Shown here: positions 1 to 64,000 of the stretch, one piece after another | Layout of the letters: each line of letters opens with the position of its first letter | How positions within the stretch are numbered: position 1 is the first letter of the stretch | Assembly (NCBI RefSeq): GCF_900115675.1 | Contig: NZ_FOXI01000013.1 | Coordinates: 1 to 64,000, forward strand | Direction: 5' to 3' | Source of the DNA: Halolamina pelagica | Lineage (GTDB): Archaea > Halobacteriota > Halobacteria > Halobacteriales > Haloferacaceae | Length of the DNA: 64,000 bases | The notes under the pieces: generated by a model | Told to the model about the DNA's origin: nothing | The model's input: the letters and a program-made list of their open reading frames with translations, nothing else | Database searches by the model: none | Program-made: the position numbers and the translations under genes

Positions 1-187
1 CGCCGTCGTCGATGTGCCACTCTGGCCCGTGATCGATCGCTTGGTCGTCGATGATGAGGCCACAGTCGTCACAGACGGTTTCAGCCGCGTTCGTCCGGAC
101 GGTGCCGCCACATTCAGGGCAGGGATCAGTTGGACCGCACTGGACATCCTCGTCGAAACCACGACCGTAGATGTCGTTTGTCGTCAT
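1..187 (-). CDS. tfb: Transcription initiation factor TFB (TFIIB), N-terminal part
   Basis: Partial gene; the first 62 codons are present and the rest lies beyond the left edge. The protein starts MTTNDIYGRGFDED and carries the TFIIB zinc ribbon: CPEC at residues 23-26 and CDDC at 39-42, followed by GLIIDD and the start of the B-finger region (DHGPEWH). In archaea TFB joins TBP at the TATA box and BRE to recruit RNA polymerase. Haloarchaea carry many TFB paralogues, several of them on plasmids, where they reprogram gene sets. The ATG at 187 fits directly upstream of the ribbon. A TFB 3-prime fragment also occurs at 15729-15898. Family assignment is firm; the paralogue cannot be told. Confidence 0.9.
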   Translation of the reverse strand, partial: MTTNDIYGRGFDEDVQCGPTDPCPECGGTVRTNAAETVCDDCGLIIDDQAIDHGPEWHIDDG

Positions 188-220
188 CAGTCTCACCTAC
201 GCGAGGCGACGCCGATGCAG

Positions 221-255
221 CGCACCCCGCACCCCTCTCGGGGGTGACAAACTCG
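221..255 (-). repeat. GC-rich leader hairpin, copy A
   Basis: A CCCCTCTCGGGG hairpin with a conserved flank (GTGACAAACTCG on the plus strand) lies 34 bases upstream of the TFB start. Related sequences occur at 811-845 and 16058-16092, the latter just upstream of another minus-strand gene start. It may be a leader element carried with mobile genes. Confidence 0.4.
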
Positions 256-302
256 ACAGCTGTAGACGCAAATCGGACGTCGACATCGATGGTGCCGAGG
301 TG

Positions 303-344
303 TTAACCAACACTCTGCCGACACCGGTCGAGAATGTTGGTTAA
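303..344. repeat. Hyphenated palindrome TTAACCAACA / TGTTGGTTAA
   Basis: Perfect 10-base arms at 303-312 and 335-344 with a 22-base spacer, about 115-155 bases upstream of the TFB start. The same arm sequence returns as inverted pairs at 29776-29818 and 32057-32109 around the replication origin. A shared protein-binding site is the simplest reading. Confidence 0.55.
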
Positions 345-352
345 GTCGACCT

Positions 353-721
353 CTACGGCGTTCGGAGCTCTCGAACTGGCTTCACGACGAAGGTGTCTGG
401 CTCGCTGGCTGCTTCTTCACCTGACCGCTCCGCCGGTGTCGAGGGCGACCGTGTGAGCTGGGTGATGAGCTCGTCGCGATCGGTTCGTCGAGGGACGATG
501 GTCTCGTGCCAGCACAGCCGGTCGTCGACGTGCCGCGTCTGGCACTGCTCGCCGACGTCGTCGCCGGCGACGTACTGCGTCCGCGTCGACCGCCCGACCT
601 GCCGGGAGACGAAAACGGCGCCACGGCCTCGTGCGTGAGCTCGACGAGCGCACACTCCACGAGGGCGACGACCGACGCGTGATCCCGGTCGGTCGGAACC
701 GTTACCTCGAGGGCTGCTCAC
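353..721 (-). pseudogene. Degraded small hypothetical gene
   Basis: One minus-strand frame reads AVFVSRQVGRSTRTQYVAG and continues to CWHETIVPRRTDRDELI with typical haloarchaeal composition, up to a stop at 353. The upstream part of that frame is arginine-rich nonsense, while a plausible start (MECALVELTHEA, from 660) sits in another frame. This suggests one frameshift near 610-630. No family is recognised. It may be noise, so the call is weak. Confidence 0.3.
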
Positions 722-810
722 GGCGCCTCACCATCAGGGGTAGTTCCTGCCTGATGCGCTGCTCGTGTCTTGCTGCGTCGTTCCGAAGCCATCGTCTATC
801 GGGGGCACGT

Positions 811-845
811 GATGCGCCCCGCCACCCCCTCGCGGGGGCAACAGA
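811..845 (-). repeat. GC-rich leader hairpin, copy B
   Basis: A CACCCCCTCGCGGGGG hairpin followed by CAACAGAC resembles copies A (221-255) and C (16058-16092). It lies upstream of the decayed minus-strand gene at 353-721, the same relative position as the other copies. Confidence 0.35.
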
Positions 846-1563
846 CACCACCGAAACGTATCCGGTCAACCTATGCGCTACATCTGATACGTCCGTAGTT
901 ACGCTACCCTTGTGACGGCCCCTCGGCCTGAGAGAGCCGGCGGCCTTCGCACACTGCATATCGCCTCTTTCTTTGGACGAAACCCGCGATATGCAAGGCG
1001 AAATAACGCCCTCAAATCGCAGGAGAACCTCGTCGGGCCGATTTGAGGATGTAGAAAGTACCTCGACAAGTTCCGAGATGATACTTTAACCTCAAAAATT
1101 GCCCGACGGCGGGGTAACGAAGGCGATTTTGGACGTATCTAGATACCCGGAAACCCCTGCTTCACCTGTTGTATATCTCTCGAGGTTCTTCGGCTCGGTA
1201 CCTCGAATCGTGGAATACTCCCTATTCCCTCGATTCCGTCCGTGTTAGCCGCTGAAAATTGCTCGACGGGGGTTCAGAAGAACCTGATTCTAGTCCGCAG
1301 TATAATTCTCGATATTCTGAGGGGAGTGGGTCTGCTGAAATCCTCCCAACTCATACAACCGGTTTGCTGAATATAGGGGATAAATGCAGAATGCTGCCGA
1401 TGTTTGTTTCGCACCTTCGATAGAGAATTGACCGTTAACTAGGTGTGCGTATCGGTCACCGACTTCCAATCCGGGGGCGGCGTACCAAATCGGCCAAATT
1501 GGGTAAAGACTTACCAAATCAAAGAACTGGAGAAAATTGGTTGTCGCCAGCTGGCGCACACAT
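846..1563. other. Region without a supported gene
   Basis: No frame here gives convincing protein. It contains one inverted repeat, CCTCAAATCG (1010-1019) and CGATTTGAGG (1039-1048), with a 19-base spacer. An open frame at 1290-1580 on the minus strand has non-halophilic composition and no recognisable domain. The stretch looks like decayed accessory DNA. Confidence 0.5.
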
Positions 1564-2619
1564 TCAGTTGTCGAAGTCAATGAGTGGTTTGATAATATCG
1601 TCTTCTTTGGTTTCCATGAGGTGGAAAGCCTCGTCGATTTCCTCTAATGGGAATTCATGAGTTGTCATCTTCGTGGGGTCAACTCTGTCGGCTTCAAGCA
1701 AACGGAGCAACCGTTGGAGGCGGAGTCGTCCTCCTGGGCAGAGCCCTGTCTTGATATCCTTCTCCGCCATGCCGACACCCCATTCCTCCCGAGGAATGTT
1801 CACGTATTCACCTTCGCCGTGATAGCCACAGTTTGAGATTGTCCCACCAGGTTTCGTTACTTTCACGCATTGTTCGAAGGTCTCACTGCGGCCGAGTGCT
1901 TCGATAGCTGCATCGACCCCTTCATCGTCAGTGAGACCCATAATTTGCTCGACTGGGTCACCGTCCTCGAAGTCAACGATCTCGTCGGCCCCGTATTCGC
2001 GTGCCAGCTCCTGGCGGTTCGGCACGGTCTCGACAGCAATGATTCGTCCTGCGCCCTGAAGCACTGCCCCCTTCGTCGCCATGAGTCCGACTGGGCCCTG
2101 CGCGAAGATCGCAACAGTTCCCCCAATTGGAATATCGGCATTTTCTGCTCCCATGAATCCCGTACTCATCATATCAGTCACATAGACTGCTTCTTCATCG
2201 CTCACACTCTCCGGAATGTGGGCAAGATTCGCGTCCGCATCATTGACATGGACGTACTCCGCAAACGTGCCGTCCTTGACGTTGGCGTACTTCCACCCTC
2301 CGAGAGCTTGATTCGATTGTGAGGGGTGGCCATCCTGTGCCGCAGTAGATCCCCAGTCAGGTGTGATAGCGCCGACAGCGACTCGGTCGCCGGGCTCGAA
2401 ATCCTCAACGGTCTCACCAACACTCTCAATCACACCGACAACCTCATGCCCAAGGGTCAAATTTTCCCGTTCGCCAACTGCCCCATGCACAGTATGGACA
2501 TCCGAGGTACAGACGAGGCCTTTTGTTGGGCGAATAATCGCATCGGCCGGCCCCATCTCGGGTTTGTCTTTTTCGAGAAATCCTACTTCGCCGAGCTCCT
2601 CCATGACGAATGCTTGCAT
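1564..2619 (-). CDS. adh: Zinc-dependent (secondary) alcohol dehydrogenase, MDR family
   Basis: A 351-residue medium-chain dehydrogenase, full length for the family. It resembles the bacterial secondary-alcohol dehydrogenases (Thermoanaerobacter/Clostridium type) along its length: DAIIRP, VCTSDVHTV, FKDG-like VKDGTFAEY, HVNDADANL, ISN.GYHG, GLCPGGRLR. Catalytic zinc ligands are C37, H58 with E59, and D149. The structural-zinc Cys cluster is absent, as in that subgroup. The nucleotide loop reads AQGPVG in place of GxGxxG, and an acidic residue (AVETVPNR) follows the second strand where NADP enzymes carry G-S-R. That suggests NAD preference (inference). It oxidises alcohols or reduces ketones/aldehydes in the cytoplasm. 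It stands alone with a short upstream gap. Confidence 0.9.
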   Translation of the reverse strand: MQAFVMEELGEVGFLEKDKPEMGPADAIIRPTKGLVCTSDVHTVHGAVGERENLTLGHEVVGVIESVGETVEDFEPGDRVAVGAITPDWGSTAAQDGHPSQSNQALGGWKYANVKDGTFAEYVHVNDADANLAHIPESVSDEEAVYVTDMMSTGFMGAENADIPIGGTVAIFAQGPVGLMATKGAVLQGAGRIIAVETVPNRQELAREYGADEIVDFEDGDPVEQIMGLTDDEGVDAAIEALGRSETFEQCVKVTKPGGTISNCGYHGEGEYVNIPREEWGVGMAEKDIKTGLCPGGRLRLQRLLRLLEADRVDPTKMTTHEFPLEEIDEAFHLMETKEDDIIKPLIDFDN

Positions 2620-2654
2620 TGGGTGTCACCCAACTAGACTATCGTTCGACCACG

Positions 2655-2861
2655 CTATTCAATTGGACCTCGATTCTTAATCAATGAGACTCTACGGAGT
2701 GTTGAATGACAATGAGTACGTATAGGGGGTTCTCGATATATCTCGTGCCGACACGCCACTCTGCGGACTACATCCTCTGTACCTAGCGATTCAACGCGAC
2801 GGTCGATCCGCTCTCTCTTATCAGCAGAGTCGCCAAACCAATCACTTTCTAAGGATTCCAC
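2655..2861 (-). CDS. Small hypothetical protein
   Basis: A 68-codon frame from GTG (2861) starting VESLESDWFGDSADKRERID, acidic in its first half and more basic and cysteine/histidine-bearing in its second. It begins 22 bases after the stop of the primase-associated gene on the same strand, so it could be the last cistron of that operon. The coding frame continues upstream without a stop to that gene, so the start is not certain. No family is recognised. Confidence 0.35.
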   Translation of the reverse strand: MESLESDWFGDSADKRERIDRRVESLGTEDVVRRVACRHEIYREPPIRTHCHSTLRRVSLIKNRGPIE

Positions 2862-2882
2862 AGATTCGGGGTTGTCTATGAT

Positions 2883-4409
2883 TCAGAATTGCTCAGCGGG
2901 CCCAGCTGATTCCTCCTCGACCTGCTCGTACATCTCATCCGGGAAGGGGAGACTACCCCAGATCGAGTAAGGACACTGGTCTTGGCCGATGCAGTAGCGC
3001 TGGAGATCGTCGTTATCGCAGTTCATCGGCAACGGCGTGTCGCCGTCGATTGTGTTCGAGAACTCGTACCGAATCTGGTATTCGGTCTCCTGCTCGTCGT
3101 ACCACGGCCACCGCGAGAAGACGTCCTTGAGGTCCGCGACGATCTCGTCGAGGCTGCTGTCCTGATACTGTGGGAGCCACATCACCATCCGCGCGAAGTT
3201 ATAGAGGTCCTTCCTAACCGGCTTCTTCTCGTGCAGTCGCTCCTCCATATTCGCCATACAGGGGAGTTCGAAGAGGTCCTCGATCTCCCGGACCTCGATC
3301 TGTTCGGCGCCGGTTCCGGCTCGCCCGATTCGGTACGTATTGACGCGCCCGTCGCGGTCGATCGTGACTGCCGAGTGCGACTCGTGGTCGGCCAGCGTCT
3401 TCGCCAGACTGCTTGGACTCGAGATCCAATCCGTCACGGAGGATTCCCACTCGTCCTCGGCCTCATACGCCGCGACCGCTCGGTAGAGCTCCTTCGCTGT
3501 GTGGAAATCGCCCTTTTGCGCGACGTCGTCGGGGGCGTCACTCAGGGCCCGTCGGAGGACGCGGATCGTCCGCTCCCCACGGTCCCAGTTCCGCCAGATT
3601 CGCTCGTGATGGCCCGATTCGAGATAACGGTCGATCCGCTCCGTAATCGCCGACTCGTTCGTGGTCAACCACGTCAGCTGATCGTCGGAGAGCCCGTCTT
3701 CTTGTACCCACAGGAGCTTCTTGAACGCCCGCTCAGCATAGTCCCGATACTTGCTGTCGAAATCACCCACCGGGACGTACAGCTTGTTGTCTTTCATTCG
3801 TGTCAGTATCTCCCCGCCGTCACTCCCCGTCACCGCTTCGTCCTCCCGAACAAGGCATTTTCGCGACGCCGCCGCCATCGGGATTTCGAGGTAGAGGCCA
3901 TCCCCGAATTCTGGCATCTCTGTGATGCCCGTACAGACCCGACCCGGATGCGGGCCATCTTCACCGGGCTCCTTGCTGTACAGCACATCGGCGATGTCCT
4001 GTTGGAGTGACCCATCGCCGTGGGCGCGGATGAGGGAGGCGAGATTGTTGACGTACAGCTCTCGGATGTCGTAGAGCACCTGGATGTTCCGGGGCGATGC
4101 GTGTTCGAACTTTGGGTGTGCTTTCACACAGATCGCACTCAGCATCGCGAGCACGGCGAGCGTCCCCGGTTCGTCGACGAACGGCTCCTCGGTGGCATCG
4201 GCACGAACCTGCTCTTTGAACGCCGCCGTCCCGAACCGCTCGACGTCGTTCACGAGGTCCTCGGGCTGGTCCTCGTCGTCGGTGGGGGTACTCCGACCTA
4301 TTCCGTGATCACCCCGGGCGTCGCCGATCGAACGTCGACCGCCAGCTCTCGATAGGTTGGACGATGCTACAGACGTCGGCGTGCAGCGAGTAGGACAGGT
4401 GGGCGACAC
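2883..4409 (-). CDS. Primase-associated protein of haloarchaeal plasmids, 5-prime end damaged
   Basis: About 455-508 residues. The C-terminus has a cysteine motif (MNCDNDDLQRYCIGQ then CPYSIW) that I associate with proteins encoded next to primase-polymerases on haloarchaeal plasmids. The frame is open from 4409, but its first ~37 codons are merely the shadow of the primase fragment at 4309-4578. Convincing sequence begins near codon 40 (TPTDDEDQPEDL), and the first plausible start inside it is GTG at 4253. The junction looks like a deletion that fused a primase 5-prime fragment to this gene. The role is probably replication of a mobile element. The residue-level function is not known to me. 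Confidence 0.6.
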   Translation of the reverse strand: MSPTCPTRCTPTSVASSNLSRAGGRRSIGDARGDHGIGRSTPTDDEDQPEDLVNDVERFGTAAFKEQVRADATEEPFVDEPGTLAVLAMLSAICVKAHPKFEHASPRNIQVLYDIRELYVNNLASLIRAHGDGSLQQDIADVLYSKEPGEDGPHPGRVCTGITEMPEFGDGLYLEIPMAAASRKCLVREDEAVTGSDGGEILTRMKDNKLYVPVGDFDSKYRDYAERAFKKLLWVQEDGLSDDQLTWLTTNESAITERIDRYLESGHHERIWRNWDRGERTIRVLRRALSDAPDDVAQKGDFHTAKELYRAVAAYEAEDEWESSVTDWISSPSSLAKTLADHESHSAVTIDRDGRVNTYRIGRAGTGAEQIEVREIEDLFELPCMANMEERLHEKKPVRKDLYNFARMVMWLPQYQDSSLDEIVADLKDVFSRWPWYDEQETEYQIRYEFSNTIDGDTPLPMNCDNDDLQRYCIGQDQCPYSIWGSLPFPDEMYEQVEEESAGPAEQF

Positions 4410-4578
4410 GCCGGCGGTCGGCGGTCACGACGGAGTCGATCGGGATCTCTCGGAACGCGACGGCGTAATGTTTCGGGCCCGTCGCCCAGATGAAGTCCGG
4501 CAAGTCATCGATATAACGGGGAAACTCCTCGACCTAGTAGGCATAGATTTCCTCCTGAGTTGCCTTTCGCCACGTCAT
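4309..4578 (-). pseudogene. N-terminal fragment of a primase-polymerase-like gene
   Basis: From ATG 4578 the frame reads MTWRKATQEEIYAY, stop (TAG at 4534-4536), VEEFPRYIDDLPDFIWATG and on to a TGA at 4309. The pattern (two tyrosines before VEEFP) implies a Tyr codon changed to TAG. This resembles the N-terminus of the bifunctional primase/polymerases of haloarchaeal plasmids and viruses, and the gene order with the primase-associated protein supports that. Only about 85 of several hundred residues remain. The reading frame runs into the next gene, consistent with an internal deletion. Confidence 0.55.
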
Positions 4579-4672
4579 GACTCGAGTTCCTCTTTGAGAT
4601 TTTTGAAGCAGATACCGTCGAAAATTGGCTTCAAGCGTTCGCCTTCGCATAGAACCAGCTTATCTGAACACT
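4575..4672 (-). pseudogene. C-terminal remnant of the gene preceding the primase fragment
   Basis: A 31-codon frame reads DKLVLCEGERLKP, then IFDGICFKNLKEELES and a stop that overlaps the primase start as ATGA. The overlap and composition suggest the true tail of an upstream operon gene whose remainder is lost; a TAG lies just before it at about 4673. The family is not recognised. Confidence 0.4.
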
Positions 4673-4694
4673 ACCCACGGATAATAATCACACG

Positions 4695-5354
4695 CTACTT
4701 AGAGATCCAGGTGACTGTAAACAAGTTATCATCCCCGAGGACGGCTTGGACGCGGCCATGCCACGCCTCTGCGAACACCTTTCGGTCGCCCTCATTGGCT
4801 GTTCCCTCGATAATATGCTGGAGATTGCCGAGCGCTGGTCCACCATCGGGAACCTCGCTGACGTGGTAGGTTACCTCGACAGTCTCACCCGTATCTGTTC
4901 GGCGGAAGCGGAACGTCGGTGCTGCGCTGTTGGGCTCAAATACGTCGTACGTGAGCAGGTTTCGGCGGTCACCGTAGCCGTCGGCGAGCCCGGCGAACCC
5001 GTCTTCCTGGGCTGCGCCGGTCACGTACGAGATGAGGCGCCCCATCACGCCGTACGTGGCGTCATCACGTGATCCCGGGGCAAGCACTTCGACGTCGCTC
5101 CGGACGGGGAGTTCGTCCGGGTACAGCGCGTCGAGACCCTGCTGTGCGATCCGGTAGGCGCCCGAGGCAGTCGGGCAGGAGTGCCCTGCCGTCTTCACGA
5201 GGTCCTCGTAGGTGACGACAAACGGCTCGCCCGCTTCGAGGACGGCGAGTGCTTCTGCGACGGGATCGCGGATGCGGATCGGTTCGACGTCGTATTCGAC
5301 GGCCCAGTTCGAGTCAGTACGGTTCGTGTCTGTCGGCGTCGTGTTCTGTGACAT
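4695..5354 (-). CDS. FmdE-like (formylmethanofuran dehydrogenase subunit E-like) protein
   Basis: A 219-residue soluble acidic protein. The motif GHSCPTASGAYR (about residues 57-68) matches the histidine-cysteine signature of FmdE-type domains, which bind metal. Downstream, DDATYGVMGRLISYVTGA and RFRRTDTGETVEVTYH fit the same fold. Haloarchaea make no methane, so a role in formylmethanofuran oxidation is unlikely. The gene lies 39 bases after a heavy-metal P-type ATPase on the same strand and follows a metal-binding HMA gene, which suggests metal handling (storage, sensing or delivery). This is inference from context. It is the last gene of the operon. Confidence 0.6.
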   Translation of the reverse strand: MSQNTTPTDTNRTDSNWAVEYDVEPIRIRDPVAEALAVLEAGEPFVVTYEDLVKTAGHSCPTASGAYRIAQQGLDALYPDELPVRSDVEVLAPGSRDDATYGVMGRLISYVTGAAQEDGFAGLADGYGDRRNLLTYDVFEPNSAAPTFRFRRTDTGETVEVTYHVSEVPDGGPALGNLQHIIEGTANEGDRKVFAEAWHGRVQAVLGDDNLFTVTWISK

Positions 5355-5393
5355 TAGTTGTGAAGTTTCGAAAGTGGTTGTGTGTCTGTGCTG

Positions 5394-7325
5394 TTAGTAC
5401 CGCAGCAGCCGCATCCCGTTGCCGATCACGGCGAGGACGCTGGCCTCGTGGACGAGCATCCCCAGCGCGAGCGTGACGTAGCTCGTCAGCACGCCCCCTA
5501 GCAGCACCGTCACCACCACAAGGGCTAGCCCGACGTTCTCGAGGACGTTCCAGCGCGTGGCCTTACTGAGTTTCACCGCGTAGGGGATGCGTTCGAGGTC
5601 GTCGGCCATCAGCGCAATGTCCGCCGTCTCGATGGCGGTATCAGTCCCAGCCGCACCCATGGCGATGCCGACGTCAGCGGTCGCCAGCGCCGGCGCATCG
5701 TTGATGCCGTCGCCGGTCATCGCCACGACGTGCCCATCGGCCTGGTACTCCGTGACGACATCCTGTTTGTCCTCGGGCAGCAACTCGGCGCGGTAGTCGT
5801 CGATCCCGATCTCGTCGGCGACGGCGGCCGCGACCCGCTCGTTGTCACCGGTCAGCATCACCGTCTCGATATCGGCATCCTGCAACTCCTGGATAACGCC
5901 CGGCGCAGCCTCGCGCAGCTCATCGTGGAGCGCAATAGCACCGACTACAGTCCCGTTGAGGACGACGTGGATGGCGGTCTCGCCGCGCTCCTCGCGCTCG
6001 CGGACGTACTCAGCGACGTCGTCCGGGAGGTCGATTCCGCGCTCGTCGAGTAACGCGCGGTTCCCGACGACGATCTCGCGGCCGTCGTGGTGAGCGACGA
6101 CGCCCTTCCCGGCGACCACGTCGAAGTCGTCCGGCTCGGGCAGCGACTGCGTCTCCGTGGCAGGTGATTCGTCGTCTGCCTGGTCAACCGTCGTGCCACC
6201 GTCGGTCGCGGCCGTCTGGCGGTTCCGAGCCGCATTGAGGATGGCGTCGCCGAGGTGGTGTTCGCTCTTCATTTCGGCGATAGCCGCCAGGTCTAGGACC
6301 TCATCGTCATCGGTGTCGAACCCCTCGACGTCAGCAACGGCCGTCTCGCCTTTCGTGAGAGTGCCGGTCTTGTCGAAGGCGATAAGATCGATCTTGCCAG
6401 CCTGTTCGAGGTGCTCGCCACCCTTCATCAGGACGCCGTTCCGCGCGGCGTTCCCGATCGCCGAGACGATGCTGACCGGCGGCCCGATAACCAGCGCGCC
6501 TGGACAGCCGATGACCAGCAGCGTCAGCGACAGAATTGCGTTCTGCGTGACTGCGTACGCACCGATAGACAGCACGATGATAGCGGGGGTGTAGTATTTG
6601 GCGAAGCGGTCGATGAGGCTCTCGGTGGGTGATTGCGCTTCCTGGGCCTCCTCGACGCGCTGGATGATGCGCTGGAGCGTGGTATCCGTCCCGGAGCCGG
6701 TAGTCCGGATCTCAATAGCTCCTTCCTGGTTGATGGTGCCGGCGTAGACCTCGTCGCCGTCGGCTTTGTGGACGGGCGCGCTCTCGCCGGTCACCGGTGC
6801 CTGATTGACGGCGCTCTCGCCGTCGACGACGTCGCCGTCCACGGGGATCTTCTCGCCGGGCTTGACGATCACGATCTCGCCCTCTTCGACCTCGCGGGCG
6901 GGCACCTCTTTTTGCTCGCCGTCACGGCGCACGGTGGCCGTATCCGGCGTCATCTCTAGCAGTTCTTCGAGGGCGTTGCGCGTCTTGCGCATCGTCCGCC
7001 CTTCGAGGTACGACCCCAGCGCGAACAGGAAGACCACCGCGGCGGCCTCCCAGTACGACCCGATACCGATCGCGCCGATCGCCGCGAGCGTCACGAGCGT
7101 CTTGACACCGAGTGTTCGGCTTTTGACCTCGTGGTAGGCGGTCTTGGCGATGTCGTAGCCGCCGACGACGGCCGCGAGGATCAAGATCGCGGTGCTTGCG
7201 GTATCAAAGGCGGGGCCGGGGACGTAGCCGATGCTCCAGCCGCCAGCATAGAACAGGCCACTCAAAGCAACGATGATGGCCTTGCGATGTTGTCGGTAGT
7301 ACTGTTTGACCGATTTTGTATCCAT
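5394..7325 (-). CDS. Heavy-metal translocating P-type ATPase (PIB) with CPG membrane motif
   Basis: A 643-residue PIB ATPase with the usual order: N-terminal helices, actuator domain with TGES (179-182), metal-site helix with CPG (274-276) in place of CPC/SPC, DKTGT with phosphorylated D318, MLTGDN, and hinge MTGDGINDAP. The nucleotide-domain HP dipeptide (usually SEHPLG) reads SEHHLG. The last helix carries HEAS, like the HEG(G/S) of PIB-4 pumps rather than the Asp of Zn/Cd pumps. There is no N-terminal HMA domain; a separate HMA protein is encoded 11 bases upstream. It exports a transition metal across the cytoplasmic membrane. The ion cannot be fixed; Zn, Co, Fe or Cu are all possible. Confidence 0.9.
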   Translation of the reverse strand: MDTKSVKQYYRQHRKAIIVALSGLFYAGGWSIGYVPGPAFDTASTAILILAAVVGGYDIAKTAYHEVKSRTLGVKTLVTLAAIGAIGIGSYWEAAAVVFLFALGSYLEGRTMRKTRNALEELLEMTPDTATVRRDGEQKEVPAREVEEGEIVIVKPGEKIPVDGDVVDGESAVNQAPVTGESAPVHKADGDEVYAGTINQEGAIEIRTTGSGTDTTLQRIIQRVEEAQEAQSPTESLIDRFAKYYTPAIIVLSIGAYAVTQNAILSLTLLVIGCPGALVIGPPVSIVSAIGNAARNGVLMKGGEHLEQAGKIDLIAFDKTGTLTKGETAVADVEGFDTDDDEVLDLAAIAEMKSEHHLGDAILNAARNRQTAATDGGTTVDQADDESPATETQSLPEPDDFDVVAGKGVVAHHDGREIVVGNRALLDERGIDLPDDVAEYVREREERGETAIHVVLNGTVVGAIALHDELREAAPGVIQELQDADIETVMLTGDNERVAAAVADEIGIDDYRAELLPEDKQDVVTEYQADGHVVAMTGDGINDAPALATADVGIAMGAAGTDTAIETADIALMADDLERIPYAVKLSKATRWNVLENVGLALVVVTVLLGGVLTSYVTLALGMLVHEASVLAVIGNGMRLLRY

Positions 7326-7336
7326 GACAGGTCTCC

Positions 7337-7552
7337 TTAGGCAGGCTGGGGCGTGTAGCCCTGGTTTTCGATGGTCTGTTCGAACGTGGCGACATCGGCG
7401 ACCGCGTCGTCGTAGTCGATCTCGACGCGACCGGTCGAGTAGTGCACCTCAACGTCGTCAACACCTTCGACGTTGCCGAGGGCGCGTTCGACGGTGCTCG
7501 CACAGCTCGGACAGTCGAAGTCCATCACGCGGAGTTGCGTCGTTTCGCTCAT
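7337..7552 (-). CDS. Stand-alone heavy-metal-associated (HMA) domain protein
   Basis: 71 residues forming a single ferredoxin-like HMA domain. The metal loop reads FDCPSCAST (residues 12-20), with the two cysteines of CxxC; the usual GM before the first Cys is replaced by MDFD. An acidic residue before CxxC is common in zinc/cadmium-type HMA domains, which is a hint only. It is first in the operon with the P-type ATPase, whose N-terminus lacks this domain, so it probably acts as a detached metal-delivery or regulatory domain. The upstream region (7560-7625) is AT-rich with TATA-like sequence on the minus strand. Confidence 0.85.
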   Translation of the reverse strand: MSETTQLRVMDFDCPSCASTVERALGNVEGVDDVEVHYSTGRVEIDYDDAVADVATFEQTIENQGYTPQPA

Positions 7553-7716
7553 TGCAGTTTAACGTAGCACCCGGATCCCCCTAAGTATTTTTTAGATGAT
7601 ATGTTTGAGTATAGATATGGGGTATTTGAGCGGACAAACGAGTCGTCTAGAGCTTTCACTAAACCAGAGGAAGGGCGTCAAATAGGATTTATACAACTGT
7701 CGCCCCTCCTAAGCCT

Positions 7717-7893
7717 GTGCATGCCGTCAGTTCACACATAGATACGTCCGATGCCGAGCACGAACTCGCAGATATCGCCGTCCGAGATGCGCGAGTGTCT
7801 GATGCTATCAACGAACCGATGCGGGCGATAATTCTCGGCATCCTCGCTGACGAAGCGTTGACGGCGATCGAACCAGCACTTACACAGCCTGCC
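7717..7893 (+). pseudogene. 5-prime fragment of an ArsR-type HTH regulator
   Basis: From GTG 7717 the frame gives SDAEHELADIAVRDARVSD, then INEPMRAIILGILADEALT, which matches the N-terminus of haloarchaeal ArsR-family DNA-binding regulators (helix 1-2). The match stops at about 7870, where the winged helix should begin, and the frame then runs as low-quality sequence into the next gene. It is divergent to the metal operon, the position expected for its metal-responsive repressor. The operon may therefore have lost its local regulator. Confidence 0.6.
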
Positions 7894-7909
7894 CGGACGA
7901 GGAGGTCCT

Positions 7910-9439
7910 ATGGCCGAGTGCGTTTATACACCCGAGTTCGAGGGTGTGGAACGGTCGTGTCCGCGGCCGGCGACCGACGGACGGAAGCGGTGTCCGTTCC
8001 ACCTCGAGCCAGCCGAGCGCGACGCGGCGGGCGTCGGCCCTGGGGTCCTCCGTGCGGCGTTCGTCGCTGATCTGGAGGCGGACGACCCGCGACGCCGCGA
8101 GTACGTCGGTGTGGCGGTCCGCGACCTCGATCTGTGCGAACTCGTCGTCGACGGCGGCGATGCCCGCCGAATCGCGTTCCGCGACCTCAGTGTCGAAGGG
8201 ACGCTCGACCTCTCCGGATCGGTCTGGCGGCATCCGCTCGACCTTGAGGACGCCCGGATCGGCCAACTGGATGCTGCCGATGCTGCGTTCGAGCTGGATG
8301 TGACGGTGCGGGACTCGACCATCGGCAGCCAAGACGGGCCCGCAACCGCCCTCAGACTCGGCCGATCGACGCTCGAGCGGAGCCTCCGGGTCACTGCCGT
8401 CAAGTTCACCGGTGGCCTGGCCTTTCCGGGGTGCCGAATCCCGGGTTGGCTAACCTTCGACGACGTCGATGTCGCGGGGCGGACGCACTTCTCCGAGGCG
8501 TCGCTCGGGACGGCACAGTTCCTCCAAACGCGGTTCGGGGACACCATCGAGTTCAGCCGCGCCACCTGTGATCGTCTCACTTTCGACGGCGTGGGCCTGG
8601 CGACGGATGCTCGCCTGGACCTCTCCGAGGGAACATACAACCGGCTGCGGGTGTTTCCCGGCGGCGCGCTGACTTGCCTGCTTAACGAGGCGACCGTCGA
8701 CGGCGGTCAACTTGGCCAGCCCATCGGTGCCGACGCCAGGTACGACCTCACGGACGCGACGGTCGGTGCGATCGACCTTGACTGCAGCGTCGACACGCTC
8801 GACCGCTACCGGCTCTACCGGACGCGGTTCGAGGGCTTCGAGTTCGCCGCGTACCGGCCGGTCTTCCGCGCGAACCGGTGGAAACTACACTCGTACGTCG
8901 GCGATCCAGTCGAACCGAACTCGATCGAGGGTCTGGAACACACCTACCTCGAGGCCTGCCGGGGCGCGTCGACGATGGGCGACGCAGAAACCGCCTCGAA
9001 GTTCTTTGTCCGTGAATTGCGCTTTCGCCGGCGGCGGTACGCCACCCACGCCCGGTCGGCCGACTTCGGAGTCGTGCACCGGCTCGAGGCCGCAGCGCGG
9101 TGGGTGACGAACGGCTTTCTCGATTTCATCGCTGTTTACGGCGAACGACCGCACCGACCGCTGCTACTGGCACTGCTCGTGATCCTGACAAGTGCCCTCA
9201 TCTATCCCGCCACCGGTGGACTGGCGGCCGGCACTGGTCCGGTCACGTACGCGAGCGATGGAGTCGCGGCCCTCGTCGACGGACTGTACTTCAGCATGGT
9301 GACGTTCGCGACGTTGGGCCTCGGTGACGTCCACCCGGTCGGTAGCGTGGGGCGGTACGTCGCGGCCACCGAGGGCCTCACGGGTGCCTTCCTCACTGCG
9401 GTTTTTGTCTTCTCGCTCGGCCGGCGTGTCGCCCGCTGA
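7910..9439 (+). CDS. Pentapeptide-repeat-like protein fused to a two-helix potassium channel pore
   Basis: 509 residues in three parts. Residues 1-31 hold a small Cys/His motif: C4, C17, C28 and H31 (C-x10-C-x2-H), probably zinc-binding. Residues ~50-330 are irregular right-handed beta-helix repeats of pentapeptide type (runs such as LDLSGSVW, LDAADAAF, ARLDLSEGT). Residues ~395-509 carry two membrane helices flanking a pore loop with TLGLGD, the K+ selectivity-filter signature (TxGxGD). Such channel pores form tetramers in the cytoplasmic membrane. A repeat-rich domain on the N-terminus is likely a cytoplasmic sensor or docking part (inference). A second protein with the same N-terminal motif starts at 62911. 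Start ATG 7910 gives the motif at its expected position. Confidence 0.8.
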   Translation: MAECVYTPEFEGVERSCPRPATDGRKRCPFHLEPAERDAAGVGPGVLRAAFVADLEADDPRRREYVGVAVRDLDLCELVVDGGDARRIAFRDLSVEGTLDLSGSVWRHPLDLEDARIGQLDAADAAFELDVTVRDSTIGSQDGPATALRLGRSTLERSLRVTAVKFTGGLAFPGCRIPGWLTFDDVDVAGRTHFSEASLGTAQFLQTRFGDTIEFSRATCDRLTFDGVGLATDARLDLSEGTYNRLRVFPGGALTCLLNEATVDGGQLGQPIGADARYDLTDATVGAIDLDCSVDTLDRYRLYRTRFEGFEFAAYRPVFRANRWKLHSYVGDPVEPNSIEGLEHTYLEACRGASTMGDAETASKFFVRELRFRRRRYATHARSADFGVVHRLEAAARWVTNGFLDFIAVYGERPHRPLLLALLVILTSALIYPATGGLAAGTGPVTYASDGVAALVDGLYFSMVTFATLGLGDVHPVGSVGRYVAATEGLTGAFLTAVFVFSLGRRVAR

Positions 9440-9444
9440 TCCGT

Positions 9445-9675
9445 CGGGTATCCCTCCCCCAGACCGACCCTAGACAGCACCACCAGCATCAACAGACCCT
9501 GGACGACGATGCTGACGATGGCGATGCCGAAGTACCGCTTGAGTAGCGAGAGGTCGTCTTCGTACTGTGGCTTCTCCAGATTGACGGATCAGGAGTTGTC
9601 GAGGGTCCGGTCAGTGATTGGTTCGGTCTCTCCGTGTGCATGCTGGTGGTCGTCACCGTAATCGTGGGGATGACT
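9445..9675 (-). pseudogene. Remnant of a His-rich membrane protein gene
   Basis: One minus-strand frame reads SHPHDYGDDHQHAHGETE, then an in-frame TGA (9589-9591), then LEKPQYEDDLSLLKRYFG, IAIVSIVVQGLLMLVVL and runs into the tail of the channel gene. The His-rich segment before a membrane helix is typical of metal-transport or metal-related membrane proteins. No start codon and an internal stop mark it as a relic. No family can be named. Confidence 0.4.
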
Positions 9676-9790
9676 TGCCCCTATAAAATTGGTCTGTCAG
9701 TCGTATAAGGGGTTTGGAGGTGTATCCGCTCCATCTCTAAGGGGGGTAGTCGTCTGGGGGGTATTTCGGCTCAGAGCACGAACTAGACGT

Positions 9791-10891
9791 ATGGATGACC
9801 ACAAAACTGGAGGGAATCGGGGGGGTGCGCCAAATAGCGTGTTTTCCGACCTCTATGGGGAGCTCAAGTCGTTACCGGTCACCGTGGAATCGGTCTCGTT
9901 CGAGGGGAAGCGTATCGAGACGGAACGGCAGACCTTCGAGCGGACCATCATTCGAGTTCGGGGAGATGACGCAACCGGGTTCGGGGAGGATGTCACTCGA
10001 CCCATCGAGGCACACGAGCGACTCCGCGAGGATGGACTGCCCCTTCCGACTGGCGATTGGACTATCGAAACGTTCTCTGACGCTCTCGATACCGATCCGG
10101 TTCGCTTAGAGCAGACAGTGCCCAGAGAGACACCTGAGCATTTGCGCTGGGCAATCGAGAGTGCAGCCCTGGATCTAGCGCTCAAACAAGCAGGACGAAC
10201 ATTGGCCACGGTGCTGGATCGAGTGTACGAGCCCATGGCATTCGTTGTTAGTCCACGGCTTGGTGACCCTCCACGTACACGTCCCGTGGACCGCTTCCTC
10301 GATACGAATCCAAATGTCGAGTTCAAGATTGATGTCCCTGACACACCAAGTGATGAGTTACTCTCGGCACTGTCGGAAACAGGTGCGATTCGAATCCTGG
10401 ACCTAAAAGCACAGTACGATTCGGACGTCAGTGCCCCCGTTGATCCGGACCTCTATCAGCGGTTATTCGAGACCTTTCCAAATGCGCTCATCGAGGATCC
10501 AGCCGTCACAGATGCGACACGACCCGTGCTCGAGGAATATTCTGACCGGATCTCCTGGGATGCCCCGATAACAAGTGTCGAAAGCATCAAAAACCTCCCG
10601 TGGGAACCAACTATCCTTAATATCAAACCGTGTCGGTCTGGGACGCTCGATTCCCTCTGTCGTATTCTCGAATATGCCTCCCAACACGACATCGAACTCT
10701 ATGGAGGCGGAATGTTCGAGCTCGACGCCGGCCGAGCGCACTCACAGGCAATAGCATCGCTGTTCTATCCGAATGGACCAAATGACCTCGCACCACCTGT
10801 GTATCACGAGTACCAGGCCGACAAATCCTATCCTCCGAGTCCGCTGGATCCACCAGCCAAACCGACTGGGATCGGCTGGTATTCTAGGTGA
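9791..10891 (+). CDS. Enolase-superfamily protein (MLE/OSBS-like subgroup)
   Basis: 366 residues from ATG 9791; an in-frame GTG 34 codons upstream gives an unlikely N-terminus. An N-terminal capping domain precedes a TIM barrel with the superfamily pattern in order: Lys in FKIDV, Asp in ILDLKAQYD, Glu in IEDPA, Asp in SWDAPI, and Lys in LNIKPCRSG. These provide the Mg2+-binding acids and the general bases that abstract an alpha-proton from a carboxylate substrate. The substrate is not predictable; candidates are cycloisomerase, racemase or succinylbenzoate-synthase-like reactions. The C-terminus GGGMFELDAGRAHSQAIASL is also typical. The gene stands alone between a relic and an IS fragment. 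Confidence 0.7.
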   Translation: MDDHKTGGNRGGAPNSVFSDLYGELKSLPVTVESVSFEGKRIETERQTFERTIIRVRGDDATGFGEDVTRPIEAHERLREDGLPLPTGDWTIETFSDALDTDPVRLEQTVPRETPEHLRWAIESAALDLALKQAGRTLATVLDRVYEPMAFVVSPRLGDPPRTRPVDRFLDTNPNVEFKIDVPDTPSDELLSALSETGAIRILDLKAQYDSDVSAPVDPDLYQRLFETFPNALIEDPAVTDATRPVLEEYSDRISWDAPITSVESIKNLPWEPTILNIKPCRSGTLDSLCRILEYASQHDIELYGGGMFELDAGRAHSQAIASLFYPNGPNDLAPPVYHEYQADKSYPPSPLDPPAKPTGIGWYSR

Positions 10892-11001
10892 CAACGGTCG
10901 TTTGACTCCCCGGGAATTGTGTCCGGCTCTGGTGAGATTCTCTGCTTTACTCAGCTTTGCACGTTGAAGTAGGAGCATGACGTAGCCGGTAGCAAGGACG
11001 G

Positions 11002-11880
11002 ATGATGCCGATTACGAATTTCTTGTCGAGTACGCGCGTGTTCGACGAGTTCGACTCGATGTCACCGGCACAACGCCGTCACGCCAAAACCTACGCCACC
11101 GGTCTTGTTGCGGCCAGCAACAAGACCGTAGCGGGCATCGCACGCGAAGTCCTTCCAGCCAACAGCAAACGCGCCATCAACAAGTTCCTCACCGAGTACG
11201 ACGGGGACGAACAGCAGTTCAACCACGAACTCCTCGAAGAACTCCAGAAACATGGTGAAACACGCTGGTTAACAGACGGCTACATCATCCTTGACGACAC
11301 GATAACCCAGAAAACCGGGAACGAAGTCCCCGGAGTCGGCCGTTTCTATCATCACGCCGAAGATGACATTGTCTGAGGTCAAGGCCTCATCTACGCTTTC
11401 TACGCTGACGACAAAACGGCCTATCCGCTCACCTTCCGTCTCTACGAACATCACGACGGCCACGATACCAAATACGATCTGGCCAGAGACATCGTCACGG
11501 AACTCGAAGAAGAGGTAGGTGTGCCTGCGGACACCTATCTCTTCGACTCATGGGTCGCCCACGATTCTGGACCTCCTGACCACATCGAAGCCTACGGCAA
11601 GGACTGGATCGGCCCCCTTCGAAGCAATCGTAAGGTGACATACGCCGGCGATGTAATTCGCATCAATGCGCTGGCAGAGCGCATCGACACGACTGAACGC
11701 GACATCGAGGACGACACCTATCACATCTGGACGAAGAAGCTTCCCGTCTCACAGCTGGGAGACGTGAAGCTGGCTATTGCCGAGAAAGAAACCGACGATT
11801 GCCCACTTCGCGAACACATCGATGAGAATGAACACAAGTGGCTTATCGCAGTCGGACGGTTCAAGCCCACACGTAGATAG
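11002..11880 (+). pseudogene. DDE transposase broken by an in-frame stop
   Basis: The frame opens with MMPITNFLSS (11002) and runs to TGA at 11374-11376, then continues in the same frame as GQGLIYAFYADDKTAYPL to a stop at 11880. Context (DIV-stop-GQGLIY) suggests a Trp codon TGG changed to TGA. LDDTITQKTG and LFDSWVAH provide the first two catalytic aspartates of a DDE transposase; the family may be IS4/IS701-like. At about 292 codons it is shorter than expected and the third acidic residue is not evident, so the 3-prime end is probably also lost. It sits 88 bases upstream of the nitric oxide reductase. Confidence 0.7.
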
Positions 11881-11967
11881 GTCAGATTAGCGTGACACCC
11901 GTGACGCTCCGGTATCGTTCTTCCATAGGACCATATTTTATGTCACGAGAGTGTGTGGGTGAGACAC

Positions 11968-14280
11968 ATGGAGGTACGCCGAAAGACCCTCGCAAAGTTG
12001 CTCGTGGTGGCGTTTGTTTTCAATTTAATCGTGATGGGTCTGGGGGCGTACCACGCGTACGAGCAATCTCCGGAACGGCCGGACCGCGTCGTCGGTCCCG
12101 ACGGCGCCGTCCTCGCCACGAATGAAGACATCGTCGCGGGAAAGGCTGCCTTTCAGCAAAACGGCCTGATGAATTCGGGATCGATACTCGGGAATGGCGC
12201 GTACTTCGGGTCCGACTACACTGCGGACGCGCAGGAACGTATGGTAACTAACATGCGCGAGTACGTCGCCCGCGAACGCTACGACACGGCGTACGACTCT
12301 CTCCCCGCGCCCGACCAAGCCGCAGTGAACGAGATCGTCAAGAACCAACTGCGGGAGGGTTCGTTCGGTGAGACGATGGAACTCACCGCCGCGGAAGCCT
12401 ACGCGTACCGCGAGGTGCGCGAAGCGTACGTTGATCGCTACTACGACGGCGCGCTGGAACACGGGATACCTGCACAGTTCGTCGAGACCCGTGAGGATGC
12501 GCAGCGGTTCGCCGATTTCGCGCTCTGGACCGCGATGTTCGCCTCGATAGACCGTCCCGGGAGTTCGGTCTCGTGGACGAACGAGTGGCCGTACAACCCC
12601 GGCGCCGGGAACACGCCGCCCACGTCTTCGATGACGTGGAGCGTCGTCGCGATGGTGCTCCTCGTCGGCGGGGCCGGTGCAGGTATCTGGCTCTACATGT
12701 CCGTCGACCTTACCGAGCCCGACACTGAGGGCGTCGACGTCCCCCACCCGAACGAGATTGACCTCCTCCCGAGTCAGTTCGCCGCTATCCGCTTCGTCCC
12801 GGTAGCGGCTATGCTCTTCGTCATCCAGACGCTTCTCGGGGGGTTGATGGCACACTACTACATCGAACGTGAGGGGTTCTACGGCATCGCAGAAGCCCTC
12901 GGCATCGATGCAGTGGCGAACCTGCCTTTCGCTATCACGAAAGCCTGGCACATCGATCTCGCAGTACTCTGGATTGCGACCCTCTGGCTCGGTGTTGGCC
13001 TCTTCCTCCCACCATTGCTCACCGGTCACGAGCCGAACAACCAGAAACGGTACATCCACGTCCTGTTGGGCGCACTGGTCGTCGTCGTCGGCGGCGGATT
13101 ACTGGGCATCTGGCTCGGCGCCCAGGGCTACATTGACGGTGAGCTCTGGTGGATTCTCGGCAATGAAGGCCTCGAATACCTAGAGGTCGGCCGGCTCTGG
13201 CAGGTCGGTCTGCTCGCCGGGTTCATTCTCTGGGCAGCCCTCGTCGCCCGCGGCTTCAAACCCTTGCTCGACCGGGAAGAGCGGTACGGGCTCGCCCACA
13301 TGATTCTCTACGCGGGTGGATCCATCGCGCTGCTCTTCTCCGCGAGCATGTTGTATACGCCCAAGACCACGATGCCAGTGACGGAGTTCTGGCGCTGGTG
13401 GGTCGTCCATATGTGGGTCGAGGGCGCCTTCGAGTTCTTCGTCGTCGCCATTATCGGCATCTCGCTCGTCGCCATGAACCTCCTTACCCGGCGCAGCGCG
13501 GCGAAAGCCGTCATGTTCCAAGCGTTGTTCGTGATGGGGGCCGGCGTCATCGGTGTCAGCCACCACTACTGGTGGATCGGCATGCCCGAGTACTGGATCC
13601 CCATGGGCAGCGTCTTCTCCACGCTGGAGTTCATCCCGCTGATCTTCATCCTTTACGAAGCCCTCGGCGAGTACCGCGCGATGATGGGGGCAGGCAAGGA
13701 CTTCCCCTATCGGCTGGCATTCATGTTCATCATCGCTTCCGCATTCTGGAACTTCGTCGGCGGTGGTGTGCTCGGGTTCTTCATCAACCTCCCGCTCGTC
13801 AACTACTACGAGCACGGCACCTTCCTCACGGTCGGCCACGCACACGGCGCGATGTTCGGCGCGTTCGGCTTCCTCGCACTAGGCATGGCCGTCTACGCCC
13901 TCCAGTTCACCACCAAACCTGGGAAGTGGAATCCGACAAATCTCCGGCGGGCATTCTGGTTGTTGAACGCTGGCCTCGCGTGGATGGTCTTTATCGGCGA
14001 TATTCCCGTTGGCTTCCTCCAGTTACAGACCGTCTTCACGGAGAACTACGACGCCGCCCGCTCGCTCGCCTTCTACAACCGCGACATCGTTCAGTGGCTA
14101 TTCTGGGCGCGCCTCCCTGGCGACATCCTCATCATCGTAGGCGCGAGCGTGTTCGGCTATGATGTCCTGAAGAAACGGTTTGTCCGCCGTGAGGAACCCG
14201 ACACGGTGCCAGAGGGAACGATCATTTCTCGGCGTATCTTCGCCGAAGATGACGCGGGTACCGACCTCGACGACGACTAA
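11968..14280 (+). CDS. norB: Quinol-dependent nitric oxide reductase (qNOR)
   Basis: 770 residues; a single-subunit nitric oxide reductase. The ATG at 11968 is preferred over an in-frame GTG five codons upstream. One N-terminal helix (AKLLVVAFVFNLIVMGLGAY) and a large extracytoplasmic region without a CxxCH heme-c site are the qNOR hallmark. A heme-copper-oxidase-like core of about 12 helices follows. Conserved histidines are seen in ITKAWHID, HMWVEGAFEFF, SHHYWWIG (HH for the non-heme iron) and VGHAHGAMFG (heme ligands). It reduces 2 NO to N2O at the membrane using quinol electrons, either in denitrification or NO detoxification. No other denitrification gene is in the window, and a transposase relic lies in the promoter region. 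Confidence 0.95.
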   Translation: MEVRRKTLAKLLVVAFVFNLIVMGLGAYHAYEQSPERPDRVVGPDGAVLATNEDIVAGKAAFQQNGLMNSGSILGNGAYFGSDYTADAQERMVTNMREYVARERYDTAYDSLPAPDQAAVNEIVKNQLREGSFGETMELTAAEAYAYREVREAYVDRYYDGALEHGIPAQFVETREDAQRFADFALWTAMFASIDRPGSSVSWTNEWPYNPGAGNTPPTSSMTWSVVAMVLLVGGAGAGIWLYMSVDLTEPDTEGVDVPHPNEIDLLPSQFAAIRFVPVAAMLFVIQTLLGGLMAHYYIEREGFYGIAEALGIDAVANLPFAITKAWHIDLAVLWIATLWLGVGLFLPPLLTGHEPNNQKRYIHVLLGALVVVVGGGLLGIWLGAQGYIDGELWWILGNEGLEYLEVGRLWQVGLLAGFILWAALVARGFKPLLDREERYGLAHMILYAGGSIALLFSASMLYTPKTTMPVTEFWRWWVVHMWVEGAFEFFVVAIIGISLVAMNLLTRRSAAKAVMFQALFVMGAGVIGVSHHYWWIGMPEYWIPMGSVFSTLEFIPLIFILYEALGEYRAMMGAGKDFPYRLAFMFIIASAFWNFVGGGVLGFFINLPLVNYYEHGTFLTVGHAHGAMFGAFGFLALGMAVYALQFTTKPGKWNPTNLRRAFWLLNAGLAWMVFIGDIPVGFLQLQTVFTENYDAARSLAFYNRDIVQWLFWARLPGDILIIVGASVFGYDVLKKRFVRREEPDTVPEGTIISRRIFAEDDAGTDLDDD

Positions 14281-14689
14281 CGCCCACCGTCATACAAATC
14301 ATTAATTACCCCTTTCTTTCTCGCTGAGATTGTGCCGGCTTCTCGCTAATTAGAGCCGACCGCACCGGAGACCCGATGCAGTCGGTGAATCAGCAGTGAT
14401 CAACATGGCCTGTCACAGGAAGATGTGCTACTGAGTACCATAATTCTTTGGCCATTTCTCCGTTTGATGACGACCACATCAAAACGAAGCTGTTGGAAGT
14501 GGCCCAGTGTGGAAGTCTATCTGGGTGGTGCTGATCTCGTGGAGTCGAACCACAAGACCCGACCGCGAAGACTGCGTGGATGGCAGCGGGTATCGAATTC
14601 GGCCAGTTCGGCTTGCAGAGCCCCAGGGTGATCGAACGGCGATCATCCGAGAGACGCGTTGGATGACCGAACGATACGCTAATGCCCCC
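14281..14689. other. Region without a supported gene
   Basis: About 410 bases between the nitric oxide reductase and the His-rich module. The first 70 bases are AT-rich (TCATTAATTACCCCTTTC), suitable for transcription termination. Short frames in 14425-14709 on both strands lack recognisable features. Confidence 0.5.
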
Positions 14690-15142
14690 TTACGGCGGGT
14701 TTGAGACACTATTCAGCTGCTCCATGTCGTCATCCTCGTACGCTGCCCGGCACATCGCATGAACGGCACGCGTCACGAGTGAGACCTCCGTCACGTCGAT
14801 ACAGGACGGCTCAGCGGCCGTCGTCGCGGCCTCGGGCGGAGGATGGAAGTGGATCTCGGGCGAGTGTGTATTCGGGTGGCGATCGAAGCGCCAGTTGATG
14901 TCGTCGCTATCGACGTAGTGGAACGCATACATCCCCAGTTCGCTCCACTGGATATCGAGCCGAGCGCTGTCGGCGTCGCCGAGCCCATCGCTGAGACTGA
15001 TCTGTAGTTCCGTGGGGGCGACGACGTCGTCATACGCTGTTTCGTCGACGAGCGGTTCGAGTTCGAGCCAGAGATCACGAATCCGCTGGAGCGCCGGGAG
15101 ATAGACCGGCCCGAACTCGCCGGCTCGGTCGTCCCCGTTCAT
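14690..15142 (-). CDS. His-rich HFHPPP-motif protein, module 1
   Basis: 150 residues from ATG 15142, which overlaps the regulator stop as ATGA, so translation is coupled. The signature is RFDRHPNTH, five residues, HFHPPP in the centre, followed by a helical C-terminus. The same signature (RWDRHPNPH, spacer, HFHPPP) occurs in the protein at 32275-32709, which is also preceded by a winged-helix gene. The clustered conserved histidines, Asp and Arg suggest a metal site or a catalytic centre. I know no biochemical function for the family. By analogy of gene order it could be the effector of a toxin-antitoxin-like or stress-response pair. Confidence 0.7.
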   Translation of the reverse strand: MNGDDRAGEFGPVYLPALQRIRDLWLELEPLVDETAYDDVVAPTELQISLSDGLGDADSARLDIQWSELGMYAFHYVDSDDINWRFDRHPNTHSPEIHFHPPPEAATTAAEPSCIDVTEVSLVTRAVHAMCRAAYEDDDMEQLNSVSNPP

Positions 15143-15651
15143 ACCGCGAGCTGGTGGCTGGCCTCGTCGTAGGCGAGTGCTGCGTGGGCAACGGCGAGAT
15201 TTTGCCGCGTCGTGCGCCACGCGGTGAGATCGTCCCAGCCCTCAGTCTCGTCGGCGTCGAGTTGCTGGGTGAGTTCCTCCGGTGACACCACGTCGTAGCG
15301 GTCCTCGTAGCGCCGGATCTCGGCCTTCATCTCTTTGATGCTGTCGAGCAACTCCGGCCGATCGACTTCCTCACGCAGTTCGCGGATCCGGGACATCAAA
15401 ATTCGGTCGGTGTTGCGCTTGTACAGCGTTGTTTGGCCGTCCTGTTCCGTCTCGGCAAAGCCCGTGTTCACGAGCGCCCTGCAGTGTCGACGTGCCGTCG
15501 GCTCGCTTACGAGGGCGCGGTCGGCGATCTCGGCTGCCGACTGCCCGTCGTGGGTTTGTTCGACCATCTCGTACACTCGCTCGAACGGCGTGGTCTCCTC
15601 TTTCCAGTCCGCTTTGACCTGCTCGTTGACGTCCTCCCATGTCTCGGTCAT
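15139..15651 (-). CDS. Winged-helix transcriptional regulator, module 1
   Basis: 170 residues from ATG 15651 (MTETWEDV). An N-terminal helix precedes a helix-turn-helix, SAAEIADRALVSEPTARRHC, with a wing (GQTTLYKRN) at residues ~35-80. A long alpha-helical, probably coiled-coil segment (IRELREEVDRPELLDSIKEM, EIRRYEDRYDVVSPEEL) follows for dimerisation. The paralogue at 32718-33257 has the same order and the shared RYD..SP segment. It overlaps the downstream His-rich gene by ATGA and so likely controls the pair. A palindrome at 15683-15695 upstream is a candidate operator. The frame is open further upstream but has no halophilic composition there. Confidence 0.8.
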   Translation of the reverse strand: MTETWEDVNEQVKADWKEETTPFERVYEMVEQTHDGQSAAEIADRALVSEPTARRHCRALVNTGFAETEQDGQTTLYKRNTDRILMSRIRELREEVDRPELLDSIKEMKAEIRRYEDRYDVVSPEELTQQLDADETEGWDDLTAWRTTRQNLAVAHAALAYDEASHQLAV

Positions 15652-15682
15652 ACTGGGTGCTATGCGCGCTATGAAGAAATAA

Positions 15683-15699
15683 TTTCCTGAGGAAACTAT
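15683..15699 (-). promoter_or_regulatory. Candidate operator TTTCCTGAGGAAA of module 1
   Basis: A 13-base near-perfect palindrome (6-base arms) 32 bases upstream of the regulator start. With the following CTAT it contains AGGAAACTAT, the complement of ATAGTTTCCT found upstream of the second module (33295-33304). Shared sequence at both modules supports autoregulation. Confidence 0.5.
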
Positions 15700-15728
15700 A
15701 CACCGACAATGCTTGTGCAGCAGCCTTG

Positions 15729-15898
15729 TCAGGCTACCTGCTCCTCTAACGTCTCGTAGTGTGTCCGGACCGTCATTGGCGTGACGTTCCCTGTCTCCGC
15801 GACGTCGCTTTGCGTTACCCACTCCCCGCTTTGTAGAGACAGACCGCTGCGAACCCGGTCGGATGGACGCCTGTCGTGACGCCGCGCTCTTCGGCCTT
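15729..15898 (-). pseudogene. 3-prime fragment of a TFB gene with a frameshift
   Basis: One frame reads KAEERGVTTGVHPTGFAAV, CLYKAG (second cyclin repeat of TFB); after a shift near 15840 another frame reads SGEWVTQSDVAETGNVTPM, TVRTHYETLEEQVA and stop, the normal TFB C-terminus. It is a decayed copy of the last ~60 codons. Its 5-prime side is fused at about 15890-15900 to the zinc-finger fragment. Confidence 0.6.
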
Positions 15899-16043
15899 TC
15901 TGCCCCGCGATGCGTCTGAGCTCCTCGATGAGGTGGTTTGGTGTGATTGACCGCTTGTGGCCAGCCATGTGGCCCGCAATATCGACGTTCGTTTCGAACG
16001 ATTTTCCGCAGATATCGTACGTGTAGTCTCCATCGACTTTCAT
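15885..16043 (-). pseudogene. Truncated zinc-finger protein fragment
   Basis: From ATG 16043 the sequence reads MKVDGDYTYDICGKSFETN, VDIAGHMAGHKRSITPNHLI, EELRRIAGQKG. This is the start of a haloarchaeal family with one C2H2-like finger (normally CDxCGxxF, x10, HxxxH) followed by homing-endonuclease-associated repeats. Here the first Cys is replaced by Tyr (YDICG), and the protein breaks off inside the first repeat, where it joins the TFB fragment through a short similar stretch (AGAAAGGCC). It is non-functional in all likelihood. Confidence 0.55.
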
Positions 16044-16057
16044 GCGTAACTCCGAGG

Positions 16058-16092
16058 GTGGACACGCCCGCACCCTCGTGGGACAAACTCGC
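16058..16092 (-). repeat. GC-rich leader hairpin, copy C
   Basis: GCCCGCACCCTCGTGGGACAAACTCG lies about 15-50 bases upstream of the zinc-finger fragment start, closely resembling copy A upstream of TFB (ACAAACTCG flank identical). Confidence 0.4.
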
Positions 16093-16323
16093 TCGACGCG
16101 CACCCTTCCCCCGGTTTCTGGCATGAATCTCAGACTGGTTTCCGAGGTTGTGGGTGTGCGCGCAGCGAAGCGAGCACGAAGGAGAGAGTGGGGTCTGGGT
16201 CGGTCCGGCACACAGCGAACAAGGAGGCTGCTCCGACTGGCTATGCTTCCCACCAGCGATCGCGCTCCGGGAAGTGGATGGTGCTCCAGCCCGTCACGGC
16301 CAGCAAGACACCGACCACTCTCG

Positions 16324-17400
16324 TCAAGTCATCGCGTCGGACCGCGCATCGTGTGTTCGCGCGTACTCGACGAGCACGTCCACGTACGATGCGAAGGGTG
16401 GACACCGGATGCCGCTCCCCGCGAGTGCGCGGCGAGTCGCAGGGTTGACGTACCGCGTCGGGAGCGTGAAGTAGTCGAGCGTCTCCGGCGGGATGCCCGT
16501 CACTGAGCGGACCGCTCGCGTCCCGAGCAGGCGCTTCCCAACGCCCGGGGTGGCCGGGACGGGGAGAACCTGGGTGTTCGTGGCGTCGGCGAACAGCCGC
16601 GTGAGCTCGGCAATCGTCGGCGGGTTGGGGTCACAGAGCTGGTAGACTGCACCGGGCTCGCCATGCTGGCTCAGGTAGTCGATCGCATCGACCACGAAGT
16701 CCCATGGGACGACGTTCAACTCTGTCGAGCCCGCTCCAGGGAACCACGGGAGCGGAGCGACGCCCGGACAGCGCTGCAGCCAGCGCAACACGTAGTACGG
16801 CCCGTCGTATTTCTCGGTTTCCCCGGTTTCGCTGTGCCCGACGACGATGGCCGGCCGGTACACAGTCGCCGGGAATCCCTCATCCATGCGCTCTTGCACC
16901 AGGCGCTCGGCTTCGAACTTCGTCGCCTCGTAGTGGTTGTTGAACGATTGGCCAACGTCAAGGTCCGATTCGGTAAACACGCCGTCGTAGCGGCCGCTCA
17001 CGTAGCAGGTGCTCACGTATTGGAACCCCTCGACGTCACAAGCGGTGGCGAAATCGAGGACGTGTCGGGTCCCGTCGACGTTGACCGCTTCGCCGACCGC
17101 TCGACTCACGCCCAGGTCGTACACAGCAGCGAGATGGAACACCTCCCCGACAGCGGCGTGAAGTGCGCTTGTGTCCTCGGCGTCGAGTCCGAGCCCCTGC
17201 TCGGTGATGTCACCGTCGTAGAGGCGGACGTCCGCTCGCCAGTCGTCGCCGGCAAGCTCCGCCGCGCGGGCCTCGGCGGCCGCCCGGTACTTCGGTTGGA
17301 CGAGACAGTGGACCGTCTCAGTTCGAGTCACGAGCCGCTCAAGTAGGGACGCACCGAGGAAGCCGGGGAACCCCGTTACGAACACCTCCGGTGCGGTCAC
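16324..17400 (-). CDS. Extended short-chain dehydrogenase (thioester-reductase-like, NAD-binding)
   Basis: 358 residues. The start is set at GTG 17400 because it overlaps the aldehyde dehydrogenase stop as GTGA. The N-terminal nucleotide motif is TGFPGFLG (TGxxGxxG), and the active site is YEATK (YxxxK) preceded by STCYVSG. Further conserved parts are VFHLAAVYD, VNVDGT, and YRPAIVVGHS. It is closest in style to the carboxyl/thioester reductase branch (male-sterility/FAR type) or to NAD-dependent epimerases. Translational coupling to an aldehyde dehydrogenase suggests aldehyde/acyl interconversion, by inference. A 25-codon frame overlapping its end (to 16241: VVGVLLAVTGWSTIHFPE) may be a tiny membrane protein or relic. 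Confidence 0.8.
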   Translation of the reverse strand: MTAPEVFVTGFPGFLGASLLERLVTRTETVHCLVQPKYRAAAEARAAELAGDDWRADVRLYDGDITEQGLGLDAEDTSALHAAVGEVFHLAAVYDLGVSRAVGEAVNVDGTRHVLDFATACDVEGFQYVSTCYVSGRYDGVFTESDLDVGQSFNNHYEATKFEAERLVQERMDEGFPATVYRPAIVVGHSETGETEKYDGPYYVLRWLQRCPGVAPLPWFPGAGSTELNVVPWDFVVDAIDYLSQHGEPGAVYQLCDPNPPTIAELTRLFADATNTQVLPVPATPGVGKRLLGTRAVRSVTGIPPETLDYFTLPTRYVNPATRRALAGSGIRCPPFASYVDVLVEYARTHDARSDAMT

Positions 17401-18953
17401 CGCAGCCACCCCGGCAGCCGCTTGAGAAGTTTCGAGAAACCGGTCATCAACCGTGCCCAGACCCCGTCCGGAAGTGGTCCCGGCCCGATTTGAAGCCCCC
17501 GTTGGACCGCCACCGTTTGGGCCTCCGTGTACTTCAACAGCCCCTCCTCGCCGTGTCGCCGACCGATACCCGAATCACCCATCCCGCCCATCGGCGCATC
17601 TACCGACGCCCATGCAGCCGCGTAGGCCTCGTTGACGTTCACCGTGCCGCAGTCGATTCGTTCCGCGACGCGCTCACCGCGGTCGTGATCGCCCGTCCAG
17701 ACGGAGGCGTTCAGCCCGTATCGGGAATCGTTCGCCCGTTCGACGGCGTCGTCGACGCTCCCGACCGGGTAGAGGCTCACCACTGGTCCGAACGTTTCCT
17801 CATCGAAGAGGGTCATCTCATGCGTCACGTCCGTCAACACCGTCGGTTCGTAGAAGTAGGGCCCCACGTCCGGTCGTGGCCGCCCCCCGACGAGCACGTC
17901 GGCACCCTTCTCGATGGCGTCGGCCACGTGGCGTTCGGTCTTGTCCAGTTGTGCGGCAGACTGCAGCGATCCCACATCTGGCCCGTACGCGAACCCGGTA
18001 CCAAGGTCGAGAGCCCGTGCCTCAGTGACGAAGGCGTCTCGGAACGCTTCGTAGACCGACTCGTGGATATAGAGTCGCTCGGTGCTGATACAGAGTTGGC
18101 CCGCGTTCGGGAAGCAGGCACGGATCGCTCCACGGGCTGCCTTCCGCGGGTTAGCGTCATCAAGGACCAGCAGCGGGTTCTTCCCCCCGAGCTCGAGCGA
18201 GCAGTCGATGAGCGCACGCCCCGCGCGTTTGGCGACACTCCGCCCCGCCTCGGTCGAGCCGGTGAAACAGACGTAGTCGACGCGGTCGACGAGCTCGGCC
18301 CCCACCCGTTCACCGGTCCCGGACACGACCTGAAACGCCGCCGGCGGGAGGCCGGCGTCGACGAGCAACTGGCGAGCCAGGAGCGCCGTATGGGTGGTCT
18401 CCTGGGCGGGTTTCAACACCACGGCGTTGCCCGCGAGCAGCGCCGGCAGTGCGTCAGAAACCGACAGCGTGACAGGATAGTTCCATGGCGAGATGAACCC
18501 GGCGACTCCCTTCGGCCGACGGTGAACCGTGGTCTTCGTCAGCCCCGGGATGGCCCCACTACGACGCTCGCTCTCGAGCAGTTCCGGGCCAGCATCGGCG
18601 TAATGGGTGGCTGTCTGGACGACGTCAAGCACTTCCTCGAAGGCGTCCCGCCGGGTCTTCCCCGTTTCCAACTGCGCGACATCGAGTAGCTCGTCCTGTG
18701 CATCGAGCACCCGGTCGGCATATCGCTCCAGAACGGCCGCCCGCTCGGTCAGCGGGCGGCCGGCCCACGACGCTTGTGCCGCCTCGGCCCGCTCGACGGC
18801 AACCTCGACATCTGCCTCTGTCCCTGCGGGAATCGATGTGAAAGGGGCGCCGCTAACCGGCGCGATCACGTCCAACCGCTCCCGCTCACCGGTCACGACG
18901 AGGGCGTCACGGAGTGATTCGAGTCGGTCCCGCCCGACCGGGCTGTTGTGCAT
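17397..18953 (-). CDS. Aldehyde dehydrogenase, succinate-semialdehyde dehydrogenase type
   Basis: 518 residues from ATG 18953 (MHNSPVGRD). Family landmarks in order: FISPWNYPV (NAD-binding segment), GNAVVLKPAQETT, FTGSTEAGR, general base Glu in LELGGKNPLL, catalytic Cys in NAGQLCIS, and EETFGPVVSLYPV. It resembles the GabD2/succinic-semialdehyde branch more than the betaine branch; substrate assignment is tentative. It oxidises an aldehyde to an acid with NAD(P). The C-terminus is extended by about 35 residues with basic/hydrophobic character (LMTGFSKLLKRLPGWLR), perhaps a membrane-associating amphipathic helix. The downstream SDR overlaps by 4 bases. Confidence 0.9.
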   Translation of the reverse strand: MHNSPVGRDRLESLRDALVVTGERERLDVIAPVSGAPFTSIPAGTEADVEVAVERAEAAQASWAGRPLTERAAVLERYADRVLDAQDELLDVAQLETGKTRRDAFEEVLDVVQTATHYADAGPELLESERRSGAIPGLTKTTVHRRPKGVAGFISPWNYPVTLSVSDALPALLAGNAVVLKPAQETTHTALLARQLLVDAGLPPAAFQVVSGTGERVGAELVDRVDYVCFTGSTEAGRSVAKRAGRALIDCSLELGGKNPLLVLDDANPRKAARGAIRACFPNAGQLCISTERLYIHESVYEAFRDAFVTEARALDLGTGFAYGPDVGSLQSAAQLDKTERHVADAIEKGADVLVGGRPRPDVGPYFYEPTVLTDVTHEMTLFDEETFGPVVSLYPVGSVDDAVERANDSRYGLNASVWTGDHDRGERVAERIDCGTVNVNEAYAAAWASVDAPMGGMGDSGIGRRHGEEGLLKYTEAQTVAVQRGLQIGPGPLPDGVWARLMTGFSKLLKRLPGWLR

Positions 18954-19293
18954 ACATGGCCTACACAGAGGCAGAGCATAAACGGCGGTGGAGCGGTTCA
19001 TCGATCGTCTTCTTCATCGAACGCGACACCGACGTCGGCTGACCGCTCGGGAGCTTTGATGTGGGAGTAGTGCCCTTAGGCGACGCTGGGTGTGTTGTCG
19101 AGTTGCTCGGCGGCCCCGATACCCTCGTTGCTTCACGAGAAGCTTCCCGACGCCACGCCGCGCCCCGTCCGGCGCCGATCACCGTTGAGGTTAGGAGATC
19201 CTGTGTCTGATGGCTGTACGAGCCCGCTTGAATCGAGGGTTGTTGTAACCATCTGTCGGCACGCTTTACCGACGCCATCCACAAGCAGACGTA
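18954..19293. other. Divergent intergenic region with a short relic
   Basis: 340 bases between the divergent aldehyde dehydrogenase and rhodanese genes. A minus-strand stretch at about 18999-19076 reads GHYSHIKAPERSADVGVAF plus an acidic tail and stop, which looks like the C-terminus of a lost gene, preceded by TAA. Otherwise nothing is recognised. Confidence 0.4.
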
Positions 19294-19659
19294 ATGAGCA
19301 AAATCCGCCCGGACGACCTGGACACCCGGCCCGAGGGCGAGCAGCCCTTCGTCCTCGATATTCGGCCACGTGAAGCCTACCAGGCCCAGCACATCGACGG
19401 GAGTCATAACCTCCCGGTGTACGACGACCTGCGCTCTGGCGACGAGGACGCGCTCCGACAGCGTCTCGACGAAGTCCCAAGAGACCAGGAGATCGTGACC
19501 GTCTGCAAGATGGGCGTTGTCGCGAAGCGGGCGACCCGAATTCTCGTCGACGAGGGGTACGAGGCGACCACCCTCGCCGGTGGTATGAGCGGCTGGCGTG
19601 GCTACCAGAGTGGGACACTGGGGTACAAAATCCGATCGCTACTCTGGCGGCTGTACTAA
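19294..19659 (+). CDS. Rhodanese-like sulfurtransferase domain protein
   Basis: 121 residues, a single rhodanese domain. FVLDIRPREAYQAQHIDGS is the conserved CH2A segment, and the active-site loop starts at the Cys in TVCKMGVVAKRA. TTLAGGMSGWRGY is the usual C-terminal signature. It transfers sulfane sulfur to thiol acceptors, or acts in thiol stress or cyanide handling. It is cytoplasmic with no signal peptide. It stands alone. Confidence 0.9.
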   Translation: MSKIRPDDLDTRPEGEQPFVLDIRPREAYQAQHIDGSHNLPVYDDLRSGDEDALRQRLDEVPRDQEIVTVCKMGVVAKRATRILVDEGYEATTLAGGMSGWRGYQSGTLGYKIRSLLWRLY

Positions 19660-19694
19660 AGCCCGCTACGACTTGAGATCGATCCAGGTCTCGC

Positions 19695-20162
19695 TCAGCA
19701 CGGGTTCGACGACAGGATTGTCGACTTGATTTTTAATGGGATCGGTGCGATCCTCGTCGCAATGTGGGGCACAGTGTATCTCACTACAGTTTCAAAACGT
19801 CTCGCTAGCCAGTTGGAACAGCAGTGAAAAGCTGGACTGGGTCTAGTGCCGCCCGGAAACAGCGAGATTTTCGCCCCTTGCAGATGCCCAGTCCCTCGAC
19901 AGACGTGTCGCCGCCGGAGGCGAATGGGAAAATGGTCGACCGGCTTCTTTCTCGTCGAGGCGAGACCAGTTTTCAGAACTAACACGGAGAGTAGCTTTGA
20001 GTGCGTCAAGAACGACAGGGCCGAAGAATCAGTAAGCCAGTTCAGCAGGTCGTCCCCGTCCTTGAGAAGGTAGTAGCGGAGAAACAGCGCGAGTGCGACC
20101 CCGACGAGGGGGAACGTGACTGTCCCGAACGTGTCGATCGACATGTCGAACCGCTCAGCCAT
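19695..20162 (-). CDS. Hypothetical protein with one N-terminal membrane helix, probably truncated or frameshifted
   Basis: From ATG 20162 the first ~45 residues are plausible: MAERFDMSIDTFG, a membrane helix TFPLVGVALALFLRYYLL, then KDGDDLLNWLTDSS. After this the composition becomes basic and cysteine-rich, unlike haloarchaeal proteins, so the frame was probably lost. Only the start seems real. It lies 34 bases downstream of the integrase on the same strand. No family is known. Confidence 0.4.
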   Translation of the reverse strand: MAERFDMSIDTFGTVTFPLVGVALALFLRYYLLKDGDDLLNWLTDSSALSFLTHSKLLSVLVLKTGLASTRKKPVDHFPIRLRRRHVCRGTGHLQGAKISLFPGGTRPSPAFHCCSNWLARRFETVVRYTVPHIATRIAPIPLKIKSTILSSNPC

Positions 20163-20195
20163 TTCCTCTTGGTATTCGCGTTCGATGTCGTATTA

Positions 20196-21431
20196 TCATT
20201 CTACCTCGAATGCCGCAGCAAGCCGTTCACGCATTCCCTCGCGCCGGAGTTCGCGACGCTTCGCCTCGCTCGTGTAGTTCCGAAGCACTGTCTCCGGGTC
20301 ATCACTCCCCTGATCAGCAGCGATCGCTGCCGTTCGCTCGGCCAGTTCAGCGACGACCTCGGAGTACGTCGAGTACCAGAATCGGCGCCCGTACTTCGGC
20401 GTCGGCGTCTCGCCCCGGACCGTTACGCCGGCTTCCTGGCAAAGCGAATCAAACCGTCGGGAGACAGTCGAGGTGGCGATATGCCCCGATTTCGCGGCAT
20501 TCGAGGGGAATAGGTGGCCGTTCCATTCATCGTCGAAGGAATCGATCCGCTTAGAAAGCGTATCTAAGCCGAACAACAGCGCCACCGATCCGGGTCCGTT
20601 TTTCCGCTCACCGTCGCTGAACTCGATGTAGGGGTCGTCGCCGTCGAGGTCGAGCTGGGAGACGTGGAGTGCAGCAAGTTCCGACGGTCGAAGCCCCCAG
20701 CCCGCAAGGCCGACGATGAGGAGGCGATCTTCCAGCGAGTCGGCCGTTCGGTGGAGTGCCCGCACCTGTGAGGCGTCAAGGGCTGGATTATCGGGTTCGT
20801 CACGCTCCCAGTTGAATCGTCGAGCAGCCGTCCCGAGAGGGTTGAACTCCGCACGCCCTCTGTCGAGAAGGTAGCCGTACCAGTCCCGGGCGACGCGGAG
20901 GTACTCCAGCTTTGAGCCTGGCGACGAGAGTTCCCCGTCAAGCATATCGAGCGTGGCCCAGCAGCGGTCGATCTCCAGTGCTCGGCTATCAGCGTCCGTA
21001 AGGGCACCAACGAGGTCCTCCCGGTCGTTCACCTCGGCGTAGGTGCGCGCCCACGTCGCGAGCCGTGAGCGACGCGTGTCGGCCGTCGACGGTGCCACAG
21101 TATCACCGCGGGTCTCGATGCTCTGTAGATAACTCTCGAGGAGTTCGACCGTTCTGGAGTGGTCGATCTCCCACTCGAACCCTTGGGGTTCGTCCGTGCC
21201 CAGGCCGACGTAGTCCTCGAAAAACTGCATCGGTGTCGTGTCGTGGTGCTCTCGAAGCGCGTACCCCAGCCCGCTGTAGCCGTTCTCAACGAGCCACTCG
21301 TGGCTAGGCCTGTCGGCCGTCGAGTCATACCCATCCGCTTCCCGGTCGCGCGCAATTTTGTCCCAGTAGAACTGCTCCAGTTCCTCGAGTGACTTCCGCG
21401 ACCAGTGGATTTGTTCAGGCACTGTTTCCAC
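20196..21431 (-). CDS. Site-specific integrase (tyrosine recombinase)
   Basis: 411 residues. The N-terminal half is a SAM-like DNA-binding domain (residues ~90-200, e.g. STADTRRSRLATWARTYAEV). The catalytic domain has the first Arg in GLAGWGLRPSELAALHV, a HxxR-like box in PKYGRRFWYS, and the nucleophile Tyr near the end in PETVLRNYTSEAKRRELRR. It cuts and rejoins DNA at attachment sites of plasmids, proviruses or islands. No tRNA or clear att repeats were seen beside it. Its presence fits the mobile character of the window. Confidence 0.85.
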   Translation of the reverse strand: METVPEQIHWSRKSLEELEQFYWDKIARDREADGYDSTADRPSHEWLVENGYSGLGYALREHHDTTPMQFFEDYVGLGTDEPQGFEWEIDHSRTVELLESYLQSIETRGDTVAPSTADTRRSRLATWARTYAEVNDREDLVGALTDADSRALEIDRCWATLDMLDGELSSPGSKLEYLRVARDWYGYLLDRGRAEFNPLGTAARRFNWERDEPDNPALDASQVRALHRTADSLEDRLLIVGLAGWGLRPSELAALHVSQLDLDGDDPYIEFSDGERKNGPGSVALLFGLDTLSKRIDSFDDEWNGHLFPSNAAKSGHIATSTVSRRFDSLCQEAGVTVRGETPTPKYGRRFWYSTYSEVVAELAERTAAIAADQGSDDPETVLRNYTSEAKRRELRREGMRERLAAAFEVE

Positions 21432-21878
21432 CCGAGTACAGCCTGTTTCCTCTGGGGTTTGGGTAATCTAAGGAGGCCATTTCTCTACAGTAGCGTTTAC
21501 CAGCTAACTACTTGATAATTCCGCTTGTGCAACTGTGCGGTGGACACAACTGCAACTAGTAAGAATCGAACGAATCGACGTGGGGATCCAATAAATCAGA
21601 TAGCGCTATATGGAATTTGTCGGCGGTTAGGTTGCGAATGCCCCCGAAAGCGTTCAAGGGTCTGCCCAGTTTTGGCGGTGGAAACCACCCGATCACTACC
21701 GGAACAAGCCGAGAAACGTATCAGAAATCGAAATTCAACGCGAATCGCCGCGAGAAACCGCGAAAAAGACCGCTACTGCCGATAGGAAGAATGGCCGAAC
21801 CACCCCGATAATCAAAATGAACCTACCCACATACATCGGAATCCAAATTCTACGGCATGAGTATGACGGGTTTTTTGT
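21432..21878. other. Region without a supported gene
   Basis: About 450 bases between divergent integrase and ABC genes. The part near 21480-21520 is AT-rich and may hold promoters. Short frames at 21525-21811 have basic, arginine-rich composition unlike genuine genes here. Confidence 0.5.
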
Positions 21879-22736
21879 ATGAAAACCGCAATGAAGGATG
21901 CCGCCCAATTATTTGTCAAGATGGCAGTACCGGACAACGATATCTCTCCATCAAAGGGGAAACGGCAAGACACTGATCTAGTGGTACGTGCAAGTGGTGT
22001 CGGGAAAACCTACGACTCACGAATTCCGTTCACAAACTCCGTCAACGTTCTAGAGAACGCAACGCTCGAAGTGAATCGTGCAGAGGTCGTCGGCATCATG
22101 GGAGAAAACGGAAGCGGGAAGTCAACGCTCATGCAGATCCTCGCTGGCGTTCTTGAGCACGATGCTGGCGATGTAACCCGTAGCGGCACAGTCGGGTGGT
22201 GCCCGCAAGAACCACGCCTCTACGACCGACTGACCGTTGACGAAACATTCGAGCTATTCGGTCGCGCCTACGGAATGACAGACACCGAGATTGAAGATGC
22301 ACGTAACTGGCTGACCGACGTGCTTGACTTCAAGAAGTTCCACGACCGGCAAATCCGGAACTTGAGCGGCGGGAACCGGCAGAAAGTGAACCTCTCAGTC
22401 GCACTCATGCATCAGCCCGACCTCCTCTTGCTCGACGAGCCGTACACCGGGTTCGATTGGGAGACGTTCCTCGCCTTCTGGGACCTGACTGAAGAACTAC
22501 GCGAGCGTGGCGTCGGGGTCGCAATCATCTCGCACATCATCAACGAACGCGATCGATTCGACGTCATTTACGAACTTCACGACGGCCACCTCCACCGACA
22601 GGAGATCGGCGAAGACGACACTGTAAACCCGGAACCGACAGCTGATGGCGTCTCCTGTGAGCGCACGGCAGCGTTCTTCGACCGGGACAACGCAACCGGT
22701 ACCGGCCAACGCGCCGCTAACACCGAGGGAACATAG
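21879..22736 (+). CDS. ABC transporter ATP-binding protein
   Basis: 285 residues. Walker A GENGSGKST, Q-loop CPQEP, signature LSGGNRQK, Walker B LLLLDEPYTG and the switch His in IISHIIN are all present. It energises export by the two ABC-2 type permeases encoded directly downstream (ATG at 22737 follows the stop with no gap). An alternative start at ATG 21921 would remove 14 residues. The acidic C-terminal extension of about 45 residues is dispensable in the family. The substrate is unknown; such three-gene sets often export antibiotics, halocins or lipids (inference). Confidence 0.9.
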   Translation: MKTAMKDAAQLFVKMAVPDNDISPSKGKRQDTDLVVRASGVGKTYDSRIPFTNSVNVLENATLEVNRAEVVGIMGENGSGKSTLMQILAGVLEHDAGDVTRSGTVGWCPQEPRLYDRLTVDETFELFGRAYGMTDTEIEDARNWLTDVLDFKKFHDRQIRNLSGGNRQKVNLSVALMHQPDLLLLDEPYTGFDWETFLAFWDLTEELRERGVGVAIISHIINERDRFDVIYELHDGHLHRQEIGEDDTVNPEPTADGVSCERTAAFFDRDNATGTGQRAANTEGT

Positions 22737-23480
22737 ATGAATGCAACCCGACGAATCCCCGCGGGCATTCGCGCCAGCACTCTGTCATTCTTCCGAGAAC
22801 CGCTCAACATCGCGTTGTTGTTGATACTGCCTACGCTGTCCATCCAGATTTACGGTGTGAGTCTCAGCCAGTTCCCGGAAATCGGCATGTTCGCCGTCAC
22901 GGGGTCACTCACGACGGTCGGGCGGATCACTGGGGCTGTCTTCGCTACCGGTGCTCTTGCCGGCGTTCTCGGACTCTTTCAAATGATTAGTGCACGGAAC
23001 GCCGACCGCCGGCTCGTCATTGCCGGGTTTTCTCCGAGCGAGCTGGTCGTCTCACGGTTCACAACCATCCTCGTCGTCAGCCTTGCGATCAGTGCGGTCT
23101 CAACAGTCACCCTCACCTGGTTACTTCCAGGTACCATTGGCGCGCCTTTCATCGTATTCAGCAGTCTCGCTCTCGCGGGCATCACTTACGGACTCTTAGG
23201 AATGCTCGTCGGAACAATCCTCCCGCGAGAACTCGAAGGATCACTCGTCCTCGTGATTCTCGCAGACATGGACAACGTGTTCGCAAGCGGCCTGTTCAAC
23301 ATCGATGACGACATTACTCAGTTCGCACCACTTTCTCACCCGCACGAGCTCGTCTCACGCGCTGTCGTTGAGGGGTCACTCGCAACAGACCATGTACTTC
23401 CAGCACTCGCGTTCATCGCCATATTCGGGATGCTGAGTGTCAGCGCATACGCGTACACTGTCAGTGGAGGTGACGCCTGA
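22737..23480 (+). CDS. ABC-2 type transporter permease
   Basis: 247 residues with about six membrane helices. It starts immediately after the ATPase stop and overlaps the second permease by one base (TGATG). The helices NIALLLILPTLSIQIYGV and FAVTG..VGRITGAVFATGA match ABC-2 permease topology, with the polar NADRRLVIAGFSPSELV loop also seen in the next gene (MADRRLRLAGYQARELV). The two permeases are therefore homologues forming a heterodimeric pore. Confidence 0.85.
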   Translation: MNATRRIPAGIRASTLSFFREPLNIALLLILPTLSIQIYGVSLSQFPEIGMFAVTGSLTTVGRITGAVFATGALAGVLGLFQMISARNADRRLVIAGFSPSELVVSRFTTILVVSLAISAVSTVTLTWLLPGTIGAPFIVFSSLALAGITYGLLGMLVGTILPRELEGSLVLVILADMDNVFASGLFNIDDDITQFAPLSHPHELVSRAVVEGSLATDHVLPALAFIAIFGMLSVSAYAYTVSGGDA

Positions 23481-24214
23481 TGCAGCGACGTATCACGACT
23501 GCGGTCGAGATGAGTGTGCGTGAATTCGCCAGAACACCCGTCTTGATTGCACTACTGGCGTTCCTCCCCGTATACATTATTGGCGTGTTCGTCTGGCTCG
23601 TCCCAGATGCAACCGTCCCTCTCACGATTGATGGGACGACGGTGACTGTTGAGATGGGAGCGTTCGCGGCAGCGTTCATGACGCCAGTCACGGTGGCCAT
23701 CCTCTCCGGAATTGTCGGTCTATTCCTTATGCAGACTTCGCAAATGGCTGATCGTCGGTTACGACTCGCAGGGTATCAAGCCAGAGAACTCGTTACGGCA
23801 CGGGTTGGATTGCTTACTGCTGGAAGCGTCATCGTCACCGGTGCCTCCCTCGCCGTCGCCCTCTTTGCATTCACTCCTGAGAACGTCGTTGCATTCTCAA
23901 TTGCTGCGGTCCTCGTGGGAGTGACCTACGGTATCTTGGGCGTCATCGTTGGGATCGTTCTTAACCGTCTCTCGGGAGTCTACGTTATGCTCTTTGCACC
24001 GATGGTCGATATCCTCATGTTCCAGAACCCGCTCGCAACAGAATCACCGACGTGGACGACGGTTCTCCCCGGTCACTTTGCGACGAACGCACTCATGGAT
24101 GCTGCGTTCACATCCGGGGGCAACTTCAACGACTTTCTCGCTGCAAGTGGGTACGTCTTAGTACTCCTTTCGATCGGGATCATTCTCTTTTATCGGGCAA
24201 CAATGAGTGACTGA
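23480..24214 (+). CDS. ABC-2 type transporter permease
   Basis: 244 residues, six membrane helices, homologous to the preceding permease through the shared MADRRLRLAGYQARELV cytoplasmic coupling loop. Translation is coupled by a TGATG overlap. With the ATPase it forms a complete exporter. No regulator gene is adjacent. It is the last gene of the operon. Confidence 0.85.
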   Translation: MQRRITTAVEMSVREFARTPVLIALLAFLPVYIIGVFVWLVPDATVPLTIDGTTVTVEMGAFAAAFMTPVTVAILSGIVGLFLMQTSQMADRRLRLAGYQARELVTARVGLLTAGSVIVTGASLAVALFAFTPENVVAFSIAAVLVGVTYGILGVIVGIVLNRLSGVYVMLFAPMVDILMFQNPLATESPTWTTVLPGHFATNALMDAAFTSGGNFNDFLAASGYVLVLLSIGIILFYRATMSD

Positions 24215-24442
24215 AGTCCGGCAGCTACATCCACATTTCCTCAGATTCACCCAGACAAACACGGATTCGAAACCTCGTGATCATTACAGGACCACGAAGT
24301 ATATTCCTAGAAGAAGAGGATAGAACTCAACCCTTGAACGTTTCGGGTCGTTCGCAACTACAGTGCAAACGGGGGGCAGACCTTCGCAGTCTGGATTTCT
24401 ACAAATCGGACGCTGAGTGATACATTTTGAGGGCGTCTGGTG

Positions 24443-24589
24443 CTAGCCGTTCAAAGACCGCTCGAAGGCAATCTCCTGTCCGACGACCATCACCTTGACC
24501 CGTCGGACATAATCAGGGAGGGTTCTTCGGACGATTGAGGCACCATCAGCGCCCACTGGAAGCGGATTGTCAGCGTTTCTTACTTCCAT
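24443..24589 (-). CDS. Small hypothetical protein downstream of the partition operon
   Basis: 48 codons from ATG 24589: MEVRNADNPLPVGADGAS, IVRRTLPDYVRRVKVMVVG, QEIAFERSLNG, stop at 24443. Composition and codon use match local genes. It lies 74 bases after the ParA partner on the same strand and the frame is open about 22 codons upstream, so it could be the tail of a truncated gene. The function is unknown. Confidence 0.4.
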   Translation of the reverse strand: MEVRNADNPLPVGADGASIVRRTLPDYVRRVKVMVVGQEIAFERSLNG

Positions 24590-24662
24590 CTTGTAGCGAT
24601 CGGTAGAGCTACCGACCGACGACGCCGTAATCCACGCCCGAGCGGGCGCTGATCAAGCGCAG

Positions 24663-25052
24663 TCAGACGTGTTCGTAACCCCACTCTCGGAGTTTGTCTG
24701 CAACCTCATCAGGGTGCTCCATTGCCACTAAGAGAGCCGCCTCACGGAGGTCAAGTTTGTAAAGTTCCTTGGGACGGATATCGAGTTCATCGGCGACGGC
24801 CCGTTCGAGATCGTCCTCACCCTGAGCTGTGTCTTCACGGACGAAAAACTGCAGTACGTCGTCCCGGTCCTCTTTGACTGAACTTCGGCGCTGGTAGTAA
24901 GGGAGGGTGGCCGTCTCACGCGTTGGAGAGGCAGGTTCGGAGTCAGACATGCTGGGCTCAGAGACTGCCGAAGGCTCTTCAGCAGACTGCTCGTCTTCGG
25001 ATTCCTCAGGTTCCTCGTCGGCAAACGGGTCGTCACCGGTGCCTTTCTTCAT
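24663..25052 (-). CDS. ParA-associated acidic protein (candidate partition partner)
   Basis: 129 residues. The first ~50 are an acidic, Ser/Glu-rich disordered tail (DDPFADEEPEESEDEQ). The C-terminal half is a compact helical domain (VLQFFVREDTAQGEDDLERA, ELYKLDLREAALLVAM, PDEVADKLREWGYE). It overlaps ParA by ATGA at 25049-25052. In haloarchaeal plasmids a small gene in this place commonly follows ParA, and a centromere-binding or adaptor role is likely but inferred; it has no ParB sequence motif. Confidence 0.6.
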   Translation of the reverse strand: MKKGTGDDPFADEEPEESEDEQSAEEPSAVSEPSMSDSEPASPTRETATLPYYQRRSSVKEDRDDVLQFFVREDTAQGEDDLERAVADELDIRPKELYKLDLREAALLVAMEHPDEVADKLREWGYEHV

Positions 25053-25909
25053 TTGTCATCACCTCCTTTGAGGCCAGCTTCAGCTTCGAGATGTGCAGCG
25101 AGCGATCGGATCTTCTCTAATGTCTCCATCTCGTGATCACGCTTTCGTGAGCGGTGTTCGTCGACGTACGTGAATGCCGTACACTGTTGTCGCCAGCAGC
25201 CCTCGAACAGAGAACCACGCTCCCGAAGCACGACCGGCACGTCGTAGGTGAGTTCGTCGACGGTATCGAGGTACGTATCCTGGTCACTAGTGCCCTTGAA
25301 TCCGTTCGGGACGACTGCAAGCACGCCGACCTCGAGCTCGAGTTGAGCTTCGAGGCCTGCCACGAGTTCCTCTAGCCCTTCGACGGACTGGTCTCCTTTC
25401 CCCGTGAGCTCAAGCGGGATCACCAGCGATCGTGTCGCGTCGATGCCGTTGTAGAGATGTGGCCCAGCAGTCGCCGGCGGGTCGACGATGATGACGTCGT
25501 ATTGGCTGGGGACATCGTTCTCGCGCAGGACCCGGCGCAGTTGTTCGTTTCGTGGGTACTCCCAGTCCTCGTCCTCAGTGGTCGCCTGGTAATCGCCGGC
25601 CTTGGTTAGCCAGTCATCAAGCTGTTCCAGCGAATCGTGACTCGGGATGACATCGATACCCTCGGTTGTCCGGATCAGGTCCTCGAACTCCCCCTGCGGG
25701 CGATCGACCATGTGGTGGACGATCGTGTCGGCGTCTGGATCACTCCGATTATCGTCGACGCCAAGGAGATGCGACAGGCAACCGCGCTGTTGGTCCAGGT
25801 CGATGACGAGAACATCATGACCCCGTTCAACGTGAGCCTTCGCAAGGTTAGCAGTTAGTGTGGTTTTCCCCACACCACCAGCCTCAGAGTAGCTGGTATA
25901 CGTGAGCAT
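25049..25909 (-). CDS. parA: ParA/Soj-family partition ATPase
   Basis: 286 residues. The deviant Walker A motif GGVGKTTLTANLA, Walker A-prime VLVIDLDQQRGCLSHLLG and Walker B DVIIVDPPATAGPHL define the ParA/MinD superfamily. ParA dimers bind DNA nonspecifically and segregate plasmids or chromosomes with a centromere-binding partner, here probably the overlapping downstream gene. A 9-base-arm inverted repeat (25891-25916) covers the start codon, and a run of ACTGGCCAGT-like repeats lies 50-100 bases upstream; both are good candidates for autoregulation and centromere function. There is no N-terminal HTH domain. Confidence 0.9.
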   Translation of the reverse strand: MLTYTSYSEAGGVGKTTLTANLAKAHVERGHDVLVIDLDQQRGCLSHLLGVDDNRSDPDADTIVHHMVDRPQGEFEDLIRTTEGIDVIPSHDSLEQLDDWLTKAGDYQATTEDEDWEYPRNEQLRRVLRENDVPSQYDVIIVDPPATAGPHLYNGIDATRSLVIPLELTGKGDQSVEGLEELVAGLEAQLELEVGVLAVVPNGFKGTSDQDTYLDTVDELTYDVPVVLRERGSLFEGCWRQQCTAFTYVDEHRSRKRDHEMETLEKIRSLAAHLEAEAGLKGGDDK

Positions 25910-25916
25910 ACCAGCT
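25891..25916. promoter_or_regulatory. Inverted repeat AGCTGGTAT / ATACCAGCT over the parA start
   Basis: Perfect 9-base arms at 25891-25899 and 25908-25916 with an 8-base spacer. The ATG of parA (25907-25909) lies inside. A protein bound here would block a leaderless transcript, so autoregulation is likely. Confidence 0.5.
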
Positions 25917-25959
25917 AATCAGTGGGACGGGAAATAAAGACTGCGCAGATGTAATAGAC

Positions 25960-26008
25960 ACACTGGCTAGTTATACTGGCCAGTGTTACTGACCAGTAAT
26001 ACTGAGTA
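25960..26008. repeat. Tandem ACTGGCCAGT-like repeats upstream of parA (parS/operator candidate)
   Basis: Four imperfect units at roughly 12-13 base steps: CACTGGCTAGTT, ATACTGGCCAGTG, TTACTGACCAGTAA, ATACTGAGTA. The core units are themselves palindromic. Position upstream of a ParA operon and spacing near one helical turn fit a partition centromere or operator. Confidence 0.5.
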
Positions 26009-26274
26009 AACAGAATAAAGAGCCTAACCAATCTAAGTAGTCAGATAGACTAGATCGTCCGAATAGTGAGAAAGTTCACAAGTTCGTTCTTCAATGGCTA
26101 TCTAGAATGTCTTAGCTGACCGTGACAATATCTGGATACCCCCACAAGACTTTGAATATCCTCTATCGAAGCCAGAGTAGTCCACATTTACGCTGGCAAA
26201 TTACGGTCACGAATTCGATCGTTGATTCCGGTGATCTGTAGTCGGTAATCGGTCCGCGTCGTGAACGTGCCGAG

Positions 26275-26625
26275 TCAAGCGAACTGCCGCAACGAGTAAC
26301 TCTCTCGGTCCGGGACCTGGCCGAACACGAGTAGTTTGTACTCACTAATTGGTCGGCCTTCCCGATCGATCCCCGACAACACGGCATTCGGTACTGCTTC
26401 GAGTCGGATGACGGTCAGTGGCATCGACGCCAAGTGGACGCCGGTCGCCATTCCGGTTGGAGCTGCGGCCACGATCTCGTCACTGTCCGCACGCTGGAGG
26501 GCGTCGAACGCAGCTTCGTGCCGAACGATCGCAGATGCGGGAGTCGGACCCGACGTACGGAGATCCGACACTTCCCCATACGGAACCGCATCGTATCGGA
26601 TATGAGTATTTCTACTGGGCATCAT
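26275..26625 (-). CDS. Hypothetical protein divergent to the CBS-HEPN gene
   Basis: 116 residues from ATG 26625 (or 26622). No transmembrane segment and no known motif. Regular beta-type segments (GVHLASMPLTVIRLEA, EYKLLVFGQV) suggest a small soluble alpha/beta protein. Its start lies 73 bases from the start of the divergently transcribed CBS-HEPN gene, so the two share a promoter region and may be linked in function. The frame is open upstream to 26739, but that segment overlaps the other gene. Confidence 0.5.
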   Translation of the reverse strand: MMPSRNTHIRYDAVPYGEVSDLRTSGPTPASAIVRHEAAFDALQRADSDEIVAAAPTGMATGVHLASMPLTVIRLEAVPNAVLSGIDREGRPISEYKLLVFGQVPDRESYSLRQFA

Positions 26626-26698
26626 TAGCTGATAATAAATACTCCAAAGTAATAAATGTACGGTCACTGTTATTGGCGAATCGGCGAGAAGTGAGGAT

Positions 26699-27481
26699 GT
26701 GGACGATTCGTCTACATGTACTGCCGGTGCGATTGCCACCCCGAATCCATACGGGCGAGAGACCGACGAAACTGTTGAGACTGTAGCGGCATGGCTTGAA
26801 GAACGGGACTTCGATACAGCGCCGGTCTATGACGATGGTGGGAATCCAATCGGCTATGTGACCGATGAGTTGCTGGCTGACTGTGCCCCGGATCAAACAC
26901 TCGGAGAGGTGTCCCACTCGCTCGGTATTGATCAGATTATTAGCAGGGACACATCCTTCGAGAACCTTCTCTCGGCACTCTACGAGCAGCGGTTCTACTA
27001 CCTCGCTGACCGGAACGAAGTCACGGGAGTAGTAACCCGTGCAGACCTCAATACGGACCCGGTCTATCGCCACCTCTATTCGAAACTCTCGCGGCTCGAG
27101 CACTCGTTCCGTGACTGTATCACCACACACGCTTCTGACTGGCTGGAAACGGCACCCATCGATCCGGAAGTCGTCGACGACATCCGAGATCGGGAAGCCG
27201 AGGCGAAGAAGGCCGACGTAGCATTGGACCCCGTTCACTACGCCCAGTTCTCCACATTGGTGACGGTAATTACCTCGAAGCAGGCATGTTGGCAGCACTA
27301 CGGCTTCGACGCAGACCACAAAGCCGGCAGCGAACTCGACGATATCGTTGCGCTGCGAAACGATGTCGCTCACTCGACGCCAATCATCGAGAACACGAAT
27401 CGGGGTCTCGGCGAAACCGGACGGACGATCACGGACCTCCTGGCGACGTATCGGACGATTCAGAATCTGCTGGCGGTGTAG
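26699..27481 (+). CDS. CBS-domain protein with a C-terminal HEPN-like domain
   Basis: 260 residues from GTG 26699. Residues ~18-115 form a CBS pair: repeat 1 with AAWLEERDFDTAPVYDDGGN and IGYVTDELL, repeat 2 with LLSALYEQRFYYLADRNEV and GVVTRADL. CBS pairs bind adenosyl ligands such as ATP, AMP or SAM. The C-terminal helical half ends with LDDIVALRNDVAHS; R220-N-x3-H225 is the Rx4H signature of HEPN domains, many of which are RNases in toxins, CRISPR and abortive-infection systems, though some HEPN domains are inactive. A ligand-gated HEPN effector is an attractive inference. The gene stands beside the partition and origin region. Confidence 0.7.
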   Translation: MDDSSTCTAGAIATPNPYGRETDETVETVAAWLEERDFDTAPVYDDGGNPIGYVTDELLADCAPDQTLGEVSHSLGIDQIISRDTSFENLLSALYEQRFYYLADRNEVTGVVTRADLNTDPVYRHLYSKLSRLEHSFRDCITTHASDWLETAPIDPEVVDDIRDREAEAKKADVALDPVHYAQFSTLVTVITSKQACWQHYGFDADHKAGSELDDIVALRNDVAHSTPIIENTNRGLGETGRTITDLLATYRTIQNLLAV

Positions 27482-27516
27482 TTCTTCGCGATCTGCCAAT
27501 ACTGAATACACTTTCA

Positions 27517-27533
27517 GGGCTCTGTTGAAATCC
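27517..27533 (+). repeat. IS-end-like sequence GGGCTCTGTTGAAATCC
   Basis: Resembles terminal inverted repeats of haloarchaeal insertion sequences. Imperfect inverted partners lie at 29406-29422 (two mismatches over the 17-base core) and 43352-43368. No transposase lies between them, so these are solo ends or scars. Confidence 0.35.
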
Positions 27534-27732
27534 TCACCCGATAGCAGGTATAGGGATGTTCGATAAGTGCAGATGGCTCGTTTACCGATCCAGAGCGCTA
27601 ACATACCGATATGGTATCAGAAATCCGGGACGAGAGACAAAGAGTGGATTCAGCAGAGAGGAAACCACAGAAGAAGTTTATTTCACCACAGACGGACCAA
27701 TTTTGCAGACGAGTTGTTGGGCCGTTGTGCTA

Positions 27733-28062
27733 TCACTCTATGAGTGTCAGTATCCGTCTGTGAACGTCCTCAGCTGAGTCATATATTTCGTCATCAGTTG
27801 CTGAGAGTACGTCCTCCATGGGTTTCTTGCCGCCCTGCGTTTCAACTTCATAATCGCCATAGGCCTCAACTAATTCGGTTGTCGTGGCAGGATACTCGTG
27901 CGATTCGAGCGCTTCATCAAGATCGCCAAGCCGCTCACCAGAGTCGACGCGCATCGGTTCTTCTTCATCGGTGCGGGTACGTGCCTCCTCTTGCATCCGC
28001 TCTCGCTGGCGACGTTTTTCGTCATCGGCTTGCTCATCTCGGCTCTGTTCATCATCTGTCAT
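27733..28062 (-). CDS. DUF5789-type haloarchaeal protein
   Basis: 109 residues. The first ~45 are charged and disordered (RDEQADDEKRRQRERMQEEA). The conserved domain reads LGDLDEALESHEYPATTTEL, VEAYGDYEVE, then DVLSATDDEIYDSAEDVHRR. This matches the haloarchaeal DUF5789 family as I know it. Its function is unknown; it is soluble, small and widespread in Halobacteria. It stands alone here, between an IS-like end and gene relics. Confidence 0.75.
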   Translation of the reverse strand: MTDDEQSRDEQADDEKRRQRERMQEEARTRTDEEEPMRVDSGERLGDLDEALESHEYPATTTELVEAYGDYEVETQGGKKPMEDVLSATDDEIYDSAEDVHRRILTLIE

Positions 28063-28142
28063 ATCCTACGATAGGGGACCCAGGCGGATAACAGTAGGGC
28101 TGCCTATCGGAGATGCGTATCGAACTTCCCATGCAGACTGAC

Positions 28143-28317
28143 TCAGATCTCGAAGCCACTCCCCAAGACGTTCAGGATTAGGAAAACGACCTCGTCGCCG
28201 ACGAACGCGATCCCCGCGGCCCTGGCGCTGTTGCTGGTCTTCGGTTCCTACCACTGGGTGTAGACCGCTTGGATCGAGAGGTCTCCTGAGTTGCCAATGC
28301 TCGGGAGCACGACACAT
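28143..28317 (-). pseudogene. Relic of a small gene with an internal stop
   Basis: A minus-strand frame reads LPSIGNSGDLSIQAVYTQW, TAG (28246-28248), EPKTSNSARAAGIAFVGDE, VVFLILNVLGSGFEI, stop at 28143. The hydrophobic end is consistent with a membrane segment. No family is recognised, so the call is weak. Confidence 0.3.
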
Positions 28318-28485
28318 GTAGTTCGCTCGCGGTATTCGGTGGATTTAGGCTACGGTAGGATTTCATCACGGAACTCCTTCTGGTGCTTCTTGACTCCCAC
28401 CAACGCCCGCCAATCCACCACCGTCCGCCACTCCTCCCTCCGCCCCCCACCCCTACTATCGCTCACGTTCCTCCGTTACCTCGCT

Positions 28486-28955
28486 CTACTCTTCGCGATC
28501 GCCGAAGGGTTCCTCATTCCGGTTGGAGGCGTCGCGGGTCCGCTGGAGGTAGTTCTGGAGCGTCTCGTGGACCACCCGGCCGAGGTCATGTAACTCGCGG
28601 TTGATGGCCGAGACCGACTTGAATCGAGCGATTCGGTCACTTCGCGCTCGCGCCAGTCCTCAGGCACTGTCGGAGCGTCGTAGCGGAGGTGGTCGTCCGT
28701 TGGATCACGATAGAAGTCGAAGGCTTGGAATAGGTCGAGGTCGTCGACGACTCGGACCTCCTCCTCGTCGAGGTCCGTGTACTCCGCCCACTCCTCGAAC
28801 CCCTCACGCCACGCGCCTTCCTGGAGGAGGTTCTCGAGGTCCTCGCGGTAGAAGTCCTCGGATCCGATGATTTCCGATTCTTCCCAGTCGAAACTGCTCG
28901 GTCGGCCCCGGTTCGAGAGATCGGGTGGTTCCGGGATGGATACGTCGAGTATCAT
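28486..28955 (-). pseudogene. Conserved acidic haloarchaeal protein gene with a late frameshift
   Basis: From ATG 28955 the protein starts MILDVSIPEPPDLSNRGRP, SSFDWEESEIIG, and continues well to WREREVTESLD. Past about 28623 this frame turns serine/arginine-rich, while the neighbouring frame gives FKSVSAINRELHDLGRVVHE, TLQNYLQRTRDASNR, EEPFGDREE and a stop at 28486. A one-base deletion at about 28620 restores a ~155-residue protein. The family is a conserved haloarchaeal acidic protein of unknown role. It could also be a sequencing error. Confidence 0.6.
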
Positions 28956-29009
28956 ACAGATCGTCTACGAATCATACGGAATGGTAGGAAATATCCATTC
29001 TTTAGAAAG

Positions 29010-29291
29010 CTATTGGACGAATAGGAGTATCATTCCCAAGAGACTGAGAATCGCTGCGATGACTGCAATCCAAACAAAATTTCCCGGTTCAAACTCAGAC
29101 GAACCTTGCCCTGACAACGCGAAGAGGCTTGAAAGAAGTATTCCACCGCCACCGAGAACCATTAACCCCGCACCGGGGGTAATTCCTTCTACAAAAACCG
29201 ATCTGGCTCCAACTAGTCCAAGAGATAGACCTGCTGTCCCCATTGAGAGATGATAGAGAGTGGTACGTTGCATACCTTGAACTTTCACCAT
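29010..29291 (-). CDS. Small membrane protein, hypothetical
   Basis: 93 residues from ATG 29291 (ATG 29273, MQRTTLYHLS, is an alternative). It has three hydrophobic segments: STMGTAG-like LSMGTAGLSLGLVGARSVF, GLMVLGGGGILLSSLFAL, and VWIAVIAAILSLLGMILLF. No functional motif is present. It lies at the edge of the replication origin, transcribed away from it. Confidence 0.6.
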   Translation of the reverse strand: MVKVQGMQRTTLYHLSMGTAGLSLGLVGARSVFVEGITPGAGLMVLGGGGILLSSLFALSGQGSSEFEPGNFVWIAVIAAILSLLGMILLFVQ

Positions 29292-29405
29292 TCGGTTATA
29301 TCTATTGTGGTGGTCAAATACGCAACGCGAAAGTTGAAGCGAAAGATGTGACTAATACGCAATCCCACTTAGCGGCTGTTTCACCTCCGATAGTATCGAA
29401 CTAAT

Positions 29406-29422
29406 AGAATTTCAACGGAGCC
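29406..29422 (-). repeat. IS-end-like sequence AGAATTTCAACGGAGCC
   Basis: Inverted relative to the similar sequence at 27517-27533, with two differences over 17 bases. Together they could delimit a decayed element of about 1.9 kb without transposase. Confidence 0.3.
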
Positions 29423-29544
29423 ACATCAGCCTCTCCGCGAATAAGCGAGACGCAAGCCGCCGGATCGGTAGCCAACAATGTCACCGGCACAGATGATCGG
29501 AATATCGAGTAGAAGATGGGCTTACTAACAACGGTTAGAGGAAC

Positions 29545-29573
29545 TCCCCACCCCCGGGTATGTCCGCAATTTC
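29545..29573 (+). repeat. Origin-box-like repeat 1
   Basis: CCCCACCCCCGGGTATGTCC followed by GCAATTTC. Forward orientation. Confidence 0.7.
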
Positions 29574-29657
29574 ACGGTATGGAGGCCCATCACATGCCAT
29601 AACACACGAATCTGGAAATGAATACATTCTGTCGAGAGCTACTCGGTAGGTGACAAG

Positions 29658-29683
29658 GTACCCCCGGGAGTGTCCGTAATTCG
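29658..29683 (+). repeat. Origin-box-like repeat 2
   Basis: ACCCCCGGGAGTGTCCGTAA then TTCG. Forward orientation; C-run shorter than in repeat 1. Confidence 0.65.
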
Positions 29684-29775
29684 TGGAGCCAGACTTAGCC
29701 ATGCGATCGCCTTGAGGACCCAATATCGAAACTAAGGTGTCATAGAATAACGATTTAGAAATGAGTGATTTGTAG

Positions 29776-29818
29776 TTAACCAATAGAGGACCCGCTTCTT
29801 GACCAGATCATTGGTTAA
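29776..29818. repeat. Hyphenated palindrome TTAACCAAT / ATTGGTTAA in the origin
   Basis: Perfect 9-base arms (29776-29784, 29810-29818), 25-base spacer, lying between origin repeats 2 and 3. Related pairs occur at 303-344 and 32057-32109. Confidence 0.55.
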
Positions 29819-29841
29819 GACAACAGCAAATAGTATCAATG

Positions 29842-29869
29842 CCCCCGCCCCCGGGGTTGTCCGCAATTC
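29842..29869 (+). repeat. Origin-box-like repeat 3
   Basis: CCCCCGCCCCCGGGGTTGTC then CGCAATTC. Forward orientation. Confidence 0.7.
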
Positions 29870-30050
29870 TGCGAGAATGACTGTGTCAGGGAGAACCTGA
29901 ATTCTCGATGTTGGCTTGTAGTACTCGGGGAAGAACCAACCAATAAATGCTGATTTTGCTCTCTTTAGAGTCTCTAATAGCGAGATATCCCATAATATCG
30001 CTTGGCCGAATCACGCTCACTTCCCAATCGGCGAGTAGGCAACTATCCAA

Positions 30051-30079
30051 CCCCCACCTCCGGGGACGTCCGCAATTTG
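30051..30079 (+). repeat. Origin-box-like repeat 4
   Basis: CCCCCACCTCCGGGGACGTC then CGCAATTTG. Forward orientation; the last box before the AT-rich core. Confidence 0.7.
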
Positions 30080-30164
30080 TCGGGGAAGCTACGTCAAAGG
30101 AGATCGTGTTTTCAGATGGTGGTATATAAACCAGGAAGTATTGAGGTGTGAAATGCATGTTGAG

Positions 30165-30214
30165 AGTCTCTACTTACTACTTACTACTATTAATAGAAAA
30201 AGTTATTATATACG
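30165..30214. other. AT-rich DNA-unwinding element
   Basis: The CTACTTACTACTTACTACTA repeat is followed by TTAATAGAAAAAGTTATTAT, the most AT-rich stretch in the origin. It lies between the forward and reverse origin boxes, as expected for the initial melting site. Confidence 0.6.
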
Positions 30215-30320
30215 TTACCGGGCAACCGATCCAATCGACGACCCATCAAAGCTGAATCAACGAGTACGGCAGAATCGACCCTAGCTGAACGAGTTAACCC
30301 CACCCTACCGTTTCTCGAAT

Positions 30321-30351
30321 AATTGCGGACAACCCCGGGGGCCCGGGTGGG
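30321..30351 (-). repeat. Origin-box-like repeat 5 (inverted)
   Basis: AATTGCGGACAACCCCGGGG then GCCCGGGTGGG on the plus strand, the reverse complement of the forward boxes. Confidence 0.7.
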
Positions 30352-30408
30352 TCGGCTTCAACGATGGAATCCGACAGTGGACCTCTAGTGCGTCGTGGAA
30401 GTAACTGC

Positions 30409-30465
30409 AATTCCGGACAATATGGGGGGTTATTCGGACAAGACGGACATTACGGACACGGGGGT
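30409..30465 (-). repeat. Origin-box-like repeats 6 and 7 (inverted, degenerate)
   Basis: AATTCCGGACAATATGGGGG at 30409-30428, and ATTACGGACACGGGGG at about 30449-30465. Both keep CGGACA and a G-run. They lie just upstream of the orc start, so the initiator may also control its own gene. Confidence 0.5.
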
Positions 30466-30485
30466 TTATGTGGAAGGGGCCCACG

Positions 30486-30495
30486 GGGTATACCC
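30486..30495. promoter_or_regulatory. Palindrome GGGTATACCC at the orc start
   Basis: A 10-base palindrome ends one base before the ATG (30497) of orc. It may be an operator for a leaderless transcript. Confidence 0.35.
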
Positions 30496-30496
30496 A

Positions 30497-31876
30497 ATGA
30501 GCTCGTCTCCGTACTCGACAACCTCCGAGATCTTTGCGGTCGGCGGCGAGGACTACCTCAAAGAGGGCCACACACCAACAACGCTTCCGGAACGAGAAGA
30601 CGAGATCTTGAAGCTTCGACGCTCGTTGAAGCCTGCGGCTCGTGGCGCTGGCGCCGAGAACACGTTCCTCTCGGGTAAGGCTGGACAAGGGAAGACCGCC
30701 GCCGCAAAGGCAGAACTCGCAGAGTTGGAGGCGTTTGCTGCGGCTCAAGATTTGGATCTGACGACAGTATTTTTCTCGTGTGAGGGGATCTCCTCGAGCT
30801 ACACACTCGCATGTGGACTTTGTGAGGAACTCGGTGGCGAGAACCCCAACGGCCATCCGATGCAGAAGGTGCTCGATCACCTCTGGGATGCAATGAACGA
30901 CATCGGGGGGACGATCATCATCGTCCTCGACGAAATTGACAATCTTGGAACCGACGACAAAATCCTCTATTCCCTCCCCCGAGCTCGGGACAAGGACTAC
31001 GTCAACGACGACGTCTACCCGTCGATCATCGGGATTAGTAACGATCTCCAGTGGCGTGACAACCTTGACCCCGCCGCAAAGGACAGTCTCTACGACGACT
31101 CGATCTTCTTCGCTCCCTATGACGCCAATGAGCTTCGCGATATCCTTTCCCGGCGTGCCAGCAAGGCATTCCGTGATACGTCACTCGTGTACGAGACACC
31201 TGACGGTGAAGAGTTCGAGATAGTTGTCAACCTCGACGACGATGACGGCTCGATCGCTGAAAGCTTCGACGCCATCGACGTCGATCGGACAGACTGTACC
31301 CTCGTACGTATCGACTCAGCGGTGCTGTCTGACGACGTGATCCCCCTTTGTGCTGCCTATGCCGCACAAGACAAAGGGAGCGCTCGGCAGGCCATCAAGT
31401 ATCTCCGAAAAGCTGCTGCTATCGCTGAGTCCGAAGGTGACGCCCGTGTCGAAGAAGAGCATGTTCGAACTGCCCAAGGTGAGGCCGAACGAGAACTCAT
31501 CATCGAGGGGATGGAACAACTCACGACGCAGGGGCATCTCGCGCTGGCTGCGGTGACGATCCTCGAGCTTGGAGGCCACTCCGGGATCCGGACTCGGGAT
31601 GTCTACGACGTCTACAAGTCGCTCTCAGACCACATCGATGCCGATCAACTGGCTCAGCGGCGAATGCGTGATCACTTGATCGAACTCGATATGCTGAGCA
31701 TCATCCGGGCGCGCAAATCTGCTTCCGGCTCCGTCGGCGGCGAGGCGTACACGTTTGAACTCCGGGTCGAGCCGTCAACGGCCATCGACGTGCTCGAAGC
31801 CGTCTCCCGGTTCGATTCTGTCGACTTCGATGACCTCACGAAGAACTGGCTGAATGAACAGCAGAAGCTTGGTTGA
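30497..31876 (+). CDS. orc: Orc1/Cdc6-family replication initiator
   Basis: 459 residues from ATG 30497 (MSSSPYSTTSEIF). The frame is open 34 codons upstream, but that part overlaps origin boxes and lacks halophilic character. An AAA+ domain has Walker A SGKAGQGKT (59-67), Walker B IIIVLDEID (140-148) and sensor-1 IIGISND. The C-terminal winged helix (about 370-459: HLALAAVTILELGGHSGIRT, LIELDMLSIIRARKS) binds origin boxes. It is one of the divergent plasmid-type initiators. The gene sits in the middle of the iterons (one box downstream at 31903), so it is almost surely the cognate initiator of this origin. Confidence 0.9.
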   Translation: MSSSPYSTTSEIFAVGGEDYLKEGHTPTTLPEREDEILKLRRSLKPAARGAGAENTFLSGKAGQGKTAAAKAELAELEAFAAAQDLDLTTVFFSCEGISSSYTLACGLCEELGGENPNGHPMQKVLDHLWDAMNDIGGTIIIVLDEIDNLGTDDKILYSLPRARDKDYVNDDVYPSIIGISNDLQWRDNLDPAAKDSLYDDSIFFAPYDANELRDILSRRASKAFRDTSLVYETPDGEEFEIVVNLDDDDGSIAESFDAIDVDRTDCTLVRIDSAVLSDDVIPLCAAYAAQDKGSARQAIKYLRKAAAIAESEGDARVEEEHVRTAQGEAERELIIEGMEQLTTQGHLALAAVTILELGGHSGIRTRDVYDVYKSLSDHIDADQLAQRRMRDHLIELDMLSIIRARKSASGSVGGEAYTFELRVEPSTAIDVLEAVSRFDSVDFDDLTKNWLNEQQKLG

Positions 31877-31902
31877 CGCTGTTGGAGTTGGCCGTTGCAT
31901 CT

Positions 31903-31929
31903 ACCCCACCCCCGGGTGTGTCCGGAATT
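31903..31929 (+). repeat. Origin-box-like repeat 8, downstream of orc
   Basis: CCCCACCCCCGGGTGTGTCC then GGAATTG, forward orientation, 26 bases after the orc stop. Confidence 0.65.
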
Positions 31930-32274
31930 GATGCGGCGACTTCGACTGTGTCGGGTATCTCCATGAGTGGTAATCAACGAAGTGCCTCCTTTCCTCGCGC
32001 CGGCGGTCTGACTTCTACTGAGTGTCGACGGATCTAGTAAGCGAATTTGGCAAAAGTTAACCAACAGTAACGGCTATTACATCCCCTATACGGTGATTGA
32101 GTTGGTTAATTTTGAAAACGGACTACTGGCGCGAACCGTAATGAGTTCAATAATGACTGACACGGTGCACGCTGTCGCGCGCTGCATGCCACGAGACGCA
32201 GAGCGTCTCGTTCCCACACCGGAACGCAAAGCGTTCTGGAGGATGCCAATAAATACCTTCTTGAAACGCTGTGT
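31930..32274. other. Gene-free region downstream of orc
   Basis: 345 bases without a supported gene. It contains the palindrome at 32057-32109 and an inverted-type sequence around 32190-32230 (GAGACGCAGAGCGTCTC). It may be the other flank of the origin. Confidence 0.5.
32057..32109. repeat. Hyphenated palindrome TTAACCAAC / GTTGGTTAA downstream of orc
   Basis: Perfect 9-base arms at 32057-32065 and 32101-32109, 35-base spacer. Third instance of this arm sequence in the window. Confidence 0.5.
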
Positions 32275-32709
32275 CTACTCGCCCCACAGGGTTGCGATCC
32301 GATCTTCGATCTCATCGAGGACGAGCGTCAGCACGTCGCGATGGTCGGTCGGCCAGGAGGCGTCGTCGCCGGGCGTCGGGGCGGCAGGCGGGGGATGGAA
32401 GTGGTCGCGGTTGTTGTGCGGGTTCGGGTGCCGGTCCCATCGGCACCCCCATGTGTGGTCTGGGTGGACCTCTCGATAGTGGATCTTGAAGTCATCGTTC
32501 GTGTACCACCGGATGGTCAGCTGTGCGTCGTCAACGCTCGCTGGGTAGTACGCCAGATCAAGGACGATATGGAGTTCGAGATGGCCGCTGGCGTCCGTGA
32601 TGGTCGCCTGTTCGACTTGCTGTGTCGCTCGGAGACGCGTCTGGTGGAACTCGAGGATCGGGCGGTCGATTGGGGCAGGGCTCCCGCCATCGCCTGTCGG
32701 TGGCACCAT
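32275..32709 (-). CDS. His-rich HFHPPP-motif protein, module 2
   Basis: 144 residues. The core motif RWDRHPNPH, short spacer, HFHPPP corresponds to that of the protein at 14690-15142, and both share a beta-rich centre (LDLAYYP, DDAQLTIRWYTNDDFKIHYR). It starts 8 bases after the stop of the winged-helix gene (32718), so the two are co-transcribed. The C-terminal helix (DVLTLVLDEIEDRIATLW) is equally conserved in position. The function is unknown; the two-gene arrangement hints at a regulated effector. Confidence 0.7.
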   Translation of the reverse strand: MVPPTGDGGSPAPIDRPILEFHQTRLRATQQVEQATITDASGHLELHIVLDLAYYPASVDDAQLTIRWYTNDDFKIHYREVHPDHTWGCRWDRHPNPHNNRDHFHPPPAAPTPGDDASWPTDHRDVLTLVLDEIEDRIATLWGE

Positions 32710-32717
32710 CGAGCGAG

Positions 32718-33257
32718 CTACCCGGAGGCCTGTTCGTTGTCGGCACCCATCCGTTGTTGACGAGCACGTTCGTAGCGCTCACGCTCTTCACGGGCAGTCG
32801 CCCAGTCCGAGAGGTCGCTGTATACGTCGTCGATGGTCCGCTCGTCGCTCTCCTCCGCGGCGGCGACGGCGTCGACTGCGGCCGGTGACGTAGCGTCGTA
32901 CCGGTCCTGGTACTCGCTGATTCGTGATGTCAGCTCACGAACGCGGTCCTGCAGTTCCGCAACGGACTGCTCGGCAGCGAGTTGGTTGATACGTCGCCAC
33001 TCGAAGTAGGCGTCGTTCCGTTCGTAGGTGGCCGGGTGCCCATCGTACTGGGTGACGATCCCCAACTGCTCAAACCAGTCGAGGTACTTTCGGGCGGTCT
33101 TTGGGTCACACTCGACAGCGCCGGCGATCGAACTGGCCGTTGTCGGCTCCCGCGTCTGAAGGATGGTGCCGTAGATGCGTTGTTCGACATCGTCGCCGGC
33201 AAACGCATCCTCAAACGGCGGCGGGCCGTCCGCGGCGTCTGGTTTGGACATACGCAT
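32718..33257 (-). CDS. Winged-helix transcriptional regulator, module 2
   Basis: About 179 residues from ATG 33257 (ATG 33251 is equally possible; a TTG at 33266 is less so). The HTH segment TTASSIAGAVECDPKTARKY with wing (YDGHPATYERNDAYFEWRR) is followed by a coiled coil (VAELQDRVRELTSRISEYQD) and RYDATSP, which matches RYDVVSP of module 1. It is a paralogue of 15139-15651 but diverged. It probably represses its own two-gene operon through a site like the one at 33291-33304. Confidence 0.75.
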   Translation of the reverse strand: MRMSKPDAADGPPPFEDAFAGDDVEQRIYGTILQTREPTTASSIAGAVECDPKTARKYLDWFEQLGIVTQYDGHPATYERNDAYFEWRRINQLAAEQSVAELQDRVRELTSRISEYQDRYDATSPAAVDAVAAAEESDERTIDDVYSDLSDWATAREERERYERARQQRMGADNEQASG

Positions 33258-33290
33258 ATTTGGCAAGCTACGGATATAGTTCTTGTGTCA

Positions 33291-33304
33291 AGGAATAGTT
33301 TCCT
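33291..33304. promoter_or_regulatory. Candidate operator AGGAATAGTTTCCT of module 2
   Basis: A near-palindrome with AGGAA / TTTCCT arms, 34 bases upstream of the start. It contains ATAGTTTCCT, whose complement occurs upstream of module 1 (15690-15699). Confidence 0.45.
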
Positions 33305-33474
33305 AGTCTAGGGAGCTCCATGTGTCGGTTTAGGGTGTGGTGAAACTGGCGGCAGATTTACCCTTTAACCACGGGCTCGGTGAGTTCGATAATCTGGATA
33401 CTTTGCCCGCCACCTCGTTGGCCTGTGAGAATCACTCGTCGTCAGCGATTCGGTGGGAGTAGACACTCTCCAGG

Positions 33475-33492
33475 TAGTGTGCTGGCACACTA
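33475..33492. promoter_or_regulatory. Palindromic operator TAGTGTGC-TG-GCACACTA
   Basis: A perfect inverted repeat with 8-base arms, 31 bases upstream of the AbrB-type antitoxin start. Antitoxins of this class repress their operon by binding such palindromes. Confidence 0.6.
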
Positions 33493-33523
33493 GACTTTTG
33501 ACGCGGGAGCCCCAGGTTCAGGT

Positions 33524-33772
33524 ATGAGCAGTAAGCGGATTGACGCCGAAAGCAAGGTTTCGGGAAATCAGGCGAACATCCCGGCCCAGATACGGCGGGA
33601 GCTCGATATCGACGACGGCGACCACTTACGGTGGCACTTGGAGAACGGGACAGTCCGGGTGGAAGTTGTCCAGCAAGAGACTGGTACATTCGCGGAGTTC
33701 GACGGCTATGGTGGAGAGGAAGATACTGACGTAACGACGGACCACGACGACTGGGGCGTCGACGCCGAGTAG
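33524..33772 (+). CDS. vapB: AbrB/MazE-type antitoxin
   Basis: 82 residues. The N-terminal swapped-hairpin domain (SKVSGNQANIPAQIRRELDI, DDGDHLRWHLENGTVRVEVV) is a SpoVT/AbrB DNA-binding fold. The acidic C-terminal tail (about residues 52-82) is suited to wrapping the toxin. It ends directly against the toxin start (TAG then ATG). It neutralises the PIN RNase encoded downstream and likely autorepresses through the palindrome at 33475-33492. Confidence 0.85.
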   Translation: MSSKRIDAESKVSGNQANIPAQIRRELDIDDGDHLRWHLENGTVRVEVVQQETGTFAEFDGYGGEEDTDVTTDHDDWGVDAE

Positions 33773-34207
33773 ATGCCGCGAGCGCTTCTCGATACCAGTG
33801 TGCTGTTCGCGGCGGCGTATCAACGTGACAGCGCTCATGCAGACGCAATGCCGATTCTACGAGGCGTCGACGACGGGTCGCTTCCAGAGGCCGTCGTGTT
33901 GGATTACGTGCTTGCAGAAACGCTGAACGGGCTGACGACGCATGCAGGTCACGATGCAGCCGTCGATCTTCTCGACAGGATCGAGGAAAATGCCCGATTC
34001 CACATCGATTCCCTTCGGTCCGATGCGATGGTCACAGGGAAGGCGCTGTTCAGGCAGCACGCGTCGCTATCCTTTGTCGATGCCTGTCTCGTTGCGTACA
34101 TGCAGAGTGAGGGACTAGGGTATCTCTACGCGTTCGACGACGACTTCGACACCATCGGGGACGTGTATCGGCTCGACACGGCGACGGACCCGTATGAGCC
34201 GGAGTGA
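33773..34207 (+). CDS. vapC: PIN-domain ribonuclease toxin
   Basis: 144 residues. The PIN active-site acids are visible: D7 (LLDTSVLF), E49 (VLAETLNGL), D103 (SFVDACLVA) and the late pair around D122-D126 (FDDDFDTI). These bind Mg2+/Mn2+ and cleave specific RNA, commonly initiator tRNA or rRNA in the VapC family. It is coupled to the preceding antitoxin without a gap. A third small frame overlaps its stop by GTGA. Confidence 0.9.
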   Translation: MPRALLDTSVLFAAAYQRDSAHADAMPILRGVDDGSLPEAVVLDYVLAETLNGLTTHAGHDAAVDLLDRIEENARFHIDSLRSDAMVTGKALFRQHASLSFVDACLVAYMQSEGLGYLYAFDDDFDTIGDVYRLDTATDPYEPE

Positions 34208-34399
34208 CCCCTCGTCAAGTGAGAACGGCCTACGCGATTTGGGGACTACTCTCCCTAATCGCTGCGAGTGTTTCCTTTACCCTCGGTTTTTCTCCTCTCT
34301 CGTCTCGACGTCGTCGATCTCGTCGACTCCCCCTTCTCGCAAAAGCTTCGACTCGTCAGCATTCACGTGCTATTCCGACGGCTATTTTCACGTAAATAA
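34204..34399 (+). pseudogene. Small membrane-type gene after vapC, frameshifted at a T-run
   Basis: From GTG 34204 (GTGA overlap with vapC) the frame gives VRTAYAIWGLLSLIAASVSF, TLGF, a membrane helix. At the run GGTTTTTCTCC the frame becomes arginine-rich, while the shifted frame reads LLSRLDVVDLVDSPFSQKLR, LVSIHVLFRRLFSRK and stops at 34397-34399. A one-base slip at the T-run would join both parts into a ~64-residue protein. It may be a mutation or phase variation; the latter is only speculation. Confidence 0.45.
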
Positions 34400-34422
34400 T
34401 TCCACAGGGTGATGGTTCAAAG

Positions 34423-34686
34423 CTAGATACGTTTCCCGCCGACGAAGTAGGCACGCCATCGGGAATCTTCGAATGTAACCTTCACGTTCCACTGCTTTGC
34501 CGACCTCGACTCGTAGATGATCGTTATGTCGGCATTGACGGTCTCGTCCGGAGAGGTCGATCGATCAGGTACCGAATAGATCCCTTCGACCCAGGCGATT
34601 CCGGGCTGATCTTTGTCAGGAGTAAGATCCACGACTGCCTCCCGAGGCGATTCTCCGGTCCCGACCCACTCATTTTCGTCGTCGTT
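34423..34686 (-). CDS. Hypothetical protein
   Basis: 87 residues from ATG 34686 (MNDDENEWVGTGE). Soluble and beta-rich (GIAWVEGIYSV, NADITIIYES, WNVKVTFEDSRWRAYFVGG). No family is recognised. It lies convergent/divergent between the VapBC locus and the giant secreted protein gene. Confidence 0.5.
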   Translation of the reverse strand, partial: NDDENEWVGTGESPREAVVDLTPDKDQPGIAWVEGIYSVPDRSTSPDETVNADITIIYESRSAKQWNVKVTFEDSRWRAYFVGGKRI

Positions 34687-34833
34687 CATCCACTTGATCA
34701 CCCGGGCGCCTCCGATGGGGAATACATCTATCAGCCAAAATATGGCACGCTCTCAGTTAGAACGAGAAGCCAGCGATCATCCTGTCGCACACCTGGCAAA
34801 GACTATTATAGTTACATTTGATAATAAATCGTC

Positions 34834-37800
34834 ATGGGTAGACCCGGGTCATTTGGAAACATCGCGTTACCGGTGGTGCTCTCAGTCTTGTTGGTCCTGG
34901 CGCCGATGACCGCGTTTGTCACGCCAGGCAGCGCGGCCCCAGCGACCGATACAGCACCGTCGCTCTACGTGGCTTCCGACAGCGATGCTGTCCAAGACCA
35001 GAGTGGAGGGTCGGACATCCTCGGTGCTGTCGTAGACACGGTTGATGCAGCGGCTTCGATGCAGGCCAACGAAGCCCCCGTAATCGAAGATACGGACCCG
35101 GAGGACACGATGCGAACCGAATCAGGTGTCTGGTCGGATGAATTCTATGTCGATGCCACTGATCCAGACGGCGACGAGCTGACCTACACCTGGAATTGGT
35201 GGGATGGCGACGAACTGCTCGGAAGCTGGGAAAACGACGAGCGTAACGACTTCAAATGGGATCAGCCGGGCACGTATACGATCGAAGTTGTCGTAAGTGA
35301 CGGCCAGGCGAGTACGAGCTACCAGTGGATGTTCATCATCGAAGAGGCCGACACCACGGACTCCTTCGAACTTGACCTCAACACGGACGGTGAGGGAATC
35401 GTCGAAGCGAACCCGCCAGGCACCATTGGTGATTCGTTCAGTGAAACCTACGAGTCAGGTGACACCGTCCAGTTGACCGCCGACGCCGATGCGAACTACG
35501 AATTCACTGGCTGGGAGGGTGACGTCGAGAGCCACCAACGTGACGACAAGTCTATCGAAGTCACGATGGATCAGGCCAAGGACATCACCGCGACGTTCGA
35601 ACAAGCCGATAACGAAGCCCCAATCATCGAATGGGCCAGTCCGGACCACACGGTCAGGACCGATGTCGGCGAGTGGTCAGAGTACTTCGAAGTGCAGGCG
35701 AACGACCCCGATGGAGACGATAGCGACCTCACCTACACCTGGAAGTGGTGGGATGATGACGAGCTCCTTGGCTCGTGGGAGGATGACGAACGTAACGACT
35801 TCAAATGGGACGAGCCGGGCGAGTACACGATCGAGGTCATCGTCAGTGATGGTGAGGATACGACCAGCTATTCCTGGGAGTTCATCATCGAATCGGGCAC
35901 GACCACCTACGAGCTTGACGTTGAGAGCGATGGTGGCGGTGACGTCGATATCGACCCGCCAGGCCGCACTGACGATGCTTTCCAGGCGGACTACGAGGAA
36001 GGCACAGAGATAGAACTCACGGCAGACGCTGATACTGGCTACGAATTCGCCGGGTGGGAGGGTGATCTCGCGAGTGACAAACGCAACGAACGGTCCATCG
36101 AGGTCACGATGGACCGGGCCAGGGACCTCACTGCAACCTTCGAGCGGGCTGCAAACGAGGCCCCAGAGATCATCGATGTTAGTCCCCGTGGAACCGTCAC
36201 AACGGCCGCTGGTGAGTGGTCCGAAGTGTTCGAAGTGGATGTAACGGACCCTGACGGGGACGATTCCGACCTCACCTACACCTGGAAGTGGTGGGATGAT
36301 GATGAACTCGTCGCGACGTTCAAGGACAGCGGCGCCGATAACGATTTTAAGTGGGATGAAGAGGGCGACTACCGAATTGAGGTTGTCGTTAGTGATGGTG
36401 AGGACTCGGTGAGTCACTCCTGGGAGTTCATCATCGAGGCCGACACCACGACATACGACCTCGAAGTCGACACCGACGGCAGTGGCGATGGCGAGGTGGC
36501 ACTGGCCCCGCCCGGGACGACTGTCGAGAACTACGAGTCGGCATTCGAAAGCGGAACCGTAATCGAGCTGACGGCCAGGTCTGGTGAGGAATCGAAGTTC
36601 ACTGGCTGGGACGGTGACCTGGCGAGCTACAAGCGGGACGAACGGTCCATCGAGGTCACGATGGATCAGGCCAGGGACCTCACCGCGACCTTCGAGCAGG
36701 CCACCAACCAGGCACCTGTAATCGAGGCCATCGACCCAGAGGGGACTATGCGGACCGAGCTAGGTGTCTGGTCCGAGCCTTTCGAAGTACACGCGACCGA
36801 TCCCGATGGTGACGATAGCGACTTGACGTACACCTGGAAGTGGTGGGACGGCGACGAACTCATCGCATCCTGGGATGACGACGCAACGATGGATTTCAAG
36901 TGGGATGAAGAGGGCGAATACAGGATCCAAGTCGTCGTCAGCGACGGGGAGCATTTGACAAGTCACTCCTGGGAGTTCATCATCGGCACGCCTGGGGACA
37001 ATACAGGGCCCCCACTCGAGGTAGCTACAGTAGATTTGAATGGCGACTCGTTCGTCGCAGGGCAGCAGGCAACGGGTTCGGTGACCCTGGAGACGGCTGG
37101 TGAGCAGTCCCGCGAGGTCGCGCTTGGAGTTCAGGCCGTCGGTCCCAACGGCGATACATATGCGGTCGACCTCCGCGATGGGCCAGATGTGTTGGTGCCC
37201 GGTGAGGGCCCGACCATTGTCGACGTCATGTTGCCGGTCAGGGACGGCTATCCGACGGGGGAGTACGATCTTCGTATCACGGTCTGGCCAGCTGACAGTC
37301 CGCAGACCGCGGAGACACGACTCCTGCGGACCACTCGAGAGGCGGCCTTTGACGTCGTTCCGCCCAAATCCGAGCGAGCGGCCGTCTCGATTGGTGACCT
37401 CGATCGGGACAGGTACCTCTTTGACGAAACCGTGGACATGACCGCGACCGTCGAGAACACAGGGAATTCCGAACGGACGTTCGATGTGTCACTGTTCCTC
37501 AGACGCCCGGACGGGACGCGTCTGGACGTCGGCGAAAAGCGGGGTGTGACAATCACTCCTGGCCGAGATCGTGAGCTGGACTTCCAGCATCAGTTCGGAG
37601 ACAACGGGCTTGCCGGTGAATACGATATCGTCGTGGAGGTATCTGAAGCCGGTGACGAGATCACCAGTATGACCGACCGTAAAGCCTTCGACCTGGTTGG
37701 TGGTGATGCCGCCGACGTAACGATTGACTACGTCTATCTGGGTGGGGCTCTAGTGAGCCCAGAGGACCACGTTTCCCCCGTGATTGGTGTCTCGACTGGA

Positions 37801-39636
37801 GAACTCGGACGAGAGCTTGTAGTCGAGTACACGCTTCGGGGGCCGGATGGGGAGATATACACTCCCCGCGAGAACACTCGGAGCATCGAGCTCGGTGAGT
37901 TCGGCCACGAGCAGTTGCGGCCGGAGATCCGCATTACCGATCAGTATCCGGATGGCCAGTACGATCTCATAGTCACAGTGAAAGCCAGCGAGGACAGCAG
38001 CCAGGTGTTGGCCCGCCAGGTGAAAGAGAGCGGAATCGAGGTTGACGGCAACAGTGACGCCTCAATTTCACTGGCCCCCCAGGGTGAGTTCTCTGCCGAA
38101 GTCACACTCTTCAGAGACGGTGACCGCATCGGTCTGGATTACATCACCGATGGCGATTCGATCACGTTCGATGGGCTTGCTGCCGGCAGTTACACCGTCG
38201 AGTATGCGATGTACTTCCCTGGCGGAAAAGACACGGTTCGTCGCTCCATCCAGCTTTCGGATGGCCAGGCCAGGGTCCTTGAACTGGATCCTGAGAAGGC
38301 CTCGGCGTCCGGCTTCGTTGAGATCGACGGGACACGGCTGAATTACGGTACCGTCGTTATCAGCGGCGAGCCTGCCGACACTGATAGCAATGGGAACTTC
38401 CAGACCGGGCCATCCCTCTCCCCAGGCTACCATACCTTGTTGGTCAAGTACGACGGCCGTACGATTTACCGGGAGGGCGTCGAGATCGAACCTGGCCAAA
38501 ACCGGATCGACGTCACCATCGACTATGTCGATCCCCATCCCGATGACGAATTCGACGGGGAGGAACTGATGCTGGGCTTTTGGTGTGGCGAACTCTGCTA
38601 TGCGAGTGGTGATTCCGGCCATACGAACGCCGAATACATGCTTGGCTGGATGCTCGGCGCGGTGAACCCGGCCTTCGACGTCCGTGATGGCCTGGCCTCT
38701 GCTGGGAAGGGGGATGCCGTCGGTGTTGGCCTCTCGATCATTGGCCTGGCACCGTACGCCGGGGACATCTCCTCAATTGGCGGCCGGCTTGCGCGTGTCA
38801 TTCCCGACTTGCCGTCCAGTCAGGCGTTCCGGCTCAAGGAGATGGTCCGCAAGTCCTCGATTAACAAGAAGGACGAACTGCTGGACTATCTCAACCAGCA
38901 CACCTCTGCTAAGAATACGCTCAAAGAGAGCTTCGGGCTCAGCGGTGACTTCACCAAGCGGCTGAGTGACAGCAGAGCCAGGAAGCTCCGTTTTGCAGCC
39001 GGGCGGATGAAAGCCGCCGGCTACGACAGCGAGGATGTCGCGCGGTTCATCCGGCGCAATGGGGAGAGTGGCAATCTCCAGAAGGTTGACGAGTTCTCCC
39101 ATGCTGTCTATCAGTATGAGAAGGCGACCGATACCGTCCCGAAAACGCATGGAGAGATGCTCGAAGCGATCTGGTTCAACCGGGTTCGGAAGGCAGAGGG
39201 GGCAGACATCGCCCGGAAAACCACCCAGGGCGGGCAACTCACAGCGGGCAAAACCTACGTGGCTACCGGTGTCGAGCTTCGGGCTGGCGGTGAACTCGAC
39301 GTGGTTGTCTTCACCGTTGACGAAGCTGGCAACCCCACAGTGACGAAAGCTTATGAGGTGACTCGTGGGTCGGTCAGCAACAAGCCGACCAACCAGCTCG
39401 TTCGGAACCTCGGGCGCGGTGCCGATGCGGGCAGTGATAGCCACCATTACCTGGACAGTGATGCCTTTGCTCGCCAGGCAACGGCCCAACAGGATGGTGG
39501 GTACGTCGGGTTTGCTGACGACGTCGACATCAACATTGCCGACAGCCGGACACCGACGGCAGGCGCACAGTTGTACGACGATGCCGAGTTCGCGCGCATG
39601 AGCGATGATCTGGGGCTGGTAAAGGATGACCCGTAG
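34834..39636 (+). CDS. Giant secreted polymorphic-toxin-like protein
   Basis: 1600 residues. A Sec-type signal peptide (about 1-35) is followed by four PKD-like units (~79-170, 260-350, 436-527, 616-708; each with DPDGD, LTYTW.WWD, FKWD, VVSDG) alternating with three InlB-type beta repeats (GYEFxGWEGDLxS, TMDxAxDLTATFE). Then come Ig-like domains (~720-1250), a hydrophobic segment (~1268-1312, VGLSIIGLAPYAGDISSIGG) like the pre-toxin linkers of bacterial polymorphic toxins, and a C-terminal domain (~1440-1600). There GGELDVVVFTVDEAG and KAYEVT resemble the core of restriction-nuclease folds. A lipoprotein gene overlaps its end. A cell-surface toxin delivered to neighbours is a reasoned inference. 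Confidence 0.7.
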   Translation: MGRPGSFGNIALPVVLSVLLVLAPMTAFVTPGSAAPATDTAPSLYVASDSDAVQDQSGGSDILGAVVDTVDAAASMQANEAPVIEDTDPEDTMRTESGVWSDEFYVDATDPDGDELTYTWNWWDGDELLGSWENDERNDFKWDQPGTYTIEVVVSDGQASTSYQWMFIIEEADTTDSFELDLNTDGEGIVEANPPGTIGDSFSETYESGDTVQLTADADANYEFTGWEGDVESHQRDDKSIEVTMDQAKDITATFEQADNEAPIIEWASPDHTVRTDVGEWSEYFEVQANDPDGDDSDLTYTWKWWDDDELLGSWEDDERNDFKWDEPGEYTIEVIVSDGEDTTSYSWEFIIESGTTTYELDVESDGGGDVDIDPPGRTDDAFQADYEEGTEIELTADADTGYEFAGWEGDLASDKRNERSIEVTMDRARDLTATFERAANEAPEIIDVSPRGTVTTAAGEWSEVFEVDVTDPDGDDSDLTYTWKWWDDDELVATFKDSGADNDFKWDEEGDYRIEVVVSDGEDSVSHSWEFIIEADTTTYDLEVDTDGSGDGEVALAPPGTTVENYESAFESGTVIELTARSGEESKFTGWDGDLASYKRDERSIEVTMDQARDLTATFEQATNQAPVIEAIDPEGTMRTELGVWSEPFEVHATDPDGDDSDLTYTWKWWDGDELIASWDDDATMDFKWDEEGEYRIQVVVSDGEHLTSHSWEFIIGTPGDNTGPPLEVATVDLNGDSFVAGQQATGSVTLETAGEQSREVALGVQAVGPNGDTYAVDLRDGPDVLVPGEGPTIVDVMLPVRDGYPTGEYDLRITVWPADSPQTAETRLLRTTREAAFDVVPPKSERAAVSIGDLDRDRYLFDETVDMTATVENTGNSERTFDVSLFLRRPDGTRLDVGEKRGVTITPGRDRELDFQHQFGDNGLAGEYDIVVEVSEAGDEITSMTDRKAFDLVGGDAADVTIDYVYLGGALVSPEDHVSPVIGVSTGELGRELVVEYTLRGPDGEIYTPRENTRSIELGEFGHEQLRPEIRITDQYPDGQYDLIVTVKASEDSSQVLARQVKESGIEVDGNSDASISLAPQGEFSAEVTLFRDGDRIGLDYITDGDSITFDGLAAGSYTVEYAMYFPGGKDTVRRSIQLSDGQARVLELDPEKASASGFVEIDGTRLNYGTVVISGEPADTDSNGNFQTGPSLSPGYHTLLVKYDGRTIYREGVEIEPGQNRIDVTIDYVDPHPDDEFDGEELMLGFWCGELCYASGDSGHTNAEYMLGWMLGAVNPAFDVRDGLASAGKGDAVGVGLSIIGLAPYAGDISSIGGRLARVIPDLPSSQAFRLKEMVRKSSINKKDELLDYLNQHTSAKNTLKESFGLSGDFTKRLSDSRARKLRFAAGRMKAAGYDSEDVARFIRRNGESGNLQKVDEFSHAVYQYEKATDTVPKTHGEMLEAIWFNRVRKAEGADIARKTTQGGQLTAGKTYVATGVELRAGGELDVVVFTVDEAGNPTVTKAYEVTRGSVSNKPTNQLVRNLGRGADAGSDSHHYLDSDAFARQATAQQDGGYVGFADDVDINIADSRTPTAGAQLYDDAEFARMSDDLGLVKDDP

Positions 39637-40291
39637 GCAGCTTCTCGCCGTCTTGGCACTCGCCCTCCTGGTGTCGCTGGCCGGCTGTAGCTCCGTCTTG
39701 GGCGGTCAGACACCCACTGACCAGCCCCCTGTCGAAACTGCGACAGACGGTGTGAACCCCACTGCATCGGAACCCAGCCAGACCCAAAGTGAAACGGCCG
39801 ACAACAACAGCGGGAGTGTCTCCGAGTCAGCTAGATTCCCAGAGTCGTTCAGCCCGTCGTCGTCTCTTCCGTATTCCTCGGACTTGCCGGTCGATGGCTA
39901 TCTCCGCATCGACGAAACACAAGGCTCCGGCCTCCCAAAGACGAGCAGTCGGACGTTCGAACGGACTGATAGCGCAACAGAACCAGGGCCGACTGCGCTT
40001 CGGGCCGCAATCACTATCCACGAGTCCACCGACACCGCTTCGGCTTGGGTTACAGATCGCACTGACGCACTTCGCTCGAATGGGTCGAAGATCACTCGCC
40101 ATTCGATTTCTGGTGAGTCAGTAACGATGGCAACCGGGATGACGGGCGACTCGATGGAGACAGTTGTCCTGAGCCGTATTGGAAATGCCGTCGTAATCAT
40201 CCACGCCGAAAGCCCGAAGTCGGCTTTCGAGGAGTTCTGCCAAGAGACGCTGCGTGTTGTCCTCACGAAGCTCCAAGCCTACGACGGGTAG
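39626..40291 (+). CDS. Lipoprotein, candidate immunity or partner protein
   Basis: 221 residues, beginning MTRRQLLAVLALALLVSLAG with the lipobox LAGC (lipidated Cys at about 22), followed by a Thr/Ser/Pro-rich tether and a folded domain (~75-221, e.g. ITIHESTDTASAWVTDRTDA, MVVL-like METVVLSRIGNAVVIIHAE). The gene overlaps the giant protein by 11 bases, so the two are translated together. In polymorphic toxin systems a small gene directly after the toxin encodes immunity, sometimes a lipoprotein. Sequence alone does not prove this. Confidence 0.7.
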   Translation: MTRRQLLAVLALALLVSLAGCSSVLGGQTPTDQPPVETATDGVNPTASEPSQTQSETADNNSGSVSESARFPESFSPSSSLPYSSDLPVDGYLRIDETQGSGLPKTSSRTFERTDSATEPGPTALRAAITIHESTDTASAWVTDRTDALRSNGSKITRHSISGESVTMATGMTGDSMETVVLSRIGNAVVIIHAESPKSAFEEFCQETLRVVLTKLQAYDG

Positions 40292-40447
40292 TCACCCATC
40301 AGACCCGCTGTGATTGGCACCGCTGGCTGGCCCGCCCGGCGTCATCCTCGCTGGTATAACGCAGTCACGCCCTGTGTGATCGGTTGTATCTACCGCCGCA
40401 GCAGTCGGTGCTCTATCAGGCAAGTAACTAGTCGCAGCCTGCTGTGA

Positions 40448-40687
40448 CTACCAGTTCTCACCGAGGAGTTTCATCATACACCCTGTTGGTGTCGAACCTG
40501 GAACTGACGAATCGACGCCACCGTCAGTAATCGGTGTCTCCATCGTCGCTTCAGTTGGTGATGATTGGCTCCTCTTCGAGCTCCGCTTGAGGAGATGGCG
40601 CCGCTGGGCCGTTTCGGCACTGACCAACTGCTTGAGCGGGTCGAACTCGAGGTGGTCGTCGTAGTACTTCGTCGCGACCAGGCTCAC
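40448..40687 (-). pseudogene. Decayed copy of the RHH antitoxin
   Basis: It starts SLVATKYYDDHLEFDPLKQL, VSAETAQRRHLLK, closely similar to ELVATKYYDDLLEFKTVKRL of the intact antitoxin at 42008-42370. The DNA-binding N-terminal half is missing and the C-terminus diverges. It is the remnant of a duplicated toxin-antitoxin module. Confidence 0.6.
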
Positions 40688-40723
40688 GTAGTTGATACCC
40701 TCCGAACCGTTCGATCACACTGT

Positions 40724-41113
40724 TTACGACGAAATGTAGTCGGTCACCTGACCCGCCACATCCTTGGTGCGGTCGTCGACGAGTGCGGTCAAGTAGTGTT
40801 CGACGTCAGCCGCACTGTTGCGGGTCCCGAGCGACCACGGGAGCGCATGACTTCGCTCCCCGAGTGGCTCGCCCTCATAGTCGTCGTCCCGGAGCGTGAG
40901 TGAGTCTTCGTGATAGGTCTTCGAGGAGAGCAGGATCGTGATGAGTTGCGTCCCGTGGGTCGAGAGTTGCGGGTCCTCAAGCACGAGTATCGGACGACCG
41001 TTCTCCGAAAGTGGATCACTCGCCCAAACGATATCGCCGCGTTCCAGTCCTCGAAGTCCGTCACTGCACGTCCTCCATCTCCTCGGTCTGGAGCTCCTCA
41101 AGGCGTTCTTCAC
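40724..41113 (-). CDS. PemK/MazF-type toxin, 5-prime end unclear
   Basis: Conserved sequence runs from LERGDIVWASDPLSENGRPI, VLED to LTALVDDRTKDVAGQVTDYI (about 110 residues), a MazF/PemK endoribonuclease fold with the typical RGDIVW N-terminus and GRPxLVL strand. No ATG, GTG or TTG lies in frame near the expected start; the frame is open to ATG 41113 but adds an arginine-rich stretch. A GTG at 41062-41064, overlapping the upstream regulator stop, would start VTD in the neighbouring frame, so a one-base insertion near 41055 is likely. The gene may be damaged. Confidence 0.7.
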   Translation of the reverse strand: MKNALRSSRPRRWRTCSDGLRGLERGDIVWASDPLSENGRPILVLEDPQLSTHGTQLITILLSSKTYHEDSLTLRDDDYEGEPLGERSHALPWSLGTRNSAADVEHYLTALVDDRTKDVAGQVTDYISS

Positions 41114-41420
41114 CGTACTGGTCGGCTGCCGCCTCGTGGTGTCGGTGGAGTCGATAGGCAGACTGGAGTCGCTCCTCGTCGTCCGTGATCGCCCAGTACG
41201 GTCGCTTGTGCCGCACGAGTCCGCGTTCCTTCAGGCGCGAGAGAATCGCACTAACAGCGTCCGTCTCTAGGCTGAGTCGCTCGGCGATTGTCGCCGCCTT
41301 CCACGCACGATCATCGTGCTCGTCGAGGAACAGCACGATCCGCTCGGTATCATTTCGCTCCTCGAATTCGTCGGCGTCGGCATCCTCGAACTCGTCGATA
41401 TCGATGGTGCCGCTCGACAT
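41061..41420 (-). CDS. Winged-helix regulator/antitoxin paired with PemK
   Basis: 119 residues. An acidic N-terminus (DIDEFEDADADEFEERND) precedes an HTH of MarR-like type (AATIAERLSLETDAVSAILS, RLKERGLVRHKRPYWAITDD), and a helical C-terminus follows. The gene order upstream of a PemK/MazF toxin makes it the likely antitoxin and repressor. A perfect tandem TGTTGGAAC repeat (41428-41445) lies 7 bases upstream of its start as a candidate binding site. Confidence 0.75.
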   Translation of the reverse strand: MSSGTIDIDEFEDADADEFEERNDTERIVLFLDEHDDRAWKAATIAERLSLETDAVSAILSRLKERGLVRHKRPYWAITDDEERLQSAYRLHRHHEAAADQYGEERLEELQTEEMEDVQ

Positions 41421-41427
41421 AGACTAG

Positions 41428-41445
41428 TGTTGGAACTGTTGGAAC
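41428..41445. promoter_or_regulatory. Tandem direct repeat TGTTGGAAC x2
   Basis: Two perfect 9-base copies back to back (41428-41436, 41437-41445), immediately upstream of the regulator start at 41420. Probable operator of the regulator/PemK operon. Confidence 0.45.
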
Positions 41446-41465
41446 ATAGCTGTTTGGTGCATTTG

Positions 41466-42008
41466 TTACTTGGGTTGGCGAGTTTCCGTATTGAGGGAGT
41501 GGAGAATGGGGACACGGCGCTGGCGTCGTGACGAGATGGTCCTCGTGGTTTCGCGGGCAGGACGTTGCGAGTGCTGCGACGGAGATTTGGCTTGATGGAA
41601 CCTCCTTGAGAGCGATATTTCGGTCCGGGCTGTCGTCGACGACGTCGCGGGTGCGGCCGTCGACATGGGGTCCGGCAACAGACACGTTGTGACTGTGCCG
41701 CTCCCGTAGCGGTCACGCTGGATTCTTTCGGCCTTGCCGCCGGCGACGCTCTCTGAACACTGCTCGGCTGTGTAGTGGCCACGGGCTGCGAGGCCGTTGT
41801 TCGCAGCCACGCCGTGATTATCCTGATACTGCGTGATGTCACGGAGTTCAGTGACCACTTTTGTCGGCACGAACACGTCACACGAGGTGAGGAGATACTG
41901 GAACGGGCCCGGAATGTCGGAGTCGGCGGCTGCGTCCGCACTGGCCACGGCGAGACTGACGAGGGCGCTGGTGTCGGCGACGACGGTTCGCAGTCGCCGG
42001 CCACTCAT
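41466..42008 (-). CDS. PIN-like toxin with a decayed C-terminal half
   Basis: From ATG 42008 (TAATG overlap with the antitoxin stop) the first ~75 residues are a good PIN N-terminus: TVVADTSALVSLAVASADA with the first Asp, and VFVPTKVVTELRDITQYQDN with the conserved Glu. Past about 41780 the frame turns Ser/Thr/Arg-rich, and the expected later catalytic acids are not visible in it. A frameshift or fusion with foreign sequence is likely, so the toxin may be inactive while the antitoxin remains intact. Confidence 0.6.
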   Translation of the reverse strand: MSGRRLRTVVADTSALVSLAVASADAAADSDIPGPFQYLLTSCDVFVPTKVVTELRDITQYQDNHGVAANNGLAARGHYTAEQCSESVAGGKAERIQRDRYGSGTVTTCLLPDPMSTAAPATSSTTARTEISLSRRFHQAKSPSQHSQRPARETTRTISSRRQRRVPILHSLNTETRQPK

Positions 42009-42370
42009 TATTCGTCGGCAGCGGGCTCGACCGCTGTCGCGTCGCCATCGTAGACGTCGACATCGTCGGGGGCATCAAGATCGAGTGGCTCATCCTCCAG
42101 ATCCGCTTTGAGGAGGCGGAGTCGCTGGCCTGTCTCGGCGCCGACCAACCGCTTCACTGTCTTGAACTCGAGCAGGTCGTCGTAGTACTTCGTTGCGACG
42201 AGTTCTTGGAACGTCTCACTCTCCGCAGTATCCTCGATATACTCGCGCATCGCCTCGACAAGCAGATCCGTCCGGTCTGTGTCGAAGAGTTCCGCGAACG
42301 CGTCCAGGCGGTCGACGAGAAACTCCGGCGACTGGAAGTGAACCCGTCGCGGATCGTCGCTTGCGCCCAT
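42008..42370 (-). CDS. Ribbon-helix-helix-type antitoxin
   Basis: 120 residues from ATG 42370. The N-terminal part (RVHFQSPEFLVDRLDAFAEL, FDTDRTDLLVEAMREYI) fits a ribbon-helix-helix DNA-binding domain. The middle KYYDDLLEFKTVKRLVG and the acidic tail bind the toxin. It overlaps the PIN gene by one base. A perfect palindrome (42375-42391) abuts its start. A decayed copy lies at 40448-40687. Confidence 0.7.
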   Translation of the reverse strand: MGASDDPRRVHFQSPEFLVDRLDAFAELFDTDRTDLLVEAMREYIEDTAESETFQELVATKYYDDLLEFKTVKRLVGAETGQRLRLLKADLEDEPLDLDAPDDVDVYDGDATAVEPAADE

Positions 42371-42374
42371 CTTG

Positions 42375-42391
42375 TGTGCAAGTTTTGCACA
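42375..42391. promoter_or_regulatory. Palindrome TGTGCAA-GTT-TTGCACA
   Basis: Perfect 7-base arms with a 3-base centre, 4 bases upstream of the antitoxin start. A typical size for a ribbon-helix-helix dimer site; likely autoregulatory. Confidence 0.6.
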
Positions 42392-42757
42392 TGGACGGAA
42401 AACTTTTCGCTGACTGTGGAGAGCCTGCACATCGACGGCGGATGGGCAGTGGTGGCTCTGGTGAAATCCAATTTGTCAGGTACAACCTGGCGTGAAGCAG
42501 TCGTTCGGTAGGCACCCCACTTTCCGGCTATTTCACTCCCGGTTGGATGATGAGAACTCCCCCGATGTGGTGAGTACCTTCGGTAAGTACAGATGACGTA
42601 ATTGTCAAGCTCGACAGGAATACAATCCAAAATTATGTCCTGTTGTTGCTATTGTGGCGTTGTATTGTGACAAAACTGAAGTTCAGGATTTGGAGGATGA
42701 CCAGTCGCCTACCGGAGGACCAGTAGTTATTTTCGAGCTGCTCATTAACGAACAGAC
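42392..42757. other. Region without a supported gene
   Basis: About 365 bases between the TA pair and the membrane protein. No coding sequence or repeat is recognised. The last ~100 bases are AT-richer and may hold the promoter of the next gene. Confidence 0.5.
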
Positions 42758-43354
42758 ATGACCCAGTCGTTCGTGGAACGGTACCCGGACGAAATTCAAC
42801 TGCCGCTTGTTTTCGTTGGCTATCATCTTTTCTTAGTTTACGCTCAGCGGCTCCCTCCGTTAGCACCGGAGATAGAGTCGGTCCCAGTTAATGCCGTCTC
42901 GGCGGGATTGTACGACTGGTCTACCGTCCAATTTGGACTCGCATTGGTGGTCCTCGGACTTGCCCTTTCGAATCATTCAGTGCTTCACCGGACTCGAATA
43001 CTTCGTCTACCACGGACGCAACGCCTTGTCGCGCTTGGTTGTGCTCTATTGCTCATGTCACCGTGGCTTACGACAATCGTCGCAGGATTGGCGTTAGATT
43101 ATCGTGATCCGTTCACTACCCTCTGGTTCGGAGCGTTTCTTGCTGGCTTCGTCGCTGTGGGTGGAATCCTATTCGTTGCTATCATCCAAGTCGCACAGGT
43201 ATGTGGTAGGTGGTCTGGACAATTCCCGTACGTGGATGTGGCAATGTCCCGCCGGGAGGCGATTAGGGGAGGCATCTTTCTGCTATCAATCGGTATTACG
43301 ATAGTAATCGTCTACGTCGGCGGACGGGTACTGTACCACGGTATCTCTCAATAG
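42758..43354 (+). CDS. Membrane protein, hypothetical
   Basis: 198 residues with about five hydrophobic helices (LPLVFVGYHLFLVYA, VQFGLALVVLGLALS, ALGCALLLMSPWLTTIVAGL, FGAFLAGFVAVGGILFVAII, GGIFLLSIGITIVIVYVGG). Loops have few charges and no catalytic motif. It stands alone on the plus strand, followed by an IS-end-like sequence starting at its stop codon. Confidence 0.6.
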   Translation: MTQSFVERYPDEIQLPLVFVGYHLFLVYAQRLPPLAPEIESVPVNAVSAGLYDWSTVQFGLALVVLGLALSNHSVLHRTRILRLPRTQRLVALGCALLLMSPWLTTIVAGLALDYRDPFTTLWFGAFLAGFVAVGGILFVAIIQVAQVCGRWSGQFPYVDVAMSRREAIRGGIFLLSIGITIVIVYVGGRVLYHGISQ

Positions 43355-43368
43355 GATTTCAATAGAGC
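43352..43368 (-). repeat. IS-end-like sequence GGATTTCAATAGAGCAG
   Basis: Inverted partner of the 27517-27533 type, positioned directly at the stop of the membrane protein gene. Perhaps a scar of an insertion sequence. Confidence 0.3.
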
Positions 43369-43556
43369 AGCGGAACTACTCACACATCTATACCGAGGTA
43401 AACTTAATAATTCTACACTCGCAATTCTATTTATCCGTTCTTTCGAGAATGAAGTGGCTGAGAAGTGCTGGAGAATCGGACAGCGGTAAGTACAGCAGTT
43501 GCAAGATGAAGATCGATTTGAACTAGTTCAAAGCCGTCAAGCTGGATAGTTCCAAC

Positions 43557-43604
43557 GAGTATTCCTAGCAGGAGTATATTCGTAGCAGGAGTATATTCGA
43601 GGAG
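43557..43604 (+). repeat. Short tandem repeat GAGTATATTCGTAGCAG
   Basis: Three units of 15-17 bases (43557-43571, 43572-43588, 43589-43604), followed by GAATACC, upstream of the zinc-binding protein gene. Too short and without spacers for CRISPR; perhaps a regulatory or slippage repeat. Confidence 0.5.
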
Positions 43605-43680
43605 GAATACCGGGGAAGTGAAAGCGTGGAGAAGCTGCAGCCGCAGCAGTTGTAAATATGGAGAAACCTTTCTGCCAGGT

Positions 43681-44247
43681 ATGAGCCTGGAAGAGGAATT
43701 GGAGTTGGTCAAAGACTTGGAGTCCCGGGTGCTTCGGAAGCGGCGTCATGAACCGTTTGAGCTGGAGGTACGAAATGAAGACGAGGCGATTCTGCTTAAG
43801 GGAGTGTTGAATAAGCAGAAGGTGGAACTGTTTGAAGAGATGCGCGATGAGTTGGAGAGACACATCATTGAGTGTCCGGAGTGCTGGAGAAGTGAAACCG
43901 CTCCAGTCCACGAAAAGATGTACGAAATGTATGATACAGGAAACGGGGTCAAGGAGAATGTGTTCAAATCTGAGATCGAGTTCAAGTGCAAGACTTGTAT
44001 GAAGACTGTGCGCGGTGAGTCAGTCGTTGCTCTTCTTGACCGAATCAATGCAGACAGTTCTGAAATCAGAGAATACGTGTTGGAGATGAGGGAGAAGGCT
44101 GTTTCGAAACGGTTTGTTGAGGATCTAACTGAGAACGAGGTCGAAAAATACGAACAGCAGGATGACCAGTATGCGAAACTGTTCCCCTCTGGCGTCGACA
44201 GCCTGGATGAGTGGTACAGCCAGTTCGAAGAGGTAGAGACGGTATGA
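43681..44247 (+). CDS. Zinc-ribbon-like hypothetical protein
   Basis: 188 residues from ATG 43681. A helical N-terminus (EEELELVKDLESRVLRKRRH, LLKGVLNKQKVELFEEMRDE) precedes two CxxC knuckles, CPEC and CKTC, about 50 residues apart, which could bind zinc. A charged helical C-terminus follows. The frame is open 21 codons upstream, but ATG 43681 fits better. A decayed tandem copy follows at 44248-44518. No family is recognised. It lies at the edge of the tubulin-like island, convergent to it. Confidence 0.5.
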   Translation: MSLEEELELVKDLESRVLRKRRHEPFELEVRNEDEAILLKGVLNKQKVELFEEMRDELERHIIECPECWRSETAPVHEKMYEMYDTGNGVKENVFKSEIEFKCKTCMKTVRGESVVALLDRINADSSEIREYVLEMREKAVSKRFVEDLTENEVEKYEQQDDQYAKLFPSGVDSLDEWYSQFEEVETV

Positions 44248-44518
44248 CTGAGGTCTGGAATCGCGTACTGTGCAGTGTCCTGAGGCGGGAAGGGAAAAAC
44301 GCTCAGGGTTGTCGAAACGATGTACGACGCATTCAGCAACAGCGCAGGGATTAAGGATAATATCCTATTGGGACGGCAAGTTTCACTGCTAAGAATGTAT
44401 GCAGCTGGTTGAAACGGGGATTCGTGTTGCTCTTGTAGATCTCGTTGATGAATCGGAGCGAGAGATTAGTGGAGTTGTGGGGGCAGCTGGAGGAATTAGA
44501 CCCGCGTCGTTTAGTTAG
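44248..44518 (+). pseudogene. Decayed tandem copy of the zinc-ribbon-like gene
   Basis: Fragments in one frame, KTLRVVETMYDAFSNSAGIK, DNILLG, correspond to HEKMYEMYDTGNGVKENVF of the preceding protein. A later segment, TGIRVALVDLVDESEREISG, VVGAAGG, corresponds to ESVVALLDRINADSSEIREY. Stops and gaps separate them. This records a tandem duplication followed by decay. Confidence 0.5.
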
Positions 44519-44587
44519 TGATCGAACGAAGGAGGACCGTGAGCGAAGTGAAGATTAACAGCATAAAATACTCGAACCGAAGATGCG

Positions 44588-47434
44588 CTATTCGAACGTG
44601 ATCTGGAGCTGCTCTCGCTCCTCTAGATTCTCCTTGTAGCTCTGCAGGATGTCACTCCAGTCTGCCTGGCCCGCTAGCCAGCGACTCTTCAACTCTGGAT
44701 CGGGAGTTGCCTGTTGCAGACTGGTGAAGGTAATCCCCTCCAGTGTCCGGTCCCATCCGTCGAAGACCATATCATCATCACCGAACTCGTAGTCTTCCCA
44801 CATCGTTCCCCGCCACATGTATGTGTCCAGTCCAGTTTGCTTGATGAAATTCTTCTTCTCGCCCTCGCTCAGATCGGCCTTCTCGACTCGATCGATATCG
44901 AGTTCCGGCGGTTCCGGAATTTCCATTCGGGACTTGATCTGGAATGCGAGTCGAATATCCCGGTCGTACCACTCAGGATAGCCAAACGCCTGGCGATAGT
45001 CCCGGTATTTCCCCGTCATGGGGTCGAGTTGGCCGTTATCGGCCATATTACGAAGCCGCTGGTAGAGCGTGAGTGCTTCGACCGGCCCACGGTTATGGAA
45101 GGAGACAAACGAGATGGAGTAGGGGTCGTTGCTATAGTCGATCAGATTGTCAGGTCCCGACCGGCGGGTAGTACCCCCGATCATCGTGTCGACGCTCTCG
45201 ACTGCATACTCCTCGTTGTCCTCATGGTACAGCAACCACATCTCCTGCCGGGTATTCTTCGCTTCATCCCGGTCAGTCCCCGAGTAGTTCATATTAAAGA
45301 CCGGTTCCTCCCAGCTCGTGGCATTATTGAGCCACTGGTTAATCCCGTTCCTAACCTTCCGTTCGTCGATGAATTTCTGGGTTACATAGTCATCGAGGCT
45401 GTTGAGTTCGTCATCGACCCGCTGAAGAGTGAGATCTTCATCATCCAGCTTATCGCGGCGGATCGGGAAGATTCCAAGCCGTTTTCCGGTACCTTCACTA
45501 GAGAGTTCATCCTTCTCTTGCTCAATCGACCGGTTGAGTGCCTCAATTCGGTTCTTCGCTTCTTCCTTTTCGTTTTCGCGTGCAGTGATCAGCGAATTCA
45601 CTGAACTGATTTTATCATCAAGCAGGTTCTTCGCCCGCCCCCGACGGCTCCGAACAGCCTCCTTCATCGCCTGCACCCGCTGGTACCGACCATCTGCTTC
45701 AAGCAGATCATCCCGAGAGTCACGCAGCTGCTCGAGTTTCTTTTCTGCTGCTTCTCGGTCACTTTCGGTCAGCGGGTGCCATGGTGGGAAGGCCTCCTGA
45801 AGTTGTCCAACAGTTCCGAGATCCACATTTTCGAGTTCCTCCTGGAACTCGTCGATTTTCTCGCTATAGAAAGTCTTGAGGGCCTCTACCTTCCCTTCAA
45901 GGGTTGATGTGGCGCTACCCCCGTACTTCGTCCGGCCTGCCATATCATATGTACGCCACTGCTTCGAAACGGTCTCCTCCCAGTGGTTTTCGACAGCGGG
46001 CGCCGCATTGGGGACCTGGAACATCTCTTCCAGAATATCCGTTGCGACCAGCAACCGTTCTGCCCGCTGGTCTGCACGGATATCTTCGAGATCCTCCGGC
46101 TCGTCCGATTCCTCGGCGTCCTCTCCTTCAGGTGCTTCCGGAGTTGCTTCTGCCTCGATGGCGTCAAGGACACGGGTGACGTCATCAGTAGAGCTGTTTC
46201 GAACAAGCGCGTTCCCAGCACCGAGCTGGGATTCAAATCGACCCCGGTAATTCTCCTCCCAATCGGAAACGTTCTCGAGAAGCTCGTTAATCGCAGCCGG
46301 GTCCTGTTTGATTTCCTCGAGTTCGTCCTTCTCTGTACGCAGGTCTTCCAGTTGGTCAGGTATCGTCTCAGTAACAAGCGTTTGTTTCTCATCACGCTCG
46401 TCTTTCATTTCACAGAAATCGCGTACCTGCTGGTGCGGGACCTGCAGCTGCGCATGTCCAACAGTCCCGAGCGGGGCCGTGCCTTTGGCCCGACTGGACC
46501 AATTCTCGACAGACTGCTCCATCTCGGAAAGCGCGTAGATACTCTCTGCGACTCGGCTGTTGATCTGATCTCGGTAGCCCTCAACGAAGTCAGTCCCAGT
46601 CCCGCTGGTAATCAGATTCTCGTCGACACCAACCAGCCAGTAATCGTTGTAGGGAACCCGTTCGATCGGGATTGAGTTACCCGTGAACGATTCTTCGACA
46701 CGCTCGTCGACGTTGGATAGGCTTCCACCTTGGCTGAAACTCTTCGAGTAAATCGGAATATCGAGTGCCTCAGCGTCAGCACCAAGCAAGTTACTCAGGT
46801 CACTCAGCGCGGAGTACGTGTTGGGATAGTACATCTCCTCGCCCGGTGGATTCGTCACCTCGGGGTCGAAATCGACCTGCGGAGCAACACCAACCCCACC
46901 GACATACACGTCAACGTTGTCGTTCTGATCTTCAATGCGCTGGGCGATCCGATTCAGCATTGCCGAAAGAAGCGGGAAGGTCCCGCTTCCAGTGCCGCCC
47001 CCGAGGGAGTGGAGCAAGAAGATGTTGTACGAGTCCCGATCCTGCGTGAACGAGTAGTCCACTTCCTGGTAGTGTTCGAGAATATCGTACCAGAGGGATT
47101 CGAAGTAGTCATCAAACGTCTCATGACCCCGGCTGTCCAGTTTGTATCGGCCGACAGGACGCTGTCGTTCTGCCCCCTTCCCACCCACTTCCGTACCCTC
47201 AGTCAGGTACGGGTAGGTAGCCATATCCTCGTCAAGGTGGGCATCAGAAACGTTGAGTCGCACACGGGTTGTTCCCGACGGAACGCTTCCAAGCGTATCG
47301 CCATCAGTATCGATGGCAAAGTAATCGAAGAACTCCTCGCTGCCATTCCGCTCGACAGTCTCGGCGAGGGTGTTCATCATCGTGATTCCGGCCTGGCCGA
47401 CGCCAATAGTAAACGTCGGTAACGGATCCGTCAT
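44588..47434 (-). CDS. Large tubulin/FtsZ-superfamily protein 1
   Basis: 948 residues. The N-terminal GTPase-like domain has GVGQAG (11-16), AIDTDGD (FtsZ AxNTD position), and LGGGTGSG (144-151), the tubulin signature loop. After about residue 330 the protein departs from FtsZ, with coiled coils (~345-385 and ~570-690, e.g. DQLEDLRTEKDELEEIKQD, RIEALNRSIEQEKDELSSE) and an acidic linker (EGEDAEESDEPEDLEDIRAD), then a long C-terminal domain (~720-948). It is twice the length of FtsZ. It resembles the poorly characterised large tubulin-like proteins of prokaryotes, some proposed to remodel membranes. A second copy lies at 50158-52464, and a membrane-anchored protein gene lies between them. Confidence 0.85.
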   Translation of the reverse strand: MTDPLPTFTIGVGQAGITMMNTLAETVERNGSEEFFDYFAIDTDGDTLGSVPSGTTRVRLNVSDAHLDEDMATYPYLTEGTEVGGKGAERQRPVGRYKLDSRGHETFDDYFESLWYDILEHYQEVDYSFTQDRDSYNIFLLHSLGGGTGSGTFPLLSAMLNRIAQRIEDQNDNVDVYVGGVGVAPQVDFDPEVTNPPGEEMYYPNTYSALSDLSNLLGADAEALDIPIYSKSFSQGGSLSNVDERVEESFTGNSIPIERVPYNDYWLVGVDENLITSGTGTDFVEGYRDQINSRVAESIYALSEMEQSVENWSSRAKGTAPLGTVGHAQLQVPHQQVRDFCEMKDERDEKQTLVTETIPDQLEDLRTEKDELEEIKQDPAAINELLENVSDWEENYRGRFESQLGAGNALVRNSSTDDVTRVLDAIEAEATPEAPEGEDAEESDEPEDLEDIRADQRAERLLVATDILEEMFQVPNAAPAVENHWEETVSKQWRTYDMAGRTKYGGSATSTLEGKVEALKTFYSEKIDEFQEELENVDLGTVGQLQEAFPPWHPLTESDREAAEKKLEQLRDSRDDLLEADGRYQRVQAMKEAVRSRRGRAKNLLDDKISSVNSLITARENEKEEAKNRIEALNRSIEQEKDELSSEGTGKRLGIFPIRRDKLDDEDLTLQRVDDELNSLDDYVTQKFIDERKVRNGINQWLNNATSWEEPVFNMNYSGTDRDEAKNTRQEMWLLYHEDNEEYAVESVDTMIGGTTRRSGPDNLIDYSNDPYSISFVSFHNRGPVEALTLYQRLRNMADNGQLDPMTGKYRDYRQAFGYPEWYDRDIRLAFQIKSRMEIPEPPELDIDRVEKADLSEGEKKNFIKQTGLDTYMWRGTMWEDYEFGDDDMVFDGWDRTLEGITFTSLQQATPDPELKSRWLAGQADWSDILQSYKENLEEREQLQITFE

Positions 47435-47509
47435 GTACCGACATCGTAGCCCGAATGCGACTTAAGTGTTGGTGGGTATTTTATGATTCCTCAGCGTTGA
47501 TATCAACAA

Positions 47510-48193
47510 TCAGATGTCGATATCGTCATCATCGTCACCGCCAATAATCGACATAGTAATTTTCAGCACAACGAAGATGACGGCTATAATACCGACATAG
47601 GAGAGAATCTCCTGTGAAGTTGAGAGTGTGTTTCCTTGGTCAACTTGCCCAGCCAAGTTGTTGATTACATTCTCCGGACGGTTTTCCAGTGCGTTCTCTG
47701 CGGTGAATGACGCTTCTTGAGAACTCCCCCCCGGCGTTTCGTAATTGACATCGACCCCTCCAACAGTAACGTCACCTGCGTCAGATCAACCAACGTAGTA
47801 AGCCACGAATTCGACTCGGAGAGTCGTATCTGCAGGTATTTCGTCGGTTTGATAGATCACCGAGGACTCTCGAGTTGATCGATCAAAGTTGATGGACCGA
47901 TCTCCCTCGACAAACACCTGAACGGAGCTCTGGTCAAGGATTGTATTATCAGCGCCGCTGATGACGATTTGCGGGCTGACTGCACTGTCTCCAGTTACCT
48001 CGACTGACCCTGTGACCTCGATTTCATGGCTACTAGGGTTGGAGTCTGAGCTGGCCTCCCATCCGTCGTAAGTACTCGAAAACGAGCCGCTCACAGCTGC
48101 ACTGGCAATGCCGGCGCTCGCTGTGAAGACGGTTAGAGTAATCACGATAGCCAAGATAGTGTATCGCCGCCCCGAAAACGGATTGTCACGCAT
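47510..48193 (-). CDS. Secreted, C-terminally membrane-anchored protein interrupted by an in-frame TGA
   Basis: From 48193 a signal peptide (YTILAIVITLTVFTASAGIA) precedes a beta-rich extracellular domain. The frame meets TGA at 47786-47788 (AYYVG, stop) and continues in the same frame as SDAGDVTVGGVDVNYETPGG, ending in a membrane helix ILSYVGIIAVIFVVLKITM and an acidic tail GGDDDDDIDI at 47510. The two parts make one sensible 227-residue surface protein, so the stop probably replaced a Trp codon. Alternatively a short secreted form is made. Signal peptide and anchor place it outside the cell with its tail facing the tubulin-like proteins. Confidence 0.6.
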
Positions 48194-48313
48194 ATGCCAA
48201 CCTGTCGGACATGAGTTTTAAATATATTTCTTTCACTTCCCCTGTCAAGAGGTGTGACTAGCAATCCCCTGGCTTTGAGAGCGCCGCTGACTATCTTTCT
48301 CCAAGGCGAGAAT

Positions 48314-48331
48314 CCTGCCCTTTAGGGCGGG
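48314..48331 (+). repeat. IS left-end hairpin
   Basis: CCTGCCC-TTTA-GGGCGGG, a 7-base stem with one G-T pair. Probable recognition hairpin of TnpA. Confidence 0.6.
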
Positions 48332-48436
48332 CGTGAAGCCGACACCTGCCGCACGTTGTACCGTCGGTTGCAGGCCGAATATCCTACGACGACAAACCTT
48401 TAGTAGAATTGGGTGTATCGAAATTAATATGGCCAA

Positions 48437-48829
48437 ATGAAGTACAACCTGGAAAAAGGGTCGCACACCGTCTATGCGCTTCAATATCACTTTGTGACCG
48501 TCACAAAGTACCGCACAGACATCCTCACCGACGAGATAGCCGAACGTATAGGTGAGATTGCCAGCGACATTTCCGAGGACTTCGGCGTAAGCATCCAAAA
48601 CGTCAACGGCGGTTCCGACCACGTTCACCTCCTGTTTACAGCGAAGCCCACCACGAATCTCACCAAATTCATCAACTCGCTCAAAGGCGTCTCGTCCCGT
48701 AAGATCCGGGACGAGTACCCCGAGACTCGGCAGGCACTCGACAGCGCGTTCTGGCAACCGGGGTACTTCCTCGCCACCACTGGACAGGTGAGCATCGACG
48801 TGCTGATGGAGTACGTGGAGGACCAGTAG
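48437..48829 (+). CDS. tnpA: IS200/IS605 transposase TnpA (Y1 HUH)
   Basis: 130 residues. The HUH motif is in SDHVHLLF, and the catalytic Tyr is near the end in LMEYVEDQ. FITVTKYR-like HFVTVTKYRTDIL and FWQPGYFLATTG are typical of the family. It catalyses excision and insertion of single-stranded DNA at hairpin ends. It appears intact. It overlaps tnpB by one base (TAGTG). Confidence 0.92.
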   Translation: MKYNLEKGSHTVYALQYHFVTVTKYRTDILTDEIAERIGEIASDISEDFGVSIQNVNGGSDHVHLLFTAKPTTNLTKFINSLKGVSSRKIRDEYPETRQALDSAFWQPGYFLATTGQVSIDVLMEYVEDQ

Positions 48830-50094
48830 TGATGTCCACAACCGTCACAAAGACGTTGCAGGCGACGTTCGTGCCACCCACTGCGCACAAGCAGACGAAA
48901 CTCAACGACTTGCTCGAAACCTACCGTAACGGTCTGCAAGAGGCGTTCGACTCCGGGGCAAGTACCATGTCCGCAGTGAGCGACATCGTGACGCCCTACG
49001 ACCTTCCGTATCAGGCGAAGGCTGCCCTCTGCAACTACGTCCCGAAACTCCGCAAGACGTACAACGCGCAGGAGTTGGACAACGAACACCCGTTACGGTT
49101 CACGAATCAGGCTGCGAAGTTCGACCACTCCGACGAGCGTGAGCACGAGTTTACGTGGTGGGTTCCACGTCCCGGTCGGGGAACGAACTTCTGGATACCG
49201 CTCCGTATCAATCCCGAACAGGAGGACCTCTGGCACGATCTCGTATCGGAGGACGCCAAGGCAGGCGAGATACGACTTCAGAAACACCGGAAGAACTGGG
49301 TACTGCACGTCACCGTCGAGTACCCAGTCGAAGAACCAGCAACGGACGGTGACATCACATACATCGGCTTAGACATCGGAGAAACCGCCCTCATCACGGG
49401 CTGTGCCCTCAAGGACGGTTCTCCGACTGACCCGTTTGTGTGTAGCGGAAGCAGAGCAAAGCATCTTCGAAAGGAGATGCACACGACCCTGAAACGACTC
49501 CAAGAACGTGACGCATCGGAGTGGCGTACTGGCGAACGGTTCGATCATTACCAGAATGCGCTCGCCGATATCGTGGAGAAGGCGTCTCGGGAAGCCGTTA
49601 AGTACGCCAAACAGTTTGAGAACCCGGTGTTGGTGATGGAGGACTTGACGTACATCCGTGAGCGTCTCGACTACGGGAAGTACATGAACCGCCGGCTTCA
49701 TTCGTGGGCGTTCGCCCGACTTCAAGGGCGCATCGAGGACAAGGCGACGGAGGTTGGCATCTCGGTCGAGTATGTGAATCCGGCGTACACGAGTCAGACG
49801 TGCCATTCGTGTCACCGTATCGGTCGGCGGGACTCGCAGGCCGAGTTCCGGTGTCCGCATGACGACTGTCACGTTTCGACGTTTCAGGCCGACATCAACG
49901 CTTCCGCGAATATCGCACGCCGGGTTGACCCGTGGGGAGAGAGCGTCCCGCTTGACAAGGTGGAACGCGATGACTCGCCTCGGGATGGGAGCGGTAGTGA
50001 CACCGCCACGACTCACCGTGAACAGAGCGAGACACCCTCGCAGATGACGCTCACGGCGTTTCAAGAGTCGGAACCCTCTTCCAGCGACGATTGA
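48829..50094 (+). CDS. tnpB: TnpB RNA-guided nuclease of IS200/IS605
   Basis: 421 residues. The RuvC acids are D in IGLDIGETAL, E in VMEDLTYIRE and D in FQADINASANIARR. The zinc ribbon is CHSCHRIGRR..FRCPHDDC. Start is GTG 48829 or ATG 48832. TnpB uses an omega RNA from the element 3-prime end to cut donor sites and promote element retention. The hairpins after the stop (50104-50138) are the expected scaffold end. All key residues are present. Confidence 0.92.
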   Translation: MMSTTVTKTLQATFVPPTAHKQTKLNDLLETYRNGLQEAFDSGASTMSAVSDIVTPYDLPYQAKAALCNYVPKLRKTYNAQELDNEHPLRFTNQAAKFDHSDEREHEFTWWVPRPGRGTNFWIPLRINPEQEDLWHDLVSEDAKAGEIRLQKHRKNWVLHVTVEYPVEEPATDGDITYIGLDIGETALITGCALKDGSPTDPFVCSGSRAKHLRKEMHTTLKRLQERDASEWRTGERFDHYQNALADIVEKASREAVKYAKQFENPVLVMEDLTYIRERLDYGKYMNRRLHSWAFARLQGRIEDKATEVGISVEYVNPAYTSQTCHSCHRIGRRDSQAEFRCPHDDCHVSTFQADINASANIARRVDPWGESVPLDKVERDDSPRDGSGSDTATTHREQSETPSQMTLTAFQESEPSSSDD

Positions 50095-50103
50095 CTGGTA
50101 TTC

Positions 50104-50138
50104 CCCCTGTAGGGGAAGCCTCGCCGTTTACGGCGAGG
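50104..50138 (+). ncRNA. IS right-end hairpins, probable omega-RNA 3-prime scaffold
   Basis: Two hairpins follow tnpB: CCCC-TGTA-GGGG (50104-50115) and CCTCGCCG-TTTA-CGGCGAGG (50119-50138), then GAGGATGTCAC. In IS605-type elements the RNA guide for TnpB ends here, and the flank beyond the element supplies the guide. RNA existence is inferred from the family. Confidence 0.5.
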
Positions 50139-50157
50139 AGGATGTCACGGTAACTAC

Positions 50158-52464
50158 TTACTGCAGCAAGTCAGGATACGCAAACCGCTTCTCTAAATCC
50201 GAATCCGAAATTGATCCCAGGAGCGACGAAACATCTGCTTCTGGGTCAGTATAGCAGTCGTGGATTGTTTCGAACTCACTCGTATAGTCCAGAGAAATCG
50301 GTGAGTAAAATCCTAAAAGCGAGAGTGAACAATGCTGCTTCCCATTGACTAAATCATCAACACCTGTGAATTGGTAGTAGAGCTCCCGCTGAAGCGAGTC
50401 GACGCTATCATCGGCCTCTAGCAGGATTTCCTCGATAAGGCTATGGTCACTATCTGAGGCGATAACACCCAATTTTCCGGAGGTTTTCCCGAAATGTGAC
50501 TCTGCAAGATCTTCCACCGGTTCCTCCAGTAGCGTCATCGCCGTTTCGATAGATTGTCGCAGATCCTGTTCACTGAGCACCTCCTTTGAGCATAACGTAG
50601 TGAAATTCGAACTATGGAGTTCGCTGTCGATCGGCCTCTCTTCAAACTGGAGTGGTACAGAGAGGCGTCCCTCTTGGGTCAATTCTTCCCTCATCGACGC
50701 CGCTAACTGCGACTGTTGTTGTGAGAGACTCGACCAACGCTGTTGGGTTGTTTCCCACTCCTCCTGCTTGTCTTCAGCTTTCTCTTCAAGCCGGCTTCGC
50801 TCTTCTTTGAGTTGGTACCGCGAGTTCTTTATTTCGTTTGTTAGAACGGATTCAAAATCACGGAGGTTCTCATATTCCCTACGAAAGCGGTCTGCCCGTT
50901 CGAGGTCAGTTTCGAGCTTGGAAAGCTGCTGGCGTGGCCCTGAGATAAAACCAGGAAGAAGGGAATCATCCATCCTCACATGTAAGTCCTCGACTCGACC
51001 CTGAAGCTCATCGAGTAGCCTCGCTCGCCATTCCTCAAATGATCCCATTTCAGATTCTTCATCCACCGTGAGCTCTGGCTCCGGTGGTTCACTGATATCC
51101 TCTATAGACCACTTCCTCTGAAGCTTCTGGAGATAGCCGCGGAGGGGGTGGGTTACAATCTTCTCTCGAATTTGGTCCCGTAATGAGGATGCACAGAGAA
51201 GTCGGATGGCAAGTTCGGTGGGTACATTTTCGGGGATTTGGCCCTCATGCTGTTCCATCAAATCCTGAACCTGCTTTTCAAATATTTCCATTCTCGAGGT
51301 GTTGGGGTTGGAAGTGGTGGAAATACCTGAAACGATGTCCTCACATTGTGACTTGATTTCTTCCCTAGGCCCTCCTAGAGTTTCCGCGGGGCTGGACTGG
51401 TTTGGTTCATCTCCATTAACTGGACCGTGAGTACCTGCATGCAAGAGGAAATCGATGTACTCAACCGACTTAGTTAGGGATTCACGCTGCTTCCGAAGCG
51501 TACCCAGCTCATCGTCGAGGTCCGCAAGTTCCTGATTGAGAGTGTGATACTGCTTGAGTTGTTCAGTAGGGGCTTCAACAGAGACTCCTGCTATGGAATA
51601 CAAATGCCCTTGCCGAAACCATTCATCGGAGTCCGTTGACCCAAGATAATAGACCAATTGCGCCCCTAGAGAGTTAGTTCGAGAAACGTCAGTGGCATCA
51701 AATTGATCTGTTTCGTTGAACCCGAGTAGCCAATAGCCATCAAACGGATTTTCCTGGACCGAAAGCGATTCAGATCGGATGGTAGCCGGCGAAGCGTCGA
51801 TACCAATTTCGATCGGATATGTCGTGTCGCCGTCAAGGTCCATTAGTCTCCGGAGTTCTGCAAGCGCTGTGTAGGCGTTTGCATAGTGGGCAGGTTCCCC
51901 TTCAGGGGCCTCTATCCGCTCCTCAATCCGATTTAAACTCGGTAATGAACCGATTCCGAATATCTCGACTGTCTTTGCGACCTCTTGGCGGCACTGCTGG
52001 AGCAACATGGAAATGAAAGGGAACGCTCCAGAACCGGTCCCACCCCCCAAACTATTCACTATCCAGACCTGCAGTGGCTCAGAAGTTGCAGAACAATTTT
52101 CGGCCAATGTAGTGATTTGTTCTGTTAGAGCTTCTGAGAGGTGGGCAGAGTCTGCTGCCGAGTCAACGAGATAACGGCCGAGTGGGCGTTGACGAGAAGT
52201 ACCCGCATCAGGAACGAAGTTGTGGTCACCTTGGAGATAATGAACCGATCCAAAATCTCGATTGGGTGCATCACTGTCGGTCGTCAGCTCATACGTAGTC
52301 GCAGACTCTGGGGCAAATGTCTGCAGGTCGCGACTACTAGAGTCGATGGCAAACAACTGAAAACGGTCCGCTACCCCCTCCCTAGAAACGAACTCATCCA
52401 TCTCAGCGAGAATATCGCACCCTGCTCTGCCAATCCCGACTACCAGCACAGGGTGCGACGTCAT
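50158..52464 (-). CDS. Large tubulin/FtsZ-superfamily protein 2
   Basis: 768 residues from ATG 52464 (a TTG 7 codons upstream is less likely). The N-terminal domain carries VVGIGRAG (about 8-15), FAIDSSS, and NSLGGGTGSGAF, the same signature order as protein 1. Coiled coils follow (~315-350, DDELGTLRKQRESLTKSVEY; ~525-640, LERADRFRREYENLRDFESV and RSRLEEKAEDKQEEWETTQQ) before a C-terminal domain. The similarity to 44588-47434 is clear in the GTPase domain, weak elsewhere. The two probably form a pair or heteropolymer (inference). It is first in the minus-strand operon, divergent from the metalloprotease gene. Confidence 0.82.
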   Translation of the reverse strand: MTSHPVLVVGIGRAGCDILAEMDEFVSREGVADRFQLFAIDSSSRDLQTFAPESATTYELTTDSDAPNRDFGSVHYLQGDHNFVPDAGTSRQRPLGRYLVDSAADSAHLSEALTEQITTLAENCSATSEPLQVWIVNSLGGGTGSGAFPFISMLLQQCRQEVAKTVEIFGIGSLPSLNRIEERIEAPEGEPAHYANAYTALAELRRLMDLDGDTTYPIEIGIDASPATIRSESLSVQENPFDGYWLLGFNETDQFDATDVSRTNSLGAQLVYYLGSTDSDEWFRQGHLYSIAGVSVEAPTEQLKQYHTLNQELADLDDELGTLRKQRESLTKSVEYIDFLLHAGTHGPVNGDEPNQSSPAETLGGPREEIKSQCEDIVSGISTTSNPNTSRMEIFEKQVQDLMEQHEGQIPENVPTELAIRLLCASSLRDQIREKIVTHPLRGYLQKLQRKWSIEDISEPPEPELTVDEESEMGSFEEWRARLLDELQGRVEDLHVRMDDSLLPGFISGPRQQLSKLETDLERADRFRREYENLRDFESVLTNEIKNSRYQLKEERSRLEEKAEDKQEEWETTQQRWSSLSQQQSQLAASMREELTQEGRLSVPLQFEERPIDSELHSSNFTTLCSKEVLSEQDLRQSIETAMTLLEEPVEDLAESHFGKTSGKLGVIASDSDHSLIEEILLEADDSVDSLQRELYYQFTGVDDLVNGKQHCSLSLLGFYSPISLDYTSEFETIHDCYTDPEADVSSLLGSISDSDLEKRFAYPDLLQ

Positions 52465-52566
52465 CAAACGATGACTATTCTGCAATTGTAAAAAGAATGG
52501 CCTTCCAATTCATCGAGATGTCCCATTATCAGGAGTTCTAGTCACAAAGGTCCGGGAGGTTGTAGG

Positions 52567-52577
52567 TTTATTATACC
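52567..52577 (+). promoter_or_regulatory. TATA-like box of the metalloprotease operon
   Basis: TTTATTATACC lies about 40-50 bases upstream of ATG 52617. Spacing fits an archaeal TATA box with a nearly leaderless transcript. The 150-base gap also serves the divergent tubulin-like operon. Confidence 0.45.
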
Positions 52578-52616
52578 CTAGGCAAAACGTGCTCCCGAAC
52601 TACGACACGGCATATA

Positions 52617-54059
52617 ATGGCTCGAACATTTACTCAAAAACTCTCTGCAGAACTCGACTATGACTCCGAGGGAACTGTCCATCTATATGCCGAGTATGAT
52701 CTCCACCGAAGTCTAGAGTCACTCACACTCTCGTTTCCGGATTATCTGTCCCCAGAAACAACCAGTGGGTTTTCGCACTCTCAACGGCACCAATGTGAGT
52801 GGGATGGCGTAACTAATGATCCATGGATTCAATTTCGATACGACGTAGATAGAACGAATTCGGGTGGCTACGAATTCGTGGACACCGGTGGATGGGCCCT
52901 ACTGAAATATCCACCCATCAACACATCATGGCGATATACAGGCCCGGAGATCGATCTGCAGCGGGAATTTGACGTTGGTCAGGAAGGAGTTGCGAGTTCG
53001 GATGGAAGTATTGTCTATCTCGGTCCGCACACTGAAGAGCAGTTTCGAGCTGGTGGGCAGACCTTCCGAATTGCAATCCCAGGACAGGCATCTCTCAGGC
53101 CATCGCTCAGTGAAGTGCAAGCGTCACTAAGCTATGCAGCAAACAACCTCGACGTCGGGGGAAAGAACGATGCAGTTGTGGTGATTGCAGCGCCCTCGAA
53201 TATTAACTGGGGCTGGGGTGGGCTTCAGAGTGGAGTCAATGGTTACTGGGCTGTTGACTCAAGTCGAGTTGGAAATGCGAATAATACGTGGGTACACGAG
53301 TATATCCACACCCGACAGGAGTGGACTCCAGACAGTTCGACTGACTGGCTCGTCGAAGGAACCGCGAATTACTACGCTGCACTAGTCACGTATCTGGAGG
53401 GCCGAATTTCTTTCTCTGCCTTTCGTCGGTTTCTGGCAATTGATCGCCACAGTGACTCTGTACTGAGCGATCCAGGCCGATGGTCTGCCCCGAACGCACA
53501 CTACAGTAAAGGACGCCGGGTCACAGCTGCTCTCGACTCGAAAATTCGACGTGAGACGAACGGTGAGAGAACGTTTGAGGACGTTTTCCGGCGAATGAAT
53601 CGTATCGATGGCCCGCTTACTGATCAAAAACTCCAAAATATAGTTCGGACTGTTGTCGGTCAGAGTCTCAGTGGCTGGTTTGCTAAATACGTCAACGGAA
53701 TCCAGACACCTGATATCCCTCAGGATGAGCAATTGTTCACCGGGGAAACTATCCCGGAACCTGAACCTGAATCTGAACCCGAACCCGAACCTGAACAGGA
53801 AGAGATTGGAGAAACAGATTCTGATGAGACCAATGAATGTCCGGTCTGCGGGAAGTTCGTCACCAGTGATGAACAGTTCTGCGACAGTTGTGGGACAGCA
53901 CTATTCAGGCAATGTCCGGTCTGTGGGCGTGGTGTCACCGACGAACCGTATTGTCCAGAGTGTGGCACATCGATTCGAGAGGAATGTGATGTGTGCGGAT
54001 CTCGCCGGCATTCATCGGAGGAGTACTGTTCCAATTGCGGTACGAAGTTCGAAAAATAA
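52617..54059 (+). CDS. Zinc metalloprotease (peptidase-MA-like) with C-terminal zinc ribbons
   Basis: 480 residues. The HExxH motif is HEYIH (227-231), with the third ligand in WLVEGTANYY (E247), a gluzincin pattern of the peptidase-MA type. A linker of repeated Glu-Pro (EPEPESEPEPEPE, ~380-395) leads to three double-Cys zinc ribbons: CPVCGKF..CDSCG, CPVCGRG..CPECG and CDVCGSR..CSNCG. There is no signal peptide, so it acts in the cytoplasm or is held there by the ribbons. It starts divergently from tubulin-like gene 2. A role in processing components of the island is inference. Confidence 0.8.
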   Translation: MARTFTQKLSAELDYDSEGTVHLYAEYDLHRSLESLTLSFPDYLSPETTSGFSHSQRHQCEWDGVTNDPWIQFRYDVDRTNSGGYEFVDTGGWALLKYPPINTSWRYTGPEIDLQREFDVGQEGVASSDGSIVYLGPHTEEQFRAGGQTFRIAIPGQASLRPSLSEVQASLSYAANNLDVGGKNDAVVVIAAPSNINWGWGGLQSGVNGYWAVDSSRVGNANNTWVHEYIHTRQEWTPDSSTDWLVEGTANYYAALVTYLEGRISFSAFRRFLAIDRHSDSVLSDPGRWSAPNAHYSKGRRVTAALDSKIRRETNGERTFEDVFRRMNRIDGPLTDQKLQNIVRTVVGQSLSGWFAKYVNGIQTPDIPQDEQLFTGETIPEPEPESEPEPEPEQEEIGETDSDETNECPVCGKFVTSDEQFCDSCGTALFRQCPVCGRGVTDEPYCPECGTSIREECDVCGSRRHSSEEYCSNCGTKFEK

Positions 54060-54078
54060 AATCGTAGCTCACACTATC

Positions 54079-54300
54079 TCAGTTACAAACCCGACAGATC
54101 GAGATCGTAACGCCGCCATAGAACGTCTTGTTCACTAATTGGTTTCCACAGGTGTCACAGCTCTCGTTTGCTTTGTCGGTAACTCGATTATCAGTAGCTT
54201 TCGACCCGCACGCACAATTTGCTCCGACAATATCCTGCACGTAGGATGGACTATCAGTCGTTAACAATAAGAGTATGTTAGAGACCCAACTTGCGGTCAT
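54079..54300 (-). CDS. Small zinc-ribbon protein
   Basis: 73 residues from ATG 54300 (MTASWVSNIL). Paired cysteines CACG, CDTCG and CRVCN in the C-terminal half suggest one or two zinc sites, similar in style to the ribbons of the convergent metalloprotease. The N-terminal part is hydrophobic. It may also be a relic, as composition is weakly halophilic. Confidence 0.4.
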   Translation of the reverse strand: MTASWVSNILLLLTTDSPSYVQDIVGANCACGSKATDNRVTDKANESCDTCGNQLVNKTFYGGVTISICRVCN

Positions 54301-54438
54301 ATGATAGATCGCAGTACTTCCGGCTCCCCTTCCAAATCTAGCACTAGTTGAAAATCTAAACAGAGCCGACACTCCATATCCTCCCAGTCGTTTACTGTGG
54401 TGGCGAGCTCAGCACTGATGTGTAGAGCCTAAATTCAA

Positions 54439-54790
54439 CTACTTCGAGTCAAACGATGTTATCGATCCATCCACCCGTTCGGCCAGTTGGGCCTCTATGT
54501 CCTCCCGGCGGAACCCAGCCGGTGCGAGCACAGATTCAGCAGCTCGACACAATTGATCCCGATAGAACTCGACATCGTACTGCTCGGGCTGCTCATACAG
54601 AAGCGACACGCGCGCTCGACCATCCTTCTCGTCATCGACGACGAATACTCGACATCCTGCCTGGGATGTTTCCCCATTCCTAGGTCGGACGCTCGCTCGA
54701 GTGCAGCGACGTTCCTTGTAGTCTGCGTGTACTCCTCGACACGTTTCGAGACACGATTAGCAGAGAGGTGGAGCTCTCTGGAGTAGTAGC
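54439..54790 (-). pseudogene. C-terminal fragment of a family B DNA polymerase
   Basis: One frame reads RVSKRVEEYTQTTRNVAALE, RASDLGMGKHPRQDVEY. After a shift at about 54640 another frame reads VVDDEKDGRARVSLLYEQPE, QYDVEFYRDQLCRAAESVLA, GFRREDIEAQLAERV and stops at 54439. Order and motifs (VEYxVVDD, YDxEFYRxxLxRAAESVLxP) match the end of archaeal family B DNA polymerases. Only ~115 codons remain, with a frameshift and no upstream part. It marks a deletion at the edge of the membrane-protein cluster. Confidence 0.6.
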
Positions 54791-54847
54791 AGAATAGGAA
54801 TATTCCAGAGAAACACATAACTGATACCGTGTTAATTGCATGTTCAG

Positions 54848-56026
54848 ATGGTTACCCGGCGACAGTTCCTCGGAGTGGCCGGCACGGGAGTTGCTGCGAT
54901 GGGATTGTGGGGACCCAGAGCTCACAAGCAATACTCGAATATCAAACCCTCACCGACGCCCATCGATAACCCACAACTTCCGGATACCGCAGATAGATGG
55001 CCAGAACTCGGCAAGTGGAACCTTCCGGGGGACCCTCACTGCGTACTCCCTACCGATGAGGGACGCTGTTTTGTCGGAGGGAAAATCGAACAGGGCTCCA
55101 ACGGAACCAGCTACGTTGCGTTTCGGGGGACACAGGCAGATACTGTGGTCCACAAATTCAACACTGAATCGTCGAGAATTGAGTCTATTACCGACCTCAC
55201 CCTGGTTGGGGACAGTGTCATTGCACTCCAGACTATCGGAGACACGGGCCATCGACTCATCCGTTTGACCCGAGATGCGCAGATTCAGTCAATGACGAAG
55301 ACCCATTGGCGTGAAACTCCACTTTGGGATCAACAACTGTTCACTCGTCCTGCAGATGATGAATTACTACTCGCAGGGGTCCCGGCCGATTCAAAATGGA
55401 ACGAAGGGCTGGCTGTAGTTCAACTCACTGCAGATGGGACACCACAATGGAGCCGCACATATGGGAATGGTGTCAATCCCTTCAACGTCCGATATAGCGG
55501 TCAAACGCTAGCTGCTAACGTCCAGAGACACACAGATTCTGGCAGTCCGACTGCGTTAATGGTCGTAAGGGGAAATGAACTCCTGTATCATCGGCGTATC
55601 CCTGGAAGGAAAATTTTCGATATTCGGTTGGTAGACGACAGCGACGGTGATGTTGTTGTAGTCGGGAAAATCAGTGATCAGAATCCCGAACAGGGGTACA
55701 TCGCTCGGCTGGACAAATCTGGTGACCCACAGTGGTGGCGTACGCTCCCCGAGCCTGACCAATCGACAACGTTCATGTCCATCATTGAGTCTGAGGAGGG
55801 ATACCGAATCCAGACCATCGCCACACCTGAGTCGAAAGGTCCTGACTATTCGATCGAAATGGCTATTGACTCGAGCGGAGAGGTACAGGGTTTTCAATCG
55901 TATCCGATGACCGTCTTTGGCGGGCAATTCGGGGAGAACAGTGTATTTGTCACGGAGTCTGGTGATCAACCTCAACTGCTCCAGTACCGAGATATGAATC
56001 GGCCGGACGCAGGTGAGAACGAATGA
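54848..56026 (+). CDS. Tat-exported beta-propeller-type protein
   Basis: 392 residues from ATG 54848. The signal MVTRRQFLGVAGTGVAAMGL has the twin Arg and a hydrophobic stretch, so it is exported folded through Tat. The mature part consists of repeated beta-blades (WNLPGDPHCVLPTDEGRCFV, IALQTIGDTGHRLIRLTRDA, PQWSRTYGNG, DPQWWRTLPEPDQ) resembling PQQ-like propellers without an evident cofactor site. It overlaps the next membrane protein gene by ATGA, so both act together. The role may be ligand binding or scaffolding outside the cell. Confidence 0.75.
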   Translation: MVTRRQFLGVAGTGVAAMGLWGPRAHKQYSNIKPSPTPIDNPQLPDTADRWPELGKWNLPGDPHCVLPTDEGRCFVGGKIEQGSNGTSYVAFRGTQADTVVHKFNTESSRIESITDLTLVGDSVIALQTIGDTGHRLIRLTRDAQIQSMTKTHWRETPLWDQQLFTRPADDELLLAGVPADSKWNEGLAVVQLTADGTPQWSRTYGNGVNPFNVRYSGQTLAANVQRHTDSGSPTALMVVRGNELLYHRRIPGRKIFDIRLVDDSDGDVVVVGKISDQNPEQGYIARLDKSGDPQWWRTLPEPDQSTTFMSIIESEEGYRIQTIATPESKGPDYSIEMAIDSSGEVQGFQSYPMTVFGGQFGENSVFVTESGDQPQLLQYRDMNRPDAGENE

Positions 56027-57747
56027 ATTGGCCCAGGATGCTCTGGAAGGCCAAACAGGTTGCAGAATGGGTATACAAGCTTGCCTCCACCGAGCGGGTC
56101 GTAGTCATATTGAGCCTTTTCGCTCTATACGGGAAGCAAATACTCGAAGCCATTCAGGCAACTCCCATCGCGGGTATCTCCAGTATCCTTGGCCCGATAT
56201 TCAGTGGAATCGACGTCTTCTACTGGAGCGGTGTGGCTATGATGTATTTCATCCATCTCTTCTCGATCAAAGAGGTTTACCAGCGATTTGATCTCGAGCT
56301 ATTCGATCAATATCCGAGCTTCTACCATGCATTCGCTGCCGTCGCTACAGTCATTGCACAGTATGTCCTTATCAGCAGTATCCCTGGACAGACAGCTCCA
56401 AAGTACCTCCAATCCTCCCTCACGACGCATAATATCGCCGTTGTGCTGCCATTTTTCGCCTTGATTATATTTGCGAAACTGAGGTCAAATAGCCCCCTCA
56501 GCCACCCTGGAAGCACATACCTCAACGTCCTATCGAAATTTGGGATAACAGAGGACGAGCGCCGAGAAGTGTACAATCAGAGCGATTTCCGTCGGTTTGG
56601 CACCTATGTAATGGTCATAGCTGTGACGGCGGTCTACTTCTCTGCACTTCTTATCATGGGAAGTTTCACAGCAACTTTGCGAATTTACCCGGGAGTACTT
56701 GAGATCCTCGCAATAGTTGCAGTAATCGGGTCAAAAGCACTCCGGACATCACGAATGGGGAAGCAACGAATCACTCTTGCCGACAGATTCGAACAGGCTG
56801 CAGCTTTTGATTCTCCGTTCTATGATGTAATTAGCGACACCCCGCTTGGAGCAGGGTGGGGATTCATGTTAGCCCTGCTTTTGGGTACGATACTGGTGCC
56901 GCTGCCGATACTCATACAGCCTGGAGTCGGCCCATTTCCGATTGATACATTCCTAACCGGGGTCAGTGCCTTTGTAATCCCCAATGGGATTCCGACTTCC
57001 CAGGCGATCGGGATGATCGTGCGGTCGGTCTTCTGGGTCGTATTTGCGTCCACGCCGTATCTTGTTGCGATCTATGGCCTCTGGTTCTGGTACCAGATGG
57101 CCCGTCGAACCCCCAGCATCATTCAGCAACGAGCCCTAGAATCGGAAGTTTTCGAGTACGATGAGGATGTGGACACACCACCGGTAGCCCGACCTCGGGG
57201 ATGGCTTCTACCAGCGGCCGGGCTACTTCTTGTTACTTTTTCACACCCACTGTACCAGCAATTGCCCGGGTTACCAATTGCTGAATTGAATGCCCCAAGT
57301 ATCCAAATAGCAGCCTGGATTACAGCATTCGGGTTATTTGGTTCGAGCGTACTTGCAACAGCAACTGCAGAGCCAGAATTGCCGCGATTCCCCACGGTCG
57401 AACTTCTGTTGCCAGCCCTATTGATTGGCGGGTCACTAGTATATGCCTCAAGACAATGGGGTCTCCTGCCTTCGTATGCTGTTTTGGTTGGGATTATCCC
57501 CTTTATAACATACAGTGAAGAATTGTTTAACTGGATTGTTGCACCCTCTCGGCAGTCGAGAATTCTGAGATCCCTTCCAGCGGGGATTTTCATTGGGCTG
57601 GGGGGATGGCATGTCCTTGGGGCTATCAGCGGTGTCGCCTACGGCTTTGCTATGTTTGCGACGTTCTTCTTCACGGCAGAGTGGAAGGCACGTGAACAAG
57701 TCAAAGAGTCCAACGATGCAGAGTCAGAGAAGTCCTCTACCGAATGA
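56023..57747 (+). CDS. Polytopic membrane protein, hypothetical
   Basis: 574 residues with about 12-13 membrane helices (for example VVVILSLFALYGKQI, ISSILGPIFSGIDVFYWSGV, NIAVVLPFFALIIFAKL, YVMVIAVTAVYFSALLIMGS, LVAIYGLWFWYQMA). A cytoplasmic, charged C-terminal tail closes it. No transporter signature is recognised; scattered conserved-looking W/P-rich helices suggest a channel, protease or scaffold. It is coupled by ATGA to the exported propeller protein upstream. Confidence 0.7.
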   Translation: MNWPRMLWKAKQVAEWVYKLASTERVVVILSLFALYGKQILEAIQATPIAGISSILGPIFSGIDVFYWSGVAMMYFIHLFSIKEVYQRFDLELFDQYPSFYHAFAAVATVIAQYVLISSIPGQTAPKYLQSSLTTHNIAVVLPFFALIIFAKLRSNSPLSHPGSTYLNVLSKFGITEDERREVYNQSDFRRFGTYVMVIAVTAVYFSALLIMGSFTATLRIYPGVLEILAIVAVIGSKALRTSRMGKQRITLADRFEQAAAFDSPFYDVISDTPLGAGWGFMLALLLGTILVPLPILIQPGVGPFPIDTFLTGVSAFVIPNGIPTSQAIGMIVRSVFWVVFASTPYLVAIYGLWFWYQMARRTPSIIQQRALESEVFEYDEDVDTPPVARPRGWLLPAAGLLLVTFSHPLYQQLPGLPIAELNAPSIQIAAWITAFGLFGSSVLATATAEPELPRFPTVELLLPALLIGGSLVYASRQWGLLPSYAVLVGIIPFITYSEELFNWIVAPSRQSRILRSLPAGIFIGLGGWHVLGAISGVAYGFAMFATFFFTAEWKAREQVKESNDAESEKSSTE

Positions 57748-57840
57748 GTAGGGAAGACTGCTTTGTGTCGTTGGCATTGTATCAGAAAGCGTTCATTGTC
57801 CCCGCAGATTTATCAGCAACCACATATAGCCTACCAAGCA

Positions 57841-58238
57841 TGTCCCAAGAAACAGACTGGCCCTCCCTCATAGCAGGGAGCGTGCTCGTCGTTGCTGGCT
57901 CCAGCATCGCCGGTCTGTATTCATTCGATGGACAGGAACTAGCCGTATTCGTTGGCTTTTGTCTGTTCGTCCTCGGCTACTTTCTCGCCCGCGACGGTTG
58001 GGTGATCCTCTCGCCAGTTGAACACCCAGTCCGAGATGCTGAGGCGTCACTCCACGCTGACCACCCATTGGTTCGGAGTGCCGTTGGCCTCGTTGGGATC
58101 TACGGCATCGCAGCAGGAGTGACACAGTTTTCGCTTACAGTGATTGATCCAAGCGTAATCAGTGCGGTCAGAGCTGGTGTGTACAGCGTTGGAGGCTATG
58201 CATGGACTCACGTCGTTATCCATCAGAGTCTTTTCTAA
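57841..58238 (+). CDS. Small membrane protein with four helices
   Basis: 131 residues from ATG 57841 (MSQETDWPSL). An ATG at 57744 overlapping the upstream stop is in frame, but the added 32 residues look non-halophilic, and a TTTATC box lies 30 bases before 57841. Four hydrophobic segments are seen (LIAGSVLVVAGSSIAGLYSF, LAVFVGFCLFVLGYFLA, SAVGLVGIYGIAAGVTQF, and the C-terminal one). It is followed 2 bases later by a similar small membrane protein. The function is unknown. Confidence 0.6.
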
Positions 58239-58240
58239 GT

Positions 58241-58660
58241 ATGGTTGGCCAGATATTTCTCAAACGTGGTCACATAGGCTTTCTCGCGGGGCTTGCTACG
58301 ACCTCAATGGGCCTCTCCTCAGGGTTTATCTGGGCCTCAAATGGACAGGCAGTACTCGTTGTGATCGCCGCTATCGCTGCTTGGACAGGCTATCTCGGAG
58401 CTCACTATGCCGTCACCGGACGGTTCCTCGATGGGGATACGCGTCAAAAAGAAGGGATCGGCGGCCGTGAAGCTCTCCATCTCGACGCAGGCTGGCAGTA
58501 TCTGGCGGTCGGTATCGGTGTCAGTATCCTCATTTCAGGGATGGTCATCGGTGCGGTGTATATCAACCGAGGGAACCACCTGGCGACGAATATCGGTGGC
58601 GTGCTCTTCCTCGGTGGGTACGTGATTGCCCATTACGGCGCAACGAAGGAGCTCCTGTAA
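58241..58660 (+). CDS. Small membrane protein with four helices
   Basis: 139 residues from ATG 58241, starting 2 bases after the previous stop. Helices: HIGFLAGLATTSMGLSSGFI, AVLVVIAAIAAWTGYLGAHY, WQYLAVGIGVSILISGMVIG, and IGGVLFLGGYVIAHYGATKE. It is of the same size and topology as its neighbour and may be its paralogue. No motif. Confidence 0.6.
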   Translation: MVGQIFLKRGHIGFLAGLATTSMGLSSGFIWASNGQAVLVVIAAIAAWTGYLGAHYAVTGRFLDGDTRQKEGIGGREALHLDAGWQYLAVGIGVSILISGMVIGAVYINRGNHLATNIGGVLFLGGYVIAHYGATKELL

Positions 58661-58679
58661 GATTTGACTCCGCAGAGGA

Positions 58680-60098
58680 TTACGCAAGCGAGAGTAACGA
58701 GAGTATGACCGAGATGGCATCGATCGACAGTACAGTCACAAGTAGCCGATCATTGATCGGCCACTCCGGAGCCTCTCGGTAAGTCTGGAGGGTCTCGATA
58801 TCTTCTCTAGACCGGCCCTCGGATGATCGCTCCCGCTGTATTTCTCGACGTTTGTCACGGACCATTTTTTGGTGGATCTGCCAGAAGGAGAAGTATAACC
58901 AAATCGCAATAACGGCCCCGTAGACAGCGACCGGAACTGCGTAACTTGTCGCCCAGATCAACGGGTCCCATCCAGAGATCATTGCTTCCGTTACTGGACT
59001 CAGCGGGTCTCGTGAACCCTGCACGTGGAGCCGATAGACCAAGTACACTCCAGCTAGAACTAAGAGCGAGTTAACACGTGTCGCAAATCGGCCGAAGTCA
59101 CGGAACCCTCCTGCGTCGTCTTCATGGCCGGGAATGTACTGGAGGGTTTGTACGTTGTCAGAGAGTAATTCGTTTAGAAACCGGACGAGAAGTACGAATT
59201 GTACAGCCAAAACAACGATCGCGATATCGATCGCCGTGACGATGAGCAGTGATGTTGGAGCATCAAGGACGAACGGCCCACGGCTGACCAGCCAGATTCC
59301 GACAAATTGAGCAACAAATAGGATACTCACCAAGATGACCGCTGGGGTATTGCCTACTTCAATCGCAAAGGCGTCCAAGAAACGAGGTAGAAAGACGTTT
59401 TCGTACGAATCTGCGTCAGCACTCGTTTGGAGAAGGTCAGTCTTGTTGAGGTTAGTGAATAACGTCTCTGTTCGGCGCATTCCGTCATAGACTAGCGGTC
59501 CCCCCAGGTACACTAACAACAGAAACCCAAAGCTGTAGACGATATTCGGCTGGAGGTCACTGATGGGGGTAAAGTAGACTGTCCAAGCACTCCAAGCGGC
59601 ACCCACCAGAAGTACCGACAACACACCGTAGAAAATCCCAGCATGAACTAACTCGACAGTCATCTCCCGCAGCTCTTCATCACCATCAGCGGTACTGAAG
59701 ATGAACGCGATGAGGAGAATAATCGCTAGCCAGAGGGCTAGCCCACTAACCAAACCGATCGAAGCAAGCCCCACCTGACCAGGAATCAGGACCTCTAAAC
59801 CGTTGATCTCAGTCACCGCAGCTTCAACTGTCAAAAGGAGCAACGCCCCCAGCACAATTACAGGGGTGTGTCGAAATGCGTAGGTCAATACCCGGGAAGA
59901 TACTTGTGAAATGCGTGATTTCGGCTCGGTGCCAAAATCGAGCATAAACGGTATATCGTCAGTTACGTCAAAGGGATTCAGTGAACAGTATTCGTGGAGA
60001 TAGGTCGGGCTAGAATGTGGCTCATCCAGATTCCAGACCCATAACGAATTCACAGCGTCGTTCGATTGTTCTTCATCCACGTGTAGATCACCATCCAA
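58680..60098 (-). CDS. Polytopic membrane protein, hypothetical
   Basis: 472 residues if TTG 60098 is used; GTG 60080 is the next possible start. The first ~65 residues are cytoplasmic and acidic, then about nine membrane helices (VIVLGALLLLTVEAAVTEI, GLVSGLALWLAIILLIAFI, VILVSILFVAQFVGIWLVS, IDIAIVVLAVQFVLLVRFL, YAVPVAVYGAVIAIWLYFSF) and a basic loop (MVRDKRREIQRERSSEGRSR) before the last helix. No family is recognised. Divergent to the hydantoinase-like gene, with which it shares a 220-base AT-rich promoter region. Confidence 0.65.
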   Translation of the reverse strand: MDGDLHVDEEQSNDAVNSLWVWNLDEPHSSPTYLHEYCSLNPFDVTDDIPFMLDFGTEPKSRISQVSSRVLTYAFRHTPVIVLGALLLLTVEAAVTEINGLEVLIPGQVGLASIGLVSGLALWLAIILLIAFIFSTADGDEELREMTVELVHAGIFYGVLSVLLVGAAWSAWTVYFTPISDLQPNIVYSFGFLLLVYLGGPLVYDGMRRTETLFTNLNKTDLLQTSADADSYENVFLPRFLDAFAIEVGNTPAVILVSILFVAQFVGIWLVSRGPFVLDAPTSLLIVTAIDIAIVVLAVQFVLLVRFLNELLSDNVQTLQYIPGHEDDAGGFRDFGRFATRVNSLLVLAGVYLVYRLHVQGSRDPLSPVTEAMISGWDPLIWATSYAVPVAVYGAVIAIWLYFSFWQIHQKMVRDKRREIQRERSSEGRSREDIETLQTYREAPEWPINDRLLVTVLSIDAISVILSLLSLA

Positions 60099-60289
60099 TC
60101 AGGAACTGATATTAATCTTGGCTGATACTGGAGTCCTCATAACACAAAAACATACCTCAGGGATTCTATTTAATGACATTATTGAAACACATACGCTTCT
60201 TTGTTATTGGTCGATTTGGCCGTCGAACGGATTAAGAAGTAGACTTCAGGAGGATTAGTACATATCAACCCACTACAACCACCCAAATT

Positions 60290-60301
60290 CTTTATTTTAT
60301 C
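60290..60301 (+). promoter_or_regulatory. TATA-like box before the hydantoinase-like gene
   Basis: CTTTATTTTATC lies about 20-30 bases upstream of the GTG start at 60319, the distance of a TATA box for a leaderless transcript. Confidence 0.45.
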
Positions 60302-60318
60302 TCTGTGTATCGATTGAT

Positions 60319-61806
60319 GTGATACTCTATTTAGAGATTGAGTTTGGACGTGTGGTTGGGGCTCTAATAGAGAACGATGAAGTCACTGACTATGCTACTC
60401 TATCGGATATAAATACCGCCGATGATCTTGCCGAAGTTCTTTCTCAATTTTCTGCTAATGATCGCAGTGACGTTGATCAAGTCCAAGCAGCTATCGGGAA
60501 ATTAGCCACACAAGATCAGAGGGGGGAACTCCCAAGCTGCACGGCGATCCTAGCCCCGGGCTATGGGCTGCCAGTGGAGACCGAGACTATTGCGAATCAC
60601 ACTAAGAGTATTGATGGTGGTTTGACCCCACAAGGGCAAGTCACTCAACCACCACCAACAGAGATCAATACCGATACAGAGAACGCCGTAGTTTCTGCTA
60701 AGTTTGGGCATAAGAATCCAGATTATGAAATGGATATTGGTGCGGAAATTGCGGCTTCCTCAATCAGATTTGGACATAAAGTCTCAGGAGAAATGGGGTT
60801 CCGGGAACGGACAAAAACAGCTGTAGCCAATGTTAGACTCTCGCAGCTCTATCACTCAATAAAAGACCAATTGAAGCAGGCTGTATCGAGCGCAGATATC
60901 GAGGCCCCACTATATGCAATTAGAAGTGATGGGACATTAGCAAATTTAGATACGATTGATGAAACGCCGGCTATGCTATTGTCTGGAGTAGTAGCTGCTC
61001 GAGCCTTTGGGGCAAATTCTCGGGTGGAACGAGATGGAGCTGTTCTCACCATGACTCCAGATACCACATACATTGTCCCTCCATTCATACAAGGTATCCC
61101 GCTCGAACAGGGCTATTTTGCGGGAGATCTACGGTCTGGGTACACTTCTATTCAAACCGTTAGTGTTCCAATTGGATATGATACGCCTGTTTCTCAACTT
61201 ATTTCCGCTAATATAGATTCCTCAAAGGATCTCCAGTCGGTCCTCAGACCCGGTGACTTCAACGATGAAGACTCAACCCTAGCTTCTGGTCAGATAGACA
61301 ATAAAGAAAAAGTTAGGACCGAACTGATAGCTGAACTCCGCTCGAGTGTCAAGGAACTTTCTCAATCTGCATCTACTGTTGATACACTCATTGCAGGAGA
61401 TCCATACATTGCATCGGTCATTAACGAGTTAGCAGACAGTTTTGGCGCTCATGGAATCGTCCCAGACACAGTAACGACGGTTGGTGCATTCAGTTGCTCC
61501 AATTCAGAAATCCAAATTACTGTCCGGTTACAGATCGACACTGCCAGAAACATTATTTCTGTTAACACGAATGGGGAGATCTATTCTGAACAAATGGACC
61601 TGTCTAAAAAGTTGAATAGACTTGATGTTGAGGACTTTGTCAAAGAGTACGTAACAAATAGTTTACAAAAACACCAGCAACCAATTGCATCGGTCGATAT
61701 AATTGAGTCACGAGTTGTCACCCTAGTCGAAGATGATACGCAAATCGGTGAACTGCACACAATCATCGCAGAAGGTACTGCCAAACCGGAGACGGGGATG
61801 AAATGA
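60319..61806 (+). CDS. Divergent hydantoinase/oxoprolinase-like (actin-fold) protein
   Basis: 495 residues from GTG 60319. The start (LYLEIEFGRVVGALIENDEV) is placed like the first phosphate loop of ASKHA proteins, and LYAIRSDGTLANLDTIDETP, then AMLLSGVVAARAFGA, matches the HyuA core (QSDGGLMS, LLSGPAAGVVGA). The catalytic DIGGTSTD loop is not seen, so enzymatic hydantoinase activity is doubtful. More AT-rich codon use than genes to the left. It overlaps the deacetylase gene by ATGA. An actin-fold regulator or NTPase beside two tubulin-like proteins is an attractive but unproven idea. Confidence 0.55.
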   Translation: MILYLEIEFGRVVGALIENDEVTDYATLSDINTADDLAEVLSQFSANDRSDVDQVQAAIGKLATQDQRGELPSCTAILAPGYGLPVETETIANHTKSIDGGLTPQGQVTQPPPTEINTDTENAVVSAKFGHKNPDYEMDIGAEIAASSIRFGHKVSGEMGFRERTKTAVANVRLSQLYHSIKDQLKQAVSSADIEAPLYAIRSDGTLANLDTIDETPAMLLSGVVAARAFGANSRVERDGAVLTMTPDTTYIVPPFIQGIPLEQGYFAGDLRSGYTSIQTVSVPIGYDTPVSQLISANIDSSKDLQSVLRPGDFNDEDSTLASGQIDNKEKVRTELIAELRSSVKELSQSASTVDTLIAGDPYIASVINELADSFGAHGIVPDTVTTVGAFSCSNSEIQITVRLQIDTARNIISVNTNGEIYSEQMDLSKKLNRLDVEDFVKEYVTNSLQKHQQPIASVDIIESRVVTLVEDDTQIGELHTIIAEGTAKPETGMK

Positions 61807-62894
61807 CATATCTAGAGCGTGAGTCGTTTTCAGAGTACGATCAGAGTCTAGCCCTAGTGTACGATAAAAAATACACGCAGTATATGCAAGGGACGACCCA
61901 TCCAGAGCGTCCTGAGAGATTAGTCTATTCACTCGATATGATGCGTGAAGAGTCTTTGATAGGCGACGTTATCCAAAAGGTGACGCCAGAAAGTGCCTCA
62001 CTCGATTCCATACAGCAGGTACATACAAATCGGTATCTCCAGCGTCTTTATCGCCAATCTCGGAAAGGGTCGGGATCTATAAGTGCTGATACCAAGATTA
62101 CTGATCAAACATGGACTGCAGCAAGGCTCGCTGCAGGAGGAGCTATCCGGGCTGCCGAACTGGCTTGGGAGCAACAATATGATAGTGCGTATGCCTTTAC
62201 ACGCCCACCAGGTCATCACGCACTACCTGACCGAGCTCACGGCTTCTGTTTTTTGAACAACACCGCGATTGCGACAAAAGCAATCCGACAGGAAACAGAT
62301 TGTTCCCGAGTTGCAATCTGGGATATTGATGCACATCACTGTGACGGCACGCAACGCGTATTCTATGAGGATTCTGATGTGCTAGTTACTTCGATACACG
62401 AGGAAGATGCAACAAAATTCCTCAATATTGGAGGTACAGAGTATACTGGGGAGGGAGAAGGGAGAGGTCGAACCGTTAATATTCCCCTTCCCCCTCAAGC
62501 TGGTGACGATGCATATCAAGCCGCAGTAGAGCAAATCGCTCAACCAATTTCCGAGTCATTCAGTCCAGATATTTTGTTACTGGAAATCGGGTTTGATGCT
62601 CATTTCGGAGATGCACTTTCTCAGATGCATCTTACTGCTAATGGATATGGAGACCTCGTAAGAAAGGCCCAAAACTTTGCTAATACCCACTGTGATGGAC
62701 GTCTTGGGTTGATTCTGTCTGGAGGCTATGATTTCACAGCAGGACTTCCATATAGTAATCTAGCGACGTTAAATGCACTTCTGGGCGGTCCCGAAGACTT
62801 TGTCACCGAACCGAACCAGCCTCCAACCCAAGTTACCGGAGAAAATCATATAACACGAGCACGAGAAGCTCAGGCACATCATTGGTCTCTCTGA
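61803..62894 (+). CDS. Histone-deacetylase-family hydrolase
   Basis: 363 residues; arginase/deacetylase fold. The active site is complete: RPPGHH (H138, H139), zinc ligands D176 and H178 in IWDIDAHHCDGTQ and D265 in EIGFDAH, and the transition-state Tyr Y309 in SGGYDF. It removes acetyl groups from lysine, polyamines or similar amides. Coupled by ATGA to the hydantoinase-like gene. In this setting the substrate could be an acetylated protein of the island (tubulin acetylation is known in eukaryotes; here it is only a suggestion). Codon use is AT-rich. Confidence 0.9.
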   Translation: MTYLERESFSEYDQSLALVYDKKYTQYMQGTTHPERPERLVYSLDMMREESLIGDVIQKVTPESASLDSIQQVHTNRYLQRLYRQSRKGSGSISADTKITDQTWTAARLAAGGAIRAAELAWEQQYDSAYAFTRPPGHHALPDRAHGFCFLNNTAIATKAIRQETDCSRVAIWDIDAHHCDGTQRVFYEDSDVLVTSIHEEDATKFLNIGGTEYTGEGEGRGRTVNIPLPPQAGDDAYQAAVEQIAQPISESFSPDILLLEIGFDAHFGDALSQMHLTANGYGDLVRKAQNFANTHCDGRLGLILSGGYDFTAGLPYSNLATLNALLGGPEDFVTEPNQPPTQVTGENHITRAREAQAHHWSL

Positions 62895-62910
62895 GAGCTA
62901 TTCCCCAACT

Positions 62911-64000
62911 ATGACTACTTGTGAATTCTCGCCTCAACCAGAGAATTATCGTGACACTGAGGAATTCCGGCTACTTGAAATCGGTTCGTTAGAATGCGAT
63001 CGAACAACCTCTGCAGATCGAGATCATTGTCTAATCCATTCCTCCGATCATAATACAAACAAACAGGAGATACTCAGTGAAGCTCTTTCTAATGGAGAAA
63101 CCCTCTATGGGGCGCGAGCTGATAGATTGGATCTCCGGCAAATCGGGGCCGATCAATCGACAGAACCGATTGACCTGCGGTGTGCTCACATCGGTACATT
63201 AGATATTCGAGACACTACGGTAGAAAGGCCGCTATTGCTGGATGGAGCTACAATTGATACGATTCTCGCAACTGAGACAACGTTCAATGCCCGCGTTTCC
63301 ATGGCCTCTGCTACAATTCAGCAAGGTGTGGATTTTGAGAGCGCAATTTTTCGCGAAAGTGCCTATTTTGCTGATGTAGTATTTTTCGGCGAAGCTCGTT
63401 TTGCGAATATGACTGCACGCAATGAATTCGTCGCGTCACATGCCCAAATCGATACCAATATCGATCTAAACGGGGCTTCTTTTGAAGCACTTGCTGCATT
63501 TCAGCACACAACATTTGGCGGGTGGAGCGACTTCACCGAAGTAGATTTCCAGAAAGCGCGATTCGATGAGGCTACTTTCCACGATATCGCTCAATTCGAG
63601 GAGTCGTCGTTTGCTGATGCCGTTTTTAACCGTGCTGAGTTTGGCGGTGCTGTATTCAGAGATTCTTCGTTTACCACTGGAAAATTCCACGAGGCGTCGT
63701 TTAACGGCTGGTCGAGATTTGATAATGTCTCTGTAGAAGAGTCGATGAGTTTTGTTTCAGCTGAATTTTCTAATACTCTTGTTTTTGAAGATTCTGGCAT
63801 CAATGGTGGACTCATATTCACTAGTGCACGATTTGATGGCGATCCAAGCTTCCGTTTTGACGGTGCAAAATTGATGGGTAAGACCACCTTAGACGGGATC
63901 TCATTCACCCAGGGAACGTTTACTGGCGCGATCTGTAATGAAATATATTACCAGAAGAAAAGCCTCCCCCGATCGTCGGAACTCCAAAATAAACATCGGC
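62911..64000 (+). CDS. Pentapeptide-repeat protein, partial at the right edge
   Basis: At least 363 residues without a stop; the 3-prime end lies beyond the window. The N-terminus has the same Cys/His pattern as the channel protein at 7910: C4, then C-x10-C-x2-H (CDRTTSADRDHCLIH). From about residue 130 the sequence is regular pentapeptide repeat (A/D-[LF]-x-x-x: DFESAIFRESAYFADVVFFG, EARFANMTA, ARFDEATFHDIAQFEESSF), a right-handed beta-helix. A C-terminal channel pore like that at 7910 may lie outside the window. It follows the deacetylase by 16 bases. AT-rich codons. Confidence 0.75.
   Translation, partial: MTTCEFSPQPENYRDTEEFRLLEIGSLECDRTTSADRDHCLIHSSDHNTNKQEILSEALSNGETLYGARADRLDLRQIGADQSTEPIDLRCAHIGTLDIRDTTVERPLLLDGATIDTILATETTFNARVSMASATIQQGVDFESAIFRESAYFADVVFFGEARFANMTARNEFVASHAQIDTNIDLNGASFEALAAFQHTTFGGWSDFTEVDFQKARFDEATFHDIAQFEESSFADAVFNRAEFGGAVFRDSSFTTGKFHEASFNGWSRFDNVSVEESMSFVSAEFSNTLVFEDSGINGGLIFTSARFDGDPSFRFDGAKLMGKTTLDGISFTQGTFTGAICNEIYYQKKSLPRSSELQNKHR

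What the first reader, a model, noticed from the sequence alone, without database searches (positions are those of the whole stretch)
14690..15651. Two-gene winged-helix / HFHPPP module, first copy of a pair
Seen: coupled regulator and a protein with the RxDRHPNxH, HFHPPP signature; a paralogous module with the same order lies at 32275-33257. Retention of two diverged copies in one window suggests a mobile, selectable unit such as a toxin-antitoxin or defence module. The biochemical role is unknown to me.
Basis: partly seen in the sequence, partly recalled or inferred. Interest (0 to 1): 0.7.

Follow-up and report, generated by a model that had tools for sequence, protein, structure and literature searches.

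The report
Haloarchaeal TumE-like toxin–antitoxin gene pair
The two overlapping genes most likely form a toxin–antitoxin pair, with a DNA-binding antitoxin followed by a small toxin distantly related to the protein-synthesis-blocking toxin TumE; related pairs sit on plasmids and chromosomes of most salt-loving archaea, where the second gene is still annotated only as hypothetical.

Summary
Gene A (15139-15651, -) is a DUF7342 winged-helix protein. Gene B (14690-15142, -) overlaps it by 4 bp and carries RFDRHPNTH...HFHPPP. The pair at 32275-33257 is an old paralogue (33% and 29% identity), not a recent copy. The B family occurs in 140 of 170 genomes of the window's family, on 81 plasmid records, and nowhere outside its order in a phylum sample. 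Of 85 full-length B genes in named genomes, 83 have a DUF7342 gene immediately upstream; both exceptions lie beside assembly gaps. Gene A's promoter region carries a conserved 21-bp palindrome. Both genes are under purifying selection. B is a distant relative of the TumE toxin (PF20126): 12 of 20 diverse members hit TumE at E<=1, best 2.3e-4, and the Y..R.D..H...H.H residues correspond. B itself scores below Pfam's cut-off, so I call it TumE-like and not a Pfam TumE member. Unlike haloarchaeal TumE pairs (toxin first, HVO_A0114 partner), it is antitoxin-first with DUF7342. Best reading: a type II toxin–antitoxin module with a probable RNase-like toxin and an autorepressing antitoxin. Toxicity is untested. 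I found no description in the papers searched.

The parts
14690..15142 (-). Gene B, predicted TumE-like toxin, 150 aa (stop included in the coordinates)
   Evidence: ORF; family invariants W66, Y72, R85, H89, P90, H100, P102, P103; weak TumE match, 15.0 bits, E 0.026; confident alpha/beta model, pLDDT 87.8, pTM 0.85
14834..14890 (-). Signature RFDRHPNTHSPEIHFHPPP (residues 85-103 of gene B), predicted active site
   Evidence: Conserved through the family; aligned by hhalign with TumE LLRYDNAPYHLDVGRHHRH
15139..15651 (-). Gene A, predicted winged-helix antitoxin and autorepressor, DUF7342 (PF24033), 170 aa
   Evidence: Pfam E 2.2e-39; AF2 model: winged helix at about residues 22-79 then a helical C-terminal part; Foldseek matches to winged-helix DNA-binding proteins
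15139..15142 (-). 4-bp overlap of A's stop with B's start (ATGA): co-transcribed and probably translationally coupled
   Evidence: Sequence; same overlap in Halobacterium salinarum pHS2
15679..15699 (-). Palindrome ATAGTTTCCTCAGGAAATTAT, 28-48 nt upstream of A's ATG; predicted operator for A
   Evidence: 9 of 10 arm positions complementary; best inverted repeat at -48 or -49 in 35 of 46 related loci; 12 of 46 have at least 9 of 10, against 0.65% of dinucleotide shuffles
32275..32709 (-). Gene B of the second module (RWDRHPNPH...HFHPPP), 144 aa; separate subfamily of the same family
   Evidence: 101 bits to the family profile
32718..33257 (-). Gene A of the second module, DUF7342, ATG at 33257 (a TTG at 33266 is also possible)
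   Evidence: (E 2.9e-23)

Best explanation
A two-gene type II toxin-antitoxin module. A (DUF7342) is the antitoxin: its winged helix binds the palindrome over its own promoter and its helical C-terminal part binds and blocks B. B is a small alpha/beta toxin distantly related to TumE. Its conserved Y/R/D/His residues on the central hairpins form an active site, probably for RNA cleavage, that stops protein synthesis when A is lost, for example after loss of the plasmid. Shown here: gene order, overlap, linkage, distribution, palindrome, selection, predicted folds, and remote similarity to TumE. Inferred: toxicity, A-B binding, repression, RNase activity and translation as target.
For: Linkage: 97 of 104 B-family hits in same-family genomes and 83 of 85 full-length hits in named genomes have a DUF7342 gene directly upstream, mostly within about 40 nt; the two exceptions are beside runs of N. 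Asymmetry: lone DUF7342 genes are common (30 of 113) while no lone full-length B could be confirmed. TumE relation: the TumE profile run over 167 genomes gave only four matches with E above 1e-4, and all four fall on B-family genes (G089:C24, G130:C11, G111:C55, G036:C29), one reaching the cut-off with its neighbours; TumE is the only family hit by more than one of 20 members (12, best E 2.3e-4); hhalign pairs Y..H/QY, R.D and H.H, E 1.4e-4 (52% probability) and 7e-5 (62%), while an unrelated profile gives 2%. Durairaj 2023 (PMC10584680) proved TumE-TumA toxicity, neutralisation and inhibition of translation. Fold: two helices around an antiparallel sheet, as described for TumE. Operator. Mobility: 81 plasmid records, patchy multi-copy distribution, VapBC next to copy 2 and a VapC near the H. 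salinarum copy. Purifying selection: median dN/dS 0.12 (B) and 0.09 (A).
Against: B is below Pfam's TumE cut-off (15.0 against 23.4 bits) and B2 has no TumE match. hhalign probability is only 52-64%. The toxin is longer (150 against about 100 aa), gene order is reversed and the partner family differs from haloarchaeal TumE pairs. No structural superposition on TumE could be made. Several DUF7342-linked subfamilies lack the R.D motif. The palindrome is clear only in the main subfamily. No experiment exists.
Confidence: 0.74

Rival explanations
1. A real toxin-antitoxin pair whose toxin is not homologous to TumE: the R.D...H.H motif arose independently and the target may differ (DNA, nucleotide or metal chemistry).
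For: B is under the Pfam cut-off, hhalign gives only 52-64%, copy 2 and several DUF7342-linked subfamilies match no TumE model, and one subfamily matches SPDY/DUF317 weakly.
Against: Twelve of 20 diverse members hit TumE and no other family recurs; the motif, its spacing and its place on consecutive predicted strands correspond.
Confidence: 0.12
2. A non-toxic regulatory pair: B is a small-molecule or metal-binding co-regulator of the winged-helix protein A.
For: A resembles ArsR/MarR/IclR-type regulators; H-x-H and HP motifs could bind metal.
Against: No conserved target operon: the neighbours differ between loci, and the operator lies at the module's own promoter. Patchy multi-copy plasmid distribution and lone regulators without B are toxin-antitoxin traits. 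B resembles a toxin.
Confidence: 0.08
3. Mainly an anti-virus (abortive infection) device that happens to be built like a toxin-antitoxin pair.
For: DUF7342 genes sit in islands with MNT-HEPN, TumE and VapBC genes.
Against: No PADLOC model for B; untested with viruses. It overlaps with the best explanation rather than excluding it.
Confidence: 0.04
4. A plasmid partition module with A as a centromere-binding protein like pNOB8 AspA.
For: Foldseek places AspA (4rs8, 5k5q) among A's best winged-helix matches.
Against: Dozens of other winged-helix regulators match equally; no ParA/ParB partner seen; the binding site is one palindrome at the promoter, not an array; many copies are chromosomal.
Confidence: 0.02

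Closest known systems
TumE-TumA (Pfam PF20126 / former DUF6516; Durairaj et al. 2023, PMC10584680)
   Same: Small alpha/beta protein with Y...R-x-D...H...H-x-H motif, partnered by a DNA-binding protein in a two-gene operon; PF20126 is the only Pfam family repeatedly hit by gene B's family
   Different: Below the Pfam cut-off; extra N-terminal region (150 against about 100 aa); HFHPPP tail; partner is DUF7342, encoded first. Haloarchaeal TumE comes first and is followed by an HVO_A0114 (PF25212) winged-helix gene
DUF7342 (PF24033)
   Same: Gene A of both modules is a clear member
   Different: The family had no assigned function; here it is proposed as an antitoxin with autorepression
VapBC, MNT-HEPN and other type II toxin-antitoxin systems of archaea
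   Same: Two-gene antitoxin-first operon, mobile, in the same islands; a DUF7342 gene also sits beside an MNT-HEPN pair
   Different: Unrelated toxin and antitoxin folds

Membership tests
TumE toxin (PF20126) | Score over Pfam's gathering cut-off (23.4 bits) | tested here: not met
   B 15.0 bits, B2 no match; one relative (G089:C24) just reaches 23.4 with its neighbours in the frame
TumE toxin (PF20126) | Conserved Y, R-x-D, H, H-x(1,2)-H residues in the hairpin region | tested here: met
   A1 invariants Y72, R85, H89, H100 and near-invariants D87, H98 against A2 invariants Y40, R54, D56, H61, H67, H70
TumE toxin (PF20126) | Fold: two helices packed on an antiparallel sheet of about seven strands | tested here: inconclusive
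   AF2 model of B has helices 15-28 and 120-137, six strands and one short bridge; no TumE structure in the PDB copy to superpose on
TumE toxin (PF20126) | Toxic alone, neutralised by partner, inhibits translation | not testable with these tools
   Needs expression experiments
DUF7342 (PF24033) | Score over Pfam cut-off (31.6 bits) | tested here: met
   A 135.3 bits, A2 82.9 bits
Type II toxin-antitoxin system | Compact two-gene operon kept together | tested here: met
   4-bp overlap; 83 of 85 linked, exceptions at gaps
Type II toxin-antitoxin system | Antitoxin with DNA-binding domain and an operator at its own promoter | tested here: inconclusive
   Winged helix and conserved palindrome; binding not shown
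Type II toxin-antitoxin system | Toxin not tolerated without antitoxin | tested here: inconclusive
   No confirmed lone full-length B, many lone A; genomic asymmetry only
Type II toxin-antitoxin system | Protein-protein neutralisation | not testable with these tools
   No complex prediction available here
Known anti-phage defence system | Match to a PADLOC model | tested here: inconclusive
   No model matches B or B2; A matches only generic HTH parts

The most novel reading that the evidence does not exclude
DUF7342 is a haloarchaea-specific, partner-swapping antitoxin that controls a large, so far unnamed superfamily of His-motif toxins (RFDxHP..HFHPPP, RWDRHPNxH, GWHxDxxHP..HFQ, HLEPNPH..HLHY, GFHQDxDHP types). 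TumE would be a distant outgroup, and the changed active-site motifs would mean changed RNA targets or lost catalysis.
Probability: 0.35. Interest if true: 0.65.

Novelty: new variant of a known kind. Interest (0 to 1): 0.5.

Why it matters
It gives a testable function to two protein groups found in most haloarchaeal genomes, one a Pfam DUF and the other in no Pfam family and annotated 'hypothetical'. It extends the recently discovered TumE toxin fold to a divergent branch with a different antitoxin and reversed gene order. Copies exist on plasmids of tractable organisms such as Halobacterium salinarum (OE_RS11430/OE_RS11425 on pHS2) and Haloferax mediterranei, so toxicity and plasmid addiction can be tested directly.

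Tried and rejected
Searches of viral contigs and phage records found no B relatives. Profile searches of PDB sequences found no relative of B or of TumE. Foldseek of the B model against PDB and viral models had no match at E<=0.001, and VIA-align gave only middling Z (best 6.7; Mediator, frataxin, E2 and capping-protein types), read as a common arrangement; TumE was likewise reported to have no PDB match. I could not fold a canonical TumE because no permitted locus with an intact one was found. PADLOC and NCBIfam gave nothing specific. A recent-duplication origin of the two copies was rejected. A promoter palindrome equal to copy 1's was not found at copy 2. Literature searches found no paper naming DUF7342 or this pair.

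Full report
Observation. A is Pfam DUF7342 (E 2.2e-39) with a winged-helix N-terminus; B carries RFDRHPNTHSPEIHFHPPP. The second module (32275-33257, -) has the same order, with DUF7342 at E 2.9e-23 and RWDRHPNPHNNRDHFHPPP. B/B2 identity is 33% and A/A2 29%, so the two are old paralogues of different subfamilies. The genome (about 3.2 Mb, 37 contigs) has nine DUF7342 genes over the cut-off; four have a clear HFHPPP partner.

Distribution. B relatives are in 140 of 170 genomes of the window's family, often in several copies. In a sample of 295 genomes across the phylum all 40 genomes with a match belong to the window's own order. Named relatives include Halobaculum, Halorubrum, Haloferax, Haloarcula-type genera, Natrinema, Natronorubrum, Halobacterium and Haloquadratum. 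They are on 81 plasmid records, typically annotated 'hypothetical protein' beside 'winged helix-turn-helix domain-containing protein'. No viral or phage relative was found.

Linkage. Among B-family ORFs in loci from the genome sample, 97 of 104 have a DUF7342-like ORF just upstream on the same strand; that set mixes loci fetched by B and by DUF7342. In the named genomes, fetched by B alone, 83 of 85 full-length B genes do. Reading the two exceptions showed runs of N directly upstream (L185) or about 150 bp upstream (L209), so no lone B is established. Conversely 30 of 113 DUF7342-like genes in these loci have no recognised B behind them; many are lone genes convergent with the module. Lone antitoxins but no lone toxins is the pattern expected of toxin-antitoxin systems. 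In loci fetched by DUF7342 itself (L121-L149), most are followed by a member of the same wider family, including variants with GWHxDxxHP...HFQ, HLEPNPH...HLHY and GFHQDADHP motifs.

What B is. A 43-sequence alignment gave a confident AF2 model (pLDDT 87.8, pTM 0.85): helix 15-28, strands 32-37, 46-50, 60-67, 72-78, 83-91, 94-100, helix 120-137. By strand register (inference from DSSP limits, no coordinates were available) Y72, Y76, R85, D87, H89, H98 and H100 lie on one face of two adjoining hairpins, a plausible active site. Remote similarity points to TumE: the TumE profile hits B weakly (15.0 bits), hits 12 of 20 diverse relatives at E<=1 (best 2.3e-4), and in a search of 167 genomes its four matches with E above 1e-4 are all B-family genes. 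Profile-profile comparison aligns MYAFHYVDSDDI-NWRFDRHP-NTHSPEIHFHPPP with KYSFQYMDADGDTLLRYDNAPYHLDVGRHHRHPPE at 52-64% probability, E 6.5e-5 to 1.4e-4 for the single comparison, while an unrelated profile gives 2%. TumE is a proven toxin: six TumE proteins stopped E. coli growth, cognate TumA neutralised them, and one inhibited protein synthesis, with RNase activity proposed but unproven (PMC10584680).

How it differs from haloarchaeal TumE. Canonical TumE genes are also present (84 of 167 genomes; three in this genome). They come first and are followed by a different winged-helix protein, HVO_A0114 (PF25212). The module here is antitoxin-first with DUF7342 and has a longer toxin. Because B misses the Pfam cut-off, I do not file it as a Pfam TumE member; I call it TumE-like.

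Regulation. Upstream of A, 46 main-type loci share a palindrome close to ATAGTTTTCTCAGGAAACTAT. The best inverted repeat starts 48 or 49 nt upstream of the ATG in 35 of 46; 12 of 46 reach 9 of 10 complementary arm positions, against 0.65% of dinucleotide shuffles. The window's copy (15679-15699) has 9 of 10. Its place next to an AT-rich promoter-like stretch suggests autorepression (inference). A's model has a winged helix followed by a helical C-terminal part with a long helix 136-169, a usual layout for an antitoxin with a toxin-binding tail (inference). Copy 2 lacks the same palindrome.

Selection and context. Median dN/dS is about 0.12 for B and 0.09 for A (Nei-Gojobori, many pairs near saturation, so approximate). 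Copy 2 lies between an Orc1/Cdc6 gene and a VapBC pair, as expected on a plasmid-like element; the H. salinarum pHS2 pair has a VapC gene and a transposase nearby.

Verdict. Most likely this is a widespread, undescribed variant of a TumE-like type II toxin-antitoxin system. Toxicity, neutralisation and RNase activity remain to be tested.

Noticed in passing
window 33524-34207: A MazE/AbrB-like antitoxin gene (23.4 bits, just under the 24.7 cut-off) and a PIN toxin (VapBC type) directly beside the second module.
   Followed up: partly
window 30395-31876: Orc1/Cdc6 replication initiator gene close to the second module, suggesting a plasmid-like replicon or integrated element.
   Followed up: partly
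window 15732-15821; L154, L168, L173 upstream of gene A: Remnant of the 3' end of a transcription factor B (TFB)-like gene just upstream of gene A. Many relatives have a long TFB-like ORF in the same place (my reading of the sequence, no Pfam scan), so the module often travels behind a plasmid tfb gene.
   Followed up: partly
L150, L152, L153, L154, L173, L192, L196 near 4464; G000:C7:3286-3729: A second DUF7342-like gene often lies convergent with and directly behind gene B without a toxin of its own; it may be an orphan antitoxin.
   Followed up: partly
L003 (G000:C13), L008 (G000:C37): DUF7342 genes of the same genome are followed by an MNT-HEPN pair (L003) or by a gene with an HEYAHTLLH metallopeptidase motif (L008), hinting that the antitoxin swaps partners.
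   Followed up: no
L127, L128, L131, L132 (gene behind DUF7342): A DUF7342-linked subfamily with GWHQDEDHPDLG..HFQ; one member matches Pfam SPDY (DUF317) at E 6.9e-5, just below cut-off, and others lack the R-x-D motif. Their activity is unclear.
   Followed up: no
G000:C37:13751-13978, C10:4439-4684, C23:4623-4847: Canonical TumE genes in the same genome, each followed by a separate winged-helix gene; relatives of that gene in other loci are HVO_A0114.
   Followed up: partly
window 11953-14280: Quinol-dependent nitric oxide reductase (NorB with fused cytochrome c-like domain) gene next to the first module.
   Followed up: no

What the first reader, a model, noticed from the sequence alone, without database searches (positions are those of the whole stretch)
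34834..40291. Archaeal polymorphic-toxin-like protein with an overlapping lipoprotein
Seen: signal peptide, alternating PKD and InlB-type repeats with ~545-base DNA period, a pre-toxin-like hydrophobic linker (LSIIGLAPYAGDISS), a nuclease-like C-terminal core (GGELDVVVF then YEVT), and a lipoprotein gene overlapping by 11 bases. Known: bacterial polymorphic toxins have this order and an immunity gene just downstream. Inference: an interbacterial-style conflict system in Haloarchaea.
Basis: partly seen in the sequence, partly recalled or inferred. Interest (0 to 1): 0.8.

Follow-up and report, generated by a model that had tools for sequence, protein, structure and literature searches.

The report
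Haloarchaeal secreted polymorphic toxin with lipoprotein
A salt-loving archaeon carries a giant secreted protein whose nuclease-like tail has been swapped in its relatives, as in bacterial toxin weapons, and the lipoprotein gene beside it goes with the protein's delivery part rather than with its tail.

Summary
The genes are real: a 1600-aa secreted protein (34834-39636) with 4 PKD and 3 InlB repeats, CARDB-like domains, a hydrophobic linker and a variable C-terminus, overlapped by 11 bp by a 221-aa lipoprotein gene. Carrier similarity and tail type are uncorrelated. AlphaFold gives the window tail a PD-(D/E)XK-like core, but the usual Lys is replaced (T/G/Y/S) and no profile search is significant, so activity is uncertain. 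The immunity reading is weakened: this rare lipoprotein family (11 of 391 haloarchaeal genomes) lies beside the 3' end of such a carrier in 12 of 12 loci whatever the tail. Its similarity follows the carrier (rho 0.44, p 0.007), not the tail (p 0.24), and some tails have their own small gene. The lipoprotein model has the MOG1/PsbP/DcrB fold, shared by T6SS Eag chaperones and the immunity protein Tsi3. Best reading: a haloarchaeal polymorphic toxin with a carrier-level lipoprotein partner.

The parts
34834..39636 (+). 1600-aa secreted polymorphic-toxin-like protein
   Evidence: ORF; Pfam repeats; relatives
34834..34944 (+). Sec-type signal peptide region (residues 1 to about 37)
   Evidence: direct reading: MGRPG...LPVVLSVLLVLAPMTAFVTPGSAA, no Cys lipobox
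35068..36990 (+). four PKD and three InlB (Flg_new_2) repeats, PKD starts 543-552 bp apart
37006..38577 (+). CARDB/NEW3-like and carboxypeptidase-regulatory-like domains: the carrier part shared with relatives
   Evidence: Pfam NPCBM_assoc 6e-5 and weak CarbopepD_reg_2; blastp 42% over 528 aa to G141 and hits to G264 and G368
38578..38814 (+). hydrophobic pre-toxin-like linker (AEYMLGW..DVRD..GLAP..GD), shared with proteins that carry other C-termini
   Evidence: linker HMM hits with E 6e-10 to 9e-6 in further proteins
38815..39147 (+). helical spacer
   Evidence: AlphaFold model, pLDDT 79-89 over most of it
39148..39633 (+). C-terminal domain with PD-(D/E)XK-like core: E1444 in helix, D1489 on strand 2, E1508 on strand 3 (YEVT, no Lys), Q1521 in the next helix
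   Evidence: invariants; topology
39626..40291 (+). 221-aa lipoprotein, MOG1/PsbP/DcrB-like fold, constant partner of this carrier class

Best explanation
A haloarchaeal polymorphic toxin. The 1600-aa protein is exported by its signal peptide; its Ig-like repeats (PKD, InlB, CARDB) form a long extracellular stalk; the hydrophobic linker marks the junction at which the C-terminal effector domain is exchanged; and the C-terminal domain, probably a divergent PD-(D/E)XK-fold nuclease, is the payload for a competitor. The overlapping gene makes a membrane-anchored MOG1/PsbP/DcrB-fold lipoprotein that belongs to the carrier and not to the payload: most likely it holds, chaperones or docks the giant protein at the producer's surface, or protects kin at the level of carrier binding or uptake. 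Shown: gene anatomy, tail swapping, lipoprotein-carrier linkage. Predicted: folds. Inferred: toxicity, delivery, the lipoprotein's task.
For: Tail swapping: carriers G264, G319 and G244 are 37-50% identical over 750-1286 aa but have different tails, and carrier similarity is uncorrelated with tail type (rho 0.01, p 0.41). The same linker precedes BECR-RNase-like tails (PBECR1 at 0.009, 0.017 and 0.13, all sub-threshold, tied together by BLAST), a LELD...EAK tail and the window tail. Other carriers of the class end in canonical GEID...VEVK cores at the same place. Window tail: invariant E, D, YEV, Q in four divergent homologues; alpha-beta-beta-beta-alpha core, pLDDT about 61-83. Lipoprotein: homologous in all four homologues. 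A lipoprotein profile finds 7 further loci, all 7 directly beside a giant carrier, and a twelfth was found from the carrier side. Lipoprotein similarity tracks the carrier (Mantel rho 0.44, p 0.007) and not the tail (0.08, p 0.24). Fold match: DcrB Z 10.6, EagT6 9.3, SciW 9.2 (Foldseek 1.3e-3).
Against: No significant profile or fold match for the tail, and no significant profile-profile link between the window tail and the ExK tails. The ExK lysine is T/G/Y/S in this subfamily, so the tail may be inactive. Structure models rest on 4 sequences, with low mean pLDDT (58 and 53). Eight of the twelve loci, the window's included, have no other gene between carrier and lipoprotein, so immunity by the lipoprotein is not excluded. 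The Mantel test has only 12 loci, related by descent.
Confidence: 0.6

Rival explanations
1. The lipoprotein is the cognate immunity protein, acting at the cell surface against re-entry of the toxin.
For: It overlaps the toxin gene and nothing lies between; the four loci with this tail type all have it next to the tail; its fold is also that of Tsi3, the immunity protein of Tse3 (Z 8.4; PMC3792639).
Against: The same family accompanies carriers with unrelated tails, including four with their own small gene after the toxin; similarity does not follow tail type; a surface protein cannot easily neutralise a nuclease acting in the cytoplasm.
Confidence: 0.25
2. The protein is a surface adhesin or recognition protein whose variable C-terminus is a binding module, not an enzyme.
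For: PKD, InlB and CARDB repeats are common in haloarchaeal surface proteins (general knowledge; PKD/CARDB hits); the tail lacks the catalytic Lys and has no significant nuclease match.
Against: Equivalent positions in related carriers hold canonical ExK cores and BECR-like tails with their own downstream genes; no C-terminal anchor.
Confidence: 0.15

Closest known systems
Predicted archaeal polymorphic toxin systems (Makarova et al. 2019 mBio, not held here; described second-hand in PMC8416519)
   Same: Large secreted multidomain proteins with Ig-type repeats (arCOG07560 and PKD arCOG02508 named in PMC8416519, the former as PTS-associated), variable nuclease C-termini, adjacent partner genes, none characterised experimentally per PMC8416519.
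   Different: This tail family has no Pfam or NCBIfam match, and the lipoprotein follows the carrier rather than the tail. PMC8416519 mentions an uncharacterised arCOG14565 protein beside many haloarchaeal PTS; whether it is this lipoprotein could not be checked.
Bacterial polymorphic toxins / CDI (Zhang et al. 2012, PMC3482391)
   Same: Signal peptide, repeats, pre-toxin region, exchangeable C-terminal REase-fold or BECR-type toxin.
   Different: No known bacterial pre-toxin domain or processing protease was detected, no tested immunity protein; the usual immunity position in the window holds a lipoprotein of carrier-level distribution.
Eag (DUF1795) chaperones EagT6 and SciW of T6SS effectors (PMC7773334)
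   Same: MOG1/PsbP-like fold and genetic linkage to toxins with hydrophobic segments; Zhang 2012 Table 1 lists a MOG1/PsbP-like gene (printed MOG1/PspB-like) as a T6SS toxin neighbour.
   Different: Cytoplasmic, not lipidated, in bacteria; no T6SS is implied here; no sequence similarity found.
Tsi3 immunity protein of Tse3 (PMC3792639)
   Same: Same general fold (Z 8.4), exported, beside a toxin gene.
   Different: Neutralises one muramidase effector; here the partner family spans unrelated tails.

Membership tests
Polymorphic toxin system | Conserved N-terminal carrier with exchanged C-terminal domains among relatives | tested here: met
Polymorphic toxin system | Export signal | tested here: met
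   signal peptide by direct reading of the translation; no predictor run
Polymorphic toxin system | Pre-toxin region conserved before the variable tail | tested here: met
   linker HMM, 19 proteins besides the window's with several tail types
Polymorphic toxin system | Cognate immunity gene downstream, co-varying with the tail | tested here: not met
   the downstream lipoprotein varies with the carrier, not the tail; other loci do have a separate small gene
Polymorphic toxin system | C-terminal domain is toxic | not testable with these tools
   needs expression
PD-(D/E)XK nuclease superfamily | alpha-beta-beta-beta-alpha core with acidic residues on strands 2 and 3 | tested here: met
   AlphaFold model, moderate confidence in the core; conserved E, D, E
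PD-(D/E)XK nuclease superfamily | Lys of the (D/E)XK motif | tested here: not met
   YEV[TGYS] in all four homologues; a nearby Lys (K-x(2-3)-Q) might substitute, inference only
PD-(D/E)XK nuclease superfamily | Significant match to a member family or structure | tested here: inconclusive
   only sub-threshold: NotI 0.014 for G141; Card1 Z 2.9 and VC1899 Z 2.3; none significant
MOG1/PsbP/DcrB fold (lipoprotein) | Fold match well above background | tested here: met
   DcrB Z 10.6 over 100 residues, EagT6 9.3; Foldseek 1.3e-3, probability 1.00; model pLDDT about 62-76 in the domain
Eag/DUF1795 chaperones | Sequence family match | tested here: not met
   no DUF1795/DcrB Pfam hit in 8 members

The most novel reading that the evidence does not exclude
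Haloarchaeal polymorphic toxins have a dedicated, lipid-anchored extracellular partner of the MOG1/PsbP fold that acts on the carrier (holding its hydrophobic linker or tethering it at the surface), an outside-the-cell counterpart of the T6SS Eag chaperones; a single partner serves interchangeable toxins, with tail immunity handled separately.
Probability: 0.25. Interest if true: 0.75.

Novelty: new variant of a known kind. Interest (0 to 1): 0.55.

Why it matters
Archaeal polymorphic toxins have been predicted, but PMC8416519 (2021) states they had not been experimentally characterised; how a single-membrane archaeon displays or releases such proteins is unknown. This locus gives a compact two-gene module with orthologous sets, natural tail swaps at 37-50% carrier identity, and a specific partner to test. 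It also warns against calling the gene next to a toxin its immunity gene: here comparative data separate carrier partner from payload partner.

Tried and rejected
Tail searches gave no significant hit in Pfam, NCBIfam, PDB sequences or Foldseek. The genome-contig scan with the single protein found none, and with the alignment only Halomicroarcula rubra NZ_RKLR01000027.1, the same locus as G368. No hit in viral contigs or plasmids. Tail-only hits in G265 and G260 were spurious (a reductase-like protein and an out-of-frame ORF). hhalign of the window tails against ExK tails was not significant. The upstream 92-aa gene 34423-34701 was considered as immunity; it has no counterpart near relatives. 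Promoter and terminator scans were uninformative. Makarova 2019 not held.

Full report
What is there. The window is on contig C34 (65,264 bp) of a haloarchaeal genome (kinship within class and order shown; one relative is Halomicroarcula rubra). Gene 1, 34834-39636, encodes 1600 aa; gene 2, 39626-40291, a 221-aa lipoprotein, overlapping 11 bp. Domains of gene 1: signal peptide, four PKD and three InlB repeats with 543-552 bp spacing, CARDB/NEW3-like and carboxypeptidase-regulatory-like domains, a hydrophobic linker, a helical spacer and a C-terminal domain. It is the only carrier of this sort in its genome, and no other genome of its genus that was searched has it.

Relatives. Whole-length relatives of linker plus tail exist in three other genomes, G141 (about 48% identity), G264 and G368 (22-24%). 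In all, the C-terminus keeps E, R, G..D, Y-E-V and Q. All four have a homologous lipoprotein beside the tail: in tandem in the window and G141 (overlaps of 11 and 8 bp), convergent in G264 and G368.

Are tails swapped? Yes. The linker alone recurs in 16 more proteins with different tails: BECR-like RNase tails in G396 and G276 (PBECR1 at 0.017 and 0.009, below cut-off) with small genes right after them that look homologous by eye, a LELD...EAK tail in G113, tails of a further type in G434, G134 and G268 (tied by BLAST), and helical-repeat tails. From the carrier side, G264, G319 and G244 are 37-50% identical over 750-1286 aa, yet G264 has the window-type tail, G319 FDLLV...YIEVK and G244 VDVRI...YAETK. 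G075, G238 and G317 end in LDLKV...VEVK, EIDLI...VEVK and EIDLV...IEVK. Across 12 loci, carrier similarity and tail type are uncorrelated (rho 0.01, p 0.41). The tail classes themselves were assigned by motif reading plus weak Pfam and BLAST links.

Is the tail a nuclease? Probable fold, uncertain activity. With only four sequences AlphaFold gave the order helix (191-207 of the slice, E196), strand, strand (D241), strand (E260), helix, which is the PD-(D/E)XK core order, at pLDDT about 61-83 for the first helix and the strands and below 50 beyond. Foldseek found nothing significant; the second look listed Card1 (Z 2.9) and VC1899 (Z 2.3), which from general knowledge carry such domains, but among unrelated rows of equal or higher Z. 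NotI appears at E 0.014 for G141, NOV_C at 0.027 for G319, UPF0102 at 0.15 for G238: all sub-threshold, all of PD-(D/E)XK type from general knowledge. Profile-profile comparison between the window-type tails and the ExK tails was not significant. The motif lysine is absent in all four homologues.

What is the lipoprotein? A profile of its globular part finds 8 and then, with 8 members, 11 of 391 haloarchaeal genomes. Four were known from the tail search; the other seven are an independent test, and all seven lie directly beside the 3' end of a giant secreted carrier (1524-2162 aa), convergently, with or without one small gene between. A twelfth was found from the carrier side (G396, E 2.3e-11). 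The other linker-bearing proteins, without CARDB-type carriers, lack it. Lipoprotein similarity correlates with carrier similarity (rho 0.44, p 0.007), not with tail type (rho 0.08, p 0.24). In G298, G227, G075 and G396 a separate gene of 146-245 aa follows the toxin directly and is the natural immunity candidate. In the window and seven other loci no such gene intervenes, so there the immunity question stays open.

Its model (pLDDT about 62-76 in the domain) matches DcrB (Foldseek 1.3e-3, Z 10.6), EagT6 and SciW (Z 9.3 and 9.2), and more weakly Tsi3, PsbP, Mog1, PknH and LpqN. No sequence family matches. Eag chaperones hold hydrophobic effector segments (PMC7773334), Tsi3 is an immunity protein (PMC3792639), and Zhang et al. 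2012 list a MOG1/PsbP-like gene among T6SS toxin neighbours (PMC3482391). The fold thus fits both a chaperone and an immunity role; the distribution favours a carrier-level role.

Prior knowledge. Zhang et al. 2012 called classical systems rare in archaea. Makarova 2019 predicted many archaeal systems but is not held here; PMC8416519 reports that they had not been experimentally characterised, that large CARDB-containing secreted proteins occur in Halobacteria and that arCOG07560 among them is often PTS-associated, and that an uncharacterised arCOG14565 protein sits beside many PTS. That protein might be this lipoprotein; this could not be checked, so the novelty claim is limited to the inference that the partner follows the carrier and has the MOG1/PsbP fold.

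Confidence. Polymorphic-toxin architecture about 0.85; PD-(D/E)XK-like fold about 0.65; active nuclease about 0.4; lipoprotein as carrier partner rather than cognate immunity about 0.65; Eag-like action about 0.25.

Noticed in passing
33524-34207: A VapBC-type pair just upstream; an 80% identical pair lies about 7 kb from the unrelated carrier locus of G238 (L099 501-1277).
   Followed up: partly
40724-41113 (-): MazF/PemK-like protein by eye, downstream of the lipoprotein gene; with VapBC it brackets the module with toxin-antitoxin-like genes.
   Followed up: no
44588-47434 (-): 948-aa protein beginning with a tubulin/FtsZ-like glycine-rich N-terminus (FTIGVGQAGITMMN..., GGGTGSGT) followed by a long coiled-coil-like part.
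   Followed up: no
L032, L033, L036, L062, L065, L066, L071: Linker-bearing proteins with a short signal-anchor-like N-terminus and helical-repeat C-termini that differ at the extreme end; G438 has three linker proteins, one of 449 aa identical to the 717-aa one over 94 residues after the linker and then truncated.
   Followed up: partly
L034 5432-6781 (-): A PQQ-type beta-propeller protein encoded directly behind the PKD/Big_7 carrier of G106, in the position where others have an immunity gene.
   Followed up: no
L083, L085, L086, L098, L099, L100 carriers: A second, different linker type (for example IPQQIN...NP...WYGGY) precedes the tails in carriers that have the same lipoprotein partner.
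   Followed up: partly
G000:C29:62754-66620: The same genome has an open frame of 2924 aa with about 14 PKD_4 matches.
   Followed up: no

What the first reader, a model, noticed from the sequence alone, without database searches (positions are those of the whole stretch)
52617..54059. Metalloprotease with three zinc ribbons at the head of the divergent arm
Seen: HEYIH with WLVEGTANYY, an acidic Pro-Glu linker, and three paired CxxC ribbons. This combination is unusual; ribbons normally bind nucleic acid, ribosomes or proteins. Inference: a targeted cytoplasmic protease that could act on a component of the island when triggered.
Basis: partly seen in the sequence, partly recalled or inferred. 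Interest (0 to 1): 0.55.

Follow-up and report, generated by a model that had tools for sequence, protein, structure and literature searches.

The report
Zinc-ribbon protease paired with archaeal tubulins
In a few salt-loving archaea, an enzyme that looks like a protein-cutting metalloprotease, carrying three zinc-binding tails and lacking an export signal, sits back to back with genes for unusual tubulin-like proteins, so the two probably work together inside the cell.

Summary
Window 52617-54059 (+) encodes a 480-aa protein without an export signal: an HEYIH/WLVEG metallopeptidase domain, an acidic Pro-Glu linker and three CxxC-pair ribbons. The predicted fold (pLDDT 90.4) is that of M1/M61 aminopeptidases, and the zinc-site residues and catalytic-type Tyr are near-invariant. 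The catalytic domain is common in haloarchaea, but nearly all sampled homologues are exported and ribbon-free, with no tubulin found in the stretch held. The ribbon-tailed, signal-less form is rare: nine genomes were found, and in 9 of 9 it is divergent from the first gene of a Tubulin_2 (PF13809, FtsZl1) operon with a small membrane-anchored partner. Three of the nine came from a later search of another family. Its step "cuts an island component when triggered" is untested. Best reading: a cytoplasmic, ribbon-docked regulatory protease of a kinase- and vWA-poor variant of the FtsZl1 tubulin system. In the papers searched, no protease was reported as part of an FtsZl1 system. Substrate and activity are unknown. 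I call it a new variant of a known kind.

The parts
52617..54059 (+). M1/M61-like metalloprotease with acidic linker and three C-terminal zinc ribbons (480 aa)
52617..53141 (+). N-terminal beta domain (residues 1-175), as in M1/M61 peptidases; no signal peptide
53142..53726 (+). catalytic domain (about residues 176-370): HEYIH 227-231, third-ligand Glu 247, Tyr 296 in the YxKG motif
53751..53810 (+). acidic Pro-Glu linker (about residues 379-398), low confidence in the model, lengths differ between orthologues
53829..54056 (+). three CxxC-pair zinc ribbons (residues 405-480)
52465..52616 (.). shared divergent promoter region between the protease and the tubulin operon; TTTATTATA before the protease gene and a block near the tubulin gene are shared with the Haloarcula copy
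50158..52464 (-). Tubulin_2 (FtsZl1) protein, type B, 768 aa from ATG 52464 (TTG alternative at 52485)
47786..48193 (-). small membrane-anchored partner (signal peptide, outer domain); here cut at codon 136 by an in-frame TGA, homology continues to about 47549 and includes the C-terminal membrane segment
44588..47434 (-). Tubulin_2 (FtsZl1) protein, type A, 948 aa
48437..50094 (+). transposon insertion (TnpA-like ORF 48437-48829 and TnpB 48829-50094) inside the tubulin operon; not a functional part
56023..60098 (.). cassette of membrane-protein genes (56023, 57744, 58202 on +; 58680-60098 on -) whose homologues also flank the tubulin of G394

Best explanation
It is a cytoplasmic M1/M61-fold zinc metallopeptidase that belongs to a horizontally spread variant of the FtsZl1 (Tubulin_2) system. 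The three ribbons probably act as a docking arm, joined by a flexible acidic linker, that brings the peptidase to the tubulin assembly or to a protein at the membrane face. There it would trim or cleave one island protein and so control assembly or disassembly. Shown: the architecture, the conserved active-site residues, the purifying selection, and the 9 of 9 linkage. Inferred: zinc binding, activity, docking, and the identity of the substrate. A preference for internal cuts over N-terminal ones is a weak inference from GLQ standing where M61/M1 enzymes carry a Glu (that motif is recalled).
For: Conserved gluzincin residues in 59 rows, a high-confidence M1/M61 fold (4fgm Z 24.1, 352 aligned; 6iff Z 22.8, 333 aligned) and a local sequence match to 4fgm over the third-ligand Glu and YxKG regions (E 2.1e-4). 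No export signal, and ribbons under strong constraint. Nine genomes with three or more ribbons and no signal (G000, G067, G030, G367, G389, G379, G505, G506, G477): 9 of 9 divergent from the first gene of a Tubulin_2 operon carrying a type-A tubulin and the anchored protein (for G379 the ribbon tail lies at the end of another contig). In the 19-row tubulin tree all 7 type-A and all 3 type-B rows come from such loci, each clade 100/100. Presence is patchy: 3 of 170 Haloferacaceae.
Against: No substrate, activity or expression evidence. Signal-less relatives in G088 (one ribbon) and G089 (no ribbon) have no tubulin in the 20 kb read, so the cytoplasmic form does not strictly need one. Nine genomes are few; G367/G389 are near copies and G379, G505 and G506 are one genus. 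Protease and tubulin identities do not rank the genomes alike (protease: G067 71%, G030 61%; tubulin A: G030 63%, G067 about 35%), which suggests exchange of parts rather than strict co-evolution. In the window the operon carries a transposon and a stop in the anchored gene, so this copy may be decaying.
Confidence: 0.5

Rival explanations
1. The island is a biological-conflict (anti-phage or growth-arrest) system and the protease is its effector: the tubulins form a sensor or scaffold and the released or activated protease cuts host or invader proteins.
For: Patchy distribution and an AT-richer island than a chromosomal-type sample locus; a relative island in G394 carries PP2C, kinase-FHA, FHA-ribbon and vWA genes, parts that Kaur et al. 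2020 (PMC7159879, section 29 read) assign to GTPase-centred conflict systems, some with tubulins.
Against: PADLOC gives only weak hits to the tubulins and none to the protease; no variable effector position is seen: the protease is constant in 9 of 9 islands; nothing was found in viral contigs.
Confidence: 0.25
2. The peptidase fold is used as a peptide-binding scaffold and is not catalytic; ribbons and fold tether the tubulin to a partner.
For: M1/M61 folds bind peptide ends (recalled); the Glu of the exopeptidase motif seems replaced.
Against: HExxH, E247 and the YxKG Tyr are kept in all aligned ribbon-tailed rows; dN/dS 0.086.
Confidence: 0.1
3. A cytoplasmic aminopeptidase for general peptide recycling that merely travels with the island.
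For: Several annotated plasmid homologues are named glycyl aminopeptidase, and G088/G089 keep a signal-less form without tubulin.
Against: 9 of 9 divergent placement beside the tubulin operon in six genera (g1, g9, g17, g46, g55, g99) and strong constraint on the ribbons.
Confidence: 0.1

Closest known systems
FtsZl1 / Tubulin_2 (PF13809) gene systems (Makarova and Koonin 2010, PMC2875224)
   Same: Tubulin_2 proteins with GGGTGSG and long C-terminal regions, several membrane proteins around, sparse spread (sections read)
   Different: That paper lists vWA, kinases, GTPases and OmpA-like proteins; its main text has no 'protease', 'peptidase' or 'zinc'. Here no vWA hit lies on the window contig, and a ribbon-tailed protease is present.
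GAP1-N2 GTPase-centric systems with tubulin (Kaur et al. 2020, PMC7159879)
   Same: Tubulins with C-terminal coiled coil or helical domain, zinc ribbons, membrane link; PP2C and ribbon-bearing kinases as in G394
   Different: No GTPase family other than tubulin was hit over its cut-off in the island genes scanned, and no FHA in the genome; the ribbons sit on a metallopeptidase; section 29 names no metallopeptidase in these systems.
M61 / M1 peptidases (PDB 4fgm, 7xyo, 6iff)
   Same: N-terminal beta domain plus thermolysin-like domain, HExxH...E, YxKG
   Different: Below the Pfam M61 cut-off (11.4 of 22 bits); GLQ at the likely place of the GxMEN/GGLEH Glu (motifs recalled); C-terminal ribbons.
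Exported haloarchaeal homologues annotated as glycyl aminopeptidase
   Same: Same catalytic domain, for example the paralogue L002 in this genome, 33%
   Different: Signal peptide and C-terminal membrane segment, no ribbons.

Membership tests
Clan MA gluzincin (M1/M61 type) | HExxH plus downstream Glu as third zinc ligand | tested here: met
   H227, E228, H231 invariant and E247 at least 90% in 59 rows
Clan MA gluzincin (M1/M61 type) | M1/M61 fold with N-terminal beta domain | tested here: met
   (4fgm Z 24.1, rmsd 3.7, 352 aligned)
Pfam M61 (PF05299) | score over the curated cut-off | tested here: not met
   11.4 bits, cut-off 22
M1/M61 aminopeptidases | Glu of the GxMEN (M1) or GGLEH (M61) motif that binds the substrate N-terminus (motif recalled, from no call) | tested here: inconclusive
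   GLQ/GLH/GLE at the fitting place, but residue-level superposition was not available
Zinc-ribbon (DZR PF12773) proteins | score over cut-off, paired CxxC | tested here: met
   46.6 bits, cut-off 27.3; six CxxC
FtsZl1 system | Tubulin_2 protein with GGGTG(S/T)G | tested here: met
   73.0 and 70.8 bits against 27; GGGTGSG in both window tubulins
FtsZl1 system | vWA gene in the operon | tested here: not met
   no vWA (PF13519) hit on the window contig C34; near-tubulin hits only in G394, G091, G396
FtsZl1 system | protein kinase in the operon | tested here: not met
   no kinase family among the window genes scanned; FHA 0 in the six ribbon-type genomes tested
GAP1-N2 conflict system | ribbon-bearing GTPase | tested here: inconclusive
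   none seen among scanned window genes; not searched genome-wide

The most novel reading that the evidence does not exclude
A protease hard-wired to a prokaryotic tubulin: the ribbons dock the M61-like enzyme on FtsZl1 filaments (or their membrane anchor) and cleavage irreversibly switches the assembly, replacing the kinase/phosphatase control seen in the G394 island.
Probability: 0.2. Interest if true: 0.8.

Novelty: new variant of a known kind. Interest (0 to 1): 0.5.

Why it matters
FtsZl1 tubulins have been predicted from gene neighbourhoods since 2010 and their role is still open in the papers read here. A constant, apparently active protease partner gives a concrete handle: it predicts a cytoplasmic substrate, a docking site for the ribbons and a way to switch the system, all testable in Haloarcula japonica or, by transfer of the island, in Haloferax volcanii.

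Tried and rejected
Exported enzyme: rejected, no signal peptide or membrane segment. Viral origin: one viral-contig scan, 116 pattern stretches, none encoding a relative. Plasmid carriage of the ribbon form: tblastn of the protease gave 10 of 72,556 plasmid records, all under 60% identity and none covering 80% of the query; type-A tubulin gave none. Known defence family: no useful PADLOC hit. Literature: searches for tubulin_2 + haloarchaea, glycyl aminopeptidase + haloarchaea (74), double zinc ribbon + archaea + protease (75), tubulin + zinc ribbon + haloarchaea + peptidase (94) and M61 + haloarchaea + metalloprotease (95) each found 0 papers; searches on FtsZ-tubulin superfamily (36), FtsZl1 (42), PF13809 (43) and conflict systems (44) gave listings, of which I read parts of three papers (PMC2875224, PMC9871819, PMC7159879). 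The library lacks most subscription papers. Residue-level proof that GLQ replaces the GxMEN Glu: tried by profile search of the core, which aligned the M61 entries only downstream of HExxH. The named genome-contig scan used two short patterns and found only 3 loci, so it is no census. A second structure job was not used. The co-occurrence probability assumes independent genomes and is not used as evidence.

Full report
What is there. The ORF at 52617-54059 (+) has the HEYIH motif, WLVEG, a Pro-Glu linker and six CxxC motifs. Pfam calls the tail a double zinc ribbon over cut-off; the catalytic part reaches no cut-off, with M61 at 11.4 of 22 bits. The upstream gene on the other strand, and a second gene further on, are Tubulin_2 proteins (73.0 and 70.8 bits, cut-off 27), the family that Makarova and Koonin named FtsZl1 (PMC2875224: opening part and section 6 read).

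The catalytic domain. AlphaFold2 on a 59-row alignment gave mean pLDDT 90.4. Foldseek and VIA-align place the fold with M61 and M1 aminopeptidases (4fgm Z 24.1, rmsd 3.7, 352 aligned; 6iff Z 22.8, 333 aligned). A profile search of PDB sequences aligns 4fgm over the third-ligand and YxKG regions (E 2.1e-4). H227, E228, H231 and Y296 are invariant and E247 nearly so. At the spacing where M61 and M1 enzymes have GGLEH or GxMEN (recalled), the family mostly has GLQ, GLH or GLE, so aminopeptidase activity is doubtful. This is inference.

Exported and cytoplasmic forms. The catalytic domain is common: 129 of 170 Haloferacaceae genomes have a match at E 1e-3, some of these to the ribbons alone, and 267 of 392 order genomes at E 1e-20. 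I classed the proteins on the 118 loci held; fragments without an N-terminus cannot be classed. Those with a low N-terminal hydrophobic peak (under 1.0) are from G000 (window), G389, G367, G067, G030, G379, G088, G394 and G089. One is borderline (G152, 1.36), and the remaining full-length rows score 2.09 or more. Of the low group the first five carry three ribbons in the same ORF. G379 is cut at its contig end and a three-ribbon tail lies at the end of its contig C75 (inferred to be the same gene). G088 and G394 have one ribbon and G089 none. Most of the exported examples were held with only about 1.5 kb on each side, so absence of tubulin beside them is weakly tested.

Linkage to tubulins. 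In G000, G367, G389 and G030 the gene is divergent from a type-B tubulin, in G067 from the anchored-protein gene that heads the tubulin cluster, and in G379 from a type-A tubulin. As a later test I searched 146 genomes of the Haloarcula family with the protease (7 hits at E 1e-66) and with tubulin A (7 hits at E 1e-15). Besides G367, G389 and G379, both searches hit G477, G505 and G506, and in all three the protease is signal-less, has three ribbons (four in G477) and is divergent from a type-A tubulin, with the anchored protein near. The protease hit G483 is an exported, ribbon-free form. The tubulin hit G485 is a 270-aa fragment on a 13 kb contig with no protease match. So 9 of 9 ribbon-tailed (three or more), signal-less proteases sit with tubulins. 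In the family of G394, 1 of 125 genomes has the protease at E 1e-66 and 4 of 125 tubulin A at E 1e-15; of the four, G545 and G523 have no protease match in the stretches read, nor has G396.

Against strict dependence. G088 and G089 keep a signal-less protein without a tubulin match in 20 kb. The other tubulin loci read (G085 two loci, G091, G031, G190, G036, G380, G293, G396, and G177, whose stretch gave no window-tubulin hit) have no protease match. The tubulin tree used 19 rows (first 430 residues; identical rows and the G067 second-copy fragment left out): type A (7 rows) and type B (3 rows) are each 100/100 and come only from protease-bearing loci. G477, G505 and G506 were found later and are not in the tree; they are called type A by best match.

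System type. G394 has the richest island: protease with one ribbon, PP2C, two kinase-FHA proteins, FHA with ribbons, vWA and tubulin, which is the kit described for FtsZl1 and for GAP1-N2 systems (Kaur et al. 2020, passages and section 29 read). The six ribbon-type genomes tested have no FHA at all, and no vWA hit lies beside their tubulins in the stretches held. Homologues of four window membrane-protein genes also cluster beside the G394 tubulin. I therefore read the window island as a kinase- and vWA-poor variant in which the ribbon-tailed protease is the constant partner.

Spread. Named copies are in Haloarcula sebkhae, Haloarcula japonica and Haloferax marinum. Presence is scattered, and tubulin A is 87% identical between the window and the Haloarcula copies, against 58% for tubulin B and about 74-76% for the protease. 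The island genes are about 50-55% GC against 70.8% for the locus of the exported paralogue in the same genome. ParA-like and Orc1/Cdc6 genes on the window contig suggest a secondary replicon or integrated element. All this fits horizontal transfer.

Mechanism. Shown: architecture, conserved active-site residues, constraint (dN/dS 0.086 catalytic, 0.055 ribbons, G505 against G506), linkage. Inferred: zinc binding, catalysis, ribbons as a docking arm, an island protein as substrate.

Noticed in passing
window 47786-48193 (-): The anchored-protein gene has an in-frame TGA at codon 136; homology to the intact Haloarcula copy (74%) continues beyond it to about 47549. Broken gene, or a sequencing error.
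   Followed up: partly
window 48437-50094: TnpA-like ORF and TnpB gene inserted between tubulin B and the anchored-protein gene.
   Followed up: partly
window 52464-52617: AAAAAGAATGGCCTTCCAATTCA near the tubulin start and TTTATTATA before the protease are shared with the Haloarcula copy while the rest of the spacer differs: promoter or operator candidates.
   Followed up: partly
L063 (G394) 2463-14177: FtsZl1-type island with one-ribbon protease, PP2C, two kinase-FHA proteins, FHA plus ribbons, vWA, tubulin and a coiled-coil membrane protein.
   Followed up: partly
L139 (G477) 4107-14797: Three tandem tubulins, an anchored-protein match and a protease with four ribbon pairs.
   Followed up: partly
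L142 (G485) 10940-11749: 270-aa fragment 87% identical to the end of tubulin A, without the protease: a decayed island.
   Followed up: no
window 25055-25909 (-) and 30395-31873 (+): ParA-like and Orc1/Cdc6 genes, suggesting a plasmid or integrated replicon.
   Followed up: no
window 54079-54372 (-): 97-aa ORF, convergent with the protease, with CACG, CDTCG and CRVCN motifs; no Pfam hit. Possibly a small zinc-finger gene with a later start.
   Followed up: no
window 60319-62894 (+): Hydantoinase_A-like protein followed by a histone-deacetylase-domain protein, in a stretch of lower GC (about 45-47%).
   Followed up: no
L065 (G085) against L099 (G088) and L119 (G089): Flanking genes of a tubulin locus in G085 match the flanks of the signal-less protease locus in G088/G089: the same site seems to hold tubulin in one species and protease in others.
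   Followed up: partly
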